DNA from: a bacterium F11 | GTDB taxonomy: Bacteria > Elusimicrobiota > Elusimicrobia > F11 | Assembly (NCBI GenBank): GCA_002176905.1 | Contig: MSYE01000259.1 | Coordinates: 1 to 56,852, forward strand | Length of the DNA stretch: 56,852 nt | Direction of reading: 5' to 3' | Shown: positions 1 through 56,852 of the stretch, one piece after another | Layout of the letters: each line of letters begins with the position of its first letter | Position numbering within the stretch: the first letter of the stretch is position 1 | Translations under genes and position numbers: made by a program | Notes under the pieces: model-generated | What the model was told of the DNA's origin: nothing | The model's database searches: none | The model's input: only the letters and a program-made list of their open reading frames with translations

Positions 1-3000
1 TTGCGTGTTTGATGTGGTCCCTTGGATGGGAGTTGATACTTTCACTTGTGAGTAGGATTCTGACAGTGGATAGTCCAACGTGATTGTCGGCGCTGTTGTG
101 TCATACGTGAAGGTCCTGGTTGAATACGCAGGAGAATATTGATTGGCATTGTCTAAAGACCGCGCCACTGCCGTATATTGTGTGTCATCCGCCAACATCC
201 CGCCCGGTACCGTATAATGCCAAGCGGTTTCCGAATCCTTGGTTGTGCTGAGCCATGTGATGTTGGTTGTCCACGACGATCCGGTCCAATAATACTCAGG
301 AGATGATCCTGTTGATATTTTTATGGTCACCGAATCTAGTCCCGATAGGGTGGCGTTTGCCGTTCCGGTAATCTGAGTAAGATTTTTGATGGCTGCTGCA
401 TTGGGTGATGAAATTCCAACATCAGGAGGAGTATCATCGATAATAAAATTAATAACCTCTGTTCCTAAAGCATCCGCATCGCTGATGTTTCCACTGGCAG
501 ATCCATCTGAACCAAAGGTTAAATCTTCAGCTCGAACTTCAAACGTATACTCACTATCGACGGGTCTCCAGTCTACAGCTGTAAAATATTCCCAGTTTAA
601 ATTATGAGCAGGAAACCAACCGTTATTAGACACCGCTGCTCCCGAAGAGAAAACAGGATTTTGCCAATAATAGGTGTCCGGACCACTTAGGTATGAGAGG
701 CGCAGCTCCACGCTTCGAATACCGGAATTATACGGAGCGTTCGGATCACTGACCGATCCTTGCAAACGCTCCGTCCCACCTCCACTAACCTCGCTTCCTT
801 TATATTGATTGTTGTGGACAGGAAAACCGATAGAGATTATGGGAACTTGAGTATCGGACATAAAGGTACGGGATGAAATCCCGCCCGTGAAGGTATCCTG
901 CTGATTCCCGGCCACGTCAATGGCTCGGGATAATAGTACATACCAGGTGTTATACGTGTTCAAAAGACTGTTGATTTCTGTATCCGTTCGGATCCAATTA
1001 TAGGAGGCATCGGTTGATGTCCCGACCCAATAAGGACAGGTTTCTGTAAAGAAACTAAAGGCTGGATTATAACATCTGTCCTCTTTTAAGGACCGAAGAG
1101 AGAAGCTTGTGACATTAACAACAAATCCCGAATCATTGGCTGTTCCCGATACATTTGGTAAAGAATTAATAGGTTGAGAGGCCGTGGGTCGTGTAATCCC
1201 TGATGTAGGTTTGGTGGCATCCCATGTAAATGAGGTCCCCAACGGTGCATGAGAATTTCCAGCCGCATCTTTGACTACAATATACACTTCGTAAGAACTA
1301 CCGGCAGAAAAGGCACCTCCCTCTGTAAAACTGGAATGGGAATAACTATAGTTATCTCCGCCTTCATTCCCAGCTGGAAGACAGGTGTTATCAACGGTTG
1401 TAATACAATTCACACCTGGATCTGCTACCCATGAAGATGAGATCCCCACGAAATACTCATTGGACGTATTTAATAACCGGAAATAAACCGTTTTATTACC
1501 ACCCGGCATACCATCACTATCATCATCAGCGGTTCCTGAGAAGGTGGGCAAACTGTTTTTGTATTGGACATCTGGCATCGTTACGGTGCCTGTGGGATCT
1601 CCGTCATCAATATAAAAGACCTGCGTTGAAAAGGGAGATGTTTCATCCGGACTTCCCAAAGCCTTTGACTCGACCTGATACTTATTCAAACTGGTCCAAG
1701 AACTTTGCGGAACAATGTAATCCCAGTCAAGACCCACTTTATTGGCGGTGATAAAATTGTTAAAGGTCGTCGTTGATTCCCACGCAGCCCCGTTCCAAGC
1801 CAAATGGTTTGACGAATTGGTGATATCCTTAATTCTAACTTCAATGCCTGTTGCCTGAGCATTAACAGTTCCAGAAATGGTGGCCAAATTCGATCGAAAA
1901 TGCGTATTGGCCACAGAAGGCCTCGTCAATTTGGATTCGGGTGAGGGAGCTGTAAAAGTGAAAGAAATGCGGCTGCTGTTAGCCGCTGCAGCGGTGTCAA
2001 CATCCTCCTGATTGGAAGCGATATCGATGGCCACCGACAAAATTTCATATGTTTCCGCGCCAAAAGTCGGGGTGGAATTATCGGTTGTGTACCATTCCAT
2101 GGGACTTCCCGCAACCGTAGTGGCTTCTACCCAATAATTGCCAGTTCCGACGCTGCCAGGGGGGGTATTTTGAACATTTGAATCAAATTGCCCGTTTGAA
2201 TTATTCCACCAACGACCTGACGAAGTCCGATAATAAGCCACCCACACCGCTGATATTCCGGATGGTCCAACATCCGCCGTGGTACCCGAAATGGTTGGGA
2301 GTGATGATTTCGTATCGGTATGCGCCGGCAGGGTTACCACCGAACTCGGAGCTTGGAAATCTGCGGAAAAGGTGACGGTGGAATAGGATAAATCTGTATG
2401 CGAAGCGCGATCAATAGCATAGGCGTTTGCGTTGTAGGTAATCCCAGAATTCCAAGCGGCCGTAGAAAGAGTCCAATCCCAGGGATTTCCTCCAGTTGGA
2501 TAAACAGTATTCCACGTATCTGAGGTTACATCTGTCACCCAACTTCCCGGTAAGCCTCCACTAATATCAAGGAATTTGTCATCGGAATCGCGCTGAAGGC
2601 GAACCATGACGCGATCAATAAAACCCGCACCAGTGTCATCAGCTGTCCCCGAAATGTTTCCAGCCTGAGAAATAAAACCACTGGCAACGGGGAATGTAAT
2701 TAATGTATCAGGATCGGCAAGGTCATAAACAAAACTAATAGTGGATAGAGAGACTTCGATATTACTTGCTTTATCCACCCCTCTAGCACGAAAATCATAC
2801 AAGGTGTCAGCTGCCCAATTGGCAACCGTGGCCGTGGTTGAACGCCAAAGCTCTGTGGCTTCATCTTGCATATCCGTATTGGGGGGATCCGGAATAGCCA
2901 CAGGCCAAACCTGGACATCTTCATCAAATGTATTATCCCAAGCACCACCGATCCAATAATAGGTCACACCGCCAGAAAATTTTCTCAGCAAAACATCGAC

Positions 3001-6000
3001 TCGATCAAAAAGAGTATTATCAGTTGCTGTCCCTGTGATATAGGTAAAGGTACTATCATGATGGGAATTATTGGAAGGAAAAGTCACAATTGTTCCCGGT
3101 CTTTCATTTGTTTCATCACCTCCTGCCGCAATGTAAAGATCATACGTAAACTCCGTTGTCGACACATCCACTTCCCAATTTGTTAAATTTCCACTCTCAC
3201 CTCCGTTTTTAGCGGTATCTCTGGCACGGGATACAACACGGTAAGTATATCCATTGGTCAGAGTTGGAACCGTAACAGACCATGTCCCTGGGACAGCAGA
3301 GTAACTGGCTTGAGTCCAATAGAGACTTGAGCTCGGATCGGCAGGAAATTCATCGAGATTTCCTGCTTTAAACCCAACGGTTCCACCTGGACAAGAGACA
3401 GCCGGTCCCCAACAATAGGTTTGGTTGGCCGCTGGAATCGCATAAAGTCTAATGAATACTGACTCAATTGCTCCGTTATCCGATGCGGTCCCTGTAAGCG
3501 TTGTTAGCGAATTTACGTAAGAGGCCAAGGATTGGACACCAGATTCTGGAAGAGTTTTATCTATTGTTATTTGGATCGCAGTTCCTCCGTCTCCATTACC
3601 TTCTTCATTTCCACCAGAATCACGGGCTCGGGTCCGATACCAATAATTGCCGTTCGATAGATTTGTGGAATAATTCATTGTGTAATCCCAATCATTACTG
3701 GCATAGTTATCCCATGGAAGCCAAATAGCGCTTGAATTTCCCACAAAGTTGTAACCATCCCAATAAATACCTGATCCTGAGGATCCCCCACCTTCTTTAA
3801 TATAAATGTCACCTGATGCAACCAGTCCAGGATTTGTGTCCGTAGCGGTTCCAGTGGAGAGCGAAATGGTGCTATACACGCCACCATTTATAATGGTATC
3901 GATGCTTGATGTAGGATCGGTTGCATCATAAATAAAATCCTTATTGCTATCGGCGGAGGGGGCTGTGTTTCCTTCGTTGTTTAATTGATCCAATCCACGA
4001 ACCTTGACACGGTAGTTGACACCATCAGAAAAGGAAATACCACTTGAGTTGTAACTCCATGGTGTGACTCCCGCGATGGTCACATAGGTAGCAAAAGCGG
4101 TGGTATAAGCTTCCCAAGAATCTCCATCCCAAACCAATGAGGGTGTTGTAGCGGGACTCGAGATTTCGATGTGGATTTCGGATAGCCCCGCACCATCAGA
4201 ACCGTTCCCCTCTATCGTATCAAGATTCCCTCGGTATTCCCCTGCAGTACCTGGTACCGTAAGTCTGACATCAGGAGCCCCCATATCCACTCGAAAACTG
4301 CTTGATGAGGCACCTGCTGTGAAATCATTCTGCAAACTGTTTGCTGAATCTCGAGCTCGTGAAACAATCCAGAAATTGTCTCCATCCTGTGAACTGGTGA
4401 ACTTTGGGCCCAAAACCGTCCAGGAGGTTTGATAAAGGTTGTCAACGGGGATAAGGTAATTATCCGGGGTTCCCGAACCACCCGGATCAGCACAAATGGC
4501 TTCATTTCCTACGCAAGTGGCCCAATCGGTGTCTTCAACTCCGGTTCGTTCCCCCGTCCAAAATTTGTTATCGGTCATATTCAAGATGAAAACCCTCATA
4601 TTTGAGGCAACCACACCCGATGTGGCATCACCATACTCACCGTAAAAAGTCGCTCCTTCAGCCAGCCTGGCTGAAGGCGGGCCAGGTATTACACTGCCAA
4701 AATTGGTGATATCTCCCTTAACCGTGTGGGCTCCGGTTATTGTGGAAGTGGGCTTGGTGATATCCCATGTAAATGTATTCGTTGAACGAATCACTTCGAT
4801 ATTCGCGGTGGGGGTAACCTTATCGTATGCCCGTGTTGTAATTCTATAGTCCTTTCCATCTTCATAGGCACCGGTATTGTTTAAGAGATCCGTCCATTGT
4901 CTTGTGAAAAGATTCCCTGGATTATCAGGATTCTCTTCCAAAGTTGGAGCTGTATTCCAAAAGAGAGATCCACATCCCCCACAAGTAAAATTTCCATCAG
5001 CATCACTATAATATTGTCCATCCTCCACTCGCTCAATCGCGTACTCCACCAACCCAATTTCCCCCTGAACGTTATCCGTTGCGGTACCAGAAATCGTTGC
5101 GGAATTGTAATAATTTCCATGACCTGGGATGGTTGTAATCGAATCCGGAGCCTCTGTATCGTAAACAAAAGTAGACGTTGAAAAAATCGTGGATTTATTT
5201 CCGCTCGTATCGTTTGCTCGGGCGACAATCCGATAAGCTCGGTTGTTCGTCCAACTAAAAGTGCTCTCCCAAGTTGTTCCTCCTGCATGATCGATCCACC
5301 GGGCTGAATCGGCTTCCGTCGTCCAATTCCCAGCTGAAGCAGGATCTCCTCCAATCCAATTTTTTCCATCGGTTGTGTTGCGAATCCAAAGTTGGAGACC
5401 TTCCGTGGTATGAATCGCCACATTATCTGCGGATACACCTGAAATCGTGGGTAGGGAAGAGATATAACCTGCATCTCCAGATGCTGGAGTGGTCAAGCCC
5501 ACCGTGGGCACCGTATTGTCAACATAGAATTTAAAAGGCATATCCCCGCCCACTCGTGCGGTCCAATTGGTCCCGGAATTGGTGGTGAAAGAAAATTTGT
5601 GTGTGGTGTCCTCCCAGGTTAAGCTTTGCATGGTGGAGGGAGGATCCGATGTTGTTGAATTGTTGCCTGTGGCCAACGCCCGTCCCGACCAGATATAACT
5701 TCCAGCGGTATGGCTGCCTCCGCTGGCTTCAAGACGGAACCGGTAATCTGTGCTGGCTGATAAAGAAGCCACGGTCGACATTGCCGCCTCATACCATCCG
5801 GCTGTTGTTCCGATACTGGCAACCGTGGCAAGGGTTCCCGAAGAAACAAAAGCCACATCTGCACCTGCTCCGTTTACTGTATGAATTTGCCAAATGATAT
5901 TTGTTTCTGTGGGGGTACCGACTTTTTCAAGATAGGCTCCCACCTTGGAAATAGTCCGTGCTGATGGCCATTGGAAAATTTCACCTGACCACGTTGTTAA

Positions 6001-6711
6001 GGTTATGGCCCCTTCACCATCTTGTTGTGTGGCCTCGTTATAAGGGGAACCAAATAGCTTTGGCGTCGCATCATTGGATTCAATGACAAAGGCTGGAATT
6101 GCATCTGTCACGGTTCCCCAGGAAGCTCCATCTGAAGAATTCATGAGTGCCAATTGACCATCAGACTGATTTGTCCTGTTATCAGAATCAATTCTTGTGG
6201 CTGAATTTGTTTCTGGAGAAACGTAACGTATCGTAGTTTTGTTGCTCGCTCCGTTGTTATAGATAACCAGATGGTAAACATTATCGACCGTCAAGGTTGG
6301 GCTCGCATTAAAATTACTGATTGTCAACCAAGCGTCAATATCTCCCGCTCCTCCGGGAAAGGTATATGAACCTGTCGACAAAGCTACCCCGGGATTCCCA
6401 GCATTATCCGAATAAATATAGAAATTTATTGATGAGGTTTTTCCACTCATTTTTACTCGGACCTGATTAAATGTAACGGTTTCCAAAGCCGTAAACCTGT
6501 AGGACAACCATAAATTACCAGAGGTCATAATAACTTCGGTATCGTTTTCATGATAAATTTGGTTCCCCATTTCATAATCAGCTACAAGATAACTTGGAAT
6601 CATAATGGACAAACCAAAGAATATGGTTATGGAAAGAATTCCCGACACGAATTCTTCTTCATATCGTTTCAATTTTTTCTTTATCAGGTTTTTTAAACCC
6701 GGTTCGTTCAT
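1..6711 (-). CDS. Giant secreted Ig-like repeat surface protein, 3' end beyond window
   Basis: One reading frame stays open from an ATG at 6711-6709 to the left edge: 2237 codons with no stop, so the C-terminus is missing. Residues about 22-45 are hydrophobic and look like a signal or anchor helix. Residues about 55-390 hold two beta-rich segments; the first resembles choice-of-anchor domains (motif IYSDNAGNPG). From about residue 395, at least 14 tandem units of about 105-150 residues follow, plus the start of another. Each opens like F-x-Y-D-x-x-x-P with S/T-G-T-A-x-D soon after, and closes with Y-x-x-x-x-R-A-x-D. This is a bacterial Ig-like/fibronectin-type architecture, typical of adhesins and S-layer-like proteins. 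The ATG abuts the TAA of the HEAT-repeat gene (TAAATG), with AGAGGA just upstream, so the two are probably translationally coupled. Target and function are unknown. Shorter ORFs inside are out-of-frame shadows. Confidence 0.85.
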   Translation of the reverse strand, partial: MNEPGLKNLIKKKLKRYEEEFVSGILSITIFFGLSIMIPSYLVADYEMGNQIYHENDTEVIMTSGNLWLSYRFTALETVTFNQVRVKMSGKTSSINFYIYSDNAGNPGVALSTGSYTFPGGAGDIDAWLTISNFNASPTLTVDNVYHLVIYNNGASNKTTIRYVSPETNSATRIDSDNRTNQSDGQLALMNSSDGASWGTVTDAIPAFVIESNDATPKLFGSPYNEATQQDGEGAITLTTWSGEIFQWPSARTISKVGAYLEKVGTPTETNIIWQIHTVNGAGADVAFVSSGTLATVASIGTTAGWYEAAMSTVASLSASTDYRFRLEASGGSHTAGSYIWSGRALATGNNSTTSDPPSTMQSLTWEDTTHKFSFTTNSGTNWTARVGGDMPFKFYVDNTVPTVGLTTPASGDAGYISSLPTISGVSADNVAIHTTEGLQLWIRNTTDGKNWIGGDPASAGNWTTEADSARWIDHAGGTTWESTFSWTNNRAYRIVARANDTSGNKSTIFSTSTFVYDTEAPDSITTIPGHGNYYNSATISGTATDNVQGEIGLVEYAIERVEDGQYYSDADGNFTCGGCGSLFWNTAPTLEENPDNPGNLFTRQWTDLLNNTGAYEDGKDYRITTRAYDKVTPTANIEVIRSTNTFTWDITKPTSTITGAHTVKGDITNFGSVIPGPPSARLAEGATFYGEYGDATSGVVASNMRVFILNMTDNKFWTGERTGVEDTDWATCVGNEAICADPGGSGTPDNYLIPVDNLYQTSWTVLGPKFTSSQDGDNFWIVSRARDSANSLQNDFTAGASSSSFRVDMGAPDVRLTVPGTAGEYRGNLDTIEGNGSDGAGLSEIHIEISSPATTPSLVWDGDSWEAYTTAFATYVTIAGVTPWSYNSSGISFSDGVNYRVKVRGLDQLNNEGNTAPSADSNKDFIYDATDPTSSIDTIINGGVYSTISLSTGTATDTNPGLVASGDIYIKEGGGSSGSGIYWDGYNFVGNSSAIWLPWDNYASNDWDYTMNYSTNLSNGNYWYRTRARDSGGNEEGNGDGGTAIQITIDKTLPESGVQSLASYVNSLTTLTGTASDNGAIESVFIRLYAIPAANQTYCWGPAVSCPGGTVGFKAGNLDEFPADPSSSLYWTQASYSAVPGTWSVTVPTLTNGYTYRVVSRARDTAKNGGESGNLTNWEVDVSTTEFTYDLYIAAGGDETNERPGTIVTFPSNNSHHDSTFTYITGTATDNTLFDRVDVLLRKFSGGVTYYWIGGAWDNTFDEDVQVWPVAIPDPPNTDMQDEATELWRSTTATVANWAADTLYDFRARGVDKASNIEVSLSTISFVYDLADPDTLITFPVASGFISQAGNISGTADDTGAGFIDRVMVRLQRDSDDKFLDISGGLPGSWVTDVTSDTWNTVYPTGGNPWDWTLSTAAWNSGITYNANAYAIDRASHTDLSYSTVTFSADFQAPSSVVTLPAHTDTKSSLPTISGTTADVGPSGISAVWVAYYRTSSGRWWNNSNGQFDSNVQNTPPGSVGTGNYWVEATTVAGSPMEWYTTDNSTPTFGAETYEILSVAIDIASNQEDVDTAAAANSSRISFTFTAPSPESKLTRPSVANTHFRSNLATISGTVNAQATGIEVRIKDITNSSNHLAWNGAAWESTTTFNNFITANKVGLDWDYIVPQSSWTSLNKYQVESKALGSPDETSPFSTQVFYIDDGDPTGTVTMPDVQYKNSLPTFSGTADDDSDGMPGGNKTVYFRLLNTSNEYFVGISSSWVADPGVNCITTVDNTCLPAGNEGGDNYSYSHSSFTEGGAFSAGSSYEVYIVVKDAAGNSHAPLGTSFTWDATKPTSGITRPTASQPINSLPNVSGTANDSGFVVNVTSFSLRSLKEDRCYNPAFSFFTETCPYWVGTSTDASYNWIRTDTEINSLLNTYNTWYVLLSRAIDVAGNQQDTFTGGISSRTFMSDTQVPIISIGFPVHNNQYKGSEVSGGGTERLQGSVSDPNAPYNSGIRSVELRLSYLSGPDTYYWQNPVFSSGAAVSNNGWFPAHNLNWEYFTAVDWRPVDSEYTFEVRAEDLTFGSDGSASGNISDADALGTEVINFIIDDTPPDVGISSPNAAAIKNLTQITGTANATLSGLDSVTIKISTGSSPEYYWTGSSWTTNITWLSTTKDSETAWHYTVPGGMLADDTQYTAVARSLDNANQYSPAYSTRTFTYDTTAPTITLDYPLSESYSQVKVSTPIQGTTSNTQ
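4655..4686. repeat. Palindromic repeat inserted in frame in the Ig-like giant gene
   Basis: CCTTCAGCCAG (4655-4665) and CTGGCTGAAGG (4667-4677) form a perfect 11-bp inverted repeat around one base, followed by CGGGCCAGG. It lies within the coding frame at about residues 676-686 and adds a Pro/Ala-rich stretch (PGPPSARLAEG) unlike the flanking Ig-like sequence. The shape matches short GC-rich hairpin repeats that are normally intergenic. Confidence 0.6.
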
Positions 6712-7518
6712 TTAGTCCTCTTTTCGGGCTTCTGCCCGAACAAACGGATCTTTATCTTTTTTGAGTTTTTTCAATACTCTCTTTGCTTTTTTGCTGGTGT
6801 GCCTCTTTAAACTAAATGCCACCTGCCGTCTTAAACGAGGATCAGAATGTTTGGCCGCCTTTGTTAAAGCATCAAGGGCTGGTGATATTTCGGACAATGC
6901 CAAAGAATTTGCGCAAGCATACCGGACACGAGCCGCCGAATCTTTCTCAAGAGCTTCTGCCAATGCCTTCACAGCCTTGGGATTGTTTGGGTATCCTGAC
7001 AAACTCTGGGCAGCACCCTGCCGAACAGTATGATTTGGATCATTGGCTAAAGATTCAGCTAAAAGATCCAGGGCTTCTTTTGAATCCCTGATAAAGAGGG
7101 CCTGATTAAGTCTATGCCGGACGAGCGGATCTTTTTCAATTGATCTGGCATCCTTGAGTTTCTGAACCGAGACCTTATTCCCGTTTTTACGGGCTCTTAC
7201 AGCACTGTCCAATCGATCCAAGGTCTTAGCGCTTTTTAAATTGTTGTGAATGTTAATTGAGCGGGGGTATCTTTCATGGGCCAACTTATTTGGCGTCTCT
7301 GATTTGTTGAATTCTTTCGATTTCTTATTTGGGGAACCAAAGCATATTCCAGAATTCCCATAAACAACCAAACTACCGAAGAGGGTAATAAAAACGAGTT
7401 TTGAAATTAAACCGGTTGAACATTCTTCTCCCTTAAAAGACAAAGAAATATCTTTTCGCGCGCGCGCACGCGCGAAATAAAGATTTATTTTATTATGGTG
7501 GTTCTTTTCTTGGTTCAT
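6712..7518 (-). CDS. Exported HEAT-repeat protein
   Basis: A 268-residue protein. A hydrophobic segment at about residues 40-62 looks like a signal peptide or membrane anchor behind an unusually long charged N-terminus. Residues about 125-268 are tandem HEAT/PBS-lyase-like helical repeats of about 31 residues, with recurring D-P-x-V-R and A-A-x-x-L patterns (for example NDPNHTVRQGAAQSL). Such repeats usually form a protein-binding superhelix; the partner is unknown. The start is supported by AGGGG five bases before the ATG. The gene ends flush against the ATG of the giant Ig-like gene, so it may serve that protein's export or assembly; this is inference. Odd: a (CG)n palindrome near the 5' end encodes ARARAR. 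No catalytic motif is visible. Confidence 0.75.
   Translation of the reverse strand: MNQEKNHHNKINLYFARARARKDISLSFKGEECSTGLISKLVFITLFGSLVVYGNSGICFGSPNKKSKEFNKSETPNKLAHERYPRSINIHNNLKSAKTLDRLDSAVRARKNGNKVSVQKLKDARSIEKDPLVRHRLNQALFIRDSKEALDLLAESLANDPNHTVRQGAAQSLSGYPNNPKAVKALAEALEKDSAARVRYACANSLALSEISPALDALTKAAKHSDPRLRRQVAFSLKRHTSKKAKRVLKKLKKDKDPFVRAEARKED
6723..6740 (-). promoter_or_regulatory. Hairpin just upstream of the giant gene's ribosome binding site
   Basis: TTCGGGC (6723-6729) and GCCCGAA (6734-6740) form a perfect 7-bp stem with a 4-base loop inside the last codons of the HEAT gene. It sits just before the AGAGGA that precedes the giant gene's ATG. It could tune coupled translation, or it may be a repeat remnant. 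Confidence 0.4.
7455..7476. repeat. Alternating CG palindrome inside the HEAT-protein gene
   Basis: A 22-base near-perfect palindrome of alternating C and G flanked by TT and AA. In frame it encodes ARARAR at residues about 15-20, before the hydrophobic segment. Such tracts can form hairpins or Z-DNA. It may be an insertion that extended the N-terminus. Confidence 0.5.
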
Positions 7519-7562
7519 TATTCCCCTAATTTGATTTTAACTTTAAGACTCCAGCTTCCTTT

Positions 7563-7686
7563 CACACCCAGGCTTCTGCTCACCCTTTCCAACCAAGCCG
7601 TACTCATCGAGCAGATCGCATCTAACACCGATGAGCGTTCTTAACCGAGCGTATATACATGGCTATGGTTCAGAAGGCTGGGTGTT
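7563..7686. ncRNA. Candidate structured RNA with a three-way junction (or MITE-like element)
   Basis: The gap between the small secreted protein gene and the HEAT gene folds almost completely. P1 pairs 7565-7578 with 7671-7684 (13 of 14). P2 pairs AACCA/AGCC/GTA (7591-7602) with TAC/GGCT/TGGTT (7656-7670), with small bulges. P3 pairs CTCATCG 7603-7609 with 7629-7635, with an inner AGAT/ATCT stem. P4 pairs CGTTC 7636-7640 with GAGCG 7647-7651. P2, P3 and P4 abut with almost no unpaired bases. One U-G pair in P4 favours the plus strand, but the position suits a leader of the minus-strand HEAT gene. It does not match 5S rRNA, SRP, tmRNA or any riboswitch I know. The 14-bp terminal repeats also allow a mobile hairpin element. 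Confidence 0.5.
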
Positions 7687-7698
7687 GCTGGTGGGGAA

Positions 7699-8217
7699 TT
7701 ACCGCAAGAGGACTATAGAGGAGAGAAGGTTAGAGAGGAAATAAAGAAATCGATTTCCGTTGTTCTCTGTTTGAATCTGATAACCAAAACGTTTGTTATT
7801 TTCTTTCGTGATGTTTGATTTAATCGTTCGATACACAATTTCTTTTTTCTTTTGTACCCACCCATCAAATGAGAAAAGAAATTCCGGAAATTTGTTTTTA
7901 ATCCATCCAGAAACAAGATCCCATGTCTGAGCCAATTGGATCAACAAGTTTCTTTTCTGGGGTGTGAGGTTGAATAACAACATGGTGTTCAGGCCAGAAA
8001 CAAAAAGGGACCTCATTTTTCTTTGTAACGCAGGGGAATGAACACGCCGATTGTATTCGTCACGTACATCCAAATCACTTAAATCAATGGAAGCAGCAGG
8101 AAGGGTAATGGTGACAGGAAACCTATCAGAACCAAATAGAAAAGACGGACTGGAGCATAGAGCCTCTCCAATCAAAAAGGCGGCTGCCAAAAGCATGCAC
8201 CTCATTGATTTTTTCAT
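7699..8217 (-). CDS. Small secreted protein of unknown function
   Basis: A 172-residue protein that starts with a clear signal peptide: KK, then a hydrophobic stretch, then a likely cleavage region near residues 20-30. The mature part carries FPVTITLPAASIDLSDLDVR, then a basic helical middle and a hydrophobic C-terminus. I recognise no family. A dyad-symmetric site and a promoter-like sequence lie just upstream, so it may be transcribed separately from folD. The reading frame is ordinary in composition and intact. Confidence 0.6.
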   Translation of the reverse strand: MKKSMRCMLLAAAFLIGEALCSSPSFLFGSDRFPVTITLPAASIDLSDLDVRDEYNRRVHSPALQRKMRSLFVSGLNTMLLFNLTPQKRNLLIQLAQTWDLVSGWIKNKFPEFLFSFDGWVQKKKEIVYRTIKSNITKENNKRFGYQIQTENNGNRFLYFLSNLLSSIVLLR

Positions 8218-8222
8218 AAAAA

Positions 8223-8251
8223 GTGAGATCGATGAATTCCATTGATCTCAC
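8223..8251 (-). promoter_or_regulatory. Dyad-symmetric operator-like site
   Basis: GTGAGATC (8223-8230) and GATCTCAC (8244-8251) are exact inverted arms around a near-palindromic centre containing GAATTC. It sits at the expected transcription start of the promoter at 8257-8284 and just before the small secreted protein gene, where a repressor would act. It could instead be a leader hairpin. Confidence 0.4.
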
Positions 8252-8256
8252 CTTTA

Positions 8257-8284
8257 AATTTAACGGGAAACAGCTGAAAGTCAA
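8257..8284 (-). promoter_or_regulatory. Possible sigma-70-type promoter
   Basis: On the minus strand, TTGACT (8284-8279) and TAAATT (8262-8257) are separated by 16 bp, upstream of the small secreted protein gene. This is pattern matching only. Confidence 0.3.
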
Positions 8285-8361
8285 ATGAAAAATAGATGAC
8301 ATATTGAATTTGGTGGGGGGAGGGATGGGTGGCTTTTCTGTTGCTTATGAAAAATCGCTTA

Positions 8362-8426
8362 CGCATTCGCTGACGCGCTCGCGATCGATTAATTAATGAT
8401 CGAATGCGAGCGCGTCAGCGCATGCG
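8362..8426 (-). terminator. Long hairpin downstream of folD
   Basis: Arms 8362-8382 and 8406-8426 pair over 21 bp with one mismatch; the 14-bp core is GCTGACGCGCTCGC. The loop is itself partly palindromic (GATCGATTAATTAATGATC). On the minus strand a CGATTTTTC run follows the stem, so it may terminate folD transcription, although the stem is longer than usual and may be a repeat element. Confidence 0.5.
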
Positions 8427-8436
8427 AATGAGATTA

Positions 8437-9303
8437 TCACATTGATTTTTCAGCTGCTTTTACCGTATTGCTCAAGAGCATCGCTACGGTCATTGGACCC
8501 ACCCCTCCAGGGACAGGGGTAATCCATGAAACGATATCTTTTACCGCATCAAAATCCACATCGCCCTTTAATCCCTGATCGGTTCGGGAGATGCCCACAT
8601 CCACGACCACTGCTCCTTTTTTAACTCCATCCTTATTAATATATAGGGGCTTACCCAGCGCCGCGACCAGAATATCAGCTGACTGACAGACCTCCATCAA
8701 ATTTTGGGTTCGGGAATGGGCGATTGTAACAGTGGCATTGAGACTCAACAGAAGCTGAGCAATGGGTTTCCCCACCAATGTGGAGCGCCCAACAATCACA
8801 GCGTTTTTTCCGGCTATTTCTATCTTTTCTCTAAGTAACATCTGAATAACACCAGCAGGCGTACATGGCAAGGGAATTCCAGAATTCTCGATTTCTTTCC
8901 AGGATTTTAACCTTCCCATCAATCCTTGATTCATGGGATGAAGGCCATCCGCGTCCTTTTTTGGATTGATGGTTGCAATAATGGGTTCAGGATCAAGATG
9001 TTTGGGCAGGGGTAGTTGAACAATCATGCCATGAACCTGGGGATCCTGGTTTAAGTCCTCAACCGTTTTTCTTAACTCTTCCTGTGAAACACCAGAATTA
9101 AGGGGCCGATGAATTGAGGCCATTCCCATGGCCTGGCATTTCTTAATTTTTTGCCCCACATAAACTTGAGAACCAGGATCTTCCCCCACCAAAACCGTGG
9201 CCAAACCTGGCACAACTCCCTTCTTTTTCAGAGTTTCAATCTTCTGTTCGGACTCTTTATTTATCTGGGCAGATAGTTTTTTTCCATCGAGAATACTAGC
9301 CAT
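8437..9303 (-). CDS. folD: FolD, methylenetetrahydrofolate dehydrogenase/cyclohydrolase
   Basis: This bifunctional cytosolic enzyme interconverts 5,10-methylene-, methenyl- and 10-formyl-tetrahydrofolate. The length of 288 residues is normal. Visible family signatures are VGEDPGSQVYVGQKIKKC with the catalytic Tyr/Lys region, QLPLPKHLD, the KDADGLHP segment, PCTPAGV, the nucleotide-binding GRSTLVGKP, and the C-terminal PVPGGVGPMT. AAGGGG lies about 13 bases before the ATG. With glyA about 5 kb away in the same direction, it forms the one-carbon set of this window. It is flanked upstream by an AT-rich repeat element and downstream by a long hairpin. Confidence 0.97.
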   Translation of the reverse strand: MASILDGKKLSAQINKESEQKIETLKKKGVVPGLATVLVGEDPGSQVYVGQKIKKCQAMGMASIHRPLNSGVSQEELRKTVEDLNQDPQVHGMIVQLPLPKHLDPEPIIATINPKKDADGLHPMNQGLMGRLKSWKEIENSGIPLPCTPAGVIQMLLREKIEIAGKNAVIVGRSTLVGKPIAQLLLSLNATVTIAHSRTQNLMEVCQSADILVAALGKPLYINKDGVKKGAVVVDVGISRTDQGLKGDVDFDAVKDIVSWITPVPGGVGPMTVAMLLSNTVKAAEKSM

Positions 9304-9323
9304 TTTGAGAGAACCCCTTTTTT

Positions 9324-9464
9324 AATTTTCAATTTTCTATTTTCAATTTTCATTCAATTTGCAATTTCTTGATTTTCAATAAGATACTCTTGCCAAACGA
9401 AAAGCAATTGCAACAGATAGGTTGAAACATTAATCAAATGAAAATTGATTGAAAATTGAAAATA
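9324..9464. repeat. AT-rich MITE-like element, copy 1
   Basis: The element begins AATTTTCAATTTTC (9324-9337) and ends GAAAATTGAAAATA (9451-9464), so its ends are inverted. Its interior, including CAATTTGCAATTT and TTGATTTTCAAT, matches the element at 10377-10529. It has no coding capacity. It lies between folD and the lipid kinase gene. Confidence 0.65.
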
Positions 9465-9480
9465 AGTAATTTTAAAATTA

Positions 9481-10362
9481 TTATGGGACAAGCAGTTTAA
9501 AACTATTCGGTAAAACCTTAAATTTGAGTTCGTTTGTTCCCTCTTTTGTGAGCACCTCTCCATCCACTTGAGGATAGAGTGGTTCCTCGGATTTTATATT
9601 GATTTCTTGACCCTCTATTCTCATATTAGAGGAGCTGGCAAGAGATCCTCCCAATCGCGACTTCACAAATTTCATAAACAAACCGAACCGATTCTGGGGA
9701 GGGACAAGAATTCCGGTCAAACGTTTATCAGCAGGATGAATCATCTTATCAAAGTACAGGCCTTTATTGAAAAACGGCGAGTTGAACACAATTCCCAAAT
9801 ACGCCCAAACCGTTTCGAATTGATGGCTTTCCCCATTTTCCCATTCCACTTCCAATTTGTGAGTGTGAAATTCCTTAATATCTTTTATGGGATGGGATTT
9901 TGTTCGATCAAGCGCTTCTCTAGAACGGCCAAATCCTGCATTATTGAGAAAGATGCGATTTGTTTCCTGGAAAGCCAATAATCCAAGATCATATGTTTCA
10001 ATTTTACCGGTATCAGATTCGTATTCTCGAATCCATTTTTTCCAAGATCCCAAAGAAAAACGCCTGCAAAAATCATTACCTGTTCCAACTGGGACAAAAC
10101 ACAAAACAACCTTATCCAACGCCTTTCTTTCATAGAGCGATTGAATCGCCCGCGACAATGTCCCATCCCCCCCCCAAACCGCGATATGTTTGTATCCCCC
10201 CAATATGGCCCACTCAATGATGGTTTCCAAATGGGTTGGATGGCTGGATCGATCCACCCAAATTGATTTGAAAATGGGATGCTTTTTGAAATAACGCTCA
10301 ACTTGACGTCGAGATTTTTGATTGGGATTTAAAATATGCAGAAAATCTAAGAAAGGAATCAT
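9481..10362 (-). CDS. YegS/DagK-type lipid kinase (diacylglycerol kinase catalytic domain)
   Basis: A 293-residue protein of the diacylglycerol/sphingosine kinase-like family, which phosphorylates lipid hydroxyls with ATP and recycles or modifies membrane lipids. The ATP-binding motif GGDGTLSRA is at residues 64-72, followed by PVGTGNDFCRRF; the C-terminal lobe has the family's QVDGE motif. The N-terminal ILNPNQ matches the usual NP start of the fold. The exact lipid substrate cannot be read from sequence. The GG of the active-site motif is encoded within a run of nine G (minus strand), a possible slippage site. The gene is flanked on both sides by copies of the same AT-rich repeat. No strong ribosome binding site is visible. 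Confidence 0.88.
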   Translation of the reverse strand: MIPFLDFLHILNPNQKSRRQVERYFKKHPIFKSIWVDRSSHPTHLETIIEWAILGGYKHIAVWGGDGTLSRAIQSLYERKALDKVVLCFVPVGTGNDFCRRFSLGSWKKWIREYESDTGKIETYDLGLLAFQETNRIFLNNAGFGRSREALDRTKSHPIKDIKEFHTHKLEVEWENGESHQFETVWAYLGIVFNSPFFNKGLYFDKMIHPADKRLTGILVPPQNRFGLFMKFVKSRLGGSLASSSNMRIEGQEINIKSEEPLYPQVDGEVLTKEGTNELKFKVLPNSFKLLVP

Positions 10363-10376
10363 ATGCGTTCGAGGAT

Positions 10377-10529
10377 AATTTTCAATTTTCGTTTTTCAAT
10401 TTTCATTTAATTTGCAATTTATTGATTTTCAATGAAATACATATTCCTAGACAAGAAATTGTTGAAATGCGGTTGAATCAATATCCAAATAAAAATTGAA
10501 TGAAAATTGAAAACCGAAAATTGAAAATT
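10377..10529. repeat. AT-rich MITE-like element, copy 2
   Basis: The element begins AATTTTCAATTTTC (10377-10390) and ends GAAAATTGAAAATT (10516-10529). It shares order and sequence with 9324-9464, including an interior CAATTTGCAATTT-like block. It separates yajQ from the lipid kinase gene. Confidence 0.65.
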
Positions 10530-10530
10530 A

Positions 10531-11028
10531 TCACCGGTAGTTGGTGAATTGAAGGGGTATTCCGTAGTTTTTCCCTTTTAAAAGCTGAATGATGTTTTGG
10601 AGAACATCTTTGGATTTGGATGAGACTCGGATTTGATCTCCCTTGATCGAAGGCGTGACCTTCTCCTTTGATTTCTTAATATCAGCCACGATTTCTTTGG
10701 CTTTCTCTTGATTGAGGCCTTGCTGAATCTTCACTATTTGGCGGACCTTCCCTCCAAGTGAAGCTTCTTCTTTCTGAAAATCAAAGGCTTTAAGATCAAC
10801 TCCTCGTTTTGCTGCTCGCGATTGGAAAATCTGAACCACGCTCTTTAGTTTTCCTGTATCATCGGAATACAGTGTAATTTCATTTTTTTCTTTATCAATA
10901 TCCAACCGAGAAACACTTCCTCGAAAATCGAATCGAACCGATATCTCTTTGTTTGCAGTGTTAACCACATCGTCGATATATTGAAGATTCACTTCTGAAA
11001 CAATATCAAATGAGTATTCGTCAGCCAT
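10531..11028 (-). CDS. yajQ: YajQ-family nucleotide-binding protein
   Basis: 165 residues, the normal length for this family of small cytosolic two-domain proteins; members bind nucleotides, and some bind cyclic di-GMP. Recognisable blocks are SFDIVSEVN near the start, the SVRFDFRGS segment, QIFQSRAAKRGVD, GGKVRQIVKIQQGL, and the C-terminal GKNYGIPLQFTNYR. The start is firm: AGGAGG lies five bases before the ATG and overlaps the stop of the RNase H-like gene. With three HD-GYP proteins in the window, a c-di-GMP effector role is possible but unproven. Confidence 0.95.
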   Translation of the reverse strand: MADEYSFDIVSEVNLQYIDDVVNTANKEISVRFDFRGSVSRLDIDKEKNEITLYSDDTGKLKSVVQIFQSRAAKRGVDLKAFDFQKEEASLGGKVRQIVKIQQGLNQEKAKEIVADIKKSKEKVTPSIKGDQIRVSSKSKDVLQNIIQLLKGKNYGIPLQFTNYR

Positions 11029-11036
11029 CTTTCCTC

Positions 11037-11576
11037 CTAACTTTGCACTTGGCCTTTTGTCGGTTTTGCCTCGTTTATTGCCCGATTGGCCAATTTGTCT
11101 GCCATACTGAGTTTGGGATGTTCGCGGGGAACATGTGTAAATGTAACAGTTGAAAATCGCATCATTCTGTTTTTTACTTCTTGATAAAATTTGGCCAATT
11201 TTTCAGATTTTAAACTGTATTGGCCATTTAATTGTCGAACCAAAAGCTCACTGTCTAAAAAACATTCCACTTGCTCTGTGGTCACATCATAAGCCAAATC
11301 AAGCGCGAGAAGAAGAGCCCGGTATTCCGCCTCATTGTTGGTGCACTCTCCAATATATCGAAAATCTTGCGTGATTTTCTCATCTTGCTCGTCAAACAAG
11401 AGAGCGCCGATTCCGGAAGGGCCAGGGTTTCCCCGAGAAGCTCCATCTGTATAGGTCTTTATTTTCTGAATCTTTCTTGGCTTGGCCTTTCGCCTCTCAA
11501 TTTCCTCGAGAAGAAACTGTCGGACTTGATTGAGCTCGTCAAGTGAAGCTGATTTTAAATAAGATTTGAAATCCAT
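11037..11576 (-). CDS. RNase HI-like protein
   Basis: 179 residues. After a short helical N-terminal extension (residues 1-35) comes an RNase H fold with YTDGASRGNPGPSG (first Asp), NNEAEYRALL (Glu), FLDSELLVRQLNG (second Asp), and HVPREHP then MADKLAN (last Asp). All four acidic catalytic positions appear present. The family cleaves the RNA strand of RNA-DNA hybrids in replication and repair. The sequence is closer to the YpdQ/archaeal-like RNase HI group than to E. coli RnhA, so activity is likely but not certain. It lies 14 bases from the DUF3467 gene and is linked to yajQ. Confidence 0.88.
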   Translation of the reverse strand: MDFKSYLKSASLDELNQVRQFLLEEIERRKAKPRKIQKIKTYTDGASRGNPGPSGIGALLFDEQDEKITQDFRYIGECTNNEAEYRALLLALDLAYDVTTEQVECFLDSELLVRQLNGQYSLKSEKLAKFYQEVKNRMMRFSTVTFTHVPREHPKLSMADKLANRAINEAKPTKGQVQS

Positions 11577-11590
11577 CTTTTTTTATAACT

Positions 11591-11917
11591 TTATGATTTC
11601 GGGGTTGTTAAAATCGAAGCGAGTTTCTTGGCCTGTTTGGGAGGAAGAATGACCCTGGCTCGCGTTCGTCCTCGACTTTGTCCCGGAGGAATAAAAACAA
11701 AATCCAGAATCACTTCTGAATCCGATTGGTGAATCATGGTCATATTGGCATATACCCCCATGGCAGTTTGGGCATCAAAATCAACAGAAACCGAAACGGG
11801 AGAGGGGGCGGGTGGTGAGGTAGTTTTGTTCTCTTTTTCAACCCGAACTTCCTTAAAATTGGGGCCATATCGGACATAGGAATGTTTTCCTTTCTTAAAT
11901 TTTTTGGGTTCTGTCAT
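11591..11917 (-). CDS. DUF3467 family protein
   Basis: 108 residues. The C-terminal two-thirds matches the DUF3467 pattern: GVYANMTMIHQSDSEVILDF, then FIPPG, then ARVILPPKQAKKL. Residues 1-50 are basic, then rich in Pro and Ser. The biochemical function is unknown. Its ATG overlaps the stop of wecB by four bases (ATGA), so the two are co-translated. Confidence 0.82.
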   Translation of the reverse strand: MTEPKKFKKGKHSYVRYGPNFKEVRVEKENKTTSPPAPSPVSVSVDFDAQTAMGVYANMTMIHQSDSEVILDFVFIPPGQSRGRTRARVILPPKQAKKLASILTTPKS

Positions 11918-13089
11918 GATTTATCCCGAAAGGGAACCGGCTTGTTCCTTTTCATTCCAAAATACCATTCAATGGCGTGTCGAATTCGTTTGGCAGCCTT
12001 TCCATCTCCATAGGGATTAACGGCGTTGGCCATCTTTTGATAATACCTTTTGTCTGAGAGAAGACGAATGACTTCCTTTTTAATTTTTCGTGGATTCGCG
12101 CCCACCAACCGGACCGTTCCCGCCCTAACGGCTTCGGGGCGCTCGGTGACATCACGGAGAACCAAAACCGGTTTTCCCAAAGAGGGCGCTTCTTCCTGCA
12201 ATCCACCCGAATCAGTAACCACCAGCGTGGATTTTTTCATTACCGTAACCAGGTCTCCATAATCAACAGGGGAAAGGAGATGAATATTGGTTATCTTCTT
12301 AAATATTTTCTCAGCCGATTTTTTCACACGGGGATTGGGATGTACCGGATAGATCCAATGTACATGTGGAAATTCTTGACCCAAATCACGGATGGTCTTA
12401 AAAATACGAGAAAACCGTTCTCCAAAATTCTCTCGGCGGTGAGCCGTCATCAAAACAACTTTGTTCTTATTTAAGTTGAGCGATTGGAGAATTTTTCTCA
12501 ACCTTGGATTTTTCGGGTTGCGTTTGTGTCTATTAATTTCCAACAGCGCATCAATAACCGTATTCCCTGTAACAAAAATGTGGTTAGGCGTATGATTCTC
12601 ACTTAACAAGTGTTGCTTGGCTTCCCTTGTCGGAGGGAAAAAGAGCGTCGTGAGAGAATCCGTTAAACGCCGATTCATCTCTTCCGGGAAAGGTTGATAC
12701 AAATCTCGGGTCCGAAGTCCAGCTTCAACATGACCAACCGGAATTTTCTTATAAAAAGAGGACAAAGCCCCACCCAAGGTTGTTGTGGTATCCCCGTGAA
12801 CCAAAACAAGATCCGGTTTTAAGCGATCAAGGGTTGGATCAAATCGATTCAATATCCGGGTCGTAATATCAAATAGAGATTGTCCCTTTTTCATCAGATC
12901 CAAATCCCTGTCTGACTTAAGTTGATACAAACGCAACACTTGATCCAAAAGATTTCGATGTTGAGCACTCACAACAGTCACAACCTGAAAGCGTTTGTTC
13001 TTTTTTAATTCTTTGACCACCGGCGCCATTTTAATGGCCTCAGGCCGAGTTCCAAAGAAACAAAGAATCCGATACCGTTTTTTCTTCAC
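11914..13089 (-). CDS. wecB: UDP-N-acetylglucosamine 2-epimerase (non-hydrolysing)
   Basis: 391 residues, full length. It interconverts UDP-GlcNAc and UDP-ManNAc in the cytosol for surface polysaccharide synthesis. Diagnostic motifs are GTRPEAIKMAPV at the N-terminus, VHGDTTTTLGGAL, GHVEAGLRTRD with FPEEMNR, TAHRRENFG, HPNPRV, DSGGLQEEAP and RDVTERPEAV. It lies downstream of wecA across a repeat-filled gap; together they suggest initiation of an undecaprenyl-linked glycan that also uses ManNAc. The next gene overlaps it by four bases. Confidence 0.97.
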   Translation of the reverse strand: MKKKRYRILCFFGTRPEAIKMAPVVKELKKNKRFQVVTVVSAQHRNLLDQVLRLYQLKSDRDLDLMKKGQSLFDITTRILNRFDPTLDRLKPDLVLVHGDTTTTLGGALSSFYKKIPVGHVEAGLRTRDLYQPFPEEMNRRLTDSLTTLFFPPTREAKQHLLSENHTPNHIFVTGNTVIDALLEINRHKRNPKNPRLRKILQSLNLNKNKVVLMTAHRRENFGERFSRIFKTIRDLGQEFPHVHWIYPVHPNPRVKKSAEKIFKKITNIHLLSPVDYGDLVTVMKKSTLVVTDSGGLQEEAPSLGKPVLVLRDVTERPEAVRAGTVRLVGANPRKIKKEVIRLLSDKRYYQKMANAVNPYGDGKAAKRIRHAIEWYFGMKRNKPVPFRDKS

Positions 13090-13114
13090 AAAACCCCTTC
13101 TTTAGTTGATTGAA

Positions 13115-13263
13115 AATTGACTATTGACCATTGACAATTATGGAACTTTTATTAATTTAAATGGTCTTGAATCCAATTATTTTTTTAAAGTTAATATCTC
13201 CGTCAATAAACTTATTAATAAAATTAACAATCTTCCTTAATTGTCAATGGTCAATAGTCAATT
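13115..13263. repeat. Inverted-repeat element with 26-bp perfect ends
   Basis: Positions 13115-13140 and 13238-13263 are exact inverted copies (core ATTGACTATTGACCATTG), separated by 97 AT-rich bases. The right end lies one base from the wecA stop codon. A closely similar string occurs inside the giant ORF at 39846-39879. Confidence 0.75.
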
Positions 13264-13264
13264 G

Positions 13265-14311
13265 TCAATTCTTTACTCCGACCACTGTGATACTAATAAG
13301 GGCCATAATCAGAGTGATGACGTACACCAAAAAGACCACTTCTCGCTGGGTCCAACCGGAGTCCAATAACAAATGATGCAAATGATGTCGATCGGCTGAA
13401 AAGGGATTTTTTCTTTTTATCAAACGACGACCAAAGGCCAAGGTCATATCAGCGATGGGAATGACCACCAACAAAATGGGAACAAACAGAACCGCCAAGA
13501 TGGTGGTTTTAAAAGTTCCAATCACTGCCATACAACCCAACAAAAATCCCAAGCTCAAAGATCCGCTATCTCCCATAAAAACTTGTGCAGGATGAAAATT
13601 GTAAACCAAAAAGCCCAGTACACCGCCGAGAAGAGCCGCCGCAATAATACCCGCCAATTTCATCTGGTTCCCATACATGGGAGAAAGATTCTGATTTTGA
13701 ATGAGAACCACGGATAAAAAGGCGCCAGCAACAATGGCCACCACACCGCCAGCCAATCCGTCTAATCCATCAATGAGGTTCACCGCATTGGTCAACCCCA
13801 CCAGCCAAAGGATGGTCACAATTTGCATGATCCATAAAGGGAAAAAGGAATAAGCTTCAAAACCGGGAATGGACAACCCATATATTTTTACCCCGTAAGT
13901 CATGGCGATGTAAGCAGCAAGGATTTGAATGAGAAACTTCATCCCCGGCTTAATTGGTTTTCGGTCATCAACCAATCCCATAATAAAAATGACAAGGACA
14001 CCCAAGATAATTCCCGCCAATTGCTCCCCAAGATTCAGAGTAAAAAGAACGGTATCTCCACGCTTGACACCATGTTGGAACTCAAGGAGTTCAAAAAAGG
14101 AGGGAACCATCAACCTTAAAATTAATAAGGCCACAAGGATCCCGGCAACAATTCCAATCCCTCCCCAGCGGGGTTTCACTTTGGAATGAATTTTTCGAGA
14201 TGATAACAGATCCATGGCACCAAAACGCCTGGCCAAGGCCGCACTAATGGGGGTTACAATGAGAGAAACCAAAAATGCCCCAATAATGGAAATAAAATAT
14301 ATACGAATCAA
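13265..14311 (-). CDS. wecA: Undecaprenyl-phosphate GlcNAc-1-phosphate transferase (WecA/TagO type)
   Basis: 348 residues with about ten membrane helices, of the MraY/WecA family, which loads a sugar-1-phosphate onto undecaprenyl phosphate at the inner membrane. Motifs are [12 protein letters not shown] (metal-binding Asp pair), [23 protein letters not shown], and the HRHHLHH-like [15 protein letters not shown]. The His-rich loop and the wecB neighbour favour a GlcNAc-1-P transferase over MraY. The start is a TTG with AGAGGA ten bases upstream; no ATG is better placed. It follows glyA by 27 bases. Confidence 0.93.
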
Positions 14312-14338
14312 TTTATGTCTATCCTCTTACAACAACGA

Positions 14339-15583
14339 TTAATGTGATTTGGTAACCGGATAACGGGCACACAATTTTTTTACCGCGAGTCTTATTTGGT
14401 TCAATGCTTTGGGATCATTTCGATCCTCAAGGGCTTCGTTGATCCAATGAGCAATCTGTTCCATCTCCCGTTTTTTCATTCCACGGGTTGTTACCGACGG
14501 TGTCCCTAAACGAATACCCGATGCCACAAAGGGTTTCTGTGGATCAAACGGGATGGTATTTTTGTTTACTGTTATCCCGGCTTTTCCCAAAACTTGTTCA
14601 GCCTCTTTTCCGGTAATGTTTTTTGGGCGAAGATCGACGAGAAACATATGGCAATCAGTTCCACCTGCCACAATCCGAAATCCATGTCGCTTCAAGGCTT
14701 CCGACATGGTCTGCGCATTATCCATAACTTGTCTTTGATAGATTTTAAAACTGGGACGCAGCGCTTCTCCAAAAGAAACAGCTTTTGCTGCGATCACATG
14801 CATCAAAGGCCCCCCTTGACCACCTGGAAAAACAGCGCGATCAATATCCTTGGCAAATTTCTCCTTGCAAATGATCAACCCACCACGAGGTCCCCGAAGT
14901 GTTTTGTGTGTTGTTGTTGTCACCACGTCAGCATAAGGAATGGGAGAAGGATAAATCTTGGCCGCCACAAGGCCCGCATAATGAGCAATATCAGCCATCA
15001 ATATCGCTCCTACTTTATCGGCAATTTCACGAAACCGTTTCCAATCGAATTTTCGTGAATAGGCGGAAGCTCCAATGACCATCAATTTCGGTTTGTTCGC
15101 CAAGGCCAAAGATTCGACCTGTTTAAAATCAATCTCTTCCGAATCCTCACTTACACCAAATCCAACCACTTGAAAGTATTTTCCTGAAAAATTAAGCGGA
15201 TGGCCATGTGAAAGGTGCCCCCCATGTGCCAATTGGAGCCCCATAATGGTATCTCCGGGTGAGAGCAGGGCCATAAAGACAGCTGTGTTGGCTTGGGTCC
15301 CTGAGTGCGGCTGGACATTAACGTGGTCTCCTCCAAAAAGTTTTTTTGCCCGTTCTTTGGCCAATTCCTCCACTGTATCCACATGCTCGCAGCCGCCATA
15401 ATAACGTTTCCCAGGATATCCCTCGGCATATTTGTTGGTCATCACACTTCCTTGCGCTTCCATAACAGCAAGGGAAGCCAGATTTTCAGATGCGATGAGC
15501 TCCAAACCTTCTTGTTGTCGTTTCACCTCAGCTAGGATTGCCTTAGCAACTTGAGAATCTTGTTTTTTGATTTTCTTATACAC
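14339..15583 (-). CDS. glyA: Serine hydroxymethyltransferase
   Basis: 414 residues, full length. This PLP enzyme converts serine and tetrahydrofolate to glycine and methylene-tetrahydrofolate. Motifs include [50 protein letters not shown], and the PLP-lysine segment [14 protein letters not shown]. The start is GTG, with TAGGAGA six bases upstream overlapping the phosphatase stop. It supplies one-carbon units used by the FolD encoded nearby. The order sua5, phosphatase, glyA, wecA/wecB resembles the Firmicutes ywlC-ywlE-glyA-mnaA region, without rpiB and upp. Confidence 0.98.
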
Positions 15584-15592
15584 TTTTATCTC

Positions 15593-16063
15593 CTACGGGA
15601 CTTTATTCAAGATTGACATGAGAGCCGATTTTATTTCAGACAAGGTCTTCTCATAAATTTGAGCACTCTGTCCATAGGGATCTGCCACCCCATCATCTTT
15701 ATCCTTACTTCCTGCAAATGTTTTTAGTAAGTGAACCTTGCCCATGGCCTCAGGAAATTCTTGAAGAATAGAATCACGATGATGCTTCTCCATCACCAAT
15801 AAAAGATTTGTTCCAGCCAACAATTCTGAGGTTAACCCTTTTGGTCGGTGATCAACATCATCTACACCTTCTTTTGCCAATGCTTGCCGCGCTTCCAAGG
15901 GAAATTCCAAATCAGTTGCTGGCAAAATTCCAGCTGAGGCTATTTCTATGTCTTTTTCTTTCCCGGCCTCTTTGACGATTTTTCTGAACAAAAATTCGGC
16001 CATGGGGCTGCGACATGTATTTCCTGTACAGACAAAAAGTATTTTGTGTTTTCGATTTTCCAC
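15593..16063 (-). CDS. Low-molecular-weight protein phosphatase (YwlE/Wzb-like)
   Basis: With a GTG start at 16063 the protein has 156 residues, the usual size for this family. The catalytic P-loop VCTGNTCRSPMAE (C-x5-R-S) is near the N-terminus and the general-acid DPYG loop is near residue 120. An open frame continues upstream to 16210, but that part overlaps sua5 and is not family-like, so I reject it. Family members remove phosphate from tyrosine or arginine. Synteny with sua5 and glyA favours a YwlE-like arginine phosphatase, but wecA/wecB nearby leaves a polysaccharide-linked tyrosine phosphatase possible. The start is the least certain part. Confidence 0.87.
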   Translation of the reverse strand: MENRKHKILFVCTGNTCRSPMAEFLFRKIVKEAGKEKDIEIASAGILPATDLEFPLEARQALAKEGVDDVDHRPKGLTSELLAGTNLLLVMEKHHRDSILQEFPEAMGKVHLLKTFAGSKDKDDGVADPYGQSAQIYEKTLSEIKSALMSILNKVP

Positions 16064-16085
16064 GATTTTGTTTGAGATCCGAATT

Positions 16086-16730
16086 TTAATTAATGGCTGC
16101 CAGCAGATCCTCTTTGAGAAGGGCTCCTTCTCTGAGAACGGTAAAAGGGAAATGGGTGGCATCCACAACCGAGGATTCTTGGCCGATGGGACAGCTCCCC
16201 CCATCGACAATCACATCCACAGATTCGGAAAAAGCGTCAATCACATCGATTCCTCTTTGAAGAGAAGGTCGACCAGAAAGGTTGGCACTTGTTGCCACAA
16301 TGGGAATCTGTTTTTCATCCAGAATTTTTTTGATAACCCCATGGTCGGGAACCCGGACCGCGATGGTCTCTTTTCCTCGAGACGCGTGCAACACGATGGG
16401 AGCGGTTCGAACAACAACAGTCAAAGGTCCTGGCCAAAAAGAATCAACCAATTTAAATATTTCTTTCGGCAAATCGGTTGCCACAAGCCCGAGCTGCTGA
16501 GAAGAACTCAATAAGATGGGTAATGGTTTTGTGTAATTGCGCCCCTTAAGATCATATATCTTCTGAATGGCCCGAGGATCAAAAGCATTGCAGACAATTC
16601 CATAAACGGTATCCGTTGGGACAATAAGAAGCCCCCCTTGGTTTAACACATCCAAGCAAGTTGTCAAATCTTCCGATGCCAATTGATCATCATTGACTCG
16701 AAATATTTTTGTTTTCTCTGTTTTAATCAT
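16086..16730 (-). CDS. tsaC: Sua5/YrdC-type threonylcarbamoyl-AMP synthase
   Basis: About 214 residues from the ATG at 16730; a TTG four codons upstream (16742) is the alternative. It makes threonylcarbamoyl-AMP from threonine, bicarbonate and ATP for the t6A37 modification of tRNA. Visible motifs are VPTDTVYG, KGRNYTKPLPIL (substrate Lys/Arg), FWPGPLTVVV, AVRVPDH, ATSANLSG and SSVVDAT. The short form lacks the extra Sua5 C-terminal domain. It sits 15-27 bases after argJ, in the same operon-like series. Confidence 0.93.
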   Translation of the reverse strand: MIKTEKTKIFRVNDDQLASEDLTTCLDVLNQGGLLIVPTDTVYGIVCNAFDPRAIQKIYDLKGRNYTKPLPILLSSSQQLGLVATDLPKEIFKLVDSFWPGPLTVVVRTAPIVLHASRGKETIAVRVPDHGVIKKILDEKQIPIVATSANLSGRPSLQRGIDVIDAFSESVDVIVDGGSCPIGQESSVVDATHFPFTVLREGALLKEDLLAAIN

Positions 16731-16756
16731 AAGAGGATTCAATCTCGATAAAATAT

Positions 16757-17992
16757 CTAGGTACGATAACCGGCATTAATACCCACGTAATGGCCTGTAA
16801 AATCACACGTCTTATATCGTGACCACTTGGTGCCAAGTCCCAAATTAACGCGGATGACAATCTTTTTGCGACGCATATAATCAATGGCCTTCTTCTCTGG
16901 GAAGGAAATCTCCTTTCCATTTTGACACACAAGCATATCCCCCAACCATATCTTAACTCGGTTTGGATCAAAGGGAACACCCGCATGCCCCAGGGCCATG
17001 AGAACCCGCCCCCAATTGGGATCGGCTCCATGGCACGCCGTTTTCACCAAAGGAGAGGAGGCCACGTTTGCTGCCATATCACGGGCTGCCTTTTCGGAAC
17101 GGGCACCCTCGATAAAAACATGAACCAAGCGCGAGGCTCCCTCACCATCAAGGGCAATTTTTGTTGTTAAACGTTCAGCGATTTCATGCAGTGCTGAACA
17201 AAATGTTTGATAAAGATGACCACGAGGATGGGTTATCTCAGTGGCGTTGGATCCCCCATTGGCCATCACAGCAACAAAATCGTTTGTCGATGTATCTCCG
17301 TCAATACTGACACAATTAAACGTTTTGTCTGTCACCTTCTCCAAAGCCCGCTGAAGAACATAGGGTTTCACCGCTGCATCCGTCAAAATAAATGACAGCA
17401 TGGTGGCATGAAGTTTTCCTGTGGGACCTTTTAAATTTGGGTGAATCATTCCGGATCCTTTCGCACATCCCCAAATTTTAACGGGGACCCCTCCCAACGA
17501 AAAGGAAAGACTGGCAACTTTGGGTTTTGTATCGGTGGTAAGAATAGCTTCAGAGGCACTTTTTCCCTCCATAATCGGTGTCACGCCAATCTTCTTCAAA
17601 ATATTTTTGATACCCGATCGAAACTGTCGCAACTTTACCCGAACACCAATGAGTCCTGTTGAGGCAAGCCAAACATCCTGTTTTTGTAGTTCCAATCCCT
17701 GCTCAAGCCATTGAGACACTTTCTTGGCATCCCGCAAACCTTCTTGTCCGGTCGCTGCATTGGCACTTCCTGAGTTAACAAGAATTGCCCGAACTTTTCC
17801 CCTGGATTGAATAAGTCGCTCTTGTGTAATAAGAATAGGAGCCGCTTTAACACGATTCTGAGTAAAAACCCCAGCTCCGGATGCTGGAAGATGGGAATAG
17901 AATAAAGCCAAATCTTTCTTACTCTTCTTATAAGAAAGTTTGGAGTTGATTCCAATTGCAGAATACCCTATGGGCCAATTTGTGGAGTTCAT
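16757..17992 (-). CDS. argJ: ArgJ, ornithine/glutamate N-acetyltransferase
   Basis: 411 residues from the ATG at 17992. It transfers acetyl from N-acetylornithine to glutamate, closing the cyclic arginine pathway; it is made as a precursor that cleaves itself at a Thr. Motifs are GSGMIHPN, the self-cleavage segment HATMLSFILTDA, CVSIDGDTSTND, GADPNWGR, and the C-terminal GINAGYRT. A longer frame to 18070 exists, but those 26 residues are encoded by an inverted repeat and are not family-like. Whether it is mono- or bifunctional cannot be read. argC lies two genes upstream. Confidence 0.95.
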   Translation of the reverse strand: MNSTNWPIGYSAIGINSKLSYKKSKKDLALFYSHLPASGAGVFTQNRVKAAPILITQERLIQSRGKVRAILVNSGSANAATGQEGLRDAKKVSQWLEQGLELQKQDVWLASTGLIGVRVKLRQFRSGIKNILKKIGVTPIMEGKSASEAILTTDTKPKVASLSFSLGGVPVKIWGCAKGSGMIHPNLKGPTGKLHATMLSFILTDAAVKPYVLQRALEKVTDKTFNCVSIDGDTSTNDFVAVMANGGSNATEITHPRGHLYQTFCSALHEIAERLTTKIALDGEGASRLVHVFIEGARSEKAARDMAANVASSPLVKTACHGADPNWGRVLMALGHAGVPFDPNRVKIWLGDMLVCQNGKEISFPEKKAIDYMRRKKIVIRVNLGLGTKWSRYKTCDFTGHYVGINAGYRT

Positions 17993-18028
17993 AATTTGGT
18001 TTTTAGTTCTTGGTTTTTTTAGTCCATG

Positions 18029-18095
18029 GTGCGTAGTCCGAAGTCCGTAGTAATATAAATTGAATACCACCGACTACGCACTGCGGACTACGGAC
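18029..18095. repeat. Inverted-repeat element upstream of argJ
   Basis: Arms 18029-18051 and 18073-18095 match as inverted repeats at 20 of 23 positions (core GCGTAGTCCG / CGGACTACG). Flanks carry TTAGTTCTTGG (18003-18013) and AACTAAGAACCAGGAAC (18109-18125). The last string recurs almost exactly inside the giant ORF at 39696-39718. The element creates a false N-terminal extension of argJ. Confidence 0.65.
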
Positions 18096-18140
18096 GCCTT
18101 ACTCACTACGAACTAAGAACCAGGAACGAAGTACTGCTTT

Positions 18141-18419
18141 TTACTCGTCTGCGTATGGTGATTCGCCGTCGATGATGGATCGATTGTGAGGCCGCTGACG
18201 GAATCGATTTCGGTTGTTGCGTGGCTTCTTATGAATACGCACTTTTATCCGTTTTCGGCACCGCGGACACCGCTTGGGATCGGTAAATCCCTTTGCTTTA
18301 AAAAAACGTTGCTCACCGGCATCAAAGATAAACGGTTTCTTGCAATCTTCACATACCAGTTTTCGATCACCGTTCTGTTTAATTCCTAAGAGGCTTTTGA
18401 TGGTTCCTAAAAAACCCAT
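18141..18419 (-). CDS. Zinc-ribbon domain protein
   Basis: 92 residues from the ATG at 18419, which has AAGGAG seven bases upstream; a longer frame to 18479 overlaps argC and lacks such support. The core is CEDCKKPFIF, DAGEQRFFKAKGF, then PKRCPRCR: two C-x2-C knuckles of the zf-trcl type of zinc ribbon. The tail is rich in Arg and Asn, suggesting nucleic-acid binding. The N-terminus has a short amphipathic helix. The role is unknown. It is placed between argC and argJ. Confidence 0.82.
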   Translation of the reverse strand: MGFLGTIKSLLGIKQNGDRKLVCEDCKKPFIFDAGEQRFFKAKGFTDPKRCPRCRKRIKVRIHKKPRNNRNRFRQRPHNRSIIDGESPYADE

Positions 18420-18444
18420 AACATTCTCCTTATCTATTAAAAGG

Positions 18445-19470
18445 TCAAACCTGAAGACCTTCTGTTTCGGAGCGACCAAAGAGGAGGTTCATATTCTGCA
18501 CAGCTTGTCCGGCCGCTCCCTTTCCTAAGTTGTCGATCGCTGCGACGATGATAGCCCGTCGCATTCGATCATCTTGAAAAATCCCAATGTCACAATAATT
18601 TGTATGACGAACATGTTTCGTTTGCGGAACAACTCCTTCTGGCAAAACGCGAACGAAAGGCTCTTGCTCATACGCTTTGATAAAAAGGGATCGTAAGTCC
18701 TTTATTCCAATGGCCTTCTTTAAGGTTGCGTACAGGACTGTGAGAAGTCCCCGATTCATCGGGATCAAGTGAGGCGTGAACGTGACTTTTACGCTTGAAG
18801 ACCCTACACTATCTAATACAGATTCAATTTCAGGTTGATGACGATGAGAACCCACATTATAGGGTTTCACCGATTCATTGACCTCACAAAAGGTCATTTG
18901 AAAATCAACCTTTTTTCCAGCTCCTGAAACCCCGGATTTGGCATCGACGATGAGGGAGTGGGGATCCACAATAAGGGGTTTTATGAGGGGGGCAGCGGCG
19001 AGAATGGCTGCTGTCGCGTAACATCCTGGATTTGCGACCAAAGTGGATTGTTGAATTTGGTTTCGAAAAAGCTCCGGCAACCCATAGACACGCGACTTTA
19101 ACAAATGGGGAGCACCATGCTTTTCTTTATACCAAGTTTGAAAAAGCGCTGCTGTTGGAAAACGAAAATCAGCAGACAAATCAATAACTTTTTTTCCCTG
19201 CTTAACCAATTGGGCCGTGGATTTCAGGCCCATCGTTGCAGGGAGACAGGAAAAGATCACATCTGAGTCATTGGCCACAACAGAAGGGTCGAATTTCTCG
19301 AACTTCAGGGAGGACCGCTTAACCAAAGAAGGGTGGATATCGCTAACCGCTTTACCAACCGAAGACCTGGAAGTGACATGTTTAATCACAACCCCTGGAT
19401 GAGAAAGAAGGAGTTGCAACAACTCACCACCAGAATACCCGGTGGCACCTAAAATAGAAACGCGAATCAA
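18445..19470 (-). CDS. argC: N-acetyl-gamma-glutamyl-phosphate reductase
   Basis: 341 residues. This NADPH enzyme reduces N-acetylglutamyl phosphate to the semialdehyde, the third step of arginine synthesis. Motifs are GATGYSGGELL (nucleotide binding), DLSADFRF, YGLPELFR, VANPGCYATAA with the catalytic Cys, SGVSGAGKK, and HRHQPEIE with HLIPMNRG. The start is TTG, with CAGGAG nine bases before it. It pairs with argJ downstream; argB and argD are not in this window. Confidence 0.97.
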   Translation of the reverse strand: MIRVSILGATGYSGGELLQLLLSHPGVVIKHVTSRSSVGKAVSDIHPSLVKRSSLKFEKFDPSVVANDSDVIFSCLPATMGLKSTAQLVKQGKKVIDLSADFRFPTAALFQTWYKEKHGAPHLLKSRVYGLPELFRNQIQQSTLVANPGCYATAAILAAAPLIKPLIVDPHSLIVDAKSGVSGAGKKVDFQMTFCEVNESVKPYNVGSHRHQPEIESVLDSVGSSSVKVTFTPHLIPMNRGLLTVLYATLKKAIGIKDLRSLFIKAYEQEPFVRVLPEGVVPQTKHVRHTNYCDIGIFQDDRMRRAIIVAAIDNLGKGAAGQAVQNMNLLFGRSETEGLQV

Positions 19471-19521
19471 ATGGGTTCACTCCTGAGGGGAGTTTTTAAT
19501 TATCTTACATTATCAGCTTAT

Positions 19522-20199
19522 TTAATCGATTTTGGGTTCAACTATCAATACAAATTCCCCTTTCGGGGTTTTTTTCTCCATCATTGAACGTACGGTTTGA
19601 ATATCCCCTCTGATAAATTCCTCGTACATTTTGGTCATTTCCCTAGCCAATAACACATCTGCTTTTGAACATACATCCTCAATGGTGGCCAATGTGGCCA
19701 TAATCCGAAAGGGGGACTCAAAAACTATTGTTGTTCTACCTAATCCTAAAGCCTCCCGCAACATTCGCTTGGCCCGCCCAGTTCGCCTTGGCAAAAAGCC
19801 TAGAAAAACAAAGCTTTCTGATCCAAAACCAGACACCGAAAGAGCTGATATCAATGAACTTGCGCCAGGAATGGGAACAACCGATATTCTCTTCTTTATA
19901 GCCTCTTGGATCAGACGGCTGCCAGGATCTGATACTCCTGGTGTTCCAGCATCTGTCACCAAAGCAACAGATTGCCCCGCACCAACACTCTCCAAAATTT
20001 GTGGTGACATCCTTTTATGGCTGTGTTCATCATATCGAATCAGCTTGTTCTTGATCTGATAGTGATTCATCAACTGCTGGGTCCGTCGTGTATCCTCACA
20101 AGCTATCATGCTGACCTGACGAAGAGTATCAAGCGCACGAATGGATATATCCCCCAAATTCCCAATGGGTGTGGCCACAACAAATAAGGTTCCGAGCAT
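19522..20199 (-). CDS. rsmI: RsmI, 16S rRNA C1402 2'-O-methyltransferase
   Basis: 225 residues from the ATG at 20199, where the family normally begins (LFVVATPIGNLGDIS). A GTG at 20232 would add 11 residues. It uses SAM to methylate the ribose of C1402 in 16S rRNA. Motifs are ATPIGNLGDIS, EDTRRTQQLM, YDEHSHK, SVALVTDAGTPGVSDPG, PIPGASSLISAL and FLPRR. The length is slightly shorter than E. coli RsmI (about 286), lacking the C-terminal extension, which is common. It follows the HD-GYP gene by 47 bases. Confidence 0.95.
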   Translation of the reverse strand: MLGTLFVVATPIGNLGDISIRALDTLRQVSMIACEDTRRTQQLMNHYQIKNKLIRYDEHSHKRMSPQILESVGAGQSVALVTDAGTPGVSDPGSRLIQEAIKKRISVVPIPGASSLISALSVSGFGSESFVFLGFLPRRTGRAKRMLREALGLGRTTIVFESPFRIMATLATIEDVCSKADVLLAREMTKMYEEFIRGDIQTVRSMMEKKTPKGEFVLIVEPKID

Positions 20200-20246
20200 G
20201 GAGAGAGAATAGGAACTTCCGCAAAAGGACACAATACAGGACCATT

Positions 20247-21446
20247 TTATTTCTCTATCAACGTCCCCTGTTTCTTCACGGTGGCAATAAAAGCCTCAAC
20301 CACATTGGGATCAAATTGTGTTCCCGCTCCCTTTCTGATTTCATCAAGTGCTTTCTCTGTCGTAAGGGCTTTTCTCCAGGGGCGATCGCTGGTCATCGCC
20401 CCCCATGCATCCAAAATTGCGACAATCCGCGCTCCAAGGGGAATTTCCTCTCCACTTAATCCCTCCGGATACCCCTTCCCGTTGAACCATTCCTGATGAT
20501 ATAGAACCATCGGTGCCACCGGGGCCAACATGGTTACCGGCGCCAGGATTTTGTGACCAAATTCGGGGTGTTTTTTAATAATTTCAAATTCCTCTGTGGT
20601 TAATTTCCCGGGTTTCTTTAGAAGAGAATCATCAATAGCAATTTTCCCGACATCGTGCATGAGCGCGGCGAATTCAAGATAGTAAGTAAATTCCTCTGGC
20701 ATATCGAGCTCCCGTGCCATTCCCCGGGCCAACTCACGGGCGCGTCGAGACTGCCCTTGATAAGAAGCATCCCGCGAATCCAAAGTATCAGCAATGGTTT
20801 GAACCAGTTCCAAATAAAATTTTTCTCGATTAAAAATCAAATCACGATTTTCTAAGGAAAGGGCCAAATGGTTAAAAAACATGGTTAAAAGGTCTACTTC
20901 TCGTTGTGATAAGACCTCTCCTGTCCGTCGAATAAATTGAAAAACTCCCCAAAGATGCCCCGATACAATAAGGGGCACAAACAATTCACTCGAGCCAGGA
21001 TTATCAGGTGAGGCCGCATGTTTGATAATAGGGACACGCTGAGAAGCCGCTTGCCCCACATCCCCTACGTCGAGCTTGACCCTGTTTGATTCTCCGTTTC
21101 TTTTGTATTCAACACCACGAACCAAATCCAAAATCAGCTCCTGCTGTTTCTCTAGAAACCGCCAAAAGCAGGCCGCATCAGCCCAAATAAGAGCACGACC
21201 TTCATCTAAACAAAGGATTTTCCAAGTGTCTTGTGCTTGTGGGTTTGACAACAAAGATTGCAGATTTGGTAGGGCACGGGTGAGAATATTGATGCGTGAA
21301 ATCTGTTGATCCAATCGTACCTGATTGAGCTCAAGTGCCTTTTTATAAGACCCCTGAACGCCGTTCAAACGACGCACCAAAAGGACACAAATTATCCCCA
21401 AAACAACGATAAGGGACACCAAAATTGTCAAAAGTATGGTATTCAT
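20247..21446 (-). CDS. Membrane-anchored GAF / HD-GYP protein
   Basis: 399 residues from the ATG at 21446; a TTG at 21473 would add nine. One N-terminal membrane helix (residues about 3-25) is followed by a coiled linker, a GAF-like sensor (about 50-190), and an HD-GYP domain (about 215-395). The latter shows LMHDVGKIAIDD with the HD pair, KHPEFGHKIL, YHQEWFNGKGYPEGL with the GYP signature, and ILDAWGAMTSDRPWR. Family members degrade cyclic di-GMP or related dinucleotides. The usual HHE before GYP reads YHQE, so one metal ligand differs. The GAF ligand is unknown. Divergent from the plus-strand signalling operon at 21549. Confidence 0.9.
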   Translation of the reverse strand: MNTILLTILVSLIVVLGIICVLLVRRLNGVQGSYKKALELNQVRLDQQISRINILTRALPNLQSLLSNPQAQDTWKILCLDEGRALIWADAACFWRFLEKQQELILDLVRGVEYKRNGESNRVKLDVGDVGQAASQRVPIIKHAASPDNPGSSELFVPLIVSGHLWGVFQFIRRTGEVLSQREVDLLTMFFNHLALSLENRDLIFNREKFYLELVQTIADTLDSRDASYQGQSRRARELARGMARELDMPEEFTYYLEFAALMHDVGKIAIDDSLLKKPGKLTTEEFEIIKKHPEFGHKILAPVTMLAPVAPMVLYHQEWFNGKGYPEGLSGEEIPLGARIVAILDAWGAMTSDRPWRKALTTEKALDEIRKGAGTQFDPNVVEAFIATVKKQGTLIEK

Positions 21447-21548
21447 CAATTTCAAGCCTAAATTTAGAGGCAAAATACCCCAAAATCAAGGGTCTTTGAA
21501 AAGATTTAATCCCTTGAAACAACCCCCAATTCAACCCATCCTAATAAT

Positions 21549-22469
21549 ATGATCACCACGCAAAAACAATTCACTGAGATTGGTTTGGGATTTGCCATTC
21601 AATCCGATCCATTTCAAGCGGGCCGTGAAGCGGCCCAAATGGCGAAAAGCCAACTCTCTCAACCAACTCCTCACCTCGTTTTGGCCTTTGGTCCTGATCA
21701 TTTTCGTTTTCAAGACTTTATGGAAGGCGTGCGCTTGGTAACAGGAAAAGACATGCTTGTTGGCATTTCCACAAGCCGGGTTTTGTCACAAGATATTTTT
21801 TCTCCCCAGGCTTGTGTGGTCGTTATTATCAATTCCAATCAATGCCGATTTTCAACGGCTTGGGCTCATACCGAAATGGATAATACGTTGGCCGCCATAA
21901 CCACGCTTTTCTCACAACTACGAGAAACACGGGGTAATATCCGATCTCAATTTCAACACCAGAATCTCTTTTTATTTGAAAACAGGCCACCCCCAGAGGA
22001 TCCTCATTTGCCCCATATGATCATGACGGAAACAGGTCTTGAATCTTGTTTTATAAAAATGAACCTCCAAAGGGCCCTTAAATCTTCCTTGATGTGTCAA
22101 AACCACATTTTATCTGAGGGATTGATTGCCATTGAATGTTTGTCCCCTACGCAGTGGGGATTTGGGGCTGTTGAGATTGAAGACTTTAAGAATCACCCTC
22201 AAATCTATCGAGAAGCAACAAGGGCTGCCATTCGAAATGCGCTCGCTCACATGGACAAACCAAATCCTTGTTTGGGATTTGTTCTTTTAAATTTTCAACT
22301 TGATAATTTGGCCACGGATGTTTTATCTCCCATGTTTTCATCGAGCCACGATATCATTCAAAATGTCCCACTTATTGGACTTGCATCCAAAGGCCCTTTC
22401 ATTCGTTATCCGAAGAACATGATAAATATTCAGAAGGAATCCATTGTGACGATTCTAATTCCCCAATAA
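21549..22469 (+). CDS. FIST-domain sensory protein
   Basis: 306 residues with no signal peptide or membrane helix. It resembles FIST N and C domains, proposed small-molecule (perhaps amino-acid) sensors that often accompany two-component proteins. Visible are an N-terminal HLVLAFGPDHF strand region, DMLVGISTS in the position of the usual GCSTAG motif, and a C-terminal FVLLNFQLDN / IGLASKGPFIR segment. It is the first gene of a plus-strand operon; the histidine kinase begins ten bases after its stop, so FIST is probably a partner of that kinase. The FIST call rests on pattern, not a search. Confidence 0.7.
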   Translation: MITTQKQFTEIGLGFAIQSDPFQAGREAAQMAKSQLSQPTPHLVLAFGPDHFRFQDFMEGVRLVTGKDMLVGISTSRVLSQDIFSPQACVVVIINSNQCRFSTAWAHTEMDNTLAAITTLFSQLRETRGNIRSQFQHQNLFLFENRPPPEDPHLPHMIMTETGLESCFIKMNLQRALKSSLMCQNHILSEGLIAIECLSPTQWGFGAVEIEDFKNHPQIYREATRAAIRNALAHMDKPNPCLGFVLLNFQLDNLATDVLSPMFSSSHDIIQNVPLIGLASKGPFIRYPKNMINIQKESIVTILIPQ

Positions 22470-22479
22470 AGGTGAGAAA

Positions 22480-24207
22480 GTGAGATTAGCATCCAAAATC
22501 AGCAGCCGGTCTGGATCCGATTTCGAGTTTGAAATCTTATGTGGATCAGACGAGAACAAAAGCAACCTTGCCACCGATATGGTTTGGGAACGAGACGCAT
22601 TGGGACGTCTTCGTCGCGAGCTGGTATGGACTATTGGGGAAGATCGCATGCATAGCATGATGAGCCGCTTAGGCTTTTCTTCTGGTCAATCAGACTGGAT
22701 CAAAAAAGGTATGACCAATCCTTCCATCCCAAAAAATTTGGGAAATTTAAAAGGCCTGGGATCCACCGTTGACCAATATGAATTTATTTATGAGGTAACA
22801 AATTCGTGCGAAGCATTGGAACATACTCGATTCTTTCAACCTCCGATTGAATTACCCCAATGTTGGCTATTGGCCGGATACTTGACGGGATTTATCAGCG
22901 CAAAATTAAACAAATCCATCTATTTTTTTGAGGTCCAATGCGTTGCCAGACAGGATTCCTGTTGCCGATTCATTGGAAAGGAGCGAGAAACCTGGGGACA
23001 AGATCAGAGACGAAACTTTAGAATGTATCAAGAAGACAATCTGAGGATGGAACTAGAGGAAACCAAGGAACAACTAAAGTTAACCAAAGATCGCTATCAA
23101 AATCTTTTCGAACAATCCAGTGTTCCCATCTTCATTATCGATCCCGAAACAGGAAGACATCTCGACGGAAATCTCTCAGCTGAAGAATTAACAGGCTATT
23201 CTCATGAAGAACTTCTTGCACGCAATATGTTTGATCTGAGGCCCACAGAGGAACATTCCACCATTGCCCACAACCTAAAAATTCTCTCCTCTGATGAATC
23301 AATTAAAAATCAGGAAATGGTCCTCTTAAAAAAAGATGGGACACACCTGATCGTTTCTCAATCGAGCAAAATACTATTCTTGGGAGGCCAAAAAGTTATC
23401 CAAACAATTATGCGGGATATTACCGATCTTAAAGAATCTGAACAGAAGGAAAGAGATCTCCACAAACAATTGCTTCGGAGTGAACGCTTATCGGGCATTG
23501 GTCGATTGGCAGCCAGCGTTGCGCACGAATTAAAGAATCCTCTTGGAGCCATCCGCAATGCCATTTATTACATTCGAGAGGCATTAAGGGGGAGCCAAAT
23601 CGTTGAATCTGATCCACAACTTAAAAATATAATTCAACTTGTTGAAGATGAGGTAGATGGATCAGTAAAAATTATTGGAGAACTGCTCGATTTTTCACGT
23701 GTCATTGAAATCCTTCCTCGTCCCACACAGATTAATGATCTCCTGGAGAAAGTGTCTTCTTCAATTACCATTCCGGAAAACATTGAGGTTAAATTTGATC
23801 TCGACATGACCCTTCCCTCGGCCAATGTCGATCAAGATAGGATTAAACAAGTCTTTATTAACGTTATCAACAATGCTGTCCAGTCGATGGAAAAAGGTGG
23901 AACCCTCATCGTTAAAACACGTTTGGAGATTCAGGGTACGGGACAAAAAGGAGCAAAAGGGGAACTTGTAACCGTCTCTTTTGAAGACACAGGGACTGGC
24001 ATTGATTCTCTTCATCTGAAAAAAATATTTGAGCCGCTTTTTACTACCAAGGCCAGGGGAACAGGATTGGGCCTTGCGATCAGCAACAATATTATCCAGA
24101 AACACGGTGGTGTGATTCATGTTACCAGCAAAAAAGGTCGAGGCACTTGTTTTACCATTCAATTGCCCTTAAACCCCCCTAAATCCAAGGAGGAAATGGA
24201 GTCATGA
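22480..24207 (+). CDS. Soluble V4R/PAS sensor histidine kinase
   Basis: 575 residues with no membrane helix. Residues about 20-175 resemble an XylR-N/V4R sensor pair; the end carries WLLAGYLTGF, FEVQCVARQDSCCRF, a Cys-rich V4R-like tail. Residues about 200-325 form a PAS domain (YQNLFEQSSVPIFIID, then MRDITDLKE). The H-box ASVAHELKNPLGAIRN places the phospho-His at residue 349. The ATPase domain has INNAVQSM, EDTGTGI and TKARGTGLGLAIS. The start is GTG with GGTGAGA upstream. Its stop overlaps the regulator's ATG by four bases, so the two form a cognate pair. The signal is probably cytosolic, perhaps aromatic or heme-like as in V4R families, but this is unknown. Confidence 0.9.
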   Translation: MRLASKISSRSGSDFEFEILCGSDENKSNLATDMVWERDALGRLRRELVWTIGEDRMHSMMSRLGFSSGQSDWIKKGMTNPSIPKNLGNLKGLGSTVDQYEFIYEVTNSCEALEHTRFFQPPIELPQCWLLAGYLTGFISAKLNKSIYFFEVQCVARQDSCCRFIGKERETWGQDQRRNFRMYQEDNLRMELEETKEQLKLTKDRYQNLFEQSSVPIFIIDPETGRHLDGNLSAEELTGYSHEELLARNMFDLRPTEEHSTIAHNLKILSSDESIKNQEMVLLKKDGTHLIVSQSSKILFLGGQKVIQTIMRDITDLKESEQKERDLHKQLLRSERLSGIGRLAASVAHELKNPLGAIRNAIYYIREALRGSQIVESDPQLKNIIQLVEDEVDGSVKIIGELLDFSRVIEILPRPTQINDLLEKVSSSITIPENIEVKFDLDMTLPSANVDQDRIKQVFINVINNAVQSMEKGGTLIVKTRLEIQGTGQKGAKGELVTVSFEDTGTGIDSLHLKKIFEPLFTTKARGTGLGLAISNNIIQKHGGVIHVTSKKGRGTCFTIQLPLNPPKSKEEMES

Positions 24208-25502
24208 GCACCAACCGCATACTCCTGGTTGATGACAATGACGGGCAACGGATTACGCTCGGAAGCATCCTGAAGCGGGCTGGTTTTGATGTGACCAGCG
24301 CCAATTGTGGCCAAGCCGCCATCACCGCCGCGGATCACGAAAAATTCGCTGGTGTTTTGTTGGATATCAAAATGCCGGACATGACGGGAATCGAAGTATT
24401 AAAAATTATAAAAGAAAAACAACCCGAGACCATGGTCATTATGATGACGGGGTTTTCCGAAACAGATTTTGCCATTGATGCTCTAAACAACGGAGCGACC
24501 GCTTTTCTATTGAAACCTGCCAATATCGAGCAGGTTAAAATGCTGGTCAATCAGGCCATTGAGCGTCAACGTCTGATCGAAGAGAACCAGGACATGTCGG
24601 TTGCTCTCCAGGAATGGGCCCAAGAACTAGAGAAAAAAGTGGAAGAGAGAACAGCTATGCTTCGGGAGGCCAATCGCACAACGCTTGACCTTTACGAGGA
24701 TCTGAAGAAAAATTTTGATTCCTCATTGGAAATCTTATCCATTGCAATTGATCAACGAGACAAATTAACCGCCAGCCATTCGTTTCGGGTCACGGAATAT
24801 TCGCTTGAGATCGCCAAACAGCTCAATATGGAACCCAATGATCTCGAAAAGCTTCGATATGCAGGTCTTCTTCATGATCTTGGGAAGGTGGAAGTCGATA
24901 AAAAAATTCTTTGCAAGGATGGATCACTCTCAAAGGAAGAATACAACGATATCCAACAACATGCTTTAGGGACCGGTGAACTTCTTTCCAAATTCAAGTT
25001 CAAACACGAACTTAATGATGTCCCGCTTATTGCCTCGAGTCATCATGAACGCTTCGATGGCATGGGATACCCCAAAAAATTAAAAGGAAATGAAATTCCT
25101 TTCCTCTCTCGGATATTGTCTGTGGCAGATGTCCTTGATGCCATTACCTCCACACGGCATTATCGAACCGCCATGGTTGTCACTGAAGCTCTCTCCGCCA
25201 TCAAAAGAGAAGCAGGGGGACACTTTGACCCGAAATGCGTGGATGCCTTGTTTCAAATTAAAACATCGGAATTTGTCAAAATCCACATGGCTGATAATAT
25301 TCATCAGATTAATTCTGATGATCTTGTTGTCTTGATGTCGTACACTTTGCAACAATTCTATGAGCTTCTTCGCCAAGATGACTATAGCCGGGAAGAACTT
25401 GATGTCATCAGACGTTTTCATCTCTATTATCAAGGTGTTCTTCCTCCAAAATTTGAAGGAAAGATAAAAGGCCCACCCCAAATTGATGCCGAAGCAGCGT
25501 AA
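24204..25502 (+). CDS. Response regulator with HD-GYP output (RpfG-like)
   Basis: 432 residues. The receiver covers residues 1-120: ILLVDDNDGQ acid pocket, phospho-acceptor Asp54 in LLDIKMPD, and LLKPAN with the conserved Lys. A coiled linker (about 125-165) leads to an HD-GYP domain with LLHDLGKVEVD (His224/Asp225), SSHHERFDGMGYP with the full HHE and GYP signatures, and ADVLDAITSTRHYR. The expected activity is cyclic di-GMP hydrolysis controlled by phosphorylation. The C-terminal 90 residues extend beyond the domain. It is translated with the upstream kinase through an ATGA overlap. Confidence 0.94.
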   Translation: MSTNRILLVDDNDGQRITLGSILKRAGFDVTSANCGQAAITAADHEKFAGVLLDIKMPDMTGIEVLKIIKEKQPETMVIMMTGFSETDFAIDALNNGATAFLLKPANIEQVKMLVNQAIERQRLIEENQDMSVALQEWAQELEKKVEERTAMLREANRTTLDLYEDLKKNFDSSLEILSIAIDQRDKLTASHSFRVTEYSLEIAKQLNMEPNDLEKLRYAGLLHDLGKVEVDKKILCKDGSLSKEEYNDIQQHALGTGELLSKFKFKHELNDVPLIASSHHERFDGMGYPKKLKGNEIPFLSRILSVADVLDAITSTRHYRTAMVVTEALSAIKREAGGHFDPKCVDALFQIKTSEFVKIHMADNIHQINSDDLVVLMSYTLQQFYELLRQDDYSREELDVIRRFHLYYQGVLPPKFEGKIKGPPQIDAEAA

Positions 25503-25541
25503 TAAATCTGCTATCATTCGAAAAAATCGTAGGAGATTCAA

Positions 25542-26075
25542 ATGCCCCCCCTGCAACGTACCCTGGTCTTAATTAAACCTGATGCTGTAAAACGATCCTT
25601 GATTGGCCCCGTATTAACCAAACTCGAAGAAGCAAAGTTGGATTTGATCGCATGCCGATTGGTGAGGGTTAGCGAAATCCTAGCCAAGGAACACTACGCT
25701 CAACATGTGGGAAAGCACTTTTTTGCCGAACTTATTCAATACATCACTGGGAAGATACATGGAGCCCCATTCGATAAGGTGCTGGCCTTGGTTTATGAGG
25801 GAGAAAATGCCATTCAAGCGGTGAGAACATTGGCAGGAGATACCAATCCAGAAAAGGCCAAACCCGCCACCATTCGAGGAATGTTTGGAAGAATAACCAC
25901 AAAAGGAATGTTCGAAAATGTTGTCCATGCCTCCGCCACCCCCCTGGAAGCCGAAAGAGAGATTAAGTTGTGGTTTAAGCCTGAGGAGATTTTGCGGGAG
26001 ACATATGCGGTTAAGAAGAATGGAATTAAGGTTGAATGGGAGAGGATACCGGCCGTTTCTGAGTTAGAGACTTAA
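25542..26075 (+). CDS. ndk: Nucleoside diphosphate kinase with C-terminal extension
   Basis: 177 residues, about 35 more than the common bacterial form. It transfers the gamma-phosphate between nucleotides through a phospho-His. Motifs are TLVLIKPDAVKR, IHGAPFDKVLALV near the nucleotide site, RGMFGR, and the active-site NVVHASAT. The extra C-terminus (from about residue 150) is charged and hydrophobic by turns and of unknown use. TAGGAGA precedes the ATG. It is the last plus-strand gene before the giant ORF and lies 39 bases after the HD-GYP regulator. Confidence 0.94.
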   Translation: MPPLQRTLVLIKPDAVKRSLIGPVLTKLEEAKLDLIACRLVRVSEILAKEHYAQHVGKHFFAELIQYITGKIHGAPFDKVLALVYEGENAIQAVRTLAGDTNPEKAKPATIRGMFGRITTKGMFENVVHASATPLEAEREIKLWFKPEEILRETYAVKKNGIKVEWERIPAVSELET

Positions 26076-26131
26076 GCGTCCTTTCCTACTGATCTCAAGT
26101 TTTTTGCATCGAAAAATCAATGCAAAATAAA

Positions 26132-26163
26132 AGGGGTCAGACCCCTAACCAAATCTGACCCCT
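26132..26163 (-). terminator. GGGGTCAGACCCC hairpin repeat, likely terminator of the giant gene
   Basis: GGGGTCAGA (26133-26141) pairs exactly with TCTGACCCC (26154-26162); 26132-26146 is also a palindrome on its own. On the minus strand, TTTTATTTT follows the stem, fitting Rho-independent termination of the giant gene. The GGGGTCAGACCCC string is a widely dispersed REP-like repeat in many bacterial genomes. Confidence 0.6.
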
Positions 26164-26222
26164 AGAGTTGTGACCACGTTATGTTACCCTTTTACAGGTA
26201 CATCCAATTTGACCCAACTCCC

Positions 26223-26250
26223 CTTAAGTTCGCCTTAAGACCAAGTTAAG
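26223..26250. promoter_or_regulatory. Three TTAAG boxes with 11-bp period
   Basis: CTTAAG (26223), CTTAAG (26234) and GTTAAG (26245) repeat with an exact 11-bp period, as in OmpR/PhoB-type binding sites. It lies between convergent genes, 15 bases beyond the giant gene's stop, so its target is unclear. Confidence 0.35.
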
Positions 26251-26264
26251 ATTTGGTGAAATTT

Positions 26265-29200
26265 TTATGCCTCATCAAGGGCCATTCGATAAGCTCGAAG
26301 CCGATCTCCCATGCGCCGCAGAGCAGTCCAACCCAAGTCTTTGAGGTGCGTCAGAATAACCCAAACCCGGCTAAGGGCTCCTGTGGCAAGGTATCCATCG
26401 GAATGAATGGTGGTAAGAGTGATGTCGTAATGGGTTTCTCCTTCCTCAAGGTCAATAAGCTCCTCAAGAACGGGCCCTGCTTCGCTATCCTTCTTGGCGT
26501 TTTCCCTAAAAACATGCAAAGTTTCATTGTAAGTTGGGATTCTTGACTCAGATTGCGAATCAATGTCACGGGCGTGAGCGAGATACACAAATTGGTGATG
26601 TTGCACTTTGTTCTCAATTGTTTTTCGATCGCGCGCGGCCAAATCGGTCTCAAAAACAATTCCAAGTTCGCTTTGAATTTTCTTTCTGTCACGTGTCAAT
26701 TCTGCCAAGAGGATATCAATCTCATCTATACTGATATCCGCACGCGCATGATAGATTCGGAATACTTTCGACTTGCCGCGGCGGGTTATCCTTAAGATAA
26801 GAACAAAGGTTTTCACAATGACCCCATTAACAACTTGTTTCACATTCTCTTTTAAAACAGCCATATTCAACAATCGAACATTTGGATTTTTTTCTTTTCT
26901 AATTTCTTCAACTTTATGGTTGAGGAATTGGGCCACACCCACTTTAACGGTTGGCGACAAATTGTCCAGTATGAGAGTTGAATCAGAATTTCCATTTTCT
27001 TTCTGGTATAACAAATCAGAAAAATTAATAAAGGGCAGAGCGGCAAAGGCAATGGCATCATTGGCGGAAAGAAGAGGAATAAAAATATTAAAAGCAACAA
27101 ATCCAAAAAGCGCTGTTAAAGCCATCAGCGCGGCCTGGGAATTGCCATTATCAACCTCAACCCGGGTTCCATCTCTTATAAATTTATTAACAACAACAGG
27201 TTCCCCTCCCGGTACCAATCGTTTATCCACAATGGAAACATCGTATCCGATCTGACTTCCGCCCTCCAACCGAACAGAACGGTGACCATTTATCATTTTC
27301 TGCCCCACCAGTTGATCTTGGTTGGTTAAAGCCACAACTCCTTCATCGGTATTGACATCGACATTTTCCATTTGGGCGGCACCACCAATAAACTCTTTCT
27401 CTCCATCAGATTTCACATTTTTAAAGAGTCCAGCTCGAAAAGTGGCGTGGTTATTATAGGTTGAATTGACATGGACACCATGAAAATTATTGAAGGTATC
27501 ATGACTTTGAACATTCCATAACACACCACCCACCACCCGTCCTTTGGCTTGATCAACTGATGCTTTTTTCCTTGGTCCCACATGAAAGTGATCTTCTGCC
27601 ACCACCAACGTATTGACCGCGCCAATATGATCCAGGTTTAACGTCACCCTTTTTCTTGGATTCGCACGGACTTCCAATCCCGGCAAAACCAAACCACCTT
27701 GACTAATAACCAAAGCCGGTCTTTTCTTTCCTTTTGTGATGATACGTCCGACTCTATCAAAGGTAACGTTCCCTTTTTGGAGTAATGCATTTATCTGCCT
27801 GGCTTTGTTTGGTGAATCAACAGACAGAACCAGGGGAATATGTCTATCTTGAGCTAACTTCTTTAACATCTTTTTCTCTTCAATCACATTTCTTAGTCCC
27901 ACAATGGGTCGGGAATCTTGTTCCCCATTAACGTCAATCTCATATTTTTTAAATCGAATACGGTTTTTCGCCGATGCCCCCGTAGCCATCCTAACCACAA
28001 TTGTTTTTCCATCTCCATGAATCATTGACTCTATCTGATTTTTTAACTCAAAGTCCAAATGAACCCCATCTTCAAGCTGGACCCGATTAAATTCTGGGAT
28101 TTCCAAGGAGACGTCTACCCTGATTTCTTTTTTTCCTTTGGATTCAATAAAGACCCGGTCCAAAACAACTCCTTTTTTGATAATGATACCCTTTATCTCA
28201 ACCGGACCATCCTCTGCCCCGGTATCGTGCATCCTCTCAATCTCCCCCGGCGTGAAATGCTTGAGTCCGAAATGTCGAATGGTTCCATTTCGGAGGATAA
28301 CGTTGTCTTCGATGACAACACCTTTAAAATGTTCGGCCTGGGTGTTGTTGAGATCTGTCACAGGAATAAACTTGGGGTGAGGACCTCTCTTATCAACTTG
28401 ATATTTCCCGTCAATATGTCTCCAATCGGCGGCCATGGCTTCATCTTGCCCTCCAATAACATTGACGTTTTCAAGGAAGACCTCTCCGCCGATGTCGGCT
28501 TTAAGAACCTTGGAATTATTAATATTTGTTTTTGATCCCAAAACCGACATGCGAATGTTACTTTGAACCAATTTCGCGTCATATCCCACTTTTGTTTGGT
28601 CCCCCACAACTGTTTCAGACACAACTGCTCCACTGCGAAGAAGGGAATTGCTCACATCGCTCCTAATCAATTCAACCCCTGACTCGATGATCACTTCCTC
28701 CTTCTCCCGTTTCGAGATATCTTCATCCCCTCTCACCCCTTTCGTTGTTCGGGCGGAAATAAAACTGTCCTCTATATAAACCCCGTCATCCACCTCAACC
28801 ACGGGATAGTCCTCAATTCCAAATTTTCCTCTTAAGATGACGGAATTGTTTCCAACGGAGAAGAGAAGTCCGGCTTTGTGAAAATCTGAATGTGTTGAAT
28901 CGTCTTGAAAATGGAACGGTTGCTCATCTTTATCCTCATCACTGTTGTGGTAAACATGCAAAACATAGGGATCCTCCGAACCAATCCGGGTATGGGCATC
29001 ACGAATGGTTTGATCCAATCCATTATTTTGATGATGATTTTGTTTAAACAAATGAAAGAGGGATCTTAAGGCCTTTTTATCTCCGATTTTTCCCAAAGCA
29101 TAAACCGCATTTTCCTGCCGAATAGGATTGTCCGTATCTCCCAGCGCTTCAATAAGATGCTCAAAAAGAGGTTCGTTTTCAGATGTAAAAAGTTTCTCAG

Positions 29201-32200
29201 CTGTGATAGCAACATTAGCTCCTCCCGCCTCAAATATTTCATGAAGGAATTCATCTTCAACCGCAACCTGAGCAAGATGGACCATCAGGGCAATAGTCTG
29301 TCGGATAGATTCATGATAGGAATTCAAGCGATCTGTATTTAATACGCGAAGATCACGAATTTTTCGAATGGGTTTCTCTTCAGCGGACAATTGTCCCAAC
29401 GCCATTGCCACATTGGCCAAATGATCAGGGTCATCCACAACAAGCTTTAAAAATCCCAAAAGATCCGCATCAGGATCCAAAATTGCAGATGTTCGATCCG
29501 TTCCATTTAAGTAACGAATCTCATATAGAAAAGAGTGCATGAGCTTGCTCAAACAAGGATCTCCTTTTGTGATTCGTTTAAGGGAAAAATGAAGAGTCCT
29601 TCTTAAACCCTGAGAGATTTTCGAATGATCTTGCCGCCATAACATCAATAGGTGATCATGTCCTCGAAGATCCCTCTCCATTCCCATTAACCAAGCCGCA
29701 TTCTCTTGTTGAATGGGATCGCCTTCATTCTGAAGCATCTTAATCAAATATTCTGCACTTGCCGCCGAACTTCCTTGGGCAACAATATTATCGGCAACAG
29801 CTCCTTGTATATCTTGAAGGATGCGGTTTGACCAATCAATTGCGGTTTCCCCTACTGAAACCCCCTCTTCATTTAGAAATTCGAATACCTCACTGGTAAA
29901 ATTCTTCCTTTCATCATCATTAAGCAAGCGAAAATCACGAATTGTATTAATGGGTTTTCTGTGGTTTCGTTGGAATCGCCCCATCAACCCAGCGATCATG
30001 GCGGTATCATGCTTACTGCTGGTGGAGCATGCCAAAAGTTCAAAAATACTGGTATTGGGATCATAAAGTTTTGATAAATCCTTCTTCTTTAAATGAGCAG
30101 GATAGCCAACCATCTCCAAAACCAAATAAATGATTTCAAATATAATGGGGTTCACATGCGCTTCATCGATCATCTCTCTCAGGCGTTCTTTCCCCACCTG
30201 GACAAGGTCACCAATCGTCATCCTCTCTTTTGTTTGAATTCTCTTTTCACCGAACCGAAGTATTCGGAGGCCTGATTCAACCTCTTCCAACTTTTTATCT
30301 AAGTACTGTCTCTTTCCCTGCTCCCATCCTTTCATGTGTTCAAAAAGTGTTTCCAAGGGTTGACTGCCGTCCACATCATGAAAATGATCAATCGCATCAA
30401 AAACAACACCGAGGAGATCCCTATCTTGGTTGTCTTCCCTTGCCTCTCCCAATAAAGAGCCTTTCCTTCGGTACTCCAACAAATCCCGAATGGTTAGAAC
30501 ATGACGGGTCTCCAGTACGATTCGGTTCAGGATTCCTTTAAGTCTATGAGCTGTTAATCCGGGATAGTGAGTCCAATCCGCTCGCTTCTGCCTTTCCATC
30601 TCATTTACAAGAATGTCCAAATCTTCATAATGGTCGACGTTCCAAAGATAACCCAGAAGACCAATGTCATCTGCATCTTTGATGTCACCGAACACCCAAT
30701 CCTCTATCTTCAGCCTCAATCCCATCTGATGGCGTTTTGATCCTAATCGCTCCCTTCCATATTCTCGCAATTGGCCAATCGTGGTGAGATGTTTTTCCGC
30801 TAACACTCTTTTCAAAAGGAAGCCTTTTAAAGCATCCAATTTCTTGGCCATGTATTCATCTCTTTGACCTGGTCCCTCTCGCATTCTTCGGAACAAGACG
30901 CTCATATCCTCTTGGGAGTCGCGTAAGCCCTCTCGGCGAATGGCATCATGAATCCATTGCGCAAAGTCTTGATCAATTCCCAACGACGGAGCCTTATCAA
31001 TAAGTTGGTCCCCAAGACGAGACACATCCTGTATGGTGCTCACCTGCATCTTCTTAACTCCTTTGGTCTCATCAACGAATCCCTGAAAAACACGAATATC
31101 GTCTTGGAGCTTGGGGTAGGTTGAACCTGCCCTCTGAATCATTAGATCCAACAGTTGATCAACCGGGGTATCCGGATCTCTCAGTTGATCTCTTGCTTGT
31201 GGGTCTCTCGAAAAATCAAATGCCATCGTCATGGCCGCTGAGGTTGTTGTCAGGTCCCAGTTTTGCGCCAGAACAAACCCCTTCATCACAAGCAATACAA
31301 TGGCAACAACCATCAAGAAAACCGCGATGATCGCTAGAACAATGACCATTTTCAAAAGGGTATTGAGAAAACCCATTTTTGGTGCGGCCTCAACAATGTA
31401 ATACAGATTGTCATCTTTGGTCATGATATTGTCTTCACTGTTTTTCAATTCAATAAATTGCGGAGCGACCCCCCCAATCGAACGTCTGTGGCTAACTTTC
31501 TGAAGTCGCCATTTCACCACCTTGAATCCGGCTTTGTTTAATTCGGCTTCCAACATGGGTCGGTCATATTGAACAACATGCGTTGCATTGGGGGAGCGAT
31601 CGCGAGGATTATAAGCAGCAGCAGAAAGGATTAATCTTCCTTTTCTCTTTTTTAACACACGTCGAAATTCTCTTAAGGCCTCTTGTTGATCATAATCTTG
31701 TTCAAATCCTTGGAGAGAAACGACTTTATCAACAGAATTTCTTGGTAAGGCCAAATGAAAAGGGCTCTGTTCTTCAAACCTGAGTTTCTCAAAAGGCTCC
31801 AACCCTTTAACTCTTCCCCTTTTCTCATTTCTTTCTTTTGCGGTCACGATCGCATCGGGGTCGGGATCGACTCCCAAGACCCTTCCTGTTTCCCCAACCG
31901 CACCAGCCATCAAAATGGCGCCGGCTCCTGTCGCTGTGGGAACATCCAACACAACATCGCCTTTTTCAAGAACCTGCCCCCCAGGAGCTCCGGAAATATA
32001 CTGATAACGGGTTTCGTGGATTTGGGCCGTTGTAAAACCGTATCCTTTCATTGTATGGAGGGACCCCACCTTGTGAAAGGGAAGCCGTCTCTCAAGAATT
32101 TGGATAGCTTGCCCCAAGACACATATTTTTCGATAAGCTTTCCGAAATTCCATGATCGCAGCCAATTGGGCACTGGATTCGTTTAAATTATCCCAAGCCG

Positions 32201-35200
32201 GGATAACTTCATCACGCAAAATATCCGTGTGGGCTTGCATTATTTGTTTCACATAATTGGAACTCAAAAAATCGAATTCTCCGTAGCGATCGACTTTTAG
32301 AATCATCCGGGCTTCGCGCATAATGAGGCTGTTCCCAAAAGCGTGATTAGAATCATTGGATCCAAAGTTTAAACTTTGCAAACGGCTCACCAATTCCCGG
32401 ACAGCCTCGGCATGGGGATTATTTTCAAATCCCAATACTGTTTCGGATGAAACATCGAACTCATCCGGCACATCGCCTTCAGCCTCTCTATCTTCCTCTA
32501 GTGTAAATCCATTCTGATATAGATGCGGTTCCAGGCCATTGGTATCCAGATTGGCTATAAGGGCTTGACGGGTTCCCATGGGACCATTGGCCAAGGTGAT
32601 CACTCTCTCATCAAGGTTTTGGGGTCTTTTGCCTCCAACCCAAACAGCCACACCCCCTTTTGTGACCACGCGATTCAACATGGCGATTTCGTGTTCCCCA
32701 TCTCCAATGGCCATTGTTCCTTCCCAAACAGCTTTGGGTCTCACATCAATTTCACCGGAAATTTTCTTGACCAAAAACTGCGTTTCTCGTGCCTTGTACC
32801 CGGGTTCACGATCCTCTCCTTCGTATATGATGTCGATTCCACGAAAACCAACTCTTTTTCCTGCCTCCCCATCATAACCAATGTTTATTGTTCGTTTGCT
32901 GGTTTCTGGGTCAAGGTGATTGACAACAAACGAGGTTGTATCAGACGGTTTTTCTGCTGTGTTGATGGCTATTTGCGCGCTAGGATATTTGATGGCTATT
33001 CGATCCATCAAGATCTTTAAGGAATTATCAATATCTTTTCCTTTTCCAATGAGGGTATTATCACGATCCACCACCAACAGCATCAGTTTTCTTCGTAACG
33101 CCTCTTCATCTTTCTGTTTTCTTTCTAACGTCACTTGTGAACCCACCAACGCTCTTCTGGTATTCAAATTGAAATGAAAATAGGGATGTTTCCCATGTCT
33201 TGTGGGGGTAAGAGACCGATTCTCTCTATACCAATTTCTCTTCATCTTTCTGAAAAATCTCCATGCTCGTCCATTAACCTCTTTATCGTTAACAATCCGA
33301 AACTGAACTGATTCGATTTGGTGGTGTTCCAAATTCTTAAGAAGATGGGTAAACAACCAAGTTGTCAAAGAGGTTCCTTGGTAAATTGGAGAAACAACCA
33401 AATCTTGCAAGGTATCTTTTGTGTCCTCGACGCCCACCATGGCATAGGCGACAAGGTTACCGTTGGAATCGACAACCGCAAAGCTCAAGTTATCCATAAA
33501 AGGAACAGCGGCGTTTTGATCTGGCCTATAAGACAAGGACAGCTGTCTGAGTTTGGAATATTGATCGCGTTTTCGAAAAAGAAGTTCGTGGGTTAATGGA
33601 ACAATCTGTAATGTTTGCCCCAAAACAACACGTTGGTTGGGCCCAAATTCGCTGGATGGATAATTATCCGCTCGAATGGTTTCTTTCCCCCCATGGAACA
33701 TGCCATCGGATGGCGCTTCTCCCCACCACAATGCCCTTATATCAGACTTGTTGTGAAAGATAGTGTAAGCGTTGAGAAAAACCATGGACCACAAGAAATA
33801 CGATACCCATTTCAAAATTCCCCAAAATTCGTTCATGGCGGCACGAATAAAATCGGGATCAAGGTAAAAATTGATTCCAAGGACAATTAAGATAAGAGCC
33901 CCAACCAACAATAGGCCAATATGGGGGAAGAGGCCCATAAGGGCAATGCGACGAATTTCGGTTTTTGTGTATATTCTTTCTTCGTCGAAGGGAACACCAA
34001 TTCTGCTCAGTTCTCGTCCCCTTAAAAAAGCCCGAAAAAGACTTTCCCCGTTAAGATGAAGAGCGGCGTGGTTTAAAGGAGCCGTAAACTTTTCGGCCTT
34101 TGGATCTTGGAAGCGGTTCCACAACACAGCCGCATGACCTGGTTCATGAAGGTAGGCGTATATCATAAAAGCCAAAACCCGAATTAGCAAAACAAGAAGA
34201 ACATATCCCCCAAAATTGATAAGTGTTGCCCCTTCAATGTTCTGGTATTCATACTTAAGAACTGTAAATCCAATCCCCAAAAAAGCGGCAGCCAAGTTAA
34301 CATTTTTATCTCTTCTTTTTATGTTCTCATGACTTGAAGTCCGATCAATAGCCCATTTCATAAGAAGACCGAAAAAGAAGAGAACAACAAGGGCAATAAT
34401 ACACGCCTGAAAGAAAACCATCCAATTCGCTGTTAAGGGAAGTGTGAACATAATTGAGAAAGTGGCAATCCCGAAAGCCCATACCCAGGTATTGTAGATG
34501 GCCTCTTCATTCGTCTCTGGTGCCAAATCCTGTTCTTGTTCATCTGACCGTGGATGAACCTTTAATGGTTTAACCGGCAATGTTCGTTGTTCAATCACTC
34601 CGGAACGGTGAACAACAGTTAAGATTCGATTATCGGGTGAGAAAGCCAATCTGTTTATCCCAACTTGGCCTCTCCACCTAGCCAACTCCACTCCTTGCTC
34701 AACATTCCAAATCTTCACCACCCCTGATCCGGAAACAGAAGCCATCAACTTCCCATCAGGACTGATATCAACGGACACAACAGGAGCGGCTGGATCCGGT
34801 TCCCTTATCAGTGATTGATGATCTTCCCCCCTTTGACCAAAGGTCAACTCCCCACTTCTAAGAGCTTGGAGGGTGAGTCCCGATGGCCTGTGATAGGCCA
34901 AGGCCGTATACTCACCGTCAAATCCCTTAATGCGTGTTTGACTACGGTTCCTTACTGCATTCCACAAAAGGAATTGACCATTTTCATCCGAAATGGAAAT
35001 TTCATCCTCATTCTCTTCAAAACCAAGGCCAACAATGGAATTTTTACCAACCTTGGTCTCGGTTTCAATTTTCGCGGAATCCACATCCCATAAAACCACA
35101 CGGCCCTTAGAATCCCCTGTGACAAGCAATCGGTCATCTGAAGAAAAGGCCATAACCGATATCATCTCGTTATGCTTTCTAAGTTTCTTTGGTGTGTCAT

Positions 35201-38200
35201 CGCCCACCGTCCAAAGATAAACATTTCCCCGAGCATCTCCAATGGCCAGACGGGTTCCATCGGAATTAAATACCAAACACATAACAGGGCGATCCCCCAA
35301 GGTCAAAGTGTCATAAGGCTTATTTTTATTTGTGTCCCAAATTAGAACAGAGGCCATTCTTCTAGTAATCCCTTCATCATAAATCTCTGAGCCAAGGGCG
35401 AGAAGGTGAGGTTGGGTGGGATGGGCTGCCATGGAGTGAACAATGTTACCAACAGCTTGAATGGTCTTCGGAAGTTTTGATTCATGGGTATGGGCCAGAG
35501 CATTCTGATTAACAGAAGGGGGTCCTCTTTTGTGCAGAAGAGACGGAACCTTTTTTATTTCTTGGATTCGGCGTTTTCCAAATTCTCGAAGGATTTTGAG
35601 TATGATTTGAATAGCTGATCTTAGTACTCTTAAACCAAGTTGGATTTTTCTCAAATGATAATAATCCTTTAAATTCCAATGAATCACGGTCCCATCTTCC
35701 CCACCCGATAAAAGAAAAGTCCCGTTCGGACCAAAAGAAACTGTATTAACCTTACCTGGATGTGCTCTTAATACAACCCGCTCCTTGGCTCGTTGCGTTT
35801 CCCAAAGGCGAACCGTGCCATCGGATCCGGCAGAGACAAGATTCGTTTCCTTAGGACTCAATTGGATATCTTGAACCGGCCCCTTGTGTCCATTTAGGGG
35901 AATGACCCTTTCCACACTGGGGTACAACAATATTTGATTTGATCCATTTGTAACGGCCATAAAACCCGTTTTTGATCTACTGTGAAACCGCGTGGCTCCG
36001 GATAGGTTTACCACGCCAAATGATTCGACCAATTCCCCAGATCCCAAATCAAAAGTTTGAACATTGCCCTTTCTATCGTAAACCTTAAGATTTTCTTCTT
36101 CATCAAATCCCAATCCAAGAACGGGTTCTCCAGTTGGTTCAATCAAGTCGCGTTCGATCCAACCTCCCAACTCAATTATTCGTATTTGCCCTGTAGAGGT
36201 TCCTCCAACCAAAATATCTTTTTCCACATTGAATTCTAGGTTGGTGATCCGACCAGACCAATTGGCAACCAGTCCTGATTCCCCCGTCGTTATATCGGTT
36301 ATATCAACCCTGGCCTCTGATCCCTCGCCGTAAGCAACCGCCATAAATTCCCCAATACCGCTGAAAGCAATCGCTGTTACCGGTCCATCGAAGGACTCTC
36401 TCATGTTCATCATGCGAGCCGTCATAAACCTGTCCCATTTTAGTCTCATCCAATTTCGGATATCTGAGAGAGGATCCCATGGCGCATCAAGTATGGGAAC
36501 AGTGATGAGATCGGTTCCTCTTGCCAAACACAATTCTGTTCCATCCTCATTCAGAGCAATAGCTTCAACTGAATCTGGTGTTTGGTTAGGAAAGAACGTG
36601 ATTATACTGTCATGGTCATGACCTTCCTCTTCGTAAAATTTGGTGCCTGAACCCAAATCATGAACCATCACTTCACTTTTATCAACAAGAAGGGCCAATC
36701 TGTTTCGCTCTTGGGAAGGGAAAGAAATATCAATCGACGAAATTCCTTTTGCCGGAACAATGACATGACTTGCTTTCTTTCCGGATGCCACGGTTGGTTC
36801 CACAATGGTAACGGTTCTCGAATTTTCCTCCATATCAATTTCAAATATTTGGACATGATCCTCCCCAATTTCAGTTACCCCCCATTTCTCACCTAACTTG
36901 TCCAATTTCCCAAGATCGAATGTCGGACTCTTACTCTCTCCATCCCCATTCTGTTGTCTTTCTAATAAAACAGCGGATAATCCGGGCTGAGCTGTGGCCA
37001 ACAAACTTTCATCTGGACTTACGGCCACCTGGTGAACAGGAGTGCTTGTGACGAGGAATGAAGTCAAAATTGGAGTATTGGCCCTAAGATCCCAGACGCC
37101 GACTCCGCCATTGGTTTCACCCGCCACGCTAAAATAAAGGTGGGTTCCATCGCGATTAAATCTTATAGAAGTCACCTCGCACTTCTTACCAGGGATCTCC
37201 TCTCTCTCATCTGATGGCAATTCCAATTTGAGTCCATCAGCAAAATAAAAATTCGTCGGTCTTTCAAATTGGATAATGCTTCCATCATCGTACCCAACAA
37301 ACAAGGAAGGGTTCTCACCAGGTTGATCTGGCTGCAAGGCCATGGCAGTTGGATTTCCCTGAAGATCAAATTGCTGGGTGTGAACATAATTACCGACCAG
37401 GCGCTTATCTCCAGAATTTTCGATCCTCTGAATATTTTCAACAATGTTCGTATGATTCTTATCTTCCCTTAAGACAACAACATGATCCCCCATCAAATCC
37501 ATCGTAATGTCTTTGACGTCATACCCATTGTCGGCTTGCATCAGCATCTGATGAAGGGGATCCTCATTTGATTGAAGATCACGAACCTCAAGCTGAATCC
37601 TTTTCCCGCGCGGATAGGTCACCGCCACGGTATTTCCCATTCCGCTTCTGGCCATGTGCCCAATGGGATTCGGGGTTTGGAAGATTTTGTTCTCTTCATC
37701 TTCTGATTCAGGTTTCTCTACTTTTTGAAAACTTGATATCTGGTAGACAACGGCAAGAATCAAGGCGAGGATATTTAACACCAAACCAACACCACAAAAA
37801 TTAATTGGAATATTTGAATTAGACGGATTGATTATTAATGTCAATAAATTCAATCCCAAATTAACAAGAAGGATAAAAGATACAAACAGGGTCAAATTAC
37901 GAGGCCTTAGAATGAACTCCAAAAAGGTACTCTCTTCCGATTTTGAAGCTCTCAGCCCAAACGGTGTAAATTCGTAACCGGATTCTCTGATTTCATTTAA
38001 TTGTTGATTGGTACGCCTTATAATGTCTTGGGTATGCGGATACTTATCCTCTTCTTCTAGAATTTGGCGCGCTTCTTCTTGAAAGCGGCCTTCTCTCTTT
38101 TTTACAACCTCGCTGATGGTGTCAAAATCAAAAAGCCAGTTGATATTGGCTTGCACCAATGCATCATATCTTTGAACATGATCGGTGTTGATTTGTGATG

Positions 38201-41200
38201 GATTTCCGAAAACGGTTCGAAATTTATCCATAAAATCGATATAGGGACTAATTTCCATTCTTTCTGCGACTTGAGCAAATGCCAGAAATTGGGCAAAACT
38301 GGGGCCATCGGGTGCCTCAATTGAATGCAATCCACGCGACATGGTCCAAACTCGATACGGGGGATTGGTTGCTTCAGCAAAGATGGCCAAGGTGGCTTGT
38401 CGATCAACGTTCAAATCTGTTGACACGCTATTATAGGAATCGTCAATTAACTTCATTTGAAAATCGCTAATGATGTCATTAAAGATATCCCAGGCGATAT
38501 CTTGGATCATTTCATCTCTTGATTTGGATTTGAGCATTTCTGCCCGTTCGGGATTAACGAGAAAATAACGCATATCAGATCGAACAGAATTCATGATTTC
38601 ATAAACATTCTGAGCAAGGAACATTATTGCCAATGGAGAAACAACACATCCAGCGTGGGAAAAGGATTCAATCGGATCTTCTGGGCCATCTGGAAGTGGT
38701 TTGGAAATCCAAATTCTCGCATGGTCGGATTCATTTATACTGGGGATGCTCCCGATGATCGGCACAACATCAAAATAGGGGTTTTTTCTTCGAGGGCCAG
38801 ACTGAGGAAGAATAACAATTCCGTGTTCAGATAGATGCTCATTTAAAAAGGCTACTTTTCTTTCACGGGTTTCTAAATATTCATCTGACGATGACGTAAG
38901 GACCCGTTTGAGATAGGTGGATAATCGCCAGTCACCGGTCACATCAAGAGATCGTTTGTCGAGCTCATCAACTTTTTGAGCGGGTATCTCTTTGAATTCT
39001 TCAGTTAAAAATTTCGAGCGATTCAGTACTATTGCAATTGACTTTGCCAAGCGATTGACCTCTGGACTCGGTTCCTTATTTGAAACAGATTGGAATCCAG
39101 AAACAGACGTCACCAACGGGATCATGGCCATATCAGAAACATGGGATACGATCCCTTGTGTGACTTCGGGATTGAGGGCACCAGAAATCAAAACAAAAAG
39201 AAGAGAGGCCGCTAGAACTGGTCCGTATTTTTTTGTTTGTGTCCAAGCGAAATCCCCGAGGGTCTTGAGGGGTTCCCAATTGGGATTGGAAATTTTTCCA
39301 AGTTGAACATGAACCTGAACCAACTCCCCTGTGGAGGTAAAATCACCCGAGACATTTGCTCCTCCAGCTTGAAGGGTTGCTGAATGAGCCTGAACATCAC
39401 GAACCGATACATCAATTGACTCGGTTTCCGGTGATACTGTTTTCATGACTTTTCGGATTTGATCAAGACTCCTGTCCATAAAAGCCGATACCAATCCATA
39501 CAAAGTCGCCATTGAAACGCGGCTAGCACCCATAGCAAGATCGGCCAAAAACAGCTTTTCACCAGCAAAAAGTTTGTCGAGAGGGGTTTTCTCTTGGCTG
39601 AAAACACTTAGAGGAGACGTTCCAGAAGAAGAATTGAGTTTTGTGATTTTGGGAGTAAAAATGAAAGTTCTTGGCCCGCCTGCCGGCGAGGCAGGTTCTT
39701 GGTTCTTGGTTCTTAGTTGGTTTAAGATTCCGGAGGAGTGGAATCCTCCTGTTACAAGGATAGCGACCTTGGCATTGTGGGTGCCCATGGCTTCGATGAG
39801 ATTCTCGGTCATGGCATTGTCGCGGGCTTCAGCAAGTCGATAGAACAATTGACAATTGTCGATTGACGATTGACCATTTAAGGAAATCATTAATGAATCC
39901 CTATTTTTCGATGGGTAAGGGTCATTGGTCAATTCCTGGTATTCCTCCCACTCCTCTTTCGTTAACTCAAAATCCACAAGTTTTCCCATCAAATACAGAT
40001 GGCGAGAGGTTTCCACCAATTTTTTTTCTATTGGGGATTGAATGAGAGAAACAACGATGGAGTTCTCCAACGACTGGACATCTCTTAATAACTCTTCGGC
40101 TTGGATGCTTTGGGTGAGGATGATGTATTGGATGTAGTTTTCAAACTGGGGAAAATGGGAGAGAGTAACATTGCTATTCTCACAAAGAGTCTTAACATGG
40201 GCATAGAACTCAGCTGGAGAAATGTGTCCGGATCGAAGGGCCACACTGAATTGGATGAGATGTTGGGATTGATTGGGGGGCAACTTTCTCACCAACGATT
40301 CGATGAGATATTTTCTCTCGTTTTCAACGCGATCAAAATCAATCGTCTCTTCCAGATGGAGTGCCTCGATGAAACGATGGACCGATTCACTTACCACTTC
40401 ATTTTGAGAGGTTAAATATTGAACATATTTTCCAAATGACAATTCTCCTGTTTGGTGTGATTCCACTGTTTTGTCAAAAGCAAGAAGCCGTTGATTGAAG
40501 GTGTGATATTTTTTCTGTTTGTGAGATTCTTTGAGACTTTTGATTTGTTTCTTGATGATGTCTCGGCTGCCAAAGGTCTTTTTTACAACCCCCACATGCT
40601 CCTCATACAACTTCTGATCATCCACACCCACAAAAACAGGAATCGGTTCGGGATGCGTCAATCCCGTATGAACCGGTCCTGAAATACGGTGTTCCCTTAA
40701 CAAATAATCCGCAACGGTCTGTGTTATGTTGGGAATAGAAAGATCTCGATAAAGTGAAAGATCCATTTCTCCAAACGCCCCCTCGAGTGCGACCAAGTCT
40801 ACTTTGCCAGTGTCAATAAGAGATCGGAGGGCTTCTGCAATGTTGGTTTGGGCTTCCTCGTTTTTGTGGATGTCTTGGATGTGAAGAAGAATCTTATCGG
40901 ATTTTCCATCTAATTCCTGGCGAAGATTTCCAAATTTGGAAAGGTAGGAATCAAAAAAAAGGGAATCCTCTTCCTGAACCTGAGTTTGGTTCCGTAACAG
41001 AGTCAGATTCAAAGGTGAAACTTTTTTGAGTGGGAAAACGGGAGACGCTTGAGGAATATCGATTGGAAGATGGGCCAATTGGCTATTGTTGGTTTGAATT
41101 CTTTCTTTTCGTTCAGCCCAAAAATTGGCTTCAACCGCATGCGGAAAAAGAACATTGGTCACCAACATCACAACAACAACCATCGGTGAAAGTATTTTTA

Positions 41201-41222
41201 TAGAAGGTGATCTTTTTCTCAT
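26265..41222 (-). CDS. Giant multidomain membrane/secreted protein (about 4985 aa)
   Basis: One uninterrupted frame. I use the ATG at 41222, which follows a promoter by a short leader and opens a good signal peptide; a TTG at 41258 would add 12 residues. In order: signal/anchor (1-35); a TIKI/EreA-like module (about 65-500, HIQDIH 114-119, GGFH 492-495); a membrane helix near 675; an unassigned segment; two helices at about 1103-1160; WD40-like propellers (about 1190-2215); membrane spans with the M50-like zinc motif HEPGH at 2359-2363; a GNAT-like domain (about 2545-2665); HAD-like (DRDNT 2719-2723, GDGEHE near 2840); methyltransferase-like (about 3080-3255); a helix near 3300; HEAT-like helices (to about 4070); a beta-helix (about 4115-4660); a helix near 4715. 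Motifs are seen directly; folds are inferred. Function unknown. Confidence 0.88.
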   Translation of the reverse strand: MRKRSPSIKILSPMVVVVMLVTNVLFPHAVEANFWAERKERIQTNNSQLAHLPIDIPQASPVFPLKKVSPLNLTLLRNQTQVQEEDSLFFDSYLSKFGNLRQELDGKSDKILLHIQDIHKNEEAQTNIAEALRSLIDTGKVDLVALEGAFGEMDLSLYRDLSIPNITQTVADYLLREHRISGPVHTGLTHPEPIPVFVGVDDQKLYEEHVGVVKKTFGSRDIIKKQIKSLKESHKQKKYHTFNQRLLAFDKTVESHQTGELSFGKYVQYLTSQNEVVSESVHRFIEALHLEETIDFDRVENERKYLIESLVRKLPPNQSQHLIQFSVALRSGHISPAEFYAHVKTLCENSNVTLSHFPQFENYIQYIILTQSIQAEELLRDVQSLENSIVVSLIQSPIEKKLVETSRHLYLMGKLVDFELTKEEWEEYQELTNDPYPSKNRDSLMISLNGQSSIDNCQLFYRLAEARDNAMTENLIEAMGTHNAKVAILVTGGFHSSGILNQLRTKNQEPASPAGGPRTFIFTPKITKLNSSSGTSPLSVFSQEKTPLDKLFAGEKLFLADLAMGASRVSMATLYGLVSAFMDRSLDQIRKVMKTVSPETESIDVSVRDVQAHSATLQAGGANVSGDFTSTGELVQVHVQLGKISNPNWEPLKTLGDFAWTQTKKYGPVLAASLLFVLISGALNPEVTQGIVSHVSDMAMIPLVTSVSGFQSVSNKEPSPEVNRLAKSIAIVLNRSKFLTEEFKEIPAQKVDELDKRSLDVTGDWRLSTYLKRVLTSSSDEYLETRERKVAFLNEHLSEHGIVILPQSGPRRKNPYFDVVPIIGSIPSINESDHARIWISKPLPDGPEDPIESFSHAGCVVSPLAIMFLAQNVYEIMNSVRSDMRYFLVNPERAEMLKSKSRDEMIQDIAWDIFNDIISDFQMKLIDDSYNSVSTDLNVDRQATLAIFAEATNPPYRVWTMSRGLHSIEAPDGPSFAQFLAFAQVAERMEISPYIDFMDKFRTVFGNPSQINTDHVQRYDALVQANINWLFDFDTISEVVKKREGRFQEEARQILEEEDKYPHTQDIIRRTNQQLNEIRESGYEFTPFGLRASKSEESTFLEFILRPRNLTLFVSFILLVNLGLNLLTLIINPSNSNIPINFCGVGLVLNILALILAVVYQISSFQKVEKPESEDEENKIFQTPNPIGHMARSGMGNTVAVTYPRGKRIQLEVRDLQSNEDPLHQMLMQADNGYDVKDITMDLMGDHVVVLREDKNHTNIVENIQRIENSGDKRLVGNYVHTQQFDLQGNPTAMALQPDQPGENPSLFVGYDDGSIIQFERPTNFYFADGLKLELPSDEREEIPGKKCEVTSIRFNRDGTHLYFSVAGETNGGVGVWDLRANTPILTSFLVTSTPVHQVAVSPDESLLATAQPGLSAVLLERQQNGDGESKSPTFDLGKLDKLGEKWGVTEIGEDHVQIFEIDMEENSRTVTIVEPTVASGKKASHVIVPAKGISSIDISFPSQERNRLALLVDKSEVMVHDLGSGTKFYEEEGHDHDSIITFFPNQTPDSVEAIALNEDGTELCLARGTDLITVPILDAPWDPLSDIRNWMRLKWDRFMTARMMNMRESFDGPVTAIAFSGIGEFMAVAYGEGSEARVDITDITTGESGLVANWSGRITNLEFNVEKDILVGGTSTGQIRIIELGGWIERDLIEPTGEPVLGLGFDEEENLKVYDRKGNVQTFDLGSGELVESFGVVNLSGATRFHSRSKTGFMAVTNGSNQILLYPSVERVIPLNGHKGPVQDIQLSPKETNLVSAGSDGTVRLWETQRAKERVVLRAHPGKVNTVSFGPNGTFLLSGGEDGTVIHWNLKDYYHLRKIQLGLRVLRSAIQIILKILREFGKRRIQEIKKVPSLLHKRGPPSVNQNALAHTHESKLPKTIQAVGNIVHSMAAHPTQPHLLALGSEIYDEGITRRMASVLIWDTNKNKPYDTLTLGDRPVMCLVFNSDGTRLAIGDARGNVYLWTVGDDTPKKLRKHNEMISVMAFSSDDRLLVTGDSKGRVVLWDVDSAKIETETKVGKNSIVGLGFEENEDEISISDENGQFLLWNAVRNRSQTRIKGFDGEYTALAYHRPSGLTLQALRSGELTFGQRGEDHQSLIREPDPAAPVVSVDISPDGKLMASVSGSGVVKIWNVEQGVELARWRGQVGINRLAFSPDNRILTVVHRSGVIEQRTLPVKPLKVHPRSDEQEQDLAPETNEEAIYNTWVWAFGIATFSIMFTLPLTANWMVFFQACIIALVVLFFFGLLMKWAIDRTSSHENIKRRDKNVNLAAAFLGIGFTVLKYEYQNIEGATLINFGGYVLLVLLIRVLAFMIYAYLHEPGHAAVLWNRFQDPKAEKFTAPLNHAALHLNGESLFRAFLRGRELSRIGVPFDEERIYTKTEIRRIALMGLFPHIGLLLVGALILIVLGINFYLDPDFIRAAMNEFWGILKWVSYFLWSMVFLNAYTIFHNKSDIRALWWGEAPSDGMFHGGKETIRADNYPSSEFGPNQRVVLGQTLQIVPLTHELLFRKRDQYSKLRQLSLSYRPDQNAAVPFMDNLSFAVVDSNGNLVAYAMVGVEDTKDTLQDLVVSPIYQGTSLTTWLFTHLLKNLEHHQIESVQFRIVNDKEVNGRAWRFFRKMKRNWYRENRSLTPTRHGKHPYFHFNLNTRRALVGSQVTLERKQKDEEALRRKLMLLVVDRDNTLIGKGKDIDNSLKILMDRIAIKYPSAQIAINTAEKPSDTTSFVVNHLDPETSKRTINIGYDGEAGKRVGFRGIDIIYEGEDREPGYKARETQFLVKKISGEIDVRPKAVWEGTMAIGDGEHEIAMLNRVVTKGGVAVWVGGKRPQNLDERVITLANGPMGTRQALIANLDTNGLEPHLYQNGFTLEEDREAEGDVPDEFDVSSETVLGFENNPHAEAVRELVSRLQSLNFGSNDSNHAFGNSLIMREARMILKVDRYGEFDFLSSNYVKQIMQAHTDILRDEVIPAWDNLNESSAQLAAIMEFRKAYRKICVLGQAIQILERRLPFHKVGSLHTMKGYGFTTAQIHETRYQYISGAPGGQVLEKGDVVLDVPTATGAGAILMAGAVGETGRVLGVDPDPDAIVTAKERNEKRGRVKGLEPFEKLRFEEQSPFHLALPRNSVDKVVSLQGFEQDYDQQEALREFRRVLKKRKGRLILSAAAYNPRDRSPNATHVVQYDRPMLEAELNKAGFKVVKWRLQKVSHRRSIGGVAPQFIELKNSEDNIMTKDDNLYYIVEAAPKMGFLNTLLKMVIVLAIIAVFLMVVAIVLLVMKGFVLAQNWDLTTTSAAMTMAFDFSRDPQARDQLRDPDTPVDQLLDLMIQRAGSTYPKLQDDIRVFQGFVDETKGVKKMQVSTIQDVSRLGDQLIDKAPSLGIDQDFAQWIHDAIRREGLRDSQEDMSVLFRRMREGPGQRDEYMAKKLDALKGFLLKRVLAEKHLTTIGQLREYGRERLGSKRHQMGLRLKIEDWVFGDIKDADDIGLLGYLWNVDHYEDLDILVNEMERQKRADWTHYPGLTAHRLKGILNRIVLETRHVLTIRDLLEYRRKGSLLGEAREDNQDRDLLGVVFDAIDHFHDVDGSQPLETLFEHMKGWEQGKRQYLDKKLEEVESGLRILRFGEKRIQTKERMTIGDLVQVGKERLREMIDEAHVNPIIFEIIYLVLEMVGYPAHLKKKDLSKLYDPNTSIFELLACSTSSKHDTAMIAGLMGRFQRNHRKPINTIRDFRLLNDDERKNFTSEVFEFLNEEGVSVGETAIDWSNRILQDIQGAVADNIVAQGSSAASAEYLIKMLQNEGDPIQQENAAWLMGMERDLRGHDHLLMLWRQDHSKISQGLRRTLHFSLKRITKGDPCLSKLMHSFLYEIRYLNGTDRTSAILDPDADLLGFLKLVVDDPDHLANVAMALGQLSAEEKPIRKIRDLRVLNTDRLNSYHESIRQTIALMVHLAQVAVEDEFLHEIFEAGGANVAITAEKLFTSENEPLFEHLIEALGDTDNPIRQENAVYALGKIGDKKALRSLFHLFKQNHHQNNGLDQTIRDAHTRIGSEDPYVLHVYHNSDEDKDEQPFHFQDDSTHSDFHKAGLLFSVGNNSVILRGKFGIEDYPVVEVDDGVYIEDSFISARTTKGVRGDEDISKREKEEVIIESGVELIRSDVSNSLLRSGAVVSETVVGDQTKVGYDAKLVQSNIRMSVLGSKTNINNSKVLKADIGGEVFLENVNVIGGQDEAMAADWRHIDGKYQVDKRGPHPKFIPVTDLNNTQAEHFKGVVIEDNVILRNGTIRHFGLKHFTPGEIERMHDTGAEDGPVEIKGIIIKKGVVLDRVFIESKGKKEIRVDVSLEIPEFNRVQLEDGVHLDFELKNQIESMIHGDGKTIVVRMATGASAKNRIRFKKYEIDVNGEQDSRPIVGLRNVIEEKKMLKKLAQDRHIPLVLSVDSPNKARQINALLQKGNVTFDRVGRIITKGKKRPALVISQGGLVLPGLEVRANPRKRVTLNLDHIGAVNTLVVAEDHFHVGPRKKASVDQAKGRVVGGVLWNVQSHDTFNNFHGVHVNSTYNNHATFRAGLFKNVKSDGEKEFIGGAAQMENVDVNTDEGVVALTNQDQLVGQKMINGHRSVRLEGGSQIGYDVSIVDKRLVPGGEPVVVNKFIRDGTRVEVDNGNSQAALMALTALFGFVAFNIFIPLLSANDAIAFAALPFINFSDLLYQKENGNSDSTLILDNLSPTVKVGVAQFLNHKVEEIRKEKNPNVRLLNMAVLKENVKQVVNGVIVKTFVLILRITRRGKSKVFRIYHARADISIDEIDILLAELTRDRKKIQSELGIVFETDLAARDRKTIENKVQHHQFVYLAHARDIDSQSESRIPTYNETLHVFRENAKKDSEAGPVLEELIDLEEGETHYDITLTTIHSDGYLATGALSRVWVILTHLKDLGWTALRRMGDRLRAYRMALDEA
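39672..39718. repeat. Palindromic repeat inserted in frame in the giant ORF
   Basis: CCTGCC (39679-39684) and GGCAGG (39690-39695) flank GGCGA, next to a TTCTTGGTTCTTGGTTC run. In frame it encodes RTKNQEPASPAGG at about residues 502-517, right after the GGFH motif. The run matches the argJ-upstream element (AACTAAGAACCAAGAAC against AACTAAGAACCAGGAAC). Confidence 0.6.
39846..39879. repeat. Second repeat insertion in the giant ORF
   Basis: On the minus strand this reads AATGGTCAATCGTCAAT, then CGACAAT, then TGTCAATT. Without the seven middle bases and with one change, it equals the right arm of the wecB-wecA element (13238-13263). In frame it encodes NGQSSIDNCQL at about residues 447-458. Confidence 0.6.
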
Positions 41223-41260
41223 AGGAAATACAGGATTTGTCTCTTGTTTAACATGCAATT

Positions 41261-41266
41261 ATTATA
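41261..41266 (-). promoter_or_regulatory. -10 element of the giant gene
   Basis: TATAAT on the minus strand, with a predicted start site about seven bases downstream, leaving a leader of about 32 nt before the ATG at 41222. No good -35 is present at the usual distance; activator boxes occupy that region. Confidence 0.5.
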
Positions 41267-41276
41267 AGGAGGGAAA

Positions 41277-41313
41277 ATTAAGATTCGGTTAAGAAGTTGT
41301 AAAAAGGTTGTAA
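41277..41313 (-). promoter_or_regulatory. Four-box OmpR/PhoB-type activator site
   Basis: On the minus strand TTACAA, TTACAA, CTTAAC and CTTAAT occur at 41313, 41302, 41293 and 41282. Each like pair is spaced exactly 11 bp. The last boxes overlap the -35 region of the TATAAT promoter. This is the layout of Pho boxes and related winged-helix regulator sites; which regulator binds is unknown. Confidence 0.5.
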
Positions 41314-41477
41314 CAGAAAGGAGTCAATATTACTGAGCATCAAACGGAAGGGCCCGATTCCCTCATCCCAAAAAAGACCATTTGAGAACAAAGATAATAA
41401 GAAAATGGAAAGGATGGAGGAATGGGTTGAATTATAGAGCGGTTTTTTTATTTTGGGTTTGGGTATAAGTTCACGAA

Positions 41478-41505
41478 CGTCTTTCCGGCGAAAGCCAGGA
41501 TGATG
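41478..41505. repeat. Degenerate CCGGCGAAAGCC repeat
   Basis: The string CTTTCCGGCGAAAGCCAGGA resembles a decayed copy of the dispersed CATCCCGGC/GCCGGGAT type of palindrome seen at 56817-56845. It lies just past the suhB stop. Nothing else is recognisable in the gap 41314-41477. Confidence 0.4.
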
Positions 41506-42321
41506 TCAACCGCCTTTTTTCATCATCGCAATCAGCTGCGGATGAATACGAGAATTAGAGGCGAGTGTTTGAAGGGGATGATCAATTTTATAAGGACGGC
41601 CCTGAAAATCGGTTACCATTCCACCGGCTTCCCTTACCAATAAGTCACCGGCAGCCACATCCCAAGGGTGTAAGTTACATTCCCAATATCCTTCTGCGCG
41701 GCCACAAGCCACCCACGCCAAATCCAATGCCGCTGATCCGAAACGGCGTATGCCCATGGTCTTCTTTAAAAAAGGTTTTAAGAGGCCCAAATAATAATTG
41801 GAACGAACATCTCGATCATAAGGAAAACCGGTGATCAGAAGTGACTCAATCATCTTCTTCTTTTGTGAAACCCGAATTTTCTTACCGTTGCAGGTGGCGC
41901 CTTTTCCTTTTGCGGCCATAAAAAGCTCTTCTCGAAAAGGATCATACACCCCACCTGCCAGTGTTACCCCTTTAACTTCAACAGCCACCGAAACACAAGC
42001 CTGCGGAATATAATGGATATAGTTGGTCGTCCCGTCCAACGGATCAATCACCCAACGGGTGCGATTTGGATCACTTAAGGAAATGTCTCCTTTTTCTAAG
42101 AAGGCTGATTCTTCTGCCAAAAAAACATGGTGGGGAAACCGTTTCCGAATTAAAGAGACAATGCGTCTTTCTGACTCTTTATCAACCTGTGTGACAGGGC
42201 TAATAGGTGTTTTGTAAGAAATGTGCCGTTTTGACCGAAATCCTTTTTTAAGGATGTTGCCACCAATCAAGAGGGCCTCTTTAACGGTTTTATAGAGAGA
42301 TGAGAGTGAGTCCTTTTTCAT
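41506..42321 (-). CDS. suhB: Inositol monophosphatase family protein
   Basis: 271 residues, full length. This is a magnesium-dependent phosphatase of the IMPase/SuhB/CysQ superfamily, cytosolic. Metal-site motifs are FLAEESAF (Glu pair), IDPLDGTTNYIHYIP, and HPWDVAAGDLLVREAGG near the C-terminus; GSAALDLAWVACGR lies between. Substrates in the family range from inositol phosphates to fructose-1,6-bisphosphate and PAP; the sequence does not decide which, so the symbol is provisional. It is the last gene of the minus-strand run before the giant gene's promoter region. Confidence 0.9.
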   Translation of the reverse strand: MKKDSLSSLYKTVKEALLIGGNILKKGFRSKRHISYKTPISPVTQVDKESERRIVSLIRKRFPHHVFLAEESAFLEKGDISLSDPNRTRWVIDPLDGTTNYIHYIPQACVSVAVEVKGVTLAGGVYDPFREELFMAAKGKGATCNGKKIRVSQKKKMIESLLITGFPYDRDVRSNYYLGLLKPFLKKTMGIRRFGSAALDLAWVACGRAEGYWECNLHPWDVAAGDLLVREAGGMVTDFQGRPYKIDHPLQTLASNSRIHPQLIAMMKKGG

Positions 42322-42370
42322 AAGAAAGAGTACGATAGAAAATTTTTTAACGGGGAGGGATAAAAGAAGT

Positions 42371-43591
42371 TTACTTCAATGTCCCGAGGTTGTGCTTTCT
42401 TCTTTCAATGTATCTCTTGACCTTGGAAATACGTGTTTTGGGGATCTTCACTTTTCCCTCATCGGTTTCGATAATGATCACATCTTTTTGATCAGAAGGA
42501 ACAACAATCCCCAAAACCCGCTGACCATCACGCAAGGTAATAAGAACAGCACCACTTAAACCCTCAAACGGAGAACGAGGGGGAGTCTTCTTAGTTGAGG
42601 TCTTCGATTCTCTCATTTTTGGAGTCAATCTTTTTCGATTTTCCAATTGGTCACGAATTCGAAAAGACCAATGGGGTATATGCCAAAGCAATGTCACAGA
42701 ATGACTGTCGCCCAACTCCCCAAAAGGAACCCAGGCATAATCAATACTGGTTTCAAAAAATGTGAGCCCCATCCCAAGGCTAGCGCCCGACAACTTTTCG
42801 GCTTCATTTCGACGGGTGTTATACCCCCCTCGAAAAGCCAAATGATCCGATCCTTTGTTAAGCGGTTTCCATTCAATTCCACTCGCAACAACAGCGCCAG
42901 GTCCTTTAATGGATCCCACATCCAAGGTAAAGGAAAAACCTGTTCCTATGGAAACCGCGTTCCCAAAAAGAAAAGTTAATGGCAGATCGTCTTCTTGATT
43001 GATAAAGGAAACAGAACTCCCAAAATTTCGAGCAACAAAAGCATGACGGATACGAGAAGACAAAGGACTCAAGAAGCTCATCCCCACATCACCAGCCATT
43101 CCATCAGCCGAAATTCCCGCAATCTCCGACTTGAACCATTTTCCTGCCAATCCCAATCGGAATCCCTCTCCTCCGTATGCAAATCCAACCACACCGAATT
43201 GATCGGAGGCATCAAACGACCCAATTCGATTTCCCCCTCCATCAAAACGCTTGATGGTACCGTGAGAAATAAGACTCATTCCCAGCCCAACACCAAATTT
43301 TCCACGATGAAAAGCGAGTGCCAATTGATTCAGGCTGGTATTTTCCACCATCGGGTTATGCGAAATCATCAGCTCGGGACGACCCATGTCCACCAAATTG
43401 GCCGGATTCCAATAGAGTGCTTCAACCCCCTTTCCCTTGGCTGAATAAGCCTCTCCCATCGCCAGCCCTCTTGCTCCCACACCTATTTTGAGAAAATTTG
43501 CCCCTGTTGTTCCGGAATCTGATCCGAATAGGGGAGAGAGAAATGCCGCCAAACAAAACCCAATTCCCCAAACACCAATCCGGCGCATCAT
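42371..43591 (-). CDS. PorV/PorQ-like outer-membrane beta-barrel protein
   Basis: 406 residues with a signal peptide (residues 1-23). The start of the mature protein, GTTGANFLKIGVGARGLAMG, then SAKGKGVEALYWNPA, is the hallmark of the PorV/PorQ (UPF0164) group. PorV is the type 9 secretion outer-membrane shuttle. Alternating beta strands rich in G and aromatic residues run to about 320. A C-terminal add-on (about 330-400) has LITLRDGQRVLGIVV and a K/R-rich end, resembling a small SH3/Sm-like barrel not usual in PorV. Its ATG overlaps the stop of the subtilisin gene by four bases, suggesting the two work together in secretion. Confidence 0.82.
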   Translation of the reverse strand: MMRRIGVWGIGFCLAAFLSPLFGSDSGTTGANFLKIGVGARGLAMGEAYSAKGKGVEALYWNPANLVDMGRPELMISHNPMVENTSLNQLALAFHRGKFGVGLGMSLISHGTIKRFDGGGNRIGSFDASDQFGVVGFAYGGEGFRLGLAGKWFKSEIAGISADGMAGDVGMSFLSPLSSRIRHAFVARNFGSSVSFINQEDDLPLTFLFGNAVSIGTGFSFTLDVGSIKGPGAVVASGIEWKPLNKGSDHLAFRGGYNTRRNEAEKLSGASLGMGLTFFETSIDYAWVPFGELGDSHSVTLLWHIPHWSFRIRDQLENRKRLTPKMRESKTSTKKTPPRSPFEGLSGAVLITLRDGQRVLGIVVPSDQKDVIIIETDEGKVKIPKTRISKVKRYIERRKHNLGTLK

Positions 43592-46314
43592 CGGACGATC
43601 CCCACACGGCCGATTTTCTTATCTCCGGAAGGGTCGGTAATCAAATAGGTGTATATTCCACTGGCCACCTTTTTTCCGTTTTTCGTATCCAACAACCAAG
43701 GAATAAAACCATCCCTGTTGTTATCCAACAAATCCTGGACCAACTCACCAGATAAATCGTATATCCGAAGACGAGCCCCTGCTGTGAGCAGATCAAAATT
43801 GACTTGGGGTTGATGCTGATCAGCCCGAAAAGGATTGGGATAGGCCACAACGTGACTTAAAGAACTCGCAGGAACATGCTGCAACAAAGCAAACATCCCA
43901 AAACTATCCAACTCTGTTGTGACGGTTTTGAGCACTTTATCAACAGTAGAGGTGATGGGTTCCCATCGACCTGTTGTGGAATTGTATTTGGCCAACGTCA
44001 ATGAATCCTCATTATCTGGATCCGACAAATCAACCAGACGATACTCCAGTATCACGGTGTAGAGCCCCTCTGGAGTGAGAGTTGAACGCGCAATTCCAAC
44101 TTCTGTTCCAATCCCAGAGGAAGCAAAAGGATCCAGCGTTGTGTTGACACTTGGCAAATCCGGATAAGCATCAAAATCCAGAAGAATATCTTGATTAATC
44201 GTACCGGCTGGCCAATTGATCACCTGGAGTCCTTGGGGAGCCTGGACAGAGGTTTGGATACCTTGATTGGAACCGATGGGAAGAACATTAAAAGCAGTGG
44301 TTATAATTCCAAAACCATCTTCAAGCGAACTACTCGATCCCAGTTTTGACATGGTTACATCCCATCGGCCTCCCCGATCGGCCCCTGTTAAATCAAATTC
44401 GGCTGTGGCAGCGGTATCGGATAAAATGGCCTGGGTGGAAGCAGCAATAGAAGGGAAACCACTGCGGGTTAAGGAAATGGTCAAATCAGAGGTAAATTTT
44501 GTTCCTGTGATGGAAACAACCGTGGATGTGCTGGTGATGGGTGCTGTTGAAGGATCAACGGAGGTAACGGTCACTTCCACAATCGTAAAGGTACTGGCCA
44601 GTGTCTTGACTGTCTGACCCGCTGTCACCACCACATCCCAAAGACCAGCGGTGGCTCCCAGCAAGTTGACGGTGCCCGTTATGGTTGTTGAATTTGGAAC
44701 AGCCACATTGGTTGCGGAAATTGTTTCGGAACCATTTTTCAGACTTAAGGTGGACTCTGGCACAAGGGAGATCCCCGATACCGTCAAATCAACACTGGTC
44801 GTTGTATTGAGCCCAAAGGAAGGGGATATACCGGTAACCGACATCATCGCCCGCGCCACATTGACCCGTCCTGCTCCAAGTTGGCCTCCAAAACCAGGAT
44901 TTAATGAGTCAATGTCTTCAGTGGAATCAAGAAGCCGTTGGTACACCTCATCATCTGTCAATGAAGGGTATTGGGCCAAAACCAATCCAGCGATACCCGC
45001 CACCATGGGTGAGGCCATGGAGGTTCCGGACCAGAATGCATAAGAACCATCTTGCACCGGTAACGTGGAACGGATCGCTACACCTGGACCTGAAATTTGC
45101 ACCCATGACCCAAAATTGGAAAATGTTCCCAACTGATCATTCCGATCTGTGGCCGCCACAGCCATAACATTGTCATAGGCTGCGGGATAACTAAATTGGG
45201 AATTGGATGTGGCTTCATTTCCAGCAGCGGCAATCAGAACAACGCCATTTAACTCAGCATAATTTAATGCAATTTCAACTGTGGAGTCAGCCTCTCCTCC
45301 AAGAGAGATATTGATGACATCAGCTCCCTCATCGGTTGCATATCTAATGGCATCAGCAAAGGCATCCGTTGTAATCAGACAATTACTCGGGGCCACCTTA
45401 AGGGCCATAAGCGACACAATCCAGTTCACCCCTGATACACCAACAGCATTGTTTCCATCCGCACCTACAATTCCAGAAACATGCGTTCCATGTCCCCCGA
45501 AATCAAATAGGAAAAAGCTGTTGTAACAATCATCATCCGGGTCCCCGTCGTCATCTCCAAAATCATAACCAAAGTTATCATCAATTTTTCCATTCCCATC
45601 ATTGTCCACCCCGGTGGTTGTAATGGTGCCAGAAGACTCACCAACATTCTGCCAAAGGTTTCCTTCAATATCGGGATGATCCCAATCAAGCCCCGTGTCA
45701 ATTATGGCCACCACCACACCGGTTGTTCCTGTATGCGTGTCCCATGCCACTTCGGCATCAATATCGCTACCCTCCGTCCCTCGCCCACTAGGATCATAAA
45801 AATCAGCTCCTCCATCTTGCCCCGTATTTTTCAATCCCCATTGGGTACCATAAAAAGGATCATTTGGAATTGTAACAGAAGGATAATAGTAATGATTGGG
45901 GTGGGCATACTCAACGCCCGCTTTCTTAGAAAGATATTTTATGGTCTTTTTAACATCACCCCCGTCTTCAAGCGTAACAAGAATGGTCCGATTCCGTTGG
46001 TTTACGGCTCTGTAAAAAGAATTCCTGTCTTTGGCTCGGGCCGAAACCGATTGAACATAAGAAGAAGATTGCGGTGCCCCAAAAAGCGGTTTCATGGATT
46101 TGGCTTTGATTTCTTTTAAAAGGGAGGAAAGATGGGAATCAACCTGATGAAATTGGGCTTGGCTGTATTGGGAGCGGGACAGATTGATATTGTCTCGAAC
46201 GCAGACAATGACTTGGTTTGGCACATAAGATGGCCGACTCTGGGCTCCTACTTGCGAACAAAAGGCAACAAAAAGAACCGCGATAAGAGGGTAAAAAGCT
46301 TTCTTCATTACCAT
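43588..46314 (-). CDS. Secreted subtilisin-like protease with T9SS/FlgD-like C-terminal domain
   Basis: 908 residues. Signal peptide at about 1-24, an inhibitor-like prodomain to about 140, then an S8 peptidase domain. The catalytic triad is visible: Asp206 in IIDTGLDWDHPD, His275 in GGHGTHVSG and Ser432 in GTSMASPMVAG, with oxyanion AAAGN. Ig/TIG-like beta domains follow (about 490-690), then a ZU5-like/beta segment. The last 85 residues read VVAYPNPF, LRIYDLSGELV, then KKVASGIYTYLI, the FlgD-like pattern used as a type 9 sorting signal. Acidic Asn/Asp loops (DNDGNGKIDDN) suggest calcium binding. Together with the overlapping porV-like gene this suggests T9SS-dependent export; no other T9SS component is in the window. 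Confidence 0.9.
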   Translation of the reverse strand: MVMKKAFYPLIAVLFVAFCSQVGAQSRPSYVPNQVIVCVRDNINLSRSQYSQAQFHQVDSHLSSLLKEIKAKSMKPLFGAPQSSSYVQSVSARAKDRNSFYRAVNQRNRTILVTLEDGGDVKKTIKYLSKKAGVEYAHPNHYYYPSVTIPNDPFYGTQWGLKNTGQDGGADFYDPSGRGTEGSDIDAEVAWDTHTGTTGVVVAIIDTGLDWDHPDIEGNLWQNVGESSGTITTTGVDNDGNGKIDDNFGYDFGDDDGDPDDDCYNSFFLFDFGGHGTHVSGIVGADGNNAVGVSGVNWIVSLMALKVAPSNCLITTDAFADAIRYATDEGADVINISLGGEADSTVEIALNYAELNGVVLIAAAGNEATSNSQFSYPAAYDNVMAVAATDRNDQLGTFSNFGSWVQISGPGVAIRSTLPVQDGSYAFWSGTSMASPMVAGIAGLVLAQYPSLTDDEVYQRLLDSTEDIDSLNPGFGGQLGAGRVNVARAMMSVTGISPSFGLNTTTSVDLTVSGISLVPESTLSLKNGSETISATNVAVPNSTTITGTVNLLGATAGLWDVVVTAGQTVKTLASTFTIVEVTVTSVDPSTAPITSTSTVVSITGTKFTSDLTISLTRSGFPSIAASTQAILSDTAATAEFDLTGADRGGRWDVTMSKLGSSSSLEDGFGIITTAFNVLPIGSNQGIQTSVQAPQGLQVINWPAGTINQDILLDFDAYPDLPSVNTTLDPFASSGIGTEVGIARSTLTPEGLYTVILEYRLVDLSDPDNEDSLTLAKYNSTTGRWEPITSTVDKVLKTVTTELDSFGMFALLQHVPASSLSHVVAYPNPFRADQHQPQVNFDLLTAGARLRIYDLSGELVQDLLDNNRDGFIPWLLDTKNGKKVASGIYTYLITDPSGDKKIGRVGIVR

Positions 46315-46357
46315 TAAGCCTGCCTGAAAAAAGTCATGATTTCAAGACAAGAAATTT

Positions 46358-47905
46358 CTACTTCGAATTGATTTTTCGACTTAAAACGTCGACCAGATTC
46401 TCAATTGTGGCCTCTGGTGCCAGGAGGGGCTTCTGAAAATGGTTCTCAATTAATACTTTTCGCGTAGTTGGGCCGATGGCCACCATTTTTGTCTTTTTCT
46501 GGAGGGAACGGATCTCCGACTTTGAGAAAAATCGGAGAAAGTTTCTTACGGTGGATGCTGAGGTAAACGTGACAGCATCCACTCCTTTTAAAATCAACTT
46601 CTTTACCCCTTTAGGCGGGGGAGGTGCCATTTGATTTCGATAAATTCCCAACTCCTTTACACGGGCTCCTTTTTTCATGAGTCCATAAATAATGTCGCGT
46701 GGCCCTCCTTCAACACGGGGGATCAGAATTCTTTTTCCCCGAATGTTTGTTAGTCCTTCCAGAATTCCTTCGGCTCCAAATTTCTTTGCCTGTTGGGTTA
46801 CTCTCCAACCCCTGTTTTCGATGACCTGGGCAGTTTGAGGCCCCACAGCACAAATCTTTGGACCAAACTTATCTTGGTTGTATCCATGCCGTTTGAGGCC
46901 CGCATGAAAAATGCGAACCGCGTTGGCACTTAAGAAAAGAACCCAATCAAAACGGGAAGCTTCTTGGGAAAAAGTACGATAAAAATCATTTAACCTGGGA
47001 TTATCCCAAATGGGTTGAATCTCAATAGCGGGACACAAAATGACCTCGGCTCCCTTATCCTGAAGAAGGCGCGTGATACGTGAGGCTTGGAACTCCGAAC
47101 GGGTGATAACAATTCTCTTACCAAGAAGGGGTTTTTCCTTCTGAATCCAATTCAACATTCTGGTCAACTTTCCGACCCAACCCACAATGATAATAGCCGG
47201 CGCCCTTAACGTTCTCTTCTTAAATTCTTTCAATGATTCTTTCAAGGTTGTCTGAATGATGCGCTGATGAACAGTTGTCCCCCATTCAATAGCCACAACA
47301 GGAAGAGTTTGAATCCAACCGGAAAGGAGCAATTGTTGCCGAATGAAACCCCAACGACTAACTCCCATCAAAATCACCAGGGTTCCTCCCTTTGGAAGAA
47401 GGGACCAGTTCACTCCAGGGATTTCATGTCTCCCTTTTCCCTCGTGACCAGTCAAAAAGGTTACATAAGAGGCCCAACGCCGATCACTGACCGGAATCCC
47501 AGCATACCCTGGCACGGCAATAAGCGAGGTGACACCAGGTACAACTTCAAAAGGGATGTGGGCCCGAGAAAGGGCTTCCATTTCTTCTCCACCCCGGGCA
47601 AAAACAAGAGGATCTCCTCCCTTCAATCGAACCACACGGTTCCCTTTTCGGGCTTCTTGAATGAGAATCCGATGAATTCCTCCTTGGGTTTTTTTAATGG
47701 AAGAACCATGGGACGCACCGGGTCCTCTTTTCCCAACAGAAATGATCCGCGCTTTTGTCGAATAAACCAAATATGGATTAACCAAGGCATCCATGACAAT
47801 CACATCCGCTGAGCGAATCAAATCTTCCCCGCGAACCGTGATGAGCCCCGGATCACCCGGCCCCGCTCCCACCAAATACACTTTCCCTTTTTTCTTTTGT
47901 TTCAA
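46358..47905 (-). CDS. cobA-hemD: Uroporphyrinogen-III C-methyltransferase / synthase fusion
   Basis: 515 residues, two enzymes in one chain. Residues about 1-245 are the SAM-dependent methyltransferase (GKVYLVGAGPGDPGLITVRG, VRLKGGDPLVFARGGEE, VVPGVTSLIAVPGYAGIPV, then LTGHEG), making precorrin-2 for siroheme or cobalamin. Residues about 260-510 are HemD, which closes hydroxymethylbilane to uroporphyrinogen III (GKRIVITRSEFQASRI, then VTFTSASTVRNFL). The start is TTG with GAGGGA just upstream in the 14-base gap after hemC. The fusion is common in bacteria with hemA-hemC clusters. Confidence 0.95.
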   Translation of the reverse strand: MKQKKKGKVYLVGAGPGDPGLITVRGEDLIRSADVIVMDALVNPYLVYSTKARIISVGKRGPGASHGSSIKKTQGGIHRILIQEARKGNRVVRLKGGDPLVFARGGEEMEALSRAHIPFEVVPGVTSLIAVPGYAGIPVSDRRWASYVTFLTGHEGKGRHEIPGVNWSLLPKGGTLVILMGVSRWGFIRQQLLLSGWIQTLPVVAIEWGTTVHQRIIQTTLKESLKEFKKRTLRAPAIIIVGWVGKLTRMLNWIQKEKPLLGKRIVITRSEFQASRITRLLQDKGAEVILCPAIEIQPIWDNPRLNDFYRTFSQEASRFDWVLFLSANAVRIFHAGLKRHGYNQDKFGPKICAVGPQTAQVIENRGWRVTQQAKKFGAEGILEGLTNIRGKRILIPRVEGGPRDIIYGLMKKGARVKELGIYRNQMAPPPPKGVKKLILKGVDAVTFTSASTVRNFLRFFSKSEIRSLQKKTKMVAIGPTTRKVLIENHFQKPLLAPEATIENLVDVLSRKINSK

Positions 47906-47919
47906 ATGGCTATCCCTCT

Positions 47920-48837
47920 TTATTGGATTTTTAAAAGGATGTCTGAGCCACCTTCGTGGAGCAGGCGTTCGGCGACTTGGCCTCCGAGGAACTCGGGTTC
48001 GGATGGATCGCCTTTTTCTTCGATCTCCACCCGTTTTTCTCCATTTGGAGTTAAGATAACCGCTTTGAGGATGAGTTCATTGCCCTCGATTCTGGCCAAT
48101 CCCCCCAAAGGAATCAAACAAGAACCACCCATTCCTTGTAGGAACGAGCGCTCGGCTCTTGCCGTTATATCGGACTCTTTGTCGCTAATGGTATCAAGGA
48201 TGGCGCTCATCTCTTCATTCTCTTCACGGTATTCCAATCCCAAACAACCTTGGCCCGGCGCTGGGATCATTTGATGAACATCAATCACCTCGGTTATTTC
48301 GGATTCCAACCCCAATCTCTTAAGGCCCGCACAAGCCATGAGGATGGCATCGTATTCCCCTTTTCTCAGCTTTTGAATTCGGGTTTCAACATTGCCCCGT
48401 ATTGGTTCGATCCGATACCGATCTTTGTAATGGAAAAAAATCTGGGAGATTCGTCTGGGGGAACTGGTACCCACAATGGACCCGCGCGGTAGCTCTCGAA
48501 GCAGCTCTCCGAACCGAGATATCAACGCATCATTGGGTGTCTCTCTTCGTGGGTAAGGGCCCATTTGAAGACCCGAAGGTAACATTTGAGGAACATCCTT
48601 AAGAGAATGAACAGCCAAATCAATTCGCTTGGCCAATAGAGCTTCTTCAATCTCTTTAACAAACACACCCTTGCCTCCCATTTTGGTTAAAGCGGAGTGA
48701 GGATCTTTATCCCCTGTTGTTTTGATGATGGTCAAGCTCAAATCAAGCTGGGGATTCTTTTTCTGGAGCTCGGTCATCACCCAATTGGCTTGTCCACGAG
48801 CCAAGGGAGATCCGCGGGAACCTATACGCATTTTCAT
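47920..48837 (-). CDS. hemC: Porphobilinogen deaminase
   Basis: 305 residues. It joins four porphobilinogens to hydroxymethylbilane on a dipyrromethane cofactor. Motifs are RIGSRGSPLARGQANWV, TGDKD, VHSLKDVP, GTSSPRR, IRGNVETR, and the cofactor Cys in GGSCLIPLGG near residue 240. It is full length. It sits between hemA (9 bases upstream) and cobA-hemD (14 bases downstream), so all three are likely one transcript. Confidence 0.97.
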   Translation of the reverse strand: MKMRIGSRGSPLARGQANWVMTELQKKNPQLDLSLTIIKTTGDKDPHSALTKMGGKGVFVKEIEEALLAKRIDLAVHSLKDVPQMLPSGLQMGPYPRRETPNDALISRFGELLRELPRGSIVGTSSPRRISQIFFHYKDRYRIEPIRGNVETRIQKLRKGEYDAILMACAGLKRLGLESEITEVIDVHQMIPAPGQGCLGLEYREENEEMSAILDTISDKESDITARAERSFLQGMGGSCLIPLGGLARIEGNELILKAVILTPNGEKRVEIEEKGDPSEPEFLGGQVAERLLHEGGSDILLKIQ

Positions 48838-48846
48838 GTTTGTTAT

Positions 48847-49908
48847 TTAACCCTTATTTGGATAATGGCGGAGAGAAACACGGTCACCCTTTAAGGTGCC
48901 AGAGATCCAATCCTGAAATTCTTTGGCCCTCTCGTTTGCAAACGATTCCGCTGATGTCACAGCCTTTTTTCTTCGAACAAGATTCTCATCAACAATACCC
49001 TGAAGATCATCCAAATTGTAAACATACACATTATCAAGATCATGAACTTTTGGGTGAACATTTCGGGGAACAGCGATATCAATAAAATAAAGAGAGCGTT
49101 GGCGTCTTTGCTTCATAATCTGAGCCACCATTCCCTCGTTAATAAAGGGATTATCGGATGACACCGAACAAATAACAATGTCGGCTTTCAGGAGTTCCGT
49201 TTCGAGCTGGTCAAGACTTCCCCCCTTTCCATTAAGAAGCTTGGCAAGCTCTTTTGCTTTTTCGGGAGTTCGATTGAGAACGGTGAGGTGTCCGGCTTTT
49301 TGGCTTATGAGATGACGCGTTGTTACCTCCGCCATGGTTCCGGCACCAAGGAGCAAAACATGATGATGAGCCAGTTCACCAAAAATACGCAGGGCCAATT
49401 GGACCGCAATCGAGGCCACAGAACTGGCTCCTTCGGAAATATCCGTCTGAACACGCACTTGCTTTCCGACAAAAAGGGCCCGTTGAAATAACACATTGGT
49501 GATTTTTCCGGTTGAGCCATGTTGATGCGCCGTCAGATAAGCCGATTTTATCTGACCCAATATTTCGCTCTCCCCAATAACAAGGGAATCCAATCCCGAT
49601 GCCACCCGAAACAAATGCAAAATGGCATCTTGCGATTGATATTTATAAAGAGAGGAGGTTAACTTGGGGGCCTTATACAGATCCTTAAAAAAAGAAGAAA
49701 GAGAAACAAAGGTTTGCTTAGGGTCTTTTTCTGGATGGGCGTAGACCTCCAACCGGTTGCAGGTTGAAAGAACCACCGCCTCTTTGACACCCACCTGTGA
49801 TTGCAGGGTCACAAGAGCCTGTTCCAACTTTTCCTTTGGAACCGTCAAATGCTCCCGCATTTGCAGCGGAGCTGTCTTATGAGACAAGCCAACCAGCACC
49901 ACACCCAT
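48847..49908 (-). CDS. hemA: Glutamyl-tRNA reductase, short C-terminus
   Basis: 353 residues. It reduces glutamyl-tRNA to glutamate-1-semialdehyde, the first committed step of C5 tetrapyrrole synthesis. Motifs are VGLSHKTAPLQMRE, LSTCNRLEVYA with the catalytic Cys, GLDSLVIGESEILGQIK, the NADP site GAGTMAE, and DIAVPRNVHP. The protein ends about 60-70 residues earlier than E. coli HemA, so the C-terminal dimerisation helices are mostly missing. The frame ends cleanly and is not an obvious frameshift. hemL and hemB are not in the window. It follows ccsA. Confidence 0.95.
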   Translation of the reverse strand: MGVVLVGLSHKTAPLQMREHLTVPKEKLEQALVTLQSQVGVKEAVVLSTCNRLEVYAHPEKDPKQTFVSLSSFFKDLYKAPKLTSSLYKYQSQDAILHLFRVASGLDSLVIGESEILGQIKSAYLTAHQHGSTGKITNVLFQRALFVGKQVRVQTDISEGASSVASIAVQLALRIFGELAHHHVLLLGAGTMAEVTTRHLISQKAGHLTVLNRTPEKAKELAKLLNGKGGSLDQLETELLKADIVICSVSSDNPFINEGMVAQIMKQRRQRSLYFIDIAVPRNVHPKVHDLDNVYVYNLDDLQGIVDENLVRRKKAVTSAESFANERAKEFQDWISGTLKGDRVSLRHYPNKG

Positions 49909-49931
49909 AAACTAGAATCCTCTGAACATCC

Positions 49932-50786
49932 TCATTTTCCTCCACCAGATAAAAATCCGTGTAAATCTGAGATAAAATTCACACCAATGTAGGTGAACAA
50001 TACCACTCCAAAACCAGCCAATGAGAGATAGGCTGATTTCTTTCCTCGCCAACCGCTCACCAAACGCAAATGCAAATAAATGGCATATACAACCCAGGTG
50101 ATAAAGGCCCATGTTTCTTTGGGATCCCACCCCCAATACCGTCCCCACGCCTCATATGCCCAAGCTGCTCCCAGCAACACACCCAATGTTAAAACGGGAA
50201 AAGCAAAAGCAATAATTTTGTAAATCAAATTATCCAATTCATCCAACGCAGGGAGACGAAAAATGGCCATGACAGGCTTTTTGGCTTTCAAAAATCTTTC
50301 TTGTAAGAGATAAGCCAAACCAATCCCAAAGGCATTGGCAAAAAGAGAGTAGGAAACAAACATCACCGGAACGTGAATGGCCATCCAATAAGATTGAAGC
50401 GCGGGCTGAAGTTGAGGGATGTCTCTGCCAAAAGGAGAAATGACAGCCCCAATCATGCTTCCCCACGCCAACGGAGATATAAAGACGCCCAAAATGGGAA
50501 GGGGTTTATAAGCTTGAATGGCAAGGAAGACGATGGTGATAACAAAGGTAAAAAAGGAGAAACTTTCAAACCAATTGCTCCATGGAACATACCATTGGTG
50601 CTGGGGTAATTGGTGGGCATAATAGGTTCGGATGGCCAAACTAATGGCATGAAGCACAACCGCCGTTAACAAAACACCTTTTGCGGTCTGGGGCAACACT
50701 TCTTTTCGCACCAGCGTGTAAACCACATAGAGAATCATCCCGATGGTATAAGCCGCAAAAGCCAAATTAAAAAATACGAATTCCAT
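49932..50786 (-). CDS. ccsA: Cytochrome c biogenesis protein CcsA/ResC
   Basis: 284 residues and about eight membrane helices. The heme-handling WWD signature is present as WGRYWGWDPKETWAFITW near residue 215, with conserved His residues in flanking loops. With ResB it forms system II, which moves heme across the inner membrane and attaches it to c-type apocytochromes. It follows resB by 29 bases and precedes hemA by 23 bases, so heme synthesis and cytochrome c maturation are linked. Confidence 0.95.
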   Translation of the reverse strand: MEFVFFNLAFAAYTIGMILYVVYTLVRKEVLPQTAKGVLLTAVVLHAISLAIRTYYAHQLPQHQWYVPWSNWFESFSFFTFVITIVFLAIQAYKPLPILGVFISPLAWGSMIGAVISPFGRDIPQLQPALQSYWMAIHVPVMFVSYSLFANAFGIGLAYLLQERFLKAKKPVMAIFRLPALDELDNLIYKIIAFAFPVLTLGVLLGAAWAYEAWGRYWGWDPKETWAFITWVVYAIYLHLRLVSGWRGKKSAYLSLAGFGVVLFTYIGVNFISDLHGFLSGGGK

Positions 50787-50815
50787 TTTATACTCCTTCT
50801 ATAATAAAGCCCATT

Positions 50816-52201
50816 TCATACATCACATCCACATTCCTGAGACAATCGATTGTTGAACCGATCAAATTCTGCTTGAAATTCTTGTGGGGCACGGGAGTTC
50901 CAACCTCCGATGAGAATTCGTGTCCCATTCTTTTTGGAAGTTACCACAACCCGAAGCTGCCGTTGATGAAAGTAAAAATGTAGGCAAAGACCGACAAGAA
51001 GCATCAACGAAAAAATCCAAAAAAGAGGGGCCCCAGGATCATACCCAATTTGGAGTCCCGAAAACAAAACAGGATCAATTTCTCGCAACCGAAATGGAGG
51101 GACTTGGGTTCGAATTGCTTGATCCCCCACCATTCGAAACGCCAAATCCGGGCGATCCCTAAGAATCCAAACTTTCCCAAGGACTTCGCCCTTCTCCAAA
51201 AATTCGATCAAAAGTGCCGGATTGTGTCCTTCATGGTCCCTTGTTAGAGGACGAGATTGCTCATCCAAATCAAAAGTCGGCAAAAAAGAATTGGCCCGAA
51301 TCACATAGGGAGTCCCAGAAATGGTGGTACTTTCTCCAGGCCTTATTTCCAACTCATTTCCTCCAATCCACAATTGGGCAGACCGAAATTCATCGGCCAT
51401 ACCCCAAAAAGCCTGATAGAATCGGACACCCTCAATGTCGAGGGGATTGTTGACAGTTATTTTCTTTTGGGCCACCACCTGACCTTTATTTCTCACAATA
51501 ATATCGCTGGCATATAAGCTCGGATTTTGGGATCCCTCATAATATTGGATGTCAAAATCTTTCAATTCAATTTCATAATCTCTGTTCACCATTTGGGCCT
51601 TTGCGTTCTCCCTTATAGGAAGGGATTCATCAAATCCAACCAAAGCCCCCAAAAGATTTCCAGCCAAAATACCAACAATGCTTACATGCAAAACAAAATC
51701 TCCCCAACGCTGAAAAGAGAATCGGCTTGCGGCAAACACGTGGTTTTTCTCCTTTTGCTCATCGTGAACTTCTGTTTCCTCATAGCGATAGTTGATTTCT
51801 TTTAACACCGATCGAATAAGGGGTAGCACCTCTGATATTTTTTTATGAGAAAAGGTTTCCTCTCGTTGGCTGACCTTCAGAAAAAGGTGCGAAAGAGAAA
51901 CGTCTGGGACCTTTCTTTTCTTCAATGGGTGGAATCGCAATTTGCACACAATGACGTTAAAAGCCATTAACGCAAGAAGGCACCAAAACCACCAAGAATG
52001 ATAAATATCCAATAAGGTTCCAACTGCCGATGCCACCGCAATAACGAAAAACAGTCCCACATTGAACCGAACAGACCGAAAGGGTTGAATCCAATTTTTT
52101 GGGAGGAACAAGCCAAGGAGAAGAATGGTGACAAAGAGAGCCAAAAAACGCCATTCAAGAATATCGAGAGAGAGCTGAAAAAACTCTTGGAAAATTTGCA
52201 A
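50816..52201 (-). CDS. resB: Cytochrome c biogenesis protein ResB
   Basis: 461 residues. Three membrane helices lie in the first 115 residues, a fourth near 190-210, then a large periplasmic domain and a last helix near 390-410 (LFWIFSLMLLVGLCLHF). FYQAFWGM and the SRFSFQRWGDFVLHVSIVG segment fit ResB/Ccs1. It is the partner of CcsA in system II. The start is TTG with GAAGGA nine bases upstream; no ATG is nearby. No CcdA- or ResA-type thiol protein is in the window. Confidence 0.92.
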   Translation of the reverse strand: MQIFQEFFQLSLDILEWRFLALFVTILLLGLFLPKNWIQPFRSVRFNVGLFFVIAVASAVGTLLDIYHSWWFWCLLALMAFNVIVCKLRFHPLKKRKVPDVSLSHLFLKVSQREETFSHKKISEVLPLIRSVLKEINYRYEETEVHDEQKEKNHVFAASRFSFQRWGDFVLHVSIVGILAGNLLGALVGFDESLPIRENAKAQMVNRDYEIELKDFDIQYYEGSQNPSLYASDIIVRNKGQVVAQKKITVNNPLDIEGVRFYQAFWGMADEFRSAQLWIGGNELEIRPGESTTISGTPYVIRANSFLPTFDLDEQSRPLTRDHEGHNPALLIEFLEKGEVLGKVWILRDRPDLAFRMVGDQAIRTQVPPFRLREIDPVLFSGLQIGYDPGAPLFWIFSLMLLVGLCLHFYFHQRQLRVVVTSKKNGTRILIGGWNSRAPQEFQAEFDRFNNRLSQECGCDV

Positions 52202-52269
52202 GTTGACGCGTCCTTCAAATAAGGGGAGATTGAGATAAGGGAGATTCTAATTAATTTTGAGAGGGAACT

Positions 52270-53229
52270 CTAAAAGCGACCGTCTTTTTTGGCCCGGATA
52301 AATTTTTCCCAGTGGGCGAGAATATCTTTGTCCCACCATCCTTTTCCGGCTTCCTCCCACATAATGGCAAACGATTTATCAACATCAAAAGCCTCTTTAT
52401 AAGATCTTTTGGACCGAAGAGCATCATACACATCGACAATGCTAATCACACGAATCAAAACAGAGAGGTCAATTTCTTTAAGGCCATCAGGATAACCTGT
52501 CCCATTGAGTTTCTCATGATGATGACGAATAAGGGGCAAGGCGTCCTGAACTGACCGTAGTTTTTTGCAGATATCACAACCCAAAATCGGATGACGCTTC
52601 ATAACGGCAAACTCATCGGTTGTGTAACGACCTGGCTTGGTGAGAATGGAGTCGGGAATCGCAATCTTTCCTACATCATGAAGCAACCCGCCTGTACGAA
52701 GGACTTTCAAATCCCTTCCATGAAAACCCAGGATTCTTCCCAATTCTTCGGCATAGAATGAAACACGATCGGCGTGGCCCATGGTATAAGGATCTTTGGC
52801 TTCAATGGTACGGGCCAGGGTCGCCAAAACCGTCTCAGAATCATCCAGCGCCCCCATAAGATTTTTTATTCGGACCAGAGACCTTGCTCTTGCCAACAAA
52901 ACCGTTGGATCTATCGGCTGGCTTAAGATATCATCACACCCAGCATTGACGGCCTCTAACAAGGGAAATTCTGTTTGGTGCAGCTGCAGGATTAAGATAG
53001 GAACCGGGGCAAATCGGGGCTCTGATTTGACGGTTCGGCATATCTCCAGGACATTTGGATTTTCTAAACTATCTTCAAGAAGAATGAGGTCAGGATTGGA
53101 TCCATTCTGAACAGCCTCCAGAATCCGTTGACTGGATTCCAATATAGAAACCTCAAACCCTTCCTCTTGAAAAAGGGGTCCAAATTGCTTAGAAAGAGAC
53201 GAATCTGCTTGACCAATAAGTACTTTCAC
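52270..53229 (-). CDS. Pseudo-receiver HD-GYP protein
   Basis: 319 residues. Residues 1-125 have the receiver fold pattern, but the phospho-acceptor position is Glu52 (PDLILLEDSLEN), the acid pocket reads GQAD, and the conserved Lys is Gln (SQPID). It therefore cannot be phosphorylated normally. Residues about 140-315 are HD-GYP with LLHDVGKIAIPDS, HHHEKLNGTGYPDGL and SIVDVYDALRSKRSY, apparently with a complete metal site, so cyclic dinucleotide hydrolysis is likely and may be constitutive or ligand-controlled. The start is GTG after GAGAGGAAATC. It is divergent from the GAF-ANTAR gene. Confidence 0.9.
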   Translation of the reverse strand: MKVLIGQADSSLSKQFGPLFQEEGFEVSILESSQRILEAVQNGSNPDLILLEDSLENPNVLEICRTVKSEPRFAPVPILILQLHQTEFPLLEAVNAGCDDILSQPIDPTVLLARARSLVRIKNLMGALDDSETVLATLARTIEAKDPYTMGHADRVSFYAEELGRILGFHGRDLKVLRTGGLLHDVGKIAIPDSILTKPGRYTTDEFAVMKRHPILGCDICKKLRSVQDALPLIRHHHEKLNGTGYPDGLKEIDLSVLIRVISIVDVYDALRSKRSYKEAFDVDKSFAIMWEEAGKGWWDKDILAHWEKFIRAKKDGRF

Positions 53230-53255
53230 GATTTCCTCTCATTCGTTATAATTGA

Positions 53256-53284
53256 AGCATAACAGAGGTCAGGATACCCGTCAA
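53256..53284 (-). promoter_or_regulatory. Promoter of the pseudo-receiver HD-GYP gene
   Basis: On the minus strand TTGACG (53284-53279) and TATGCT (53261-53256) are 17 bp apart, about 27 bases before the GTG start. Good spacing, moderate match. Confidence 0.4.
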
Positions 53285-53325
53285 CGAGGAAAGCTGAATA
53301 AATAGGGGTTTTTCCTAAGGTTTAT

Positions 53326-53335
53326 CCCCCCCCCC
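53326..53335 (+). repeat. C10 homopolymer in the leader of the GAF-ANTAR gene
   Basis: Ten consecutive C lie 17 bases before the ATG at 53353, just before AAGGA. Such tracts slip during replication and can change leader spacing or promoter strength. Confidence 0.6.
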
Positions 53336-53352
53336 ATTTAAGGACTGAAAAT

Positions 53353-54573
53353 ATGCCCAAAAAAACACAAAAATTAAACTCACTTGATGAATTGAAAATC
53401 ATTGATGATTTATCAGCCCTCTTTTCCTCCACCCTTGATTTGAACACCACACTCCACGAAACAGTGGAATTGGTGAGCAAAGTAACAGGAGCCGACGCTT
53501 GTTTTCTCTATTTATACAACCCATTTGAAAATTTGCTGGTCCTCTCTGCCTCCAAAACCCCTCACCCTAAAGAAATTGGTCACTTGAGCCTCAAAATGGG
53601 AGAAGGGATCACGGGTTGGGTAGCTGAACATCACCGACCTGTTGCCATTCCCAAGGGAGCCCACAAAGATCCGCGGTTTATTGGGGCCTTACCGGAAGAT
53701 CGTTTTGAAGCCTTCTTATCAGTACCCATACTCATCAAGAACAAAGTGGTGGGTGTCATCAATGCGCAACACAAAAAAATCTTTGTTACCACACCGAGAC
53801 TGATCAATCTTTTGTCCACTATAGGACGACAGGTGGGAGGGGCCATTGAAACAGCCCGCCTTTATCAAGAAACCCAAAAAAGAGCAAAAGCCATTGAGGC
53901 CTTAAAAGCGGTTTCCTTTACGTTGGTTCAGGATCATTATTCCGAAGACATCATGCAGCGGATTATCCAGATGACCGCCCAATTGATGGGCACCAACATT
54001 TGCTCGATTATGTTGCTTGATGAAAAAAAGAAGGAACTCCAGATAGTGGCCTCACAATCCTTGGATCCGGAATACCGAAACAAACCACCTGTTAAAGTTA
54101 TGGGGAGCTTGTCCGGTCAAGCGGTGCTATCCAAACAACCTGTTTATACTCAAGATGTGCGGAAAGAATCCTCTTATCAATACCGTGATTTGGCCAAACG
54201 ACAGGGATTGGTCTCGATGCTGGCAGTCCCCATGATCTTTAAAAATAAAGTACTTGGCCTCCTAAACTCCTACAAACCCGAAATTCATCACTTCTCTAAA
54301 GAAGAAGTCGCCTTTGTTCAATCTGTGGCCAACCAATGTGCAGCGGCCATTGAAAACACCCGCCTTCTCTCAGAAAAGGTGGCAGCCCAAGAAGCATTGG
54401 AATCTCGAAAAATAATTGATCGGGCAAAAGGTCTTCTGATGACAAAAAAAAACATTTCCGAAAATCAAGCGTTCCGAGAGATCCGACAACAAAGCATGGA
54501 CCGCCGTCGGTCCATGAAAGAAATTGCCGAAGCCATCATTCTTGCCTTTGAGATAGGGGAAAAGGATTCCTAA
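53353..54573 (+). CDS. GAF-GAF-ANTAR regulator
   Basis: 406 residues, soluble. Two GAF domains (about 20-175 and 190-335) each show the typical GITGWVAEH / GSLSGQAVL and VPMIFKNKVLGLLN blocks. The last 65 residues form an ANTAR helical domain: KIIDRAKGLLMTKKNISENQAF, then SMKEIAEAII (spans about 355-400). ANTAR binds paired RNA hairpins in leaders and prevents termination. There is no receiver, so the input is probably a ligand or redox state sensed by GAF. Its TAA overlaps the nadE ATG by one base. The RNA target is not identified here; it could be in trans. Confidence 0.9.
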   Translation: MPKKTQKLNSLDELKIIDDLSALFSSTLDLNTTLHETVELVSKVTGADACFLYLYNPFENLLVLSASKTPHPKEIGHLSLKMGEGITGWVAEHHRPVAIPKGAHKDPRFIGALPEDRFEAFLSVPILIKNKVVGVINAQHKKIFVTTPRLINLLSTIGRQVGGAIETARLYQETQKRAKAIEALKAVSFTLVQDHYSEDIMQRIIQMTAQLMGTNICSIMLLDEKKKELQIVASQSLDPEYRNKPPVKVMGSLSGQAVLSKQPVYTQDVRKESSYQYRDLAKRQGLVSMLAVPMIFKNKVLGLLNSYKPEIHHFSKEEVAFVQSVANQCAAAIENTRLLSEKVAAQEALESRKIIDRAKGLLMTKKNISENQAFREIRQQSMDRRRSMKEIAEAIILAFEIGEKDS

Positions 54574-56201
54574 TGCGTCTTGGTTTGGCTCAGTTAAATC
54601 CGATTCTTGGTGATATTGAAGGCAATACCACCAAGATTTTGGAGGCTGTTCAAGAGGCAAAAGAAAAGGGCTGCCAACTGGTACTTGTGCCGGAATTGGC
54701 GCTCACTGGATATCCGCCGGAAGATCTGATCTTTAAATCGGCATTCATCAAAGACAACCTATCAGCCTTAAAAAAATTGGCTTCATCAATAAGAGACACC
54801 GCTCTACTTGTTGGTTTTATCGATGAGAAAAAAGGAAAGTGTTACAATGCCGCCGCCTATATTCACAAAGGACGTATTCACACCATCCATCACAAAAATT
54901 GCCTTCCCAATTACGGTGTGTTTGATGAAGCGCGGTACTTCGCACCGGGGATCAATCCCTCCCACCAAATTGTTAATAAGGAACGGGTGGGTATAACCAT
55001 CTGTGAAGATTTGTGGTGGGGCCCCAATCATTTAAGAAAACTAAAAAACAAAAAACCCCATTTTGTCGTTAATCTCTCCGCCAGCCCCTACCATATGAGG
55101 AAATTTCAAATCCGTTTCGATGCCATCAAAAAGAGTGCCGAACATCTCAAGTCTCCTATTATTTACTGCAACATGGTCGGCGGACAAGATGAGCTTGTTT
55201 ACGATGGAGGAAGTTTTGTTGTTCTTCCAAACGGAAAATTGGCTGCTCGATTTCCTCAATTTCAAAATGGACTTTTTGTCTTTGACCTCATTCGAGAGAA
55301 GAAACAATGGAAATTAAAAACGGACCATCCTTTCTCAAAAGATCTCCCTGAAGAAGAAGAAATTCTTCAAGCCCTTATCCTGGGGACAAGAGACTATGTC
55401 AACAAAAATGGATTTGAAAAAGTGACCTTAGGCCTATCAGGGGGCATTGATTCGGCTTTGGTGGCCACCATTGCAGTAAAAGCATTGGGCTCTGAACGGG
55501 TTGTTGGGGTCACCATGCCATCCCGATTTAATCAACCGGAAACGCGAGAAGACGCCAAACGGCTCGCGGATAATTTGGGAATTGCTCTTCATGAAATTCC
55601 CATTGAGGACATTTTTCTTGGTTACCAGAAATCCTTGGCTCCCATATTTGAAGATACCACACCCAATGTGGCTGAAGAAAATGTTCAAGCGCGTATTCGT
55701 GGCAATCTTTTGATGGCGCTCTCAAACAAATTCGGATGGTTGGTTCTTACCACCGGAAACAAATCCGAAACTTCGACAGGATACTGCACCCTTTACGGAG
55801 ACATGGCGGGAGGATTCTCTGTCCTCAAAGATGTTTTAAAGAAAACCGTTTACAGACTCGCCAACCACATCAACAGCCAAACTGAAAAAGAGATCATTCC
55901 CCATTCCATTATCGCCCGTCCCCCAACCGCAGAGCTGAGGTCTGACCAAAGGGACGAAGACACATTGGGTTCATATGAAAATCTGGATCCCCTTATATCG
56001 AAATATGTTGAGAAAAATTGGTCCATTAAAAAGATGATCAAGAATACGCAGGTTGATGAAGCCTATGCCAAAAGAATCGTCAATCTCATTGATCAAAATG
56101 AATACAAAAGACGTCAAGCCCCACCAGGCATCAAAATAACCTCACGTGCCTTTGGACGCGATCACCGCATGCCGATCACCAATCGGTATAAGATGCAATA
56201 A
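54573..56201 (+). CDS. nadE: Glutamine-dependent NAD+ synthetase
   Basis: 542 residues. The N-terminal nitrilase-like glutaminase (about 1-255) has PELALTGYPPEDL (Glu), HHKNCLPNYGVFDE (Lys) and GITICEDLWW (catalytic Cys); the C-terminal synthetase (about 270-540) has the PP-loop GLSGGIDSALVA and TTGNKSETSTGYCTLYGD. It makes NAD+ from deamido-NAD+ using glutamine nitrogen. It is coupled to the upstream ANTAR regulator, which may link NAD supply to the sensed signal; this is inference. Confidence 0.97.
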   Translation: MRLGLAQLNPILGDIEGNTTKILEAVQEAKEKGCQLVLVPELALTGYPPEDLIFKSAFIKDNLSALKKLASSIRDTALLVGFIDEKKGKCYNAAAYIHKGRIHTIHHKNCLPNYGVFDEARYFAPGINPSHQIVNKERVGITICEDLWWGPNHLRKLKNKKPHFVVNLSASPYHMRKFQIRFDAIKKSAEHLKSPIIYCNMVGGQDELVYDGGSFVVLPNGKLAARFPQFQNGLFVFDLIREKKQWKLKTDHPFSKDLPEEEEILQALILGTRDYVNKNGFEKVTLGLSGGIDSALVATIAVKALGSERVVGVTMPSRFNQPETREDAKRLADNLGIALHEIPIEDIFLGYQKSLAPIFEDTTPNVAEENVQARIRGNLLMALSNKFGWLVLTTGNKSETSTGYCTLYGDMAGGFSVLKDVLKKTVYRLANHINSQTEKEIIPHSIIARPPTAELRSDQRDEDTLGSYENLDPLISKYVEKNWSIKKMIKNTQVDEAYAKRIVNLIDQNEYKRRQAPPGIKITSRAFGRDHRMPITNRYKMQ

Positions 56202-56210
56202 GAGATCCCC

Positions 56211-56747
56211 TTAATCCAATTCTCTTTTTAGACGGTCCAATTGGGTTTGAATCAATTGAGAAGAAGGGTCCAAGGTCAATCCCAGTTTAAAGTAACGCAT
56301 GGCTCTTTCGGGCTGGCCATGTGAATAGGCCAATTCGGCTTTCTTAATCAATTCCTCAACAAAAGAACCTCGTTGGGGATTCTCAAAAGTATCTTGGGGA
56401 GATTTGGTCATCATGTTCTTTTTTGCTGCTGGCTTCTTCTCTATTTTCTTTTCTTCTGATAAATAAGAAGAGGTTGGCATTAATTCCCTGACCACATCCA
56501 AATAATCACGAACTTCAAAAAGGCGGTCTACTTCATCTTGACCGCACAATCTTTCACACAATTCGGAATATTTAAGCCAATGGTTTTTTGCTTCTGTCCA
56601 TTCTCCTTCTTCCCAGTAACAAAGTCCCAAGGCATATTGCTTCTCTAGATAATTCATCTCTTCAAGATCCGCTCCACATTCTTGGGAAGACACAACGCCA
56701 CCAAAAAAGCAGAAACCGACGAGAAGACAAACTATTTTGTTTGACAT
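56211..56747 (-). CDS. Secreted TPR-repeat protein
   Basis: 178 residues from the ATG at 56747, which has AAAGGA eight bases upstream and opens a signal peptide (KIVCLLVGFCFFGGVVSS). A longer frame to 56822 lacks such support. The mature part has an N-terminal helix pair (YALGLCYWEEGEWTEAKNHW), four Cys, a Lys/Ala-rich linker, and a C-terminal TPR-like pair (AYSHGQPERAMRYFKLGL, LDPSSQ). It likely binds proteins in the periplasm. It is convergent with nadE, nine bases away, so they may share a terminator. Confidence 0.75.
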   Translation of the reverse strand: MSNKIVCLLVGFCFFGGVVSSQECGADLEEMNYLEKQYALGLCYWEEGEWTEAKNHWLKYSELCERLCGQDEVDRLFEVRDYLDVVRELMPTSSYLSEEKKIEKKPAAKKNMMTKSPQDTFENPQRGSFVEELIKKAELAYSHGQPERAMRYFKLGLTLDPSSQLIQTQLDRLKRELD

Positions 56748-56816
56748 AACGCCATCCTTTGGAGGGAATGACCTCTCATGCGCATGTGAGACTGTGTCAC
56801 AATTCGGTTTTCGAGT

Positions 56817-56845
56817 CGTCATCCCGGCGCAGGCCGGGATCCAGG
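56817..56845. repeat. CATCCCGGC palindromic repeat at the right edge
   Basis: ATCCCGGC (56821-56828) and GCCGGGAT (56833-56840) form a perfect 8-bp stem around GCAG. It belongs to a common family of GC-rich intergenic palindromes; a decayed copy is at 41478-41505. Confidence 0.6.
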
Positions 56846-56852
56846 TTTTTGG

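Follow-up and report, generated by a model that had tools for sequence, protein, structure and literature searches.

A giant Elusimicrobiota gene as a probable member of a polymorphic, exported protein family with fixed ends and an exchangeable middle

Giant open reading frames (ORFs) of Omnitrophota and Elusimicrobiota are reportedly the concern of a 2023 preprint by West-Roberts. They are also known from the journal literature on both phyla (PMC10066038, PMC11573180, PMC12057145); in the accessible text of these sources, the giant genes of Omnitrophota show, for the most part, little conservation and no clear function (PMC10066038), and most giants of Velamenicoccia are poorly conserved with few annotated domains. 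One Velamenicoccus giant is 39,678 residues long (PMC10066038). The giants in print resemble the one described here in phylum, very large ORF, membrane helices and presumed surface role, and the accessible portions of the three accounts make no mention of the N-terminal module, C-terminal alanine motif, cysteine poverty or cargo exchange that we report below. Among the papers listed in our search of the journal literature, with preprints outside its scope, we found no description of a giant family defined by this N-terminal module (hereafter N-module).

The gene considered here, itself a very long ORF in Elusimicrobiota, lies in a stretch of 56,852 nucleotides that was analysed whole and that we call the window. 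The window is bacterial chromosome, with hemA-hemC-hemD, argC, argJ, glyA, folD and ndk around the giant; among 247 Elusimicrobiota genomes, its serine hydroxymethyltransferase is closest to those of genomes G181 (76%), G216 (70%) and G045 (69%). A fused gene for tetrapyrrole methylase and uroporphyrinogen-III synthase domains (46358-47905, minus strand) lies beside hemC and hemA. The giant ORF (26265..41222, minus strand) runs from an ATG at 41222 to a stop ending at 26265, comprising 4,985 codons with no internal stop and no N, which confirms the single frame of about 4985 codons read in the first-pass annotation; the database form, of 4,972 residues, starts 13 residues later. As the whole window is a single contig, an assembly or sequencing artefact fusing separate genes might be suspected. 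We give this practically no credence, given 15 kb in one open frame, a family N-terminus at its start and a family-like C-terminal motif at its end, and because the protein collection contains 274 giants of this kind, with a further 37 loci located on genome contigs of separate assemblies.

All parts of the giant are on the minus strand. The chain begins with a signal peptide recognised by eye (residues 1-32, MRKRSPSIK...HAVEA; 41127..41222), followed by the family motif NFWAERK, in whose region W35 and R38 are conserved in 87% and 89% of 124 giants. The N-module, of ChaN/EreA/TIKI fold (residues 28-560; 39543..41141), bears out the TIKI/EreA-like domain of the first-pass annotation at the giant's head. 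Further along the chain, profile matches uphold WD40 repeats forming propellers (1341-2248; 34479..37202), a GNAT-like domain (2577-2660; 33243..33494; PF00583, 3.6e-6), a class I methyltransferase domain (3086-3202; 31617..31967; PF13847, 2.6e-13) and HEAT-like repeats (4021-4063; 29034..29162; PF13646, 2.7e-9), the Pfam scan having been run on ten pieces of the chain. Hence the fusion of catalytic-type and scaffold-type parts in one open frame is real. Three other parts named from the letters gained no match in the domain searches of the giant, M50 and HAD profiles included: a supposed M50-like core, visible as the short motif HEPGH (2359-2363) in a hydrophobic stretch (33723..34238); a HAD-like stretch (2712-2900; 32523..33089), assigned by the short motifs DRDNT at 2719 and GDGEHE at 2840; and a beta-rich stretch (4100-4690; 27153..28925) that appears hexapeptide- or beta-helix-like to the eye.

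The GNAT-like domain also matches TIGR01575 (rimI) at 2.3e-7, under that model's cut-off. Its acetyl-CoA loop, expected as R/QxxGxG/A, is altered to QGTSLT (residues 2615-2620), and the HAD-type motif, expected as GDGxND, reads GDGEHE. Thus two cargo parts look damaged, and the idea of a self-contained envelope machine is not supported. A search with the whole length of the giant listed 10 proteins, namely the giant itself, 6 giants aligning by their N-terminal part only and 3 proteins with WD40-type domains. Homologues of residues 2230-4985, sought in the 247 Elusimicrobiota genomes, were found for the methyltransferase part only, as ORFs of 260-345 codons in 13 genomes.

The N-module is predicted to adopt an alpha/beta fold with a parallel sheet core, as does the TIKI/ChaN/EreA superfamily. 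The residues D117-x-H119, E147-G148, R467 and G492-G-F-H495 are conserved, and those of the active site are kept in 98-100% of 124 giants (H119 98%, E147 99%, H495 100%), with the first Glu of the ExH motif replaced by Asp (D117) in 98%. TIKI-family enzymes carry a 2His/2Glu active-site quartet, according to the accessible part of PMC6254334; we matched N-module residues to this quartet from the order of the motifs rather than from superposed coordinates. The window's giant scores 19.4 bits against PF04187, short of the gathering score of 27.7, and a precomputed PF04187 annotation is present on some relatives (e.g. P0027, P0039, P0050). Activity in the superfamily is hydrolytic or heme-binding, and the N-module may be an active membrane-proximal hydrolase, functioning as an esterase or a peptidase.

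A search with the N-module (residues 28-560), which covered chains between roughly 2.7 and 8.7 thousand residues long, retrieved 274 proteins at E<=0.001, among them the giant of the window; 120 of these were listed. The module was present in 124 of the 128 proteins collected and began within their first 143 residues. With some 4-5 candidates scored per genome, 58 of the 247 Elusimicrobiota genomes were seen to carry it, as were 141 of the 285 genomes from Omnitrophota. Going by record titles, from which the phylum names are taken, the 37 N-module loci in genome contigs comprise 36 from Elusimicrobia or from Candidatus Obscuribacterium magneticum, and a single Omnitrophota locus (L036, genome G011). 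The 13 genomes reached through these loci, all of which carry the module by choice, had between 6 and 67 matches each, figures that include fragments and assembly duplicates. Distinct N-module ORFs, told apart by contig and ORF length and in some cases short or cut by contig ends, numbered 28 in G181, 21 in G113, 14 in G135 and 28 in G045, amounting to 7.8%, 15.0%, 8.2% and 8.6% of the DNA, respectively, with genome sizes rounded.

Among the matches listed, Omnitrophota N-module ORFs reached 35,113 codons, in an ORF whose end is obscured by masked bases (G303:C37:183537, L178), and also included standalone ORFs of about 520-600 codons. Nine standalone Omnitrophota proteins (L168-L176) are single-domain forms of about 520-550 codons, eight of them ending in Glu, and possibly resemble the ancestor of the giant head. 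Loci L001 and L034 are mirror-image halves of one contig (JAJAPZ010000001.1) on which a single giant appears in two copies. This is probably an artefact of palindromic assembly, and it doubles some of the counts for genome G001.

The middles are far more varied. By hand count, Pfam domains besides PF04187 are present in 79 of the 120 listed giants, and the cargo, often resembling cytosolic enzymes, includes 4-alpha-glucanotransferase, glutamate dehydrogenase (GDH), triose-phosphate isomerase (TIM), SecA, sigma factor region 4, AAA ATPases, HEAT, TPR and WD40 domains. In an all-against-all comparison of the parts after residue 600, the median giant had a BLAST hit in any other over 12.5% of its cargo. 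Scored against catalytic motif patterns, the state of the cargo is mixed. GGxKGG and GxGNVG were intact in 2 of 3 GDH cargos, Walker A in 5 of 5 AAA cargos and HExxH in 3 of 3 M48 cargos; AEDLG was present in none of 6 GH77 giants (RxDH in 4 of the 6), the PP2C pattern in none of 4 and the ADK P-loop in 1 of 3.

In L074, P0034 and P0039, TIM-like pieces are partial and stand out of order within a single giant, a hint that captured domains have been duplicated or permuted internally. That giants might be polyproteins holding the sole copy of a housekeeping enzyme is unsupported for TIM. A TIM match was found in 11 of the 13 genomes, in 9 of these within a short ORF (163-355 codons). Partial matches lie inside long ORFs of G008, G009 and G010, with the N-module seen on the G010 ORF only, and no short TIM ORF was seen in G008 or G009, which incomplete MAGs could explain.

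In the window, the giant sits between genes for an inositol monophosphatase (41506..42321, minus strand; PF00459) and a nucleoside diphosphate kinase (NDK; 25542..26075, plus strand; PF00334), which synteny marks as the boundaries of a polymorphic site. In G001 (Candidatus Obscuribacterium magneticum), these two genes are separated by about 200 bases with no giant, and the gene order of the window is kept both on one side (orf542, orf406b, orf319, hemC, hemD, subtilase, orf406, inositol phosphatase) and on the other (NDK, response regulator, kinase, FIST, GAF-HD, argC); hemA, orf284 and orf461 of the window were unmatched in the G001 region. In G002, the inositol phosphatase is followed by a different family member, its N-module 29% identical, that continues for no fewer than 1,250 codons before the contig stops, and the G181 contig ends at the site. 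By gene order, then, a family member is present or absent at an otherwise largely conserved position. The gap on the NDK side contains, to the eye, inverted repeats of the type GGGGTCAGACCCC, which we take to be REP-like, both with the giant (window 26076-26264) and without it (L049, around 10900-11100). A second giant frame of at least 2,237 codons (window 1-6711, minus strand) runs off the contig end; it has Ig-like-looking repeats by eye (...GTAxDN...FTYDxTxPT) and no Pfam match at 0.001.

The giants also keep a type of C-terminal end. The window's chain closes with GDRLRAYRMALDEA (26268..26309), which has R at -7, L at -4 and A at -1; on a tail matrix built from 155 other giants, its score was reached by 2 of 278 control ORFs, or by 7 of 278 without the last residue. 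Ala closes 96 of 124 giants, a set that takes in the window's own and some contig-truncated chains, and 41 of 49 further complete giants; 13 of these 49 repeat the first set, and the 36 others comprise 34 with Ala and 2 with Gln. Among control ORFs, Ala was last in 12 of 125 neighbours and, in a broader set, in 19 of 278. Each of the four Ala codons occurs at this position, roughly as often as within genes; hence the constraint acts on the protein, and a nucleotide-level signal at the last codon was rejected. Of 173 tails, 70 had R at -7, 82 had I or L at -5, 63 had A at -4, 91 had Q or S at -2 and 132 had A at -1. As read from these sequences, most giants end in an RxxAxxA-like motif with terminal Ala, in one clade often Gln. 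In that clade, G010 and G113, the 24 closed tails end in Gln (12), Ala (10), Gly (1) and Phe (1); the Gln ends (among L073-L136) read QQ or NQ where others show Ala.

This end reaches beyond the first set. Eleven further Elusimicrobiota loci, mostly divergent relatives, gave 5 closed tails, all ending in Ala. Twenty long Omnitrophota ORFs gave 17 closed tails and, once 2 with masked bases were dropped, 13 of 15 ended in Ala and 2 in Val. By comparison, none of the nine standalone N-module proteins ends in Ala, and the end signal is therefore tied to gianthood rather than to the N-module. An iterated profile further defined a C-module of about 115 residues, found in 39 of 124 tails versus 1 of 2,341 internal windows, and again in 24 of a later set of 48 tails, about a dozen of them already in the first set, versus 1 of 812 internal windows; the window giant's own tail gave no match to it. 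Seven genomes gave 32 C-module matches (E<=0.1, counting assembly duplicates), of which 29 fell in ORFs with the N-module; for the two G002 ORFs and the 195-codon G001 ORF that make up the rest, no N-module was among the matches listed.

Composition bears on where the chain resides. Cysteine makes up 0.16% of the cargo in 124 giants compared with 0.91% in 195 neighbouring ORFs, and 0.22% of the window giant compared with 0.83% in its 23 window neighbours. Cysteine stays equally scarce all the way from residue 560 to the chain end. At paired positions between cargo and ordinary ORFs, in the 23 best aligned segments, orthologous duplicates among them, the ordinary ORF alone had cysteine 38 times and the cargo alone 4 times (sign test 6e-8). 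A hydrophobic run occurs in the first 60 residues of 105 of the 124 giants. Cysteine poverty along the chain leads us to infer that the whole of it sits outside the cytoplasm, although the many hydrophobic segments of the giants are not accounted for by this reading. The envelope placing of the first-pass annotation is, on signal peptide and cysteine content, probably correct, in the sense of envelope or outside.

Selection could be gauged in two ortholog pairs (L074/L099 and L080/L100, 88% identical), of which the second aligns over 3,729 of 4,754 codons; dN/dS was 0.09-0.34 per 400-codon block, for blocks with over 80 aligned codons. Such values indicate purifying selection along the aligned length of both pairs. 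Counterparts with 74-88% identity among the 21 G113 giants were found for 8 of the 12 G010 giants fetched, some covering part of the length, with pieces over 20 kb cut. L086 (G001) and L087 (G002) share more than 3,000 aligned columns at 27%.

Taken together, a common N-terminus, largely unrelated middles, a kept type of end, cysteine poverty, purifying selection where examined and site polymorphism are evident at the level of sequence. Since the N-module and the kind of C-terminal end are kept and the middle varies, the particular domain combination is not the point, and the giant is one member of a multi-copy family rather than a singular machine. Of the earlier overall reading, the catalytic and scaffold fusion and the probable location stand; singularity does not, and self-containment is unsupported. 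We consider it probable, at roughly 0.6, that the giant belongs to a polymorphic, Sec-exported family of Elusimicrobiota and Omnitrophota, with fixed ends and an exchangeable middle, acting at or outside the envelope. Under such a chassis logic, the signal peptide would send the entire chain over the inner membrane, where the N-module would serve as a membrane-proximal hydrolase, and the C-terminal motif would be recognised by a component that anchors the chain, secretes it or processes its tail. The interchangeable payload between them, binding scaffolds (WD40, HEAT, TPR) and enzyme-like domains with motifs partly intact and partly altered, would act at the cell surface or upon cells nearby.

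It is tempting to speculate further, more tentatively, that the two phyla share a system that makes cytosolic-type domains secreted, by capture of genes or gene pieces between a constant export/hydrolase head and an Ala end and by cysteine purging, yielding tens of giants per genome and an exchangeable external proteome. If true, domain capture between such ends would constitute a new kind of modular secretion system. If the exported-family reading itself holds, domain types regarded as cytosolic would serve outside the cell, and up to 15% of one genome's DNA (G113) would go to one exported protein family. The common head, end type and cysteine poverty bring many giants under one logic and open the question to experiment.

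The exported chain might instead be a polyprotein, cut into working units either through TIKI-type peptidase activity of its own N-module or by a tail-specific protease recognising the C-terminal Ala. Such a scheme would suit the strict conservation of the active-site residues, the conserved free C-terminus and the numerous unrelated domains in tandem, and the TIKI fold does include a peptidase, RRSP, in the accessible text of PMC6254334. Cargo is, however, hardly common between members, so that a shared cleavage code is not evident, and we regard processing of this kind as unlikely. Equally improbable in our estimate is a bulk coat grown by accretion, in which captured genes drift as filler and selection concerns length, solubility and export only. 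The mostly missing GH77, PP2C and ADK patterns, the altered GNAT and HAD-type loops of the window's giant and cargo nearly unique to each giant all accord with drift; the low dN/dS of both ortholog pairs, the intact GDH, Walker A and M48 motifs and the close G010 counterparts in G113 speak against it.

A contact weapon, surface-held or delivered as a multi-effector against neighbouring or prey cells, would follow by analogy the logic of MARTX proteins or polymorphic effectors, and we hold it to be somewhat unlikely. Fixed ends about a variable centre, copy-number expansion and site polymorphism would fit it; a TIKI-fold domain is also a MARTX effector (PMC6254334), and Omnitrophota giant ORFs have been linked to symbiosis or predation (PMC10066038), each in the accessible part of the source. 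Conversely, no obvious immunity gene adjoins the window's giant, Pfam searches of its ten pieces (E<=1) found no autoprocessing cysteine protease or RTX repeat family, and the named cargo families among the listed giants are mostly of metabolic, regulatory or scaffold type.

The preferred reading, an exported family with fixed ends and exchangeable cargo, has several partial parallels. Giant1-5 of Apilactobacillus likewise place 6% of a genome in giant extracellular proteins, but as five consecutive genes and in another phylum, as far as the accessible account goes (PMC12863079). Polymorphic toxin systems, in the accessible part of PMC3482391, are alike in their constant trafficking N-terminus, variable remainder and many copies. 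Where those systems have a variable C-terminal toxin and an adjacent immunity gene, the giants vary in the centre and keep the C-terminal end, and the window member has a family-like end with inositol phosphatase and NDK as neighbours. MARTX proteins, with conserved ends and interchangeable central domains, are not known to be secreted by way of a Sec signal peptide; the window's giant, in contrast, has a Sec-type, signal-peptide-like N-terminus and shows neither RTX repeats nor a cysteine protease domain. The giant chain, conserved ends and swappable central domains are alike in both, and a TIKI-fold member can occur among the MARTX domains (PMC6254334, accessible part); we claim no kinship. 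Within the TIKI/ChaN/EreA superfamily (PF04187; ChaN 2g5g, EreC 6xcq, HopBA1 5t09, RRSP), the giants share the predicted fold, the His-Glu pair and the second His; they differ in having Asp for the first Glu, a long helical part modelled between core strands, and an N-module joined to thousands of residues of variable cargo.
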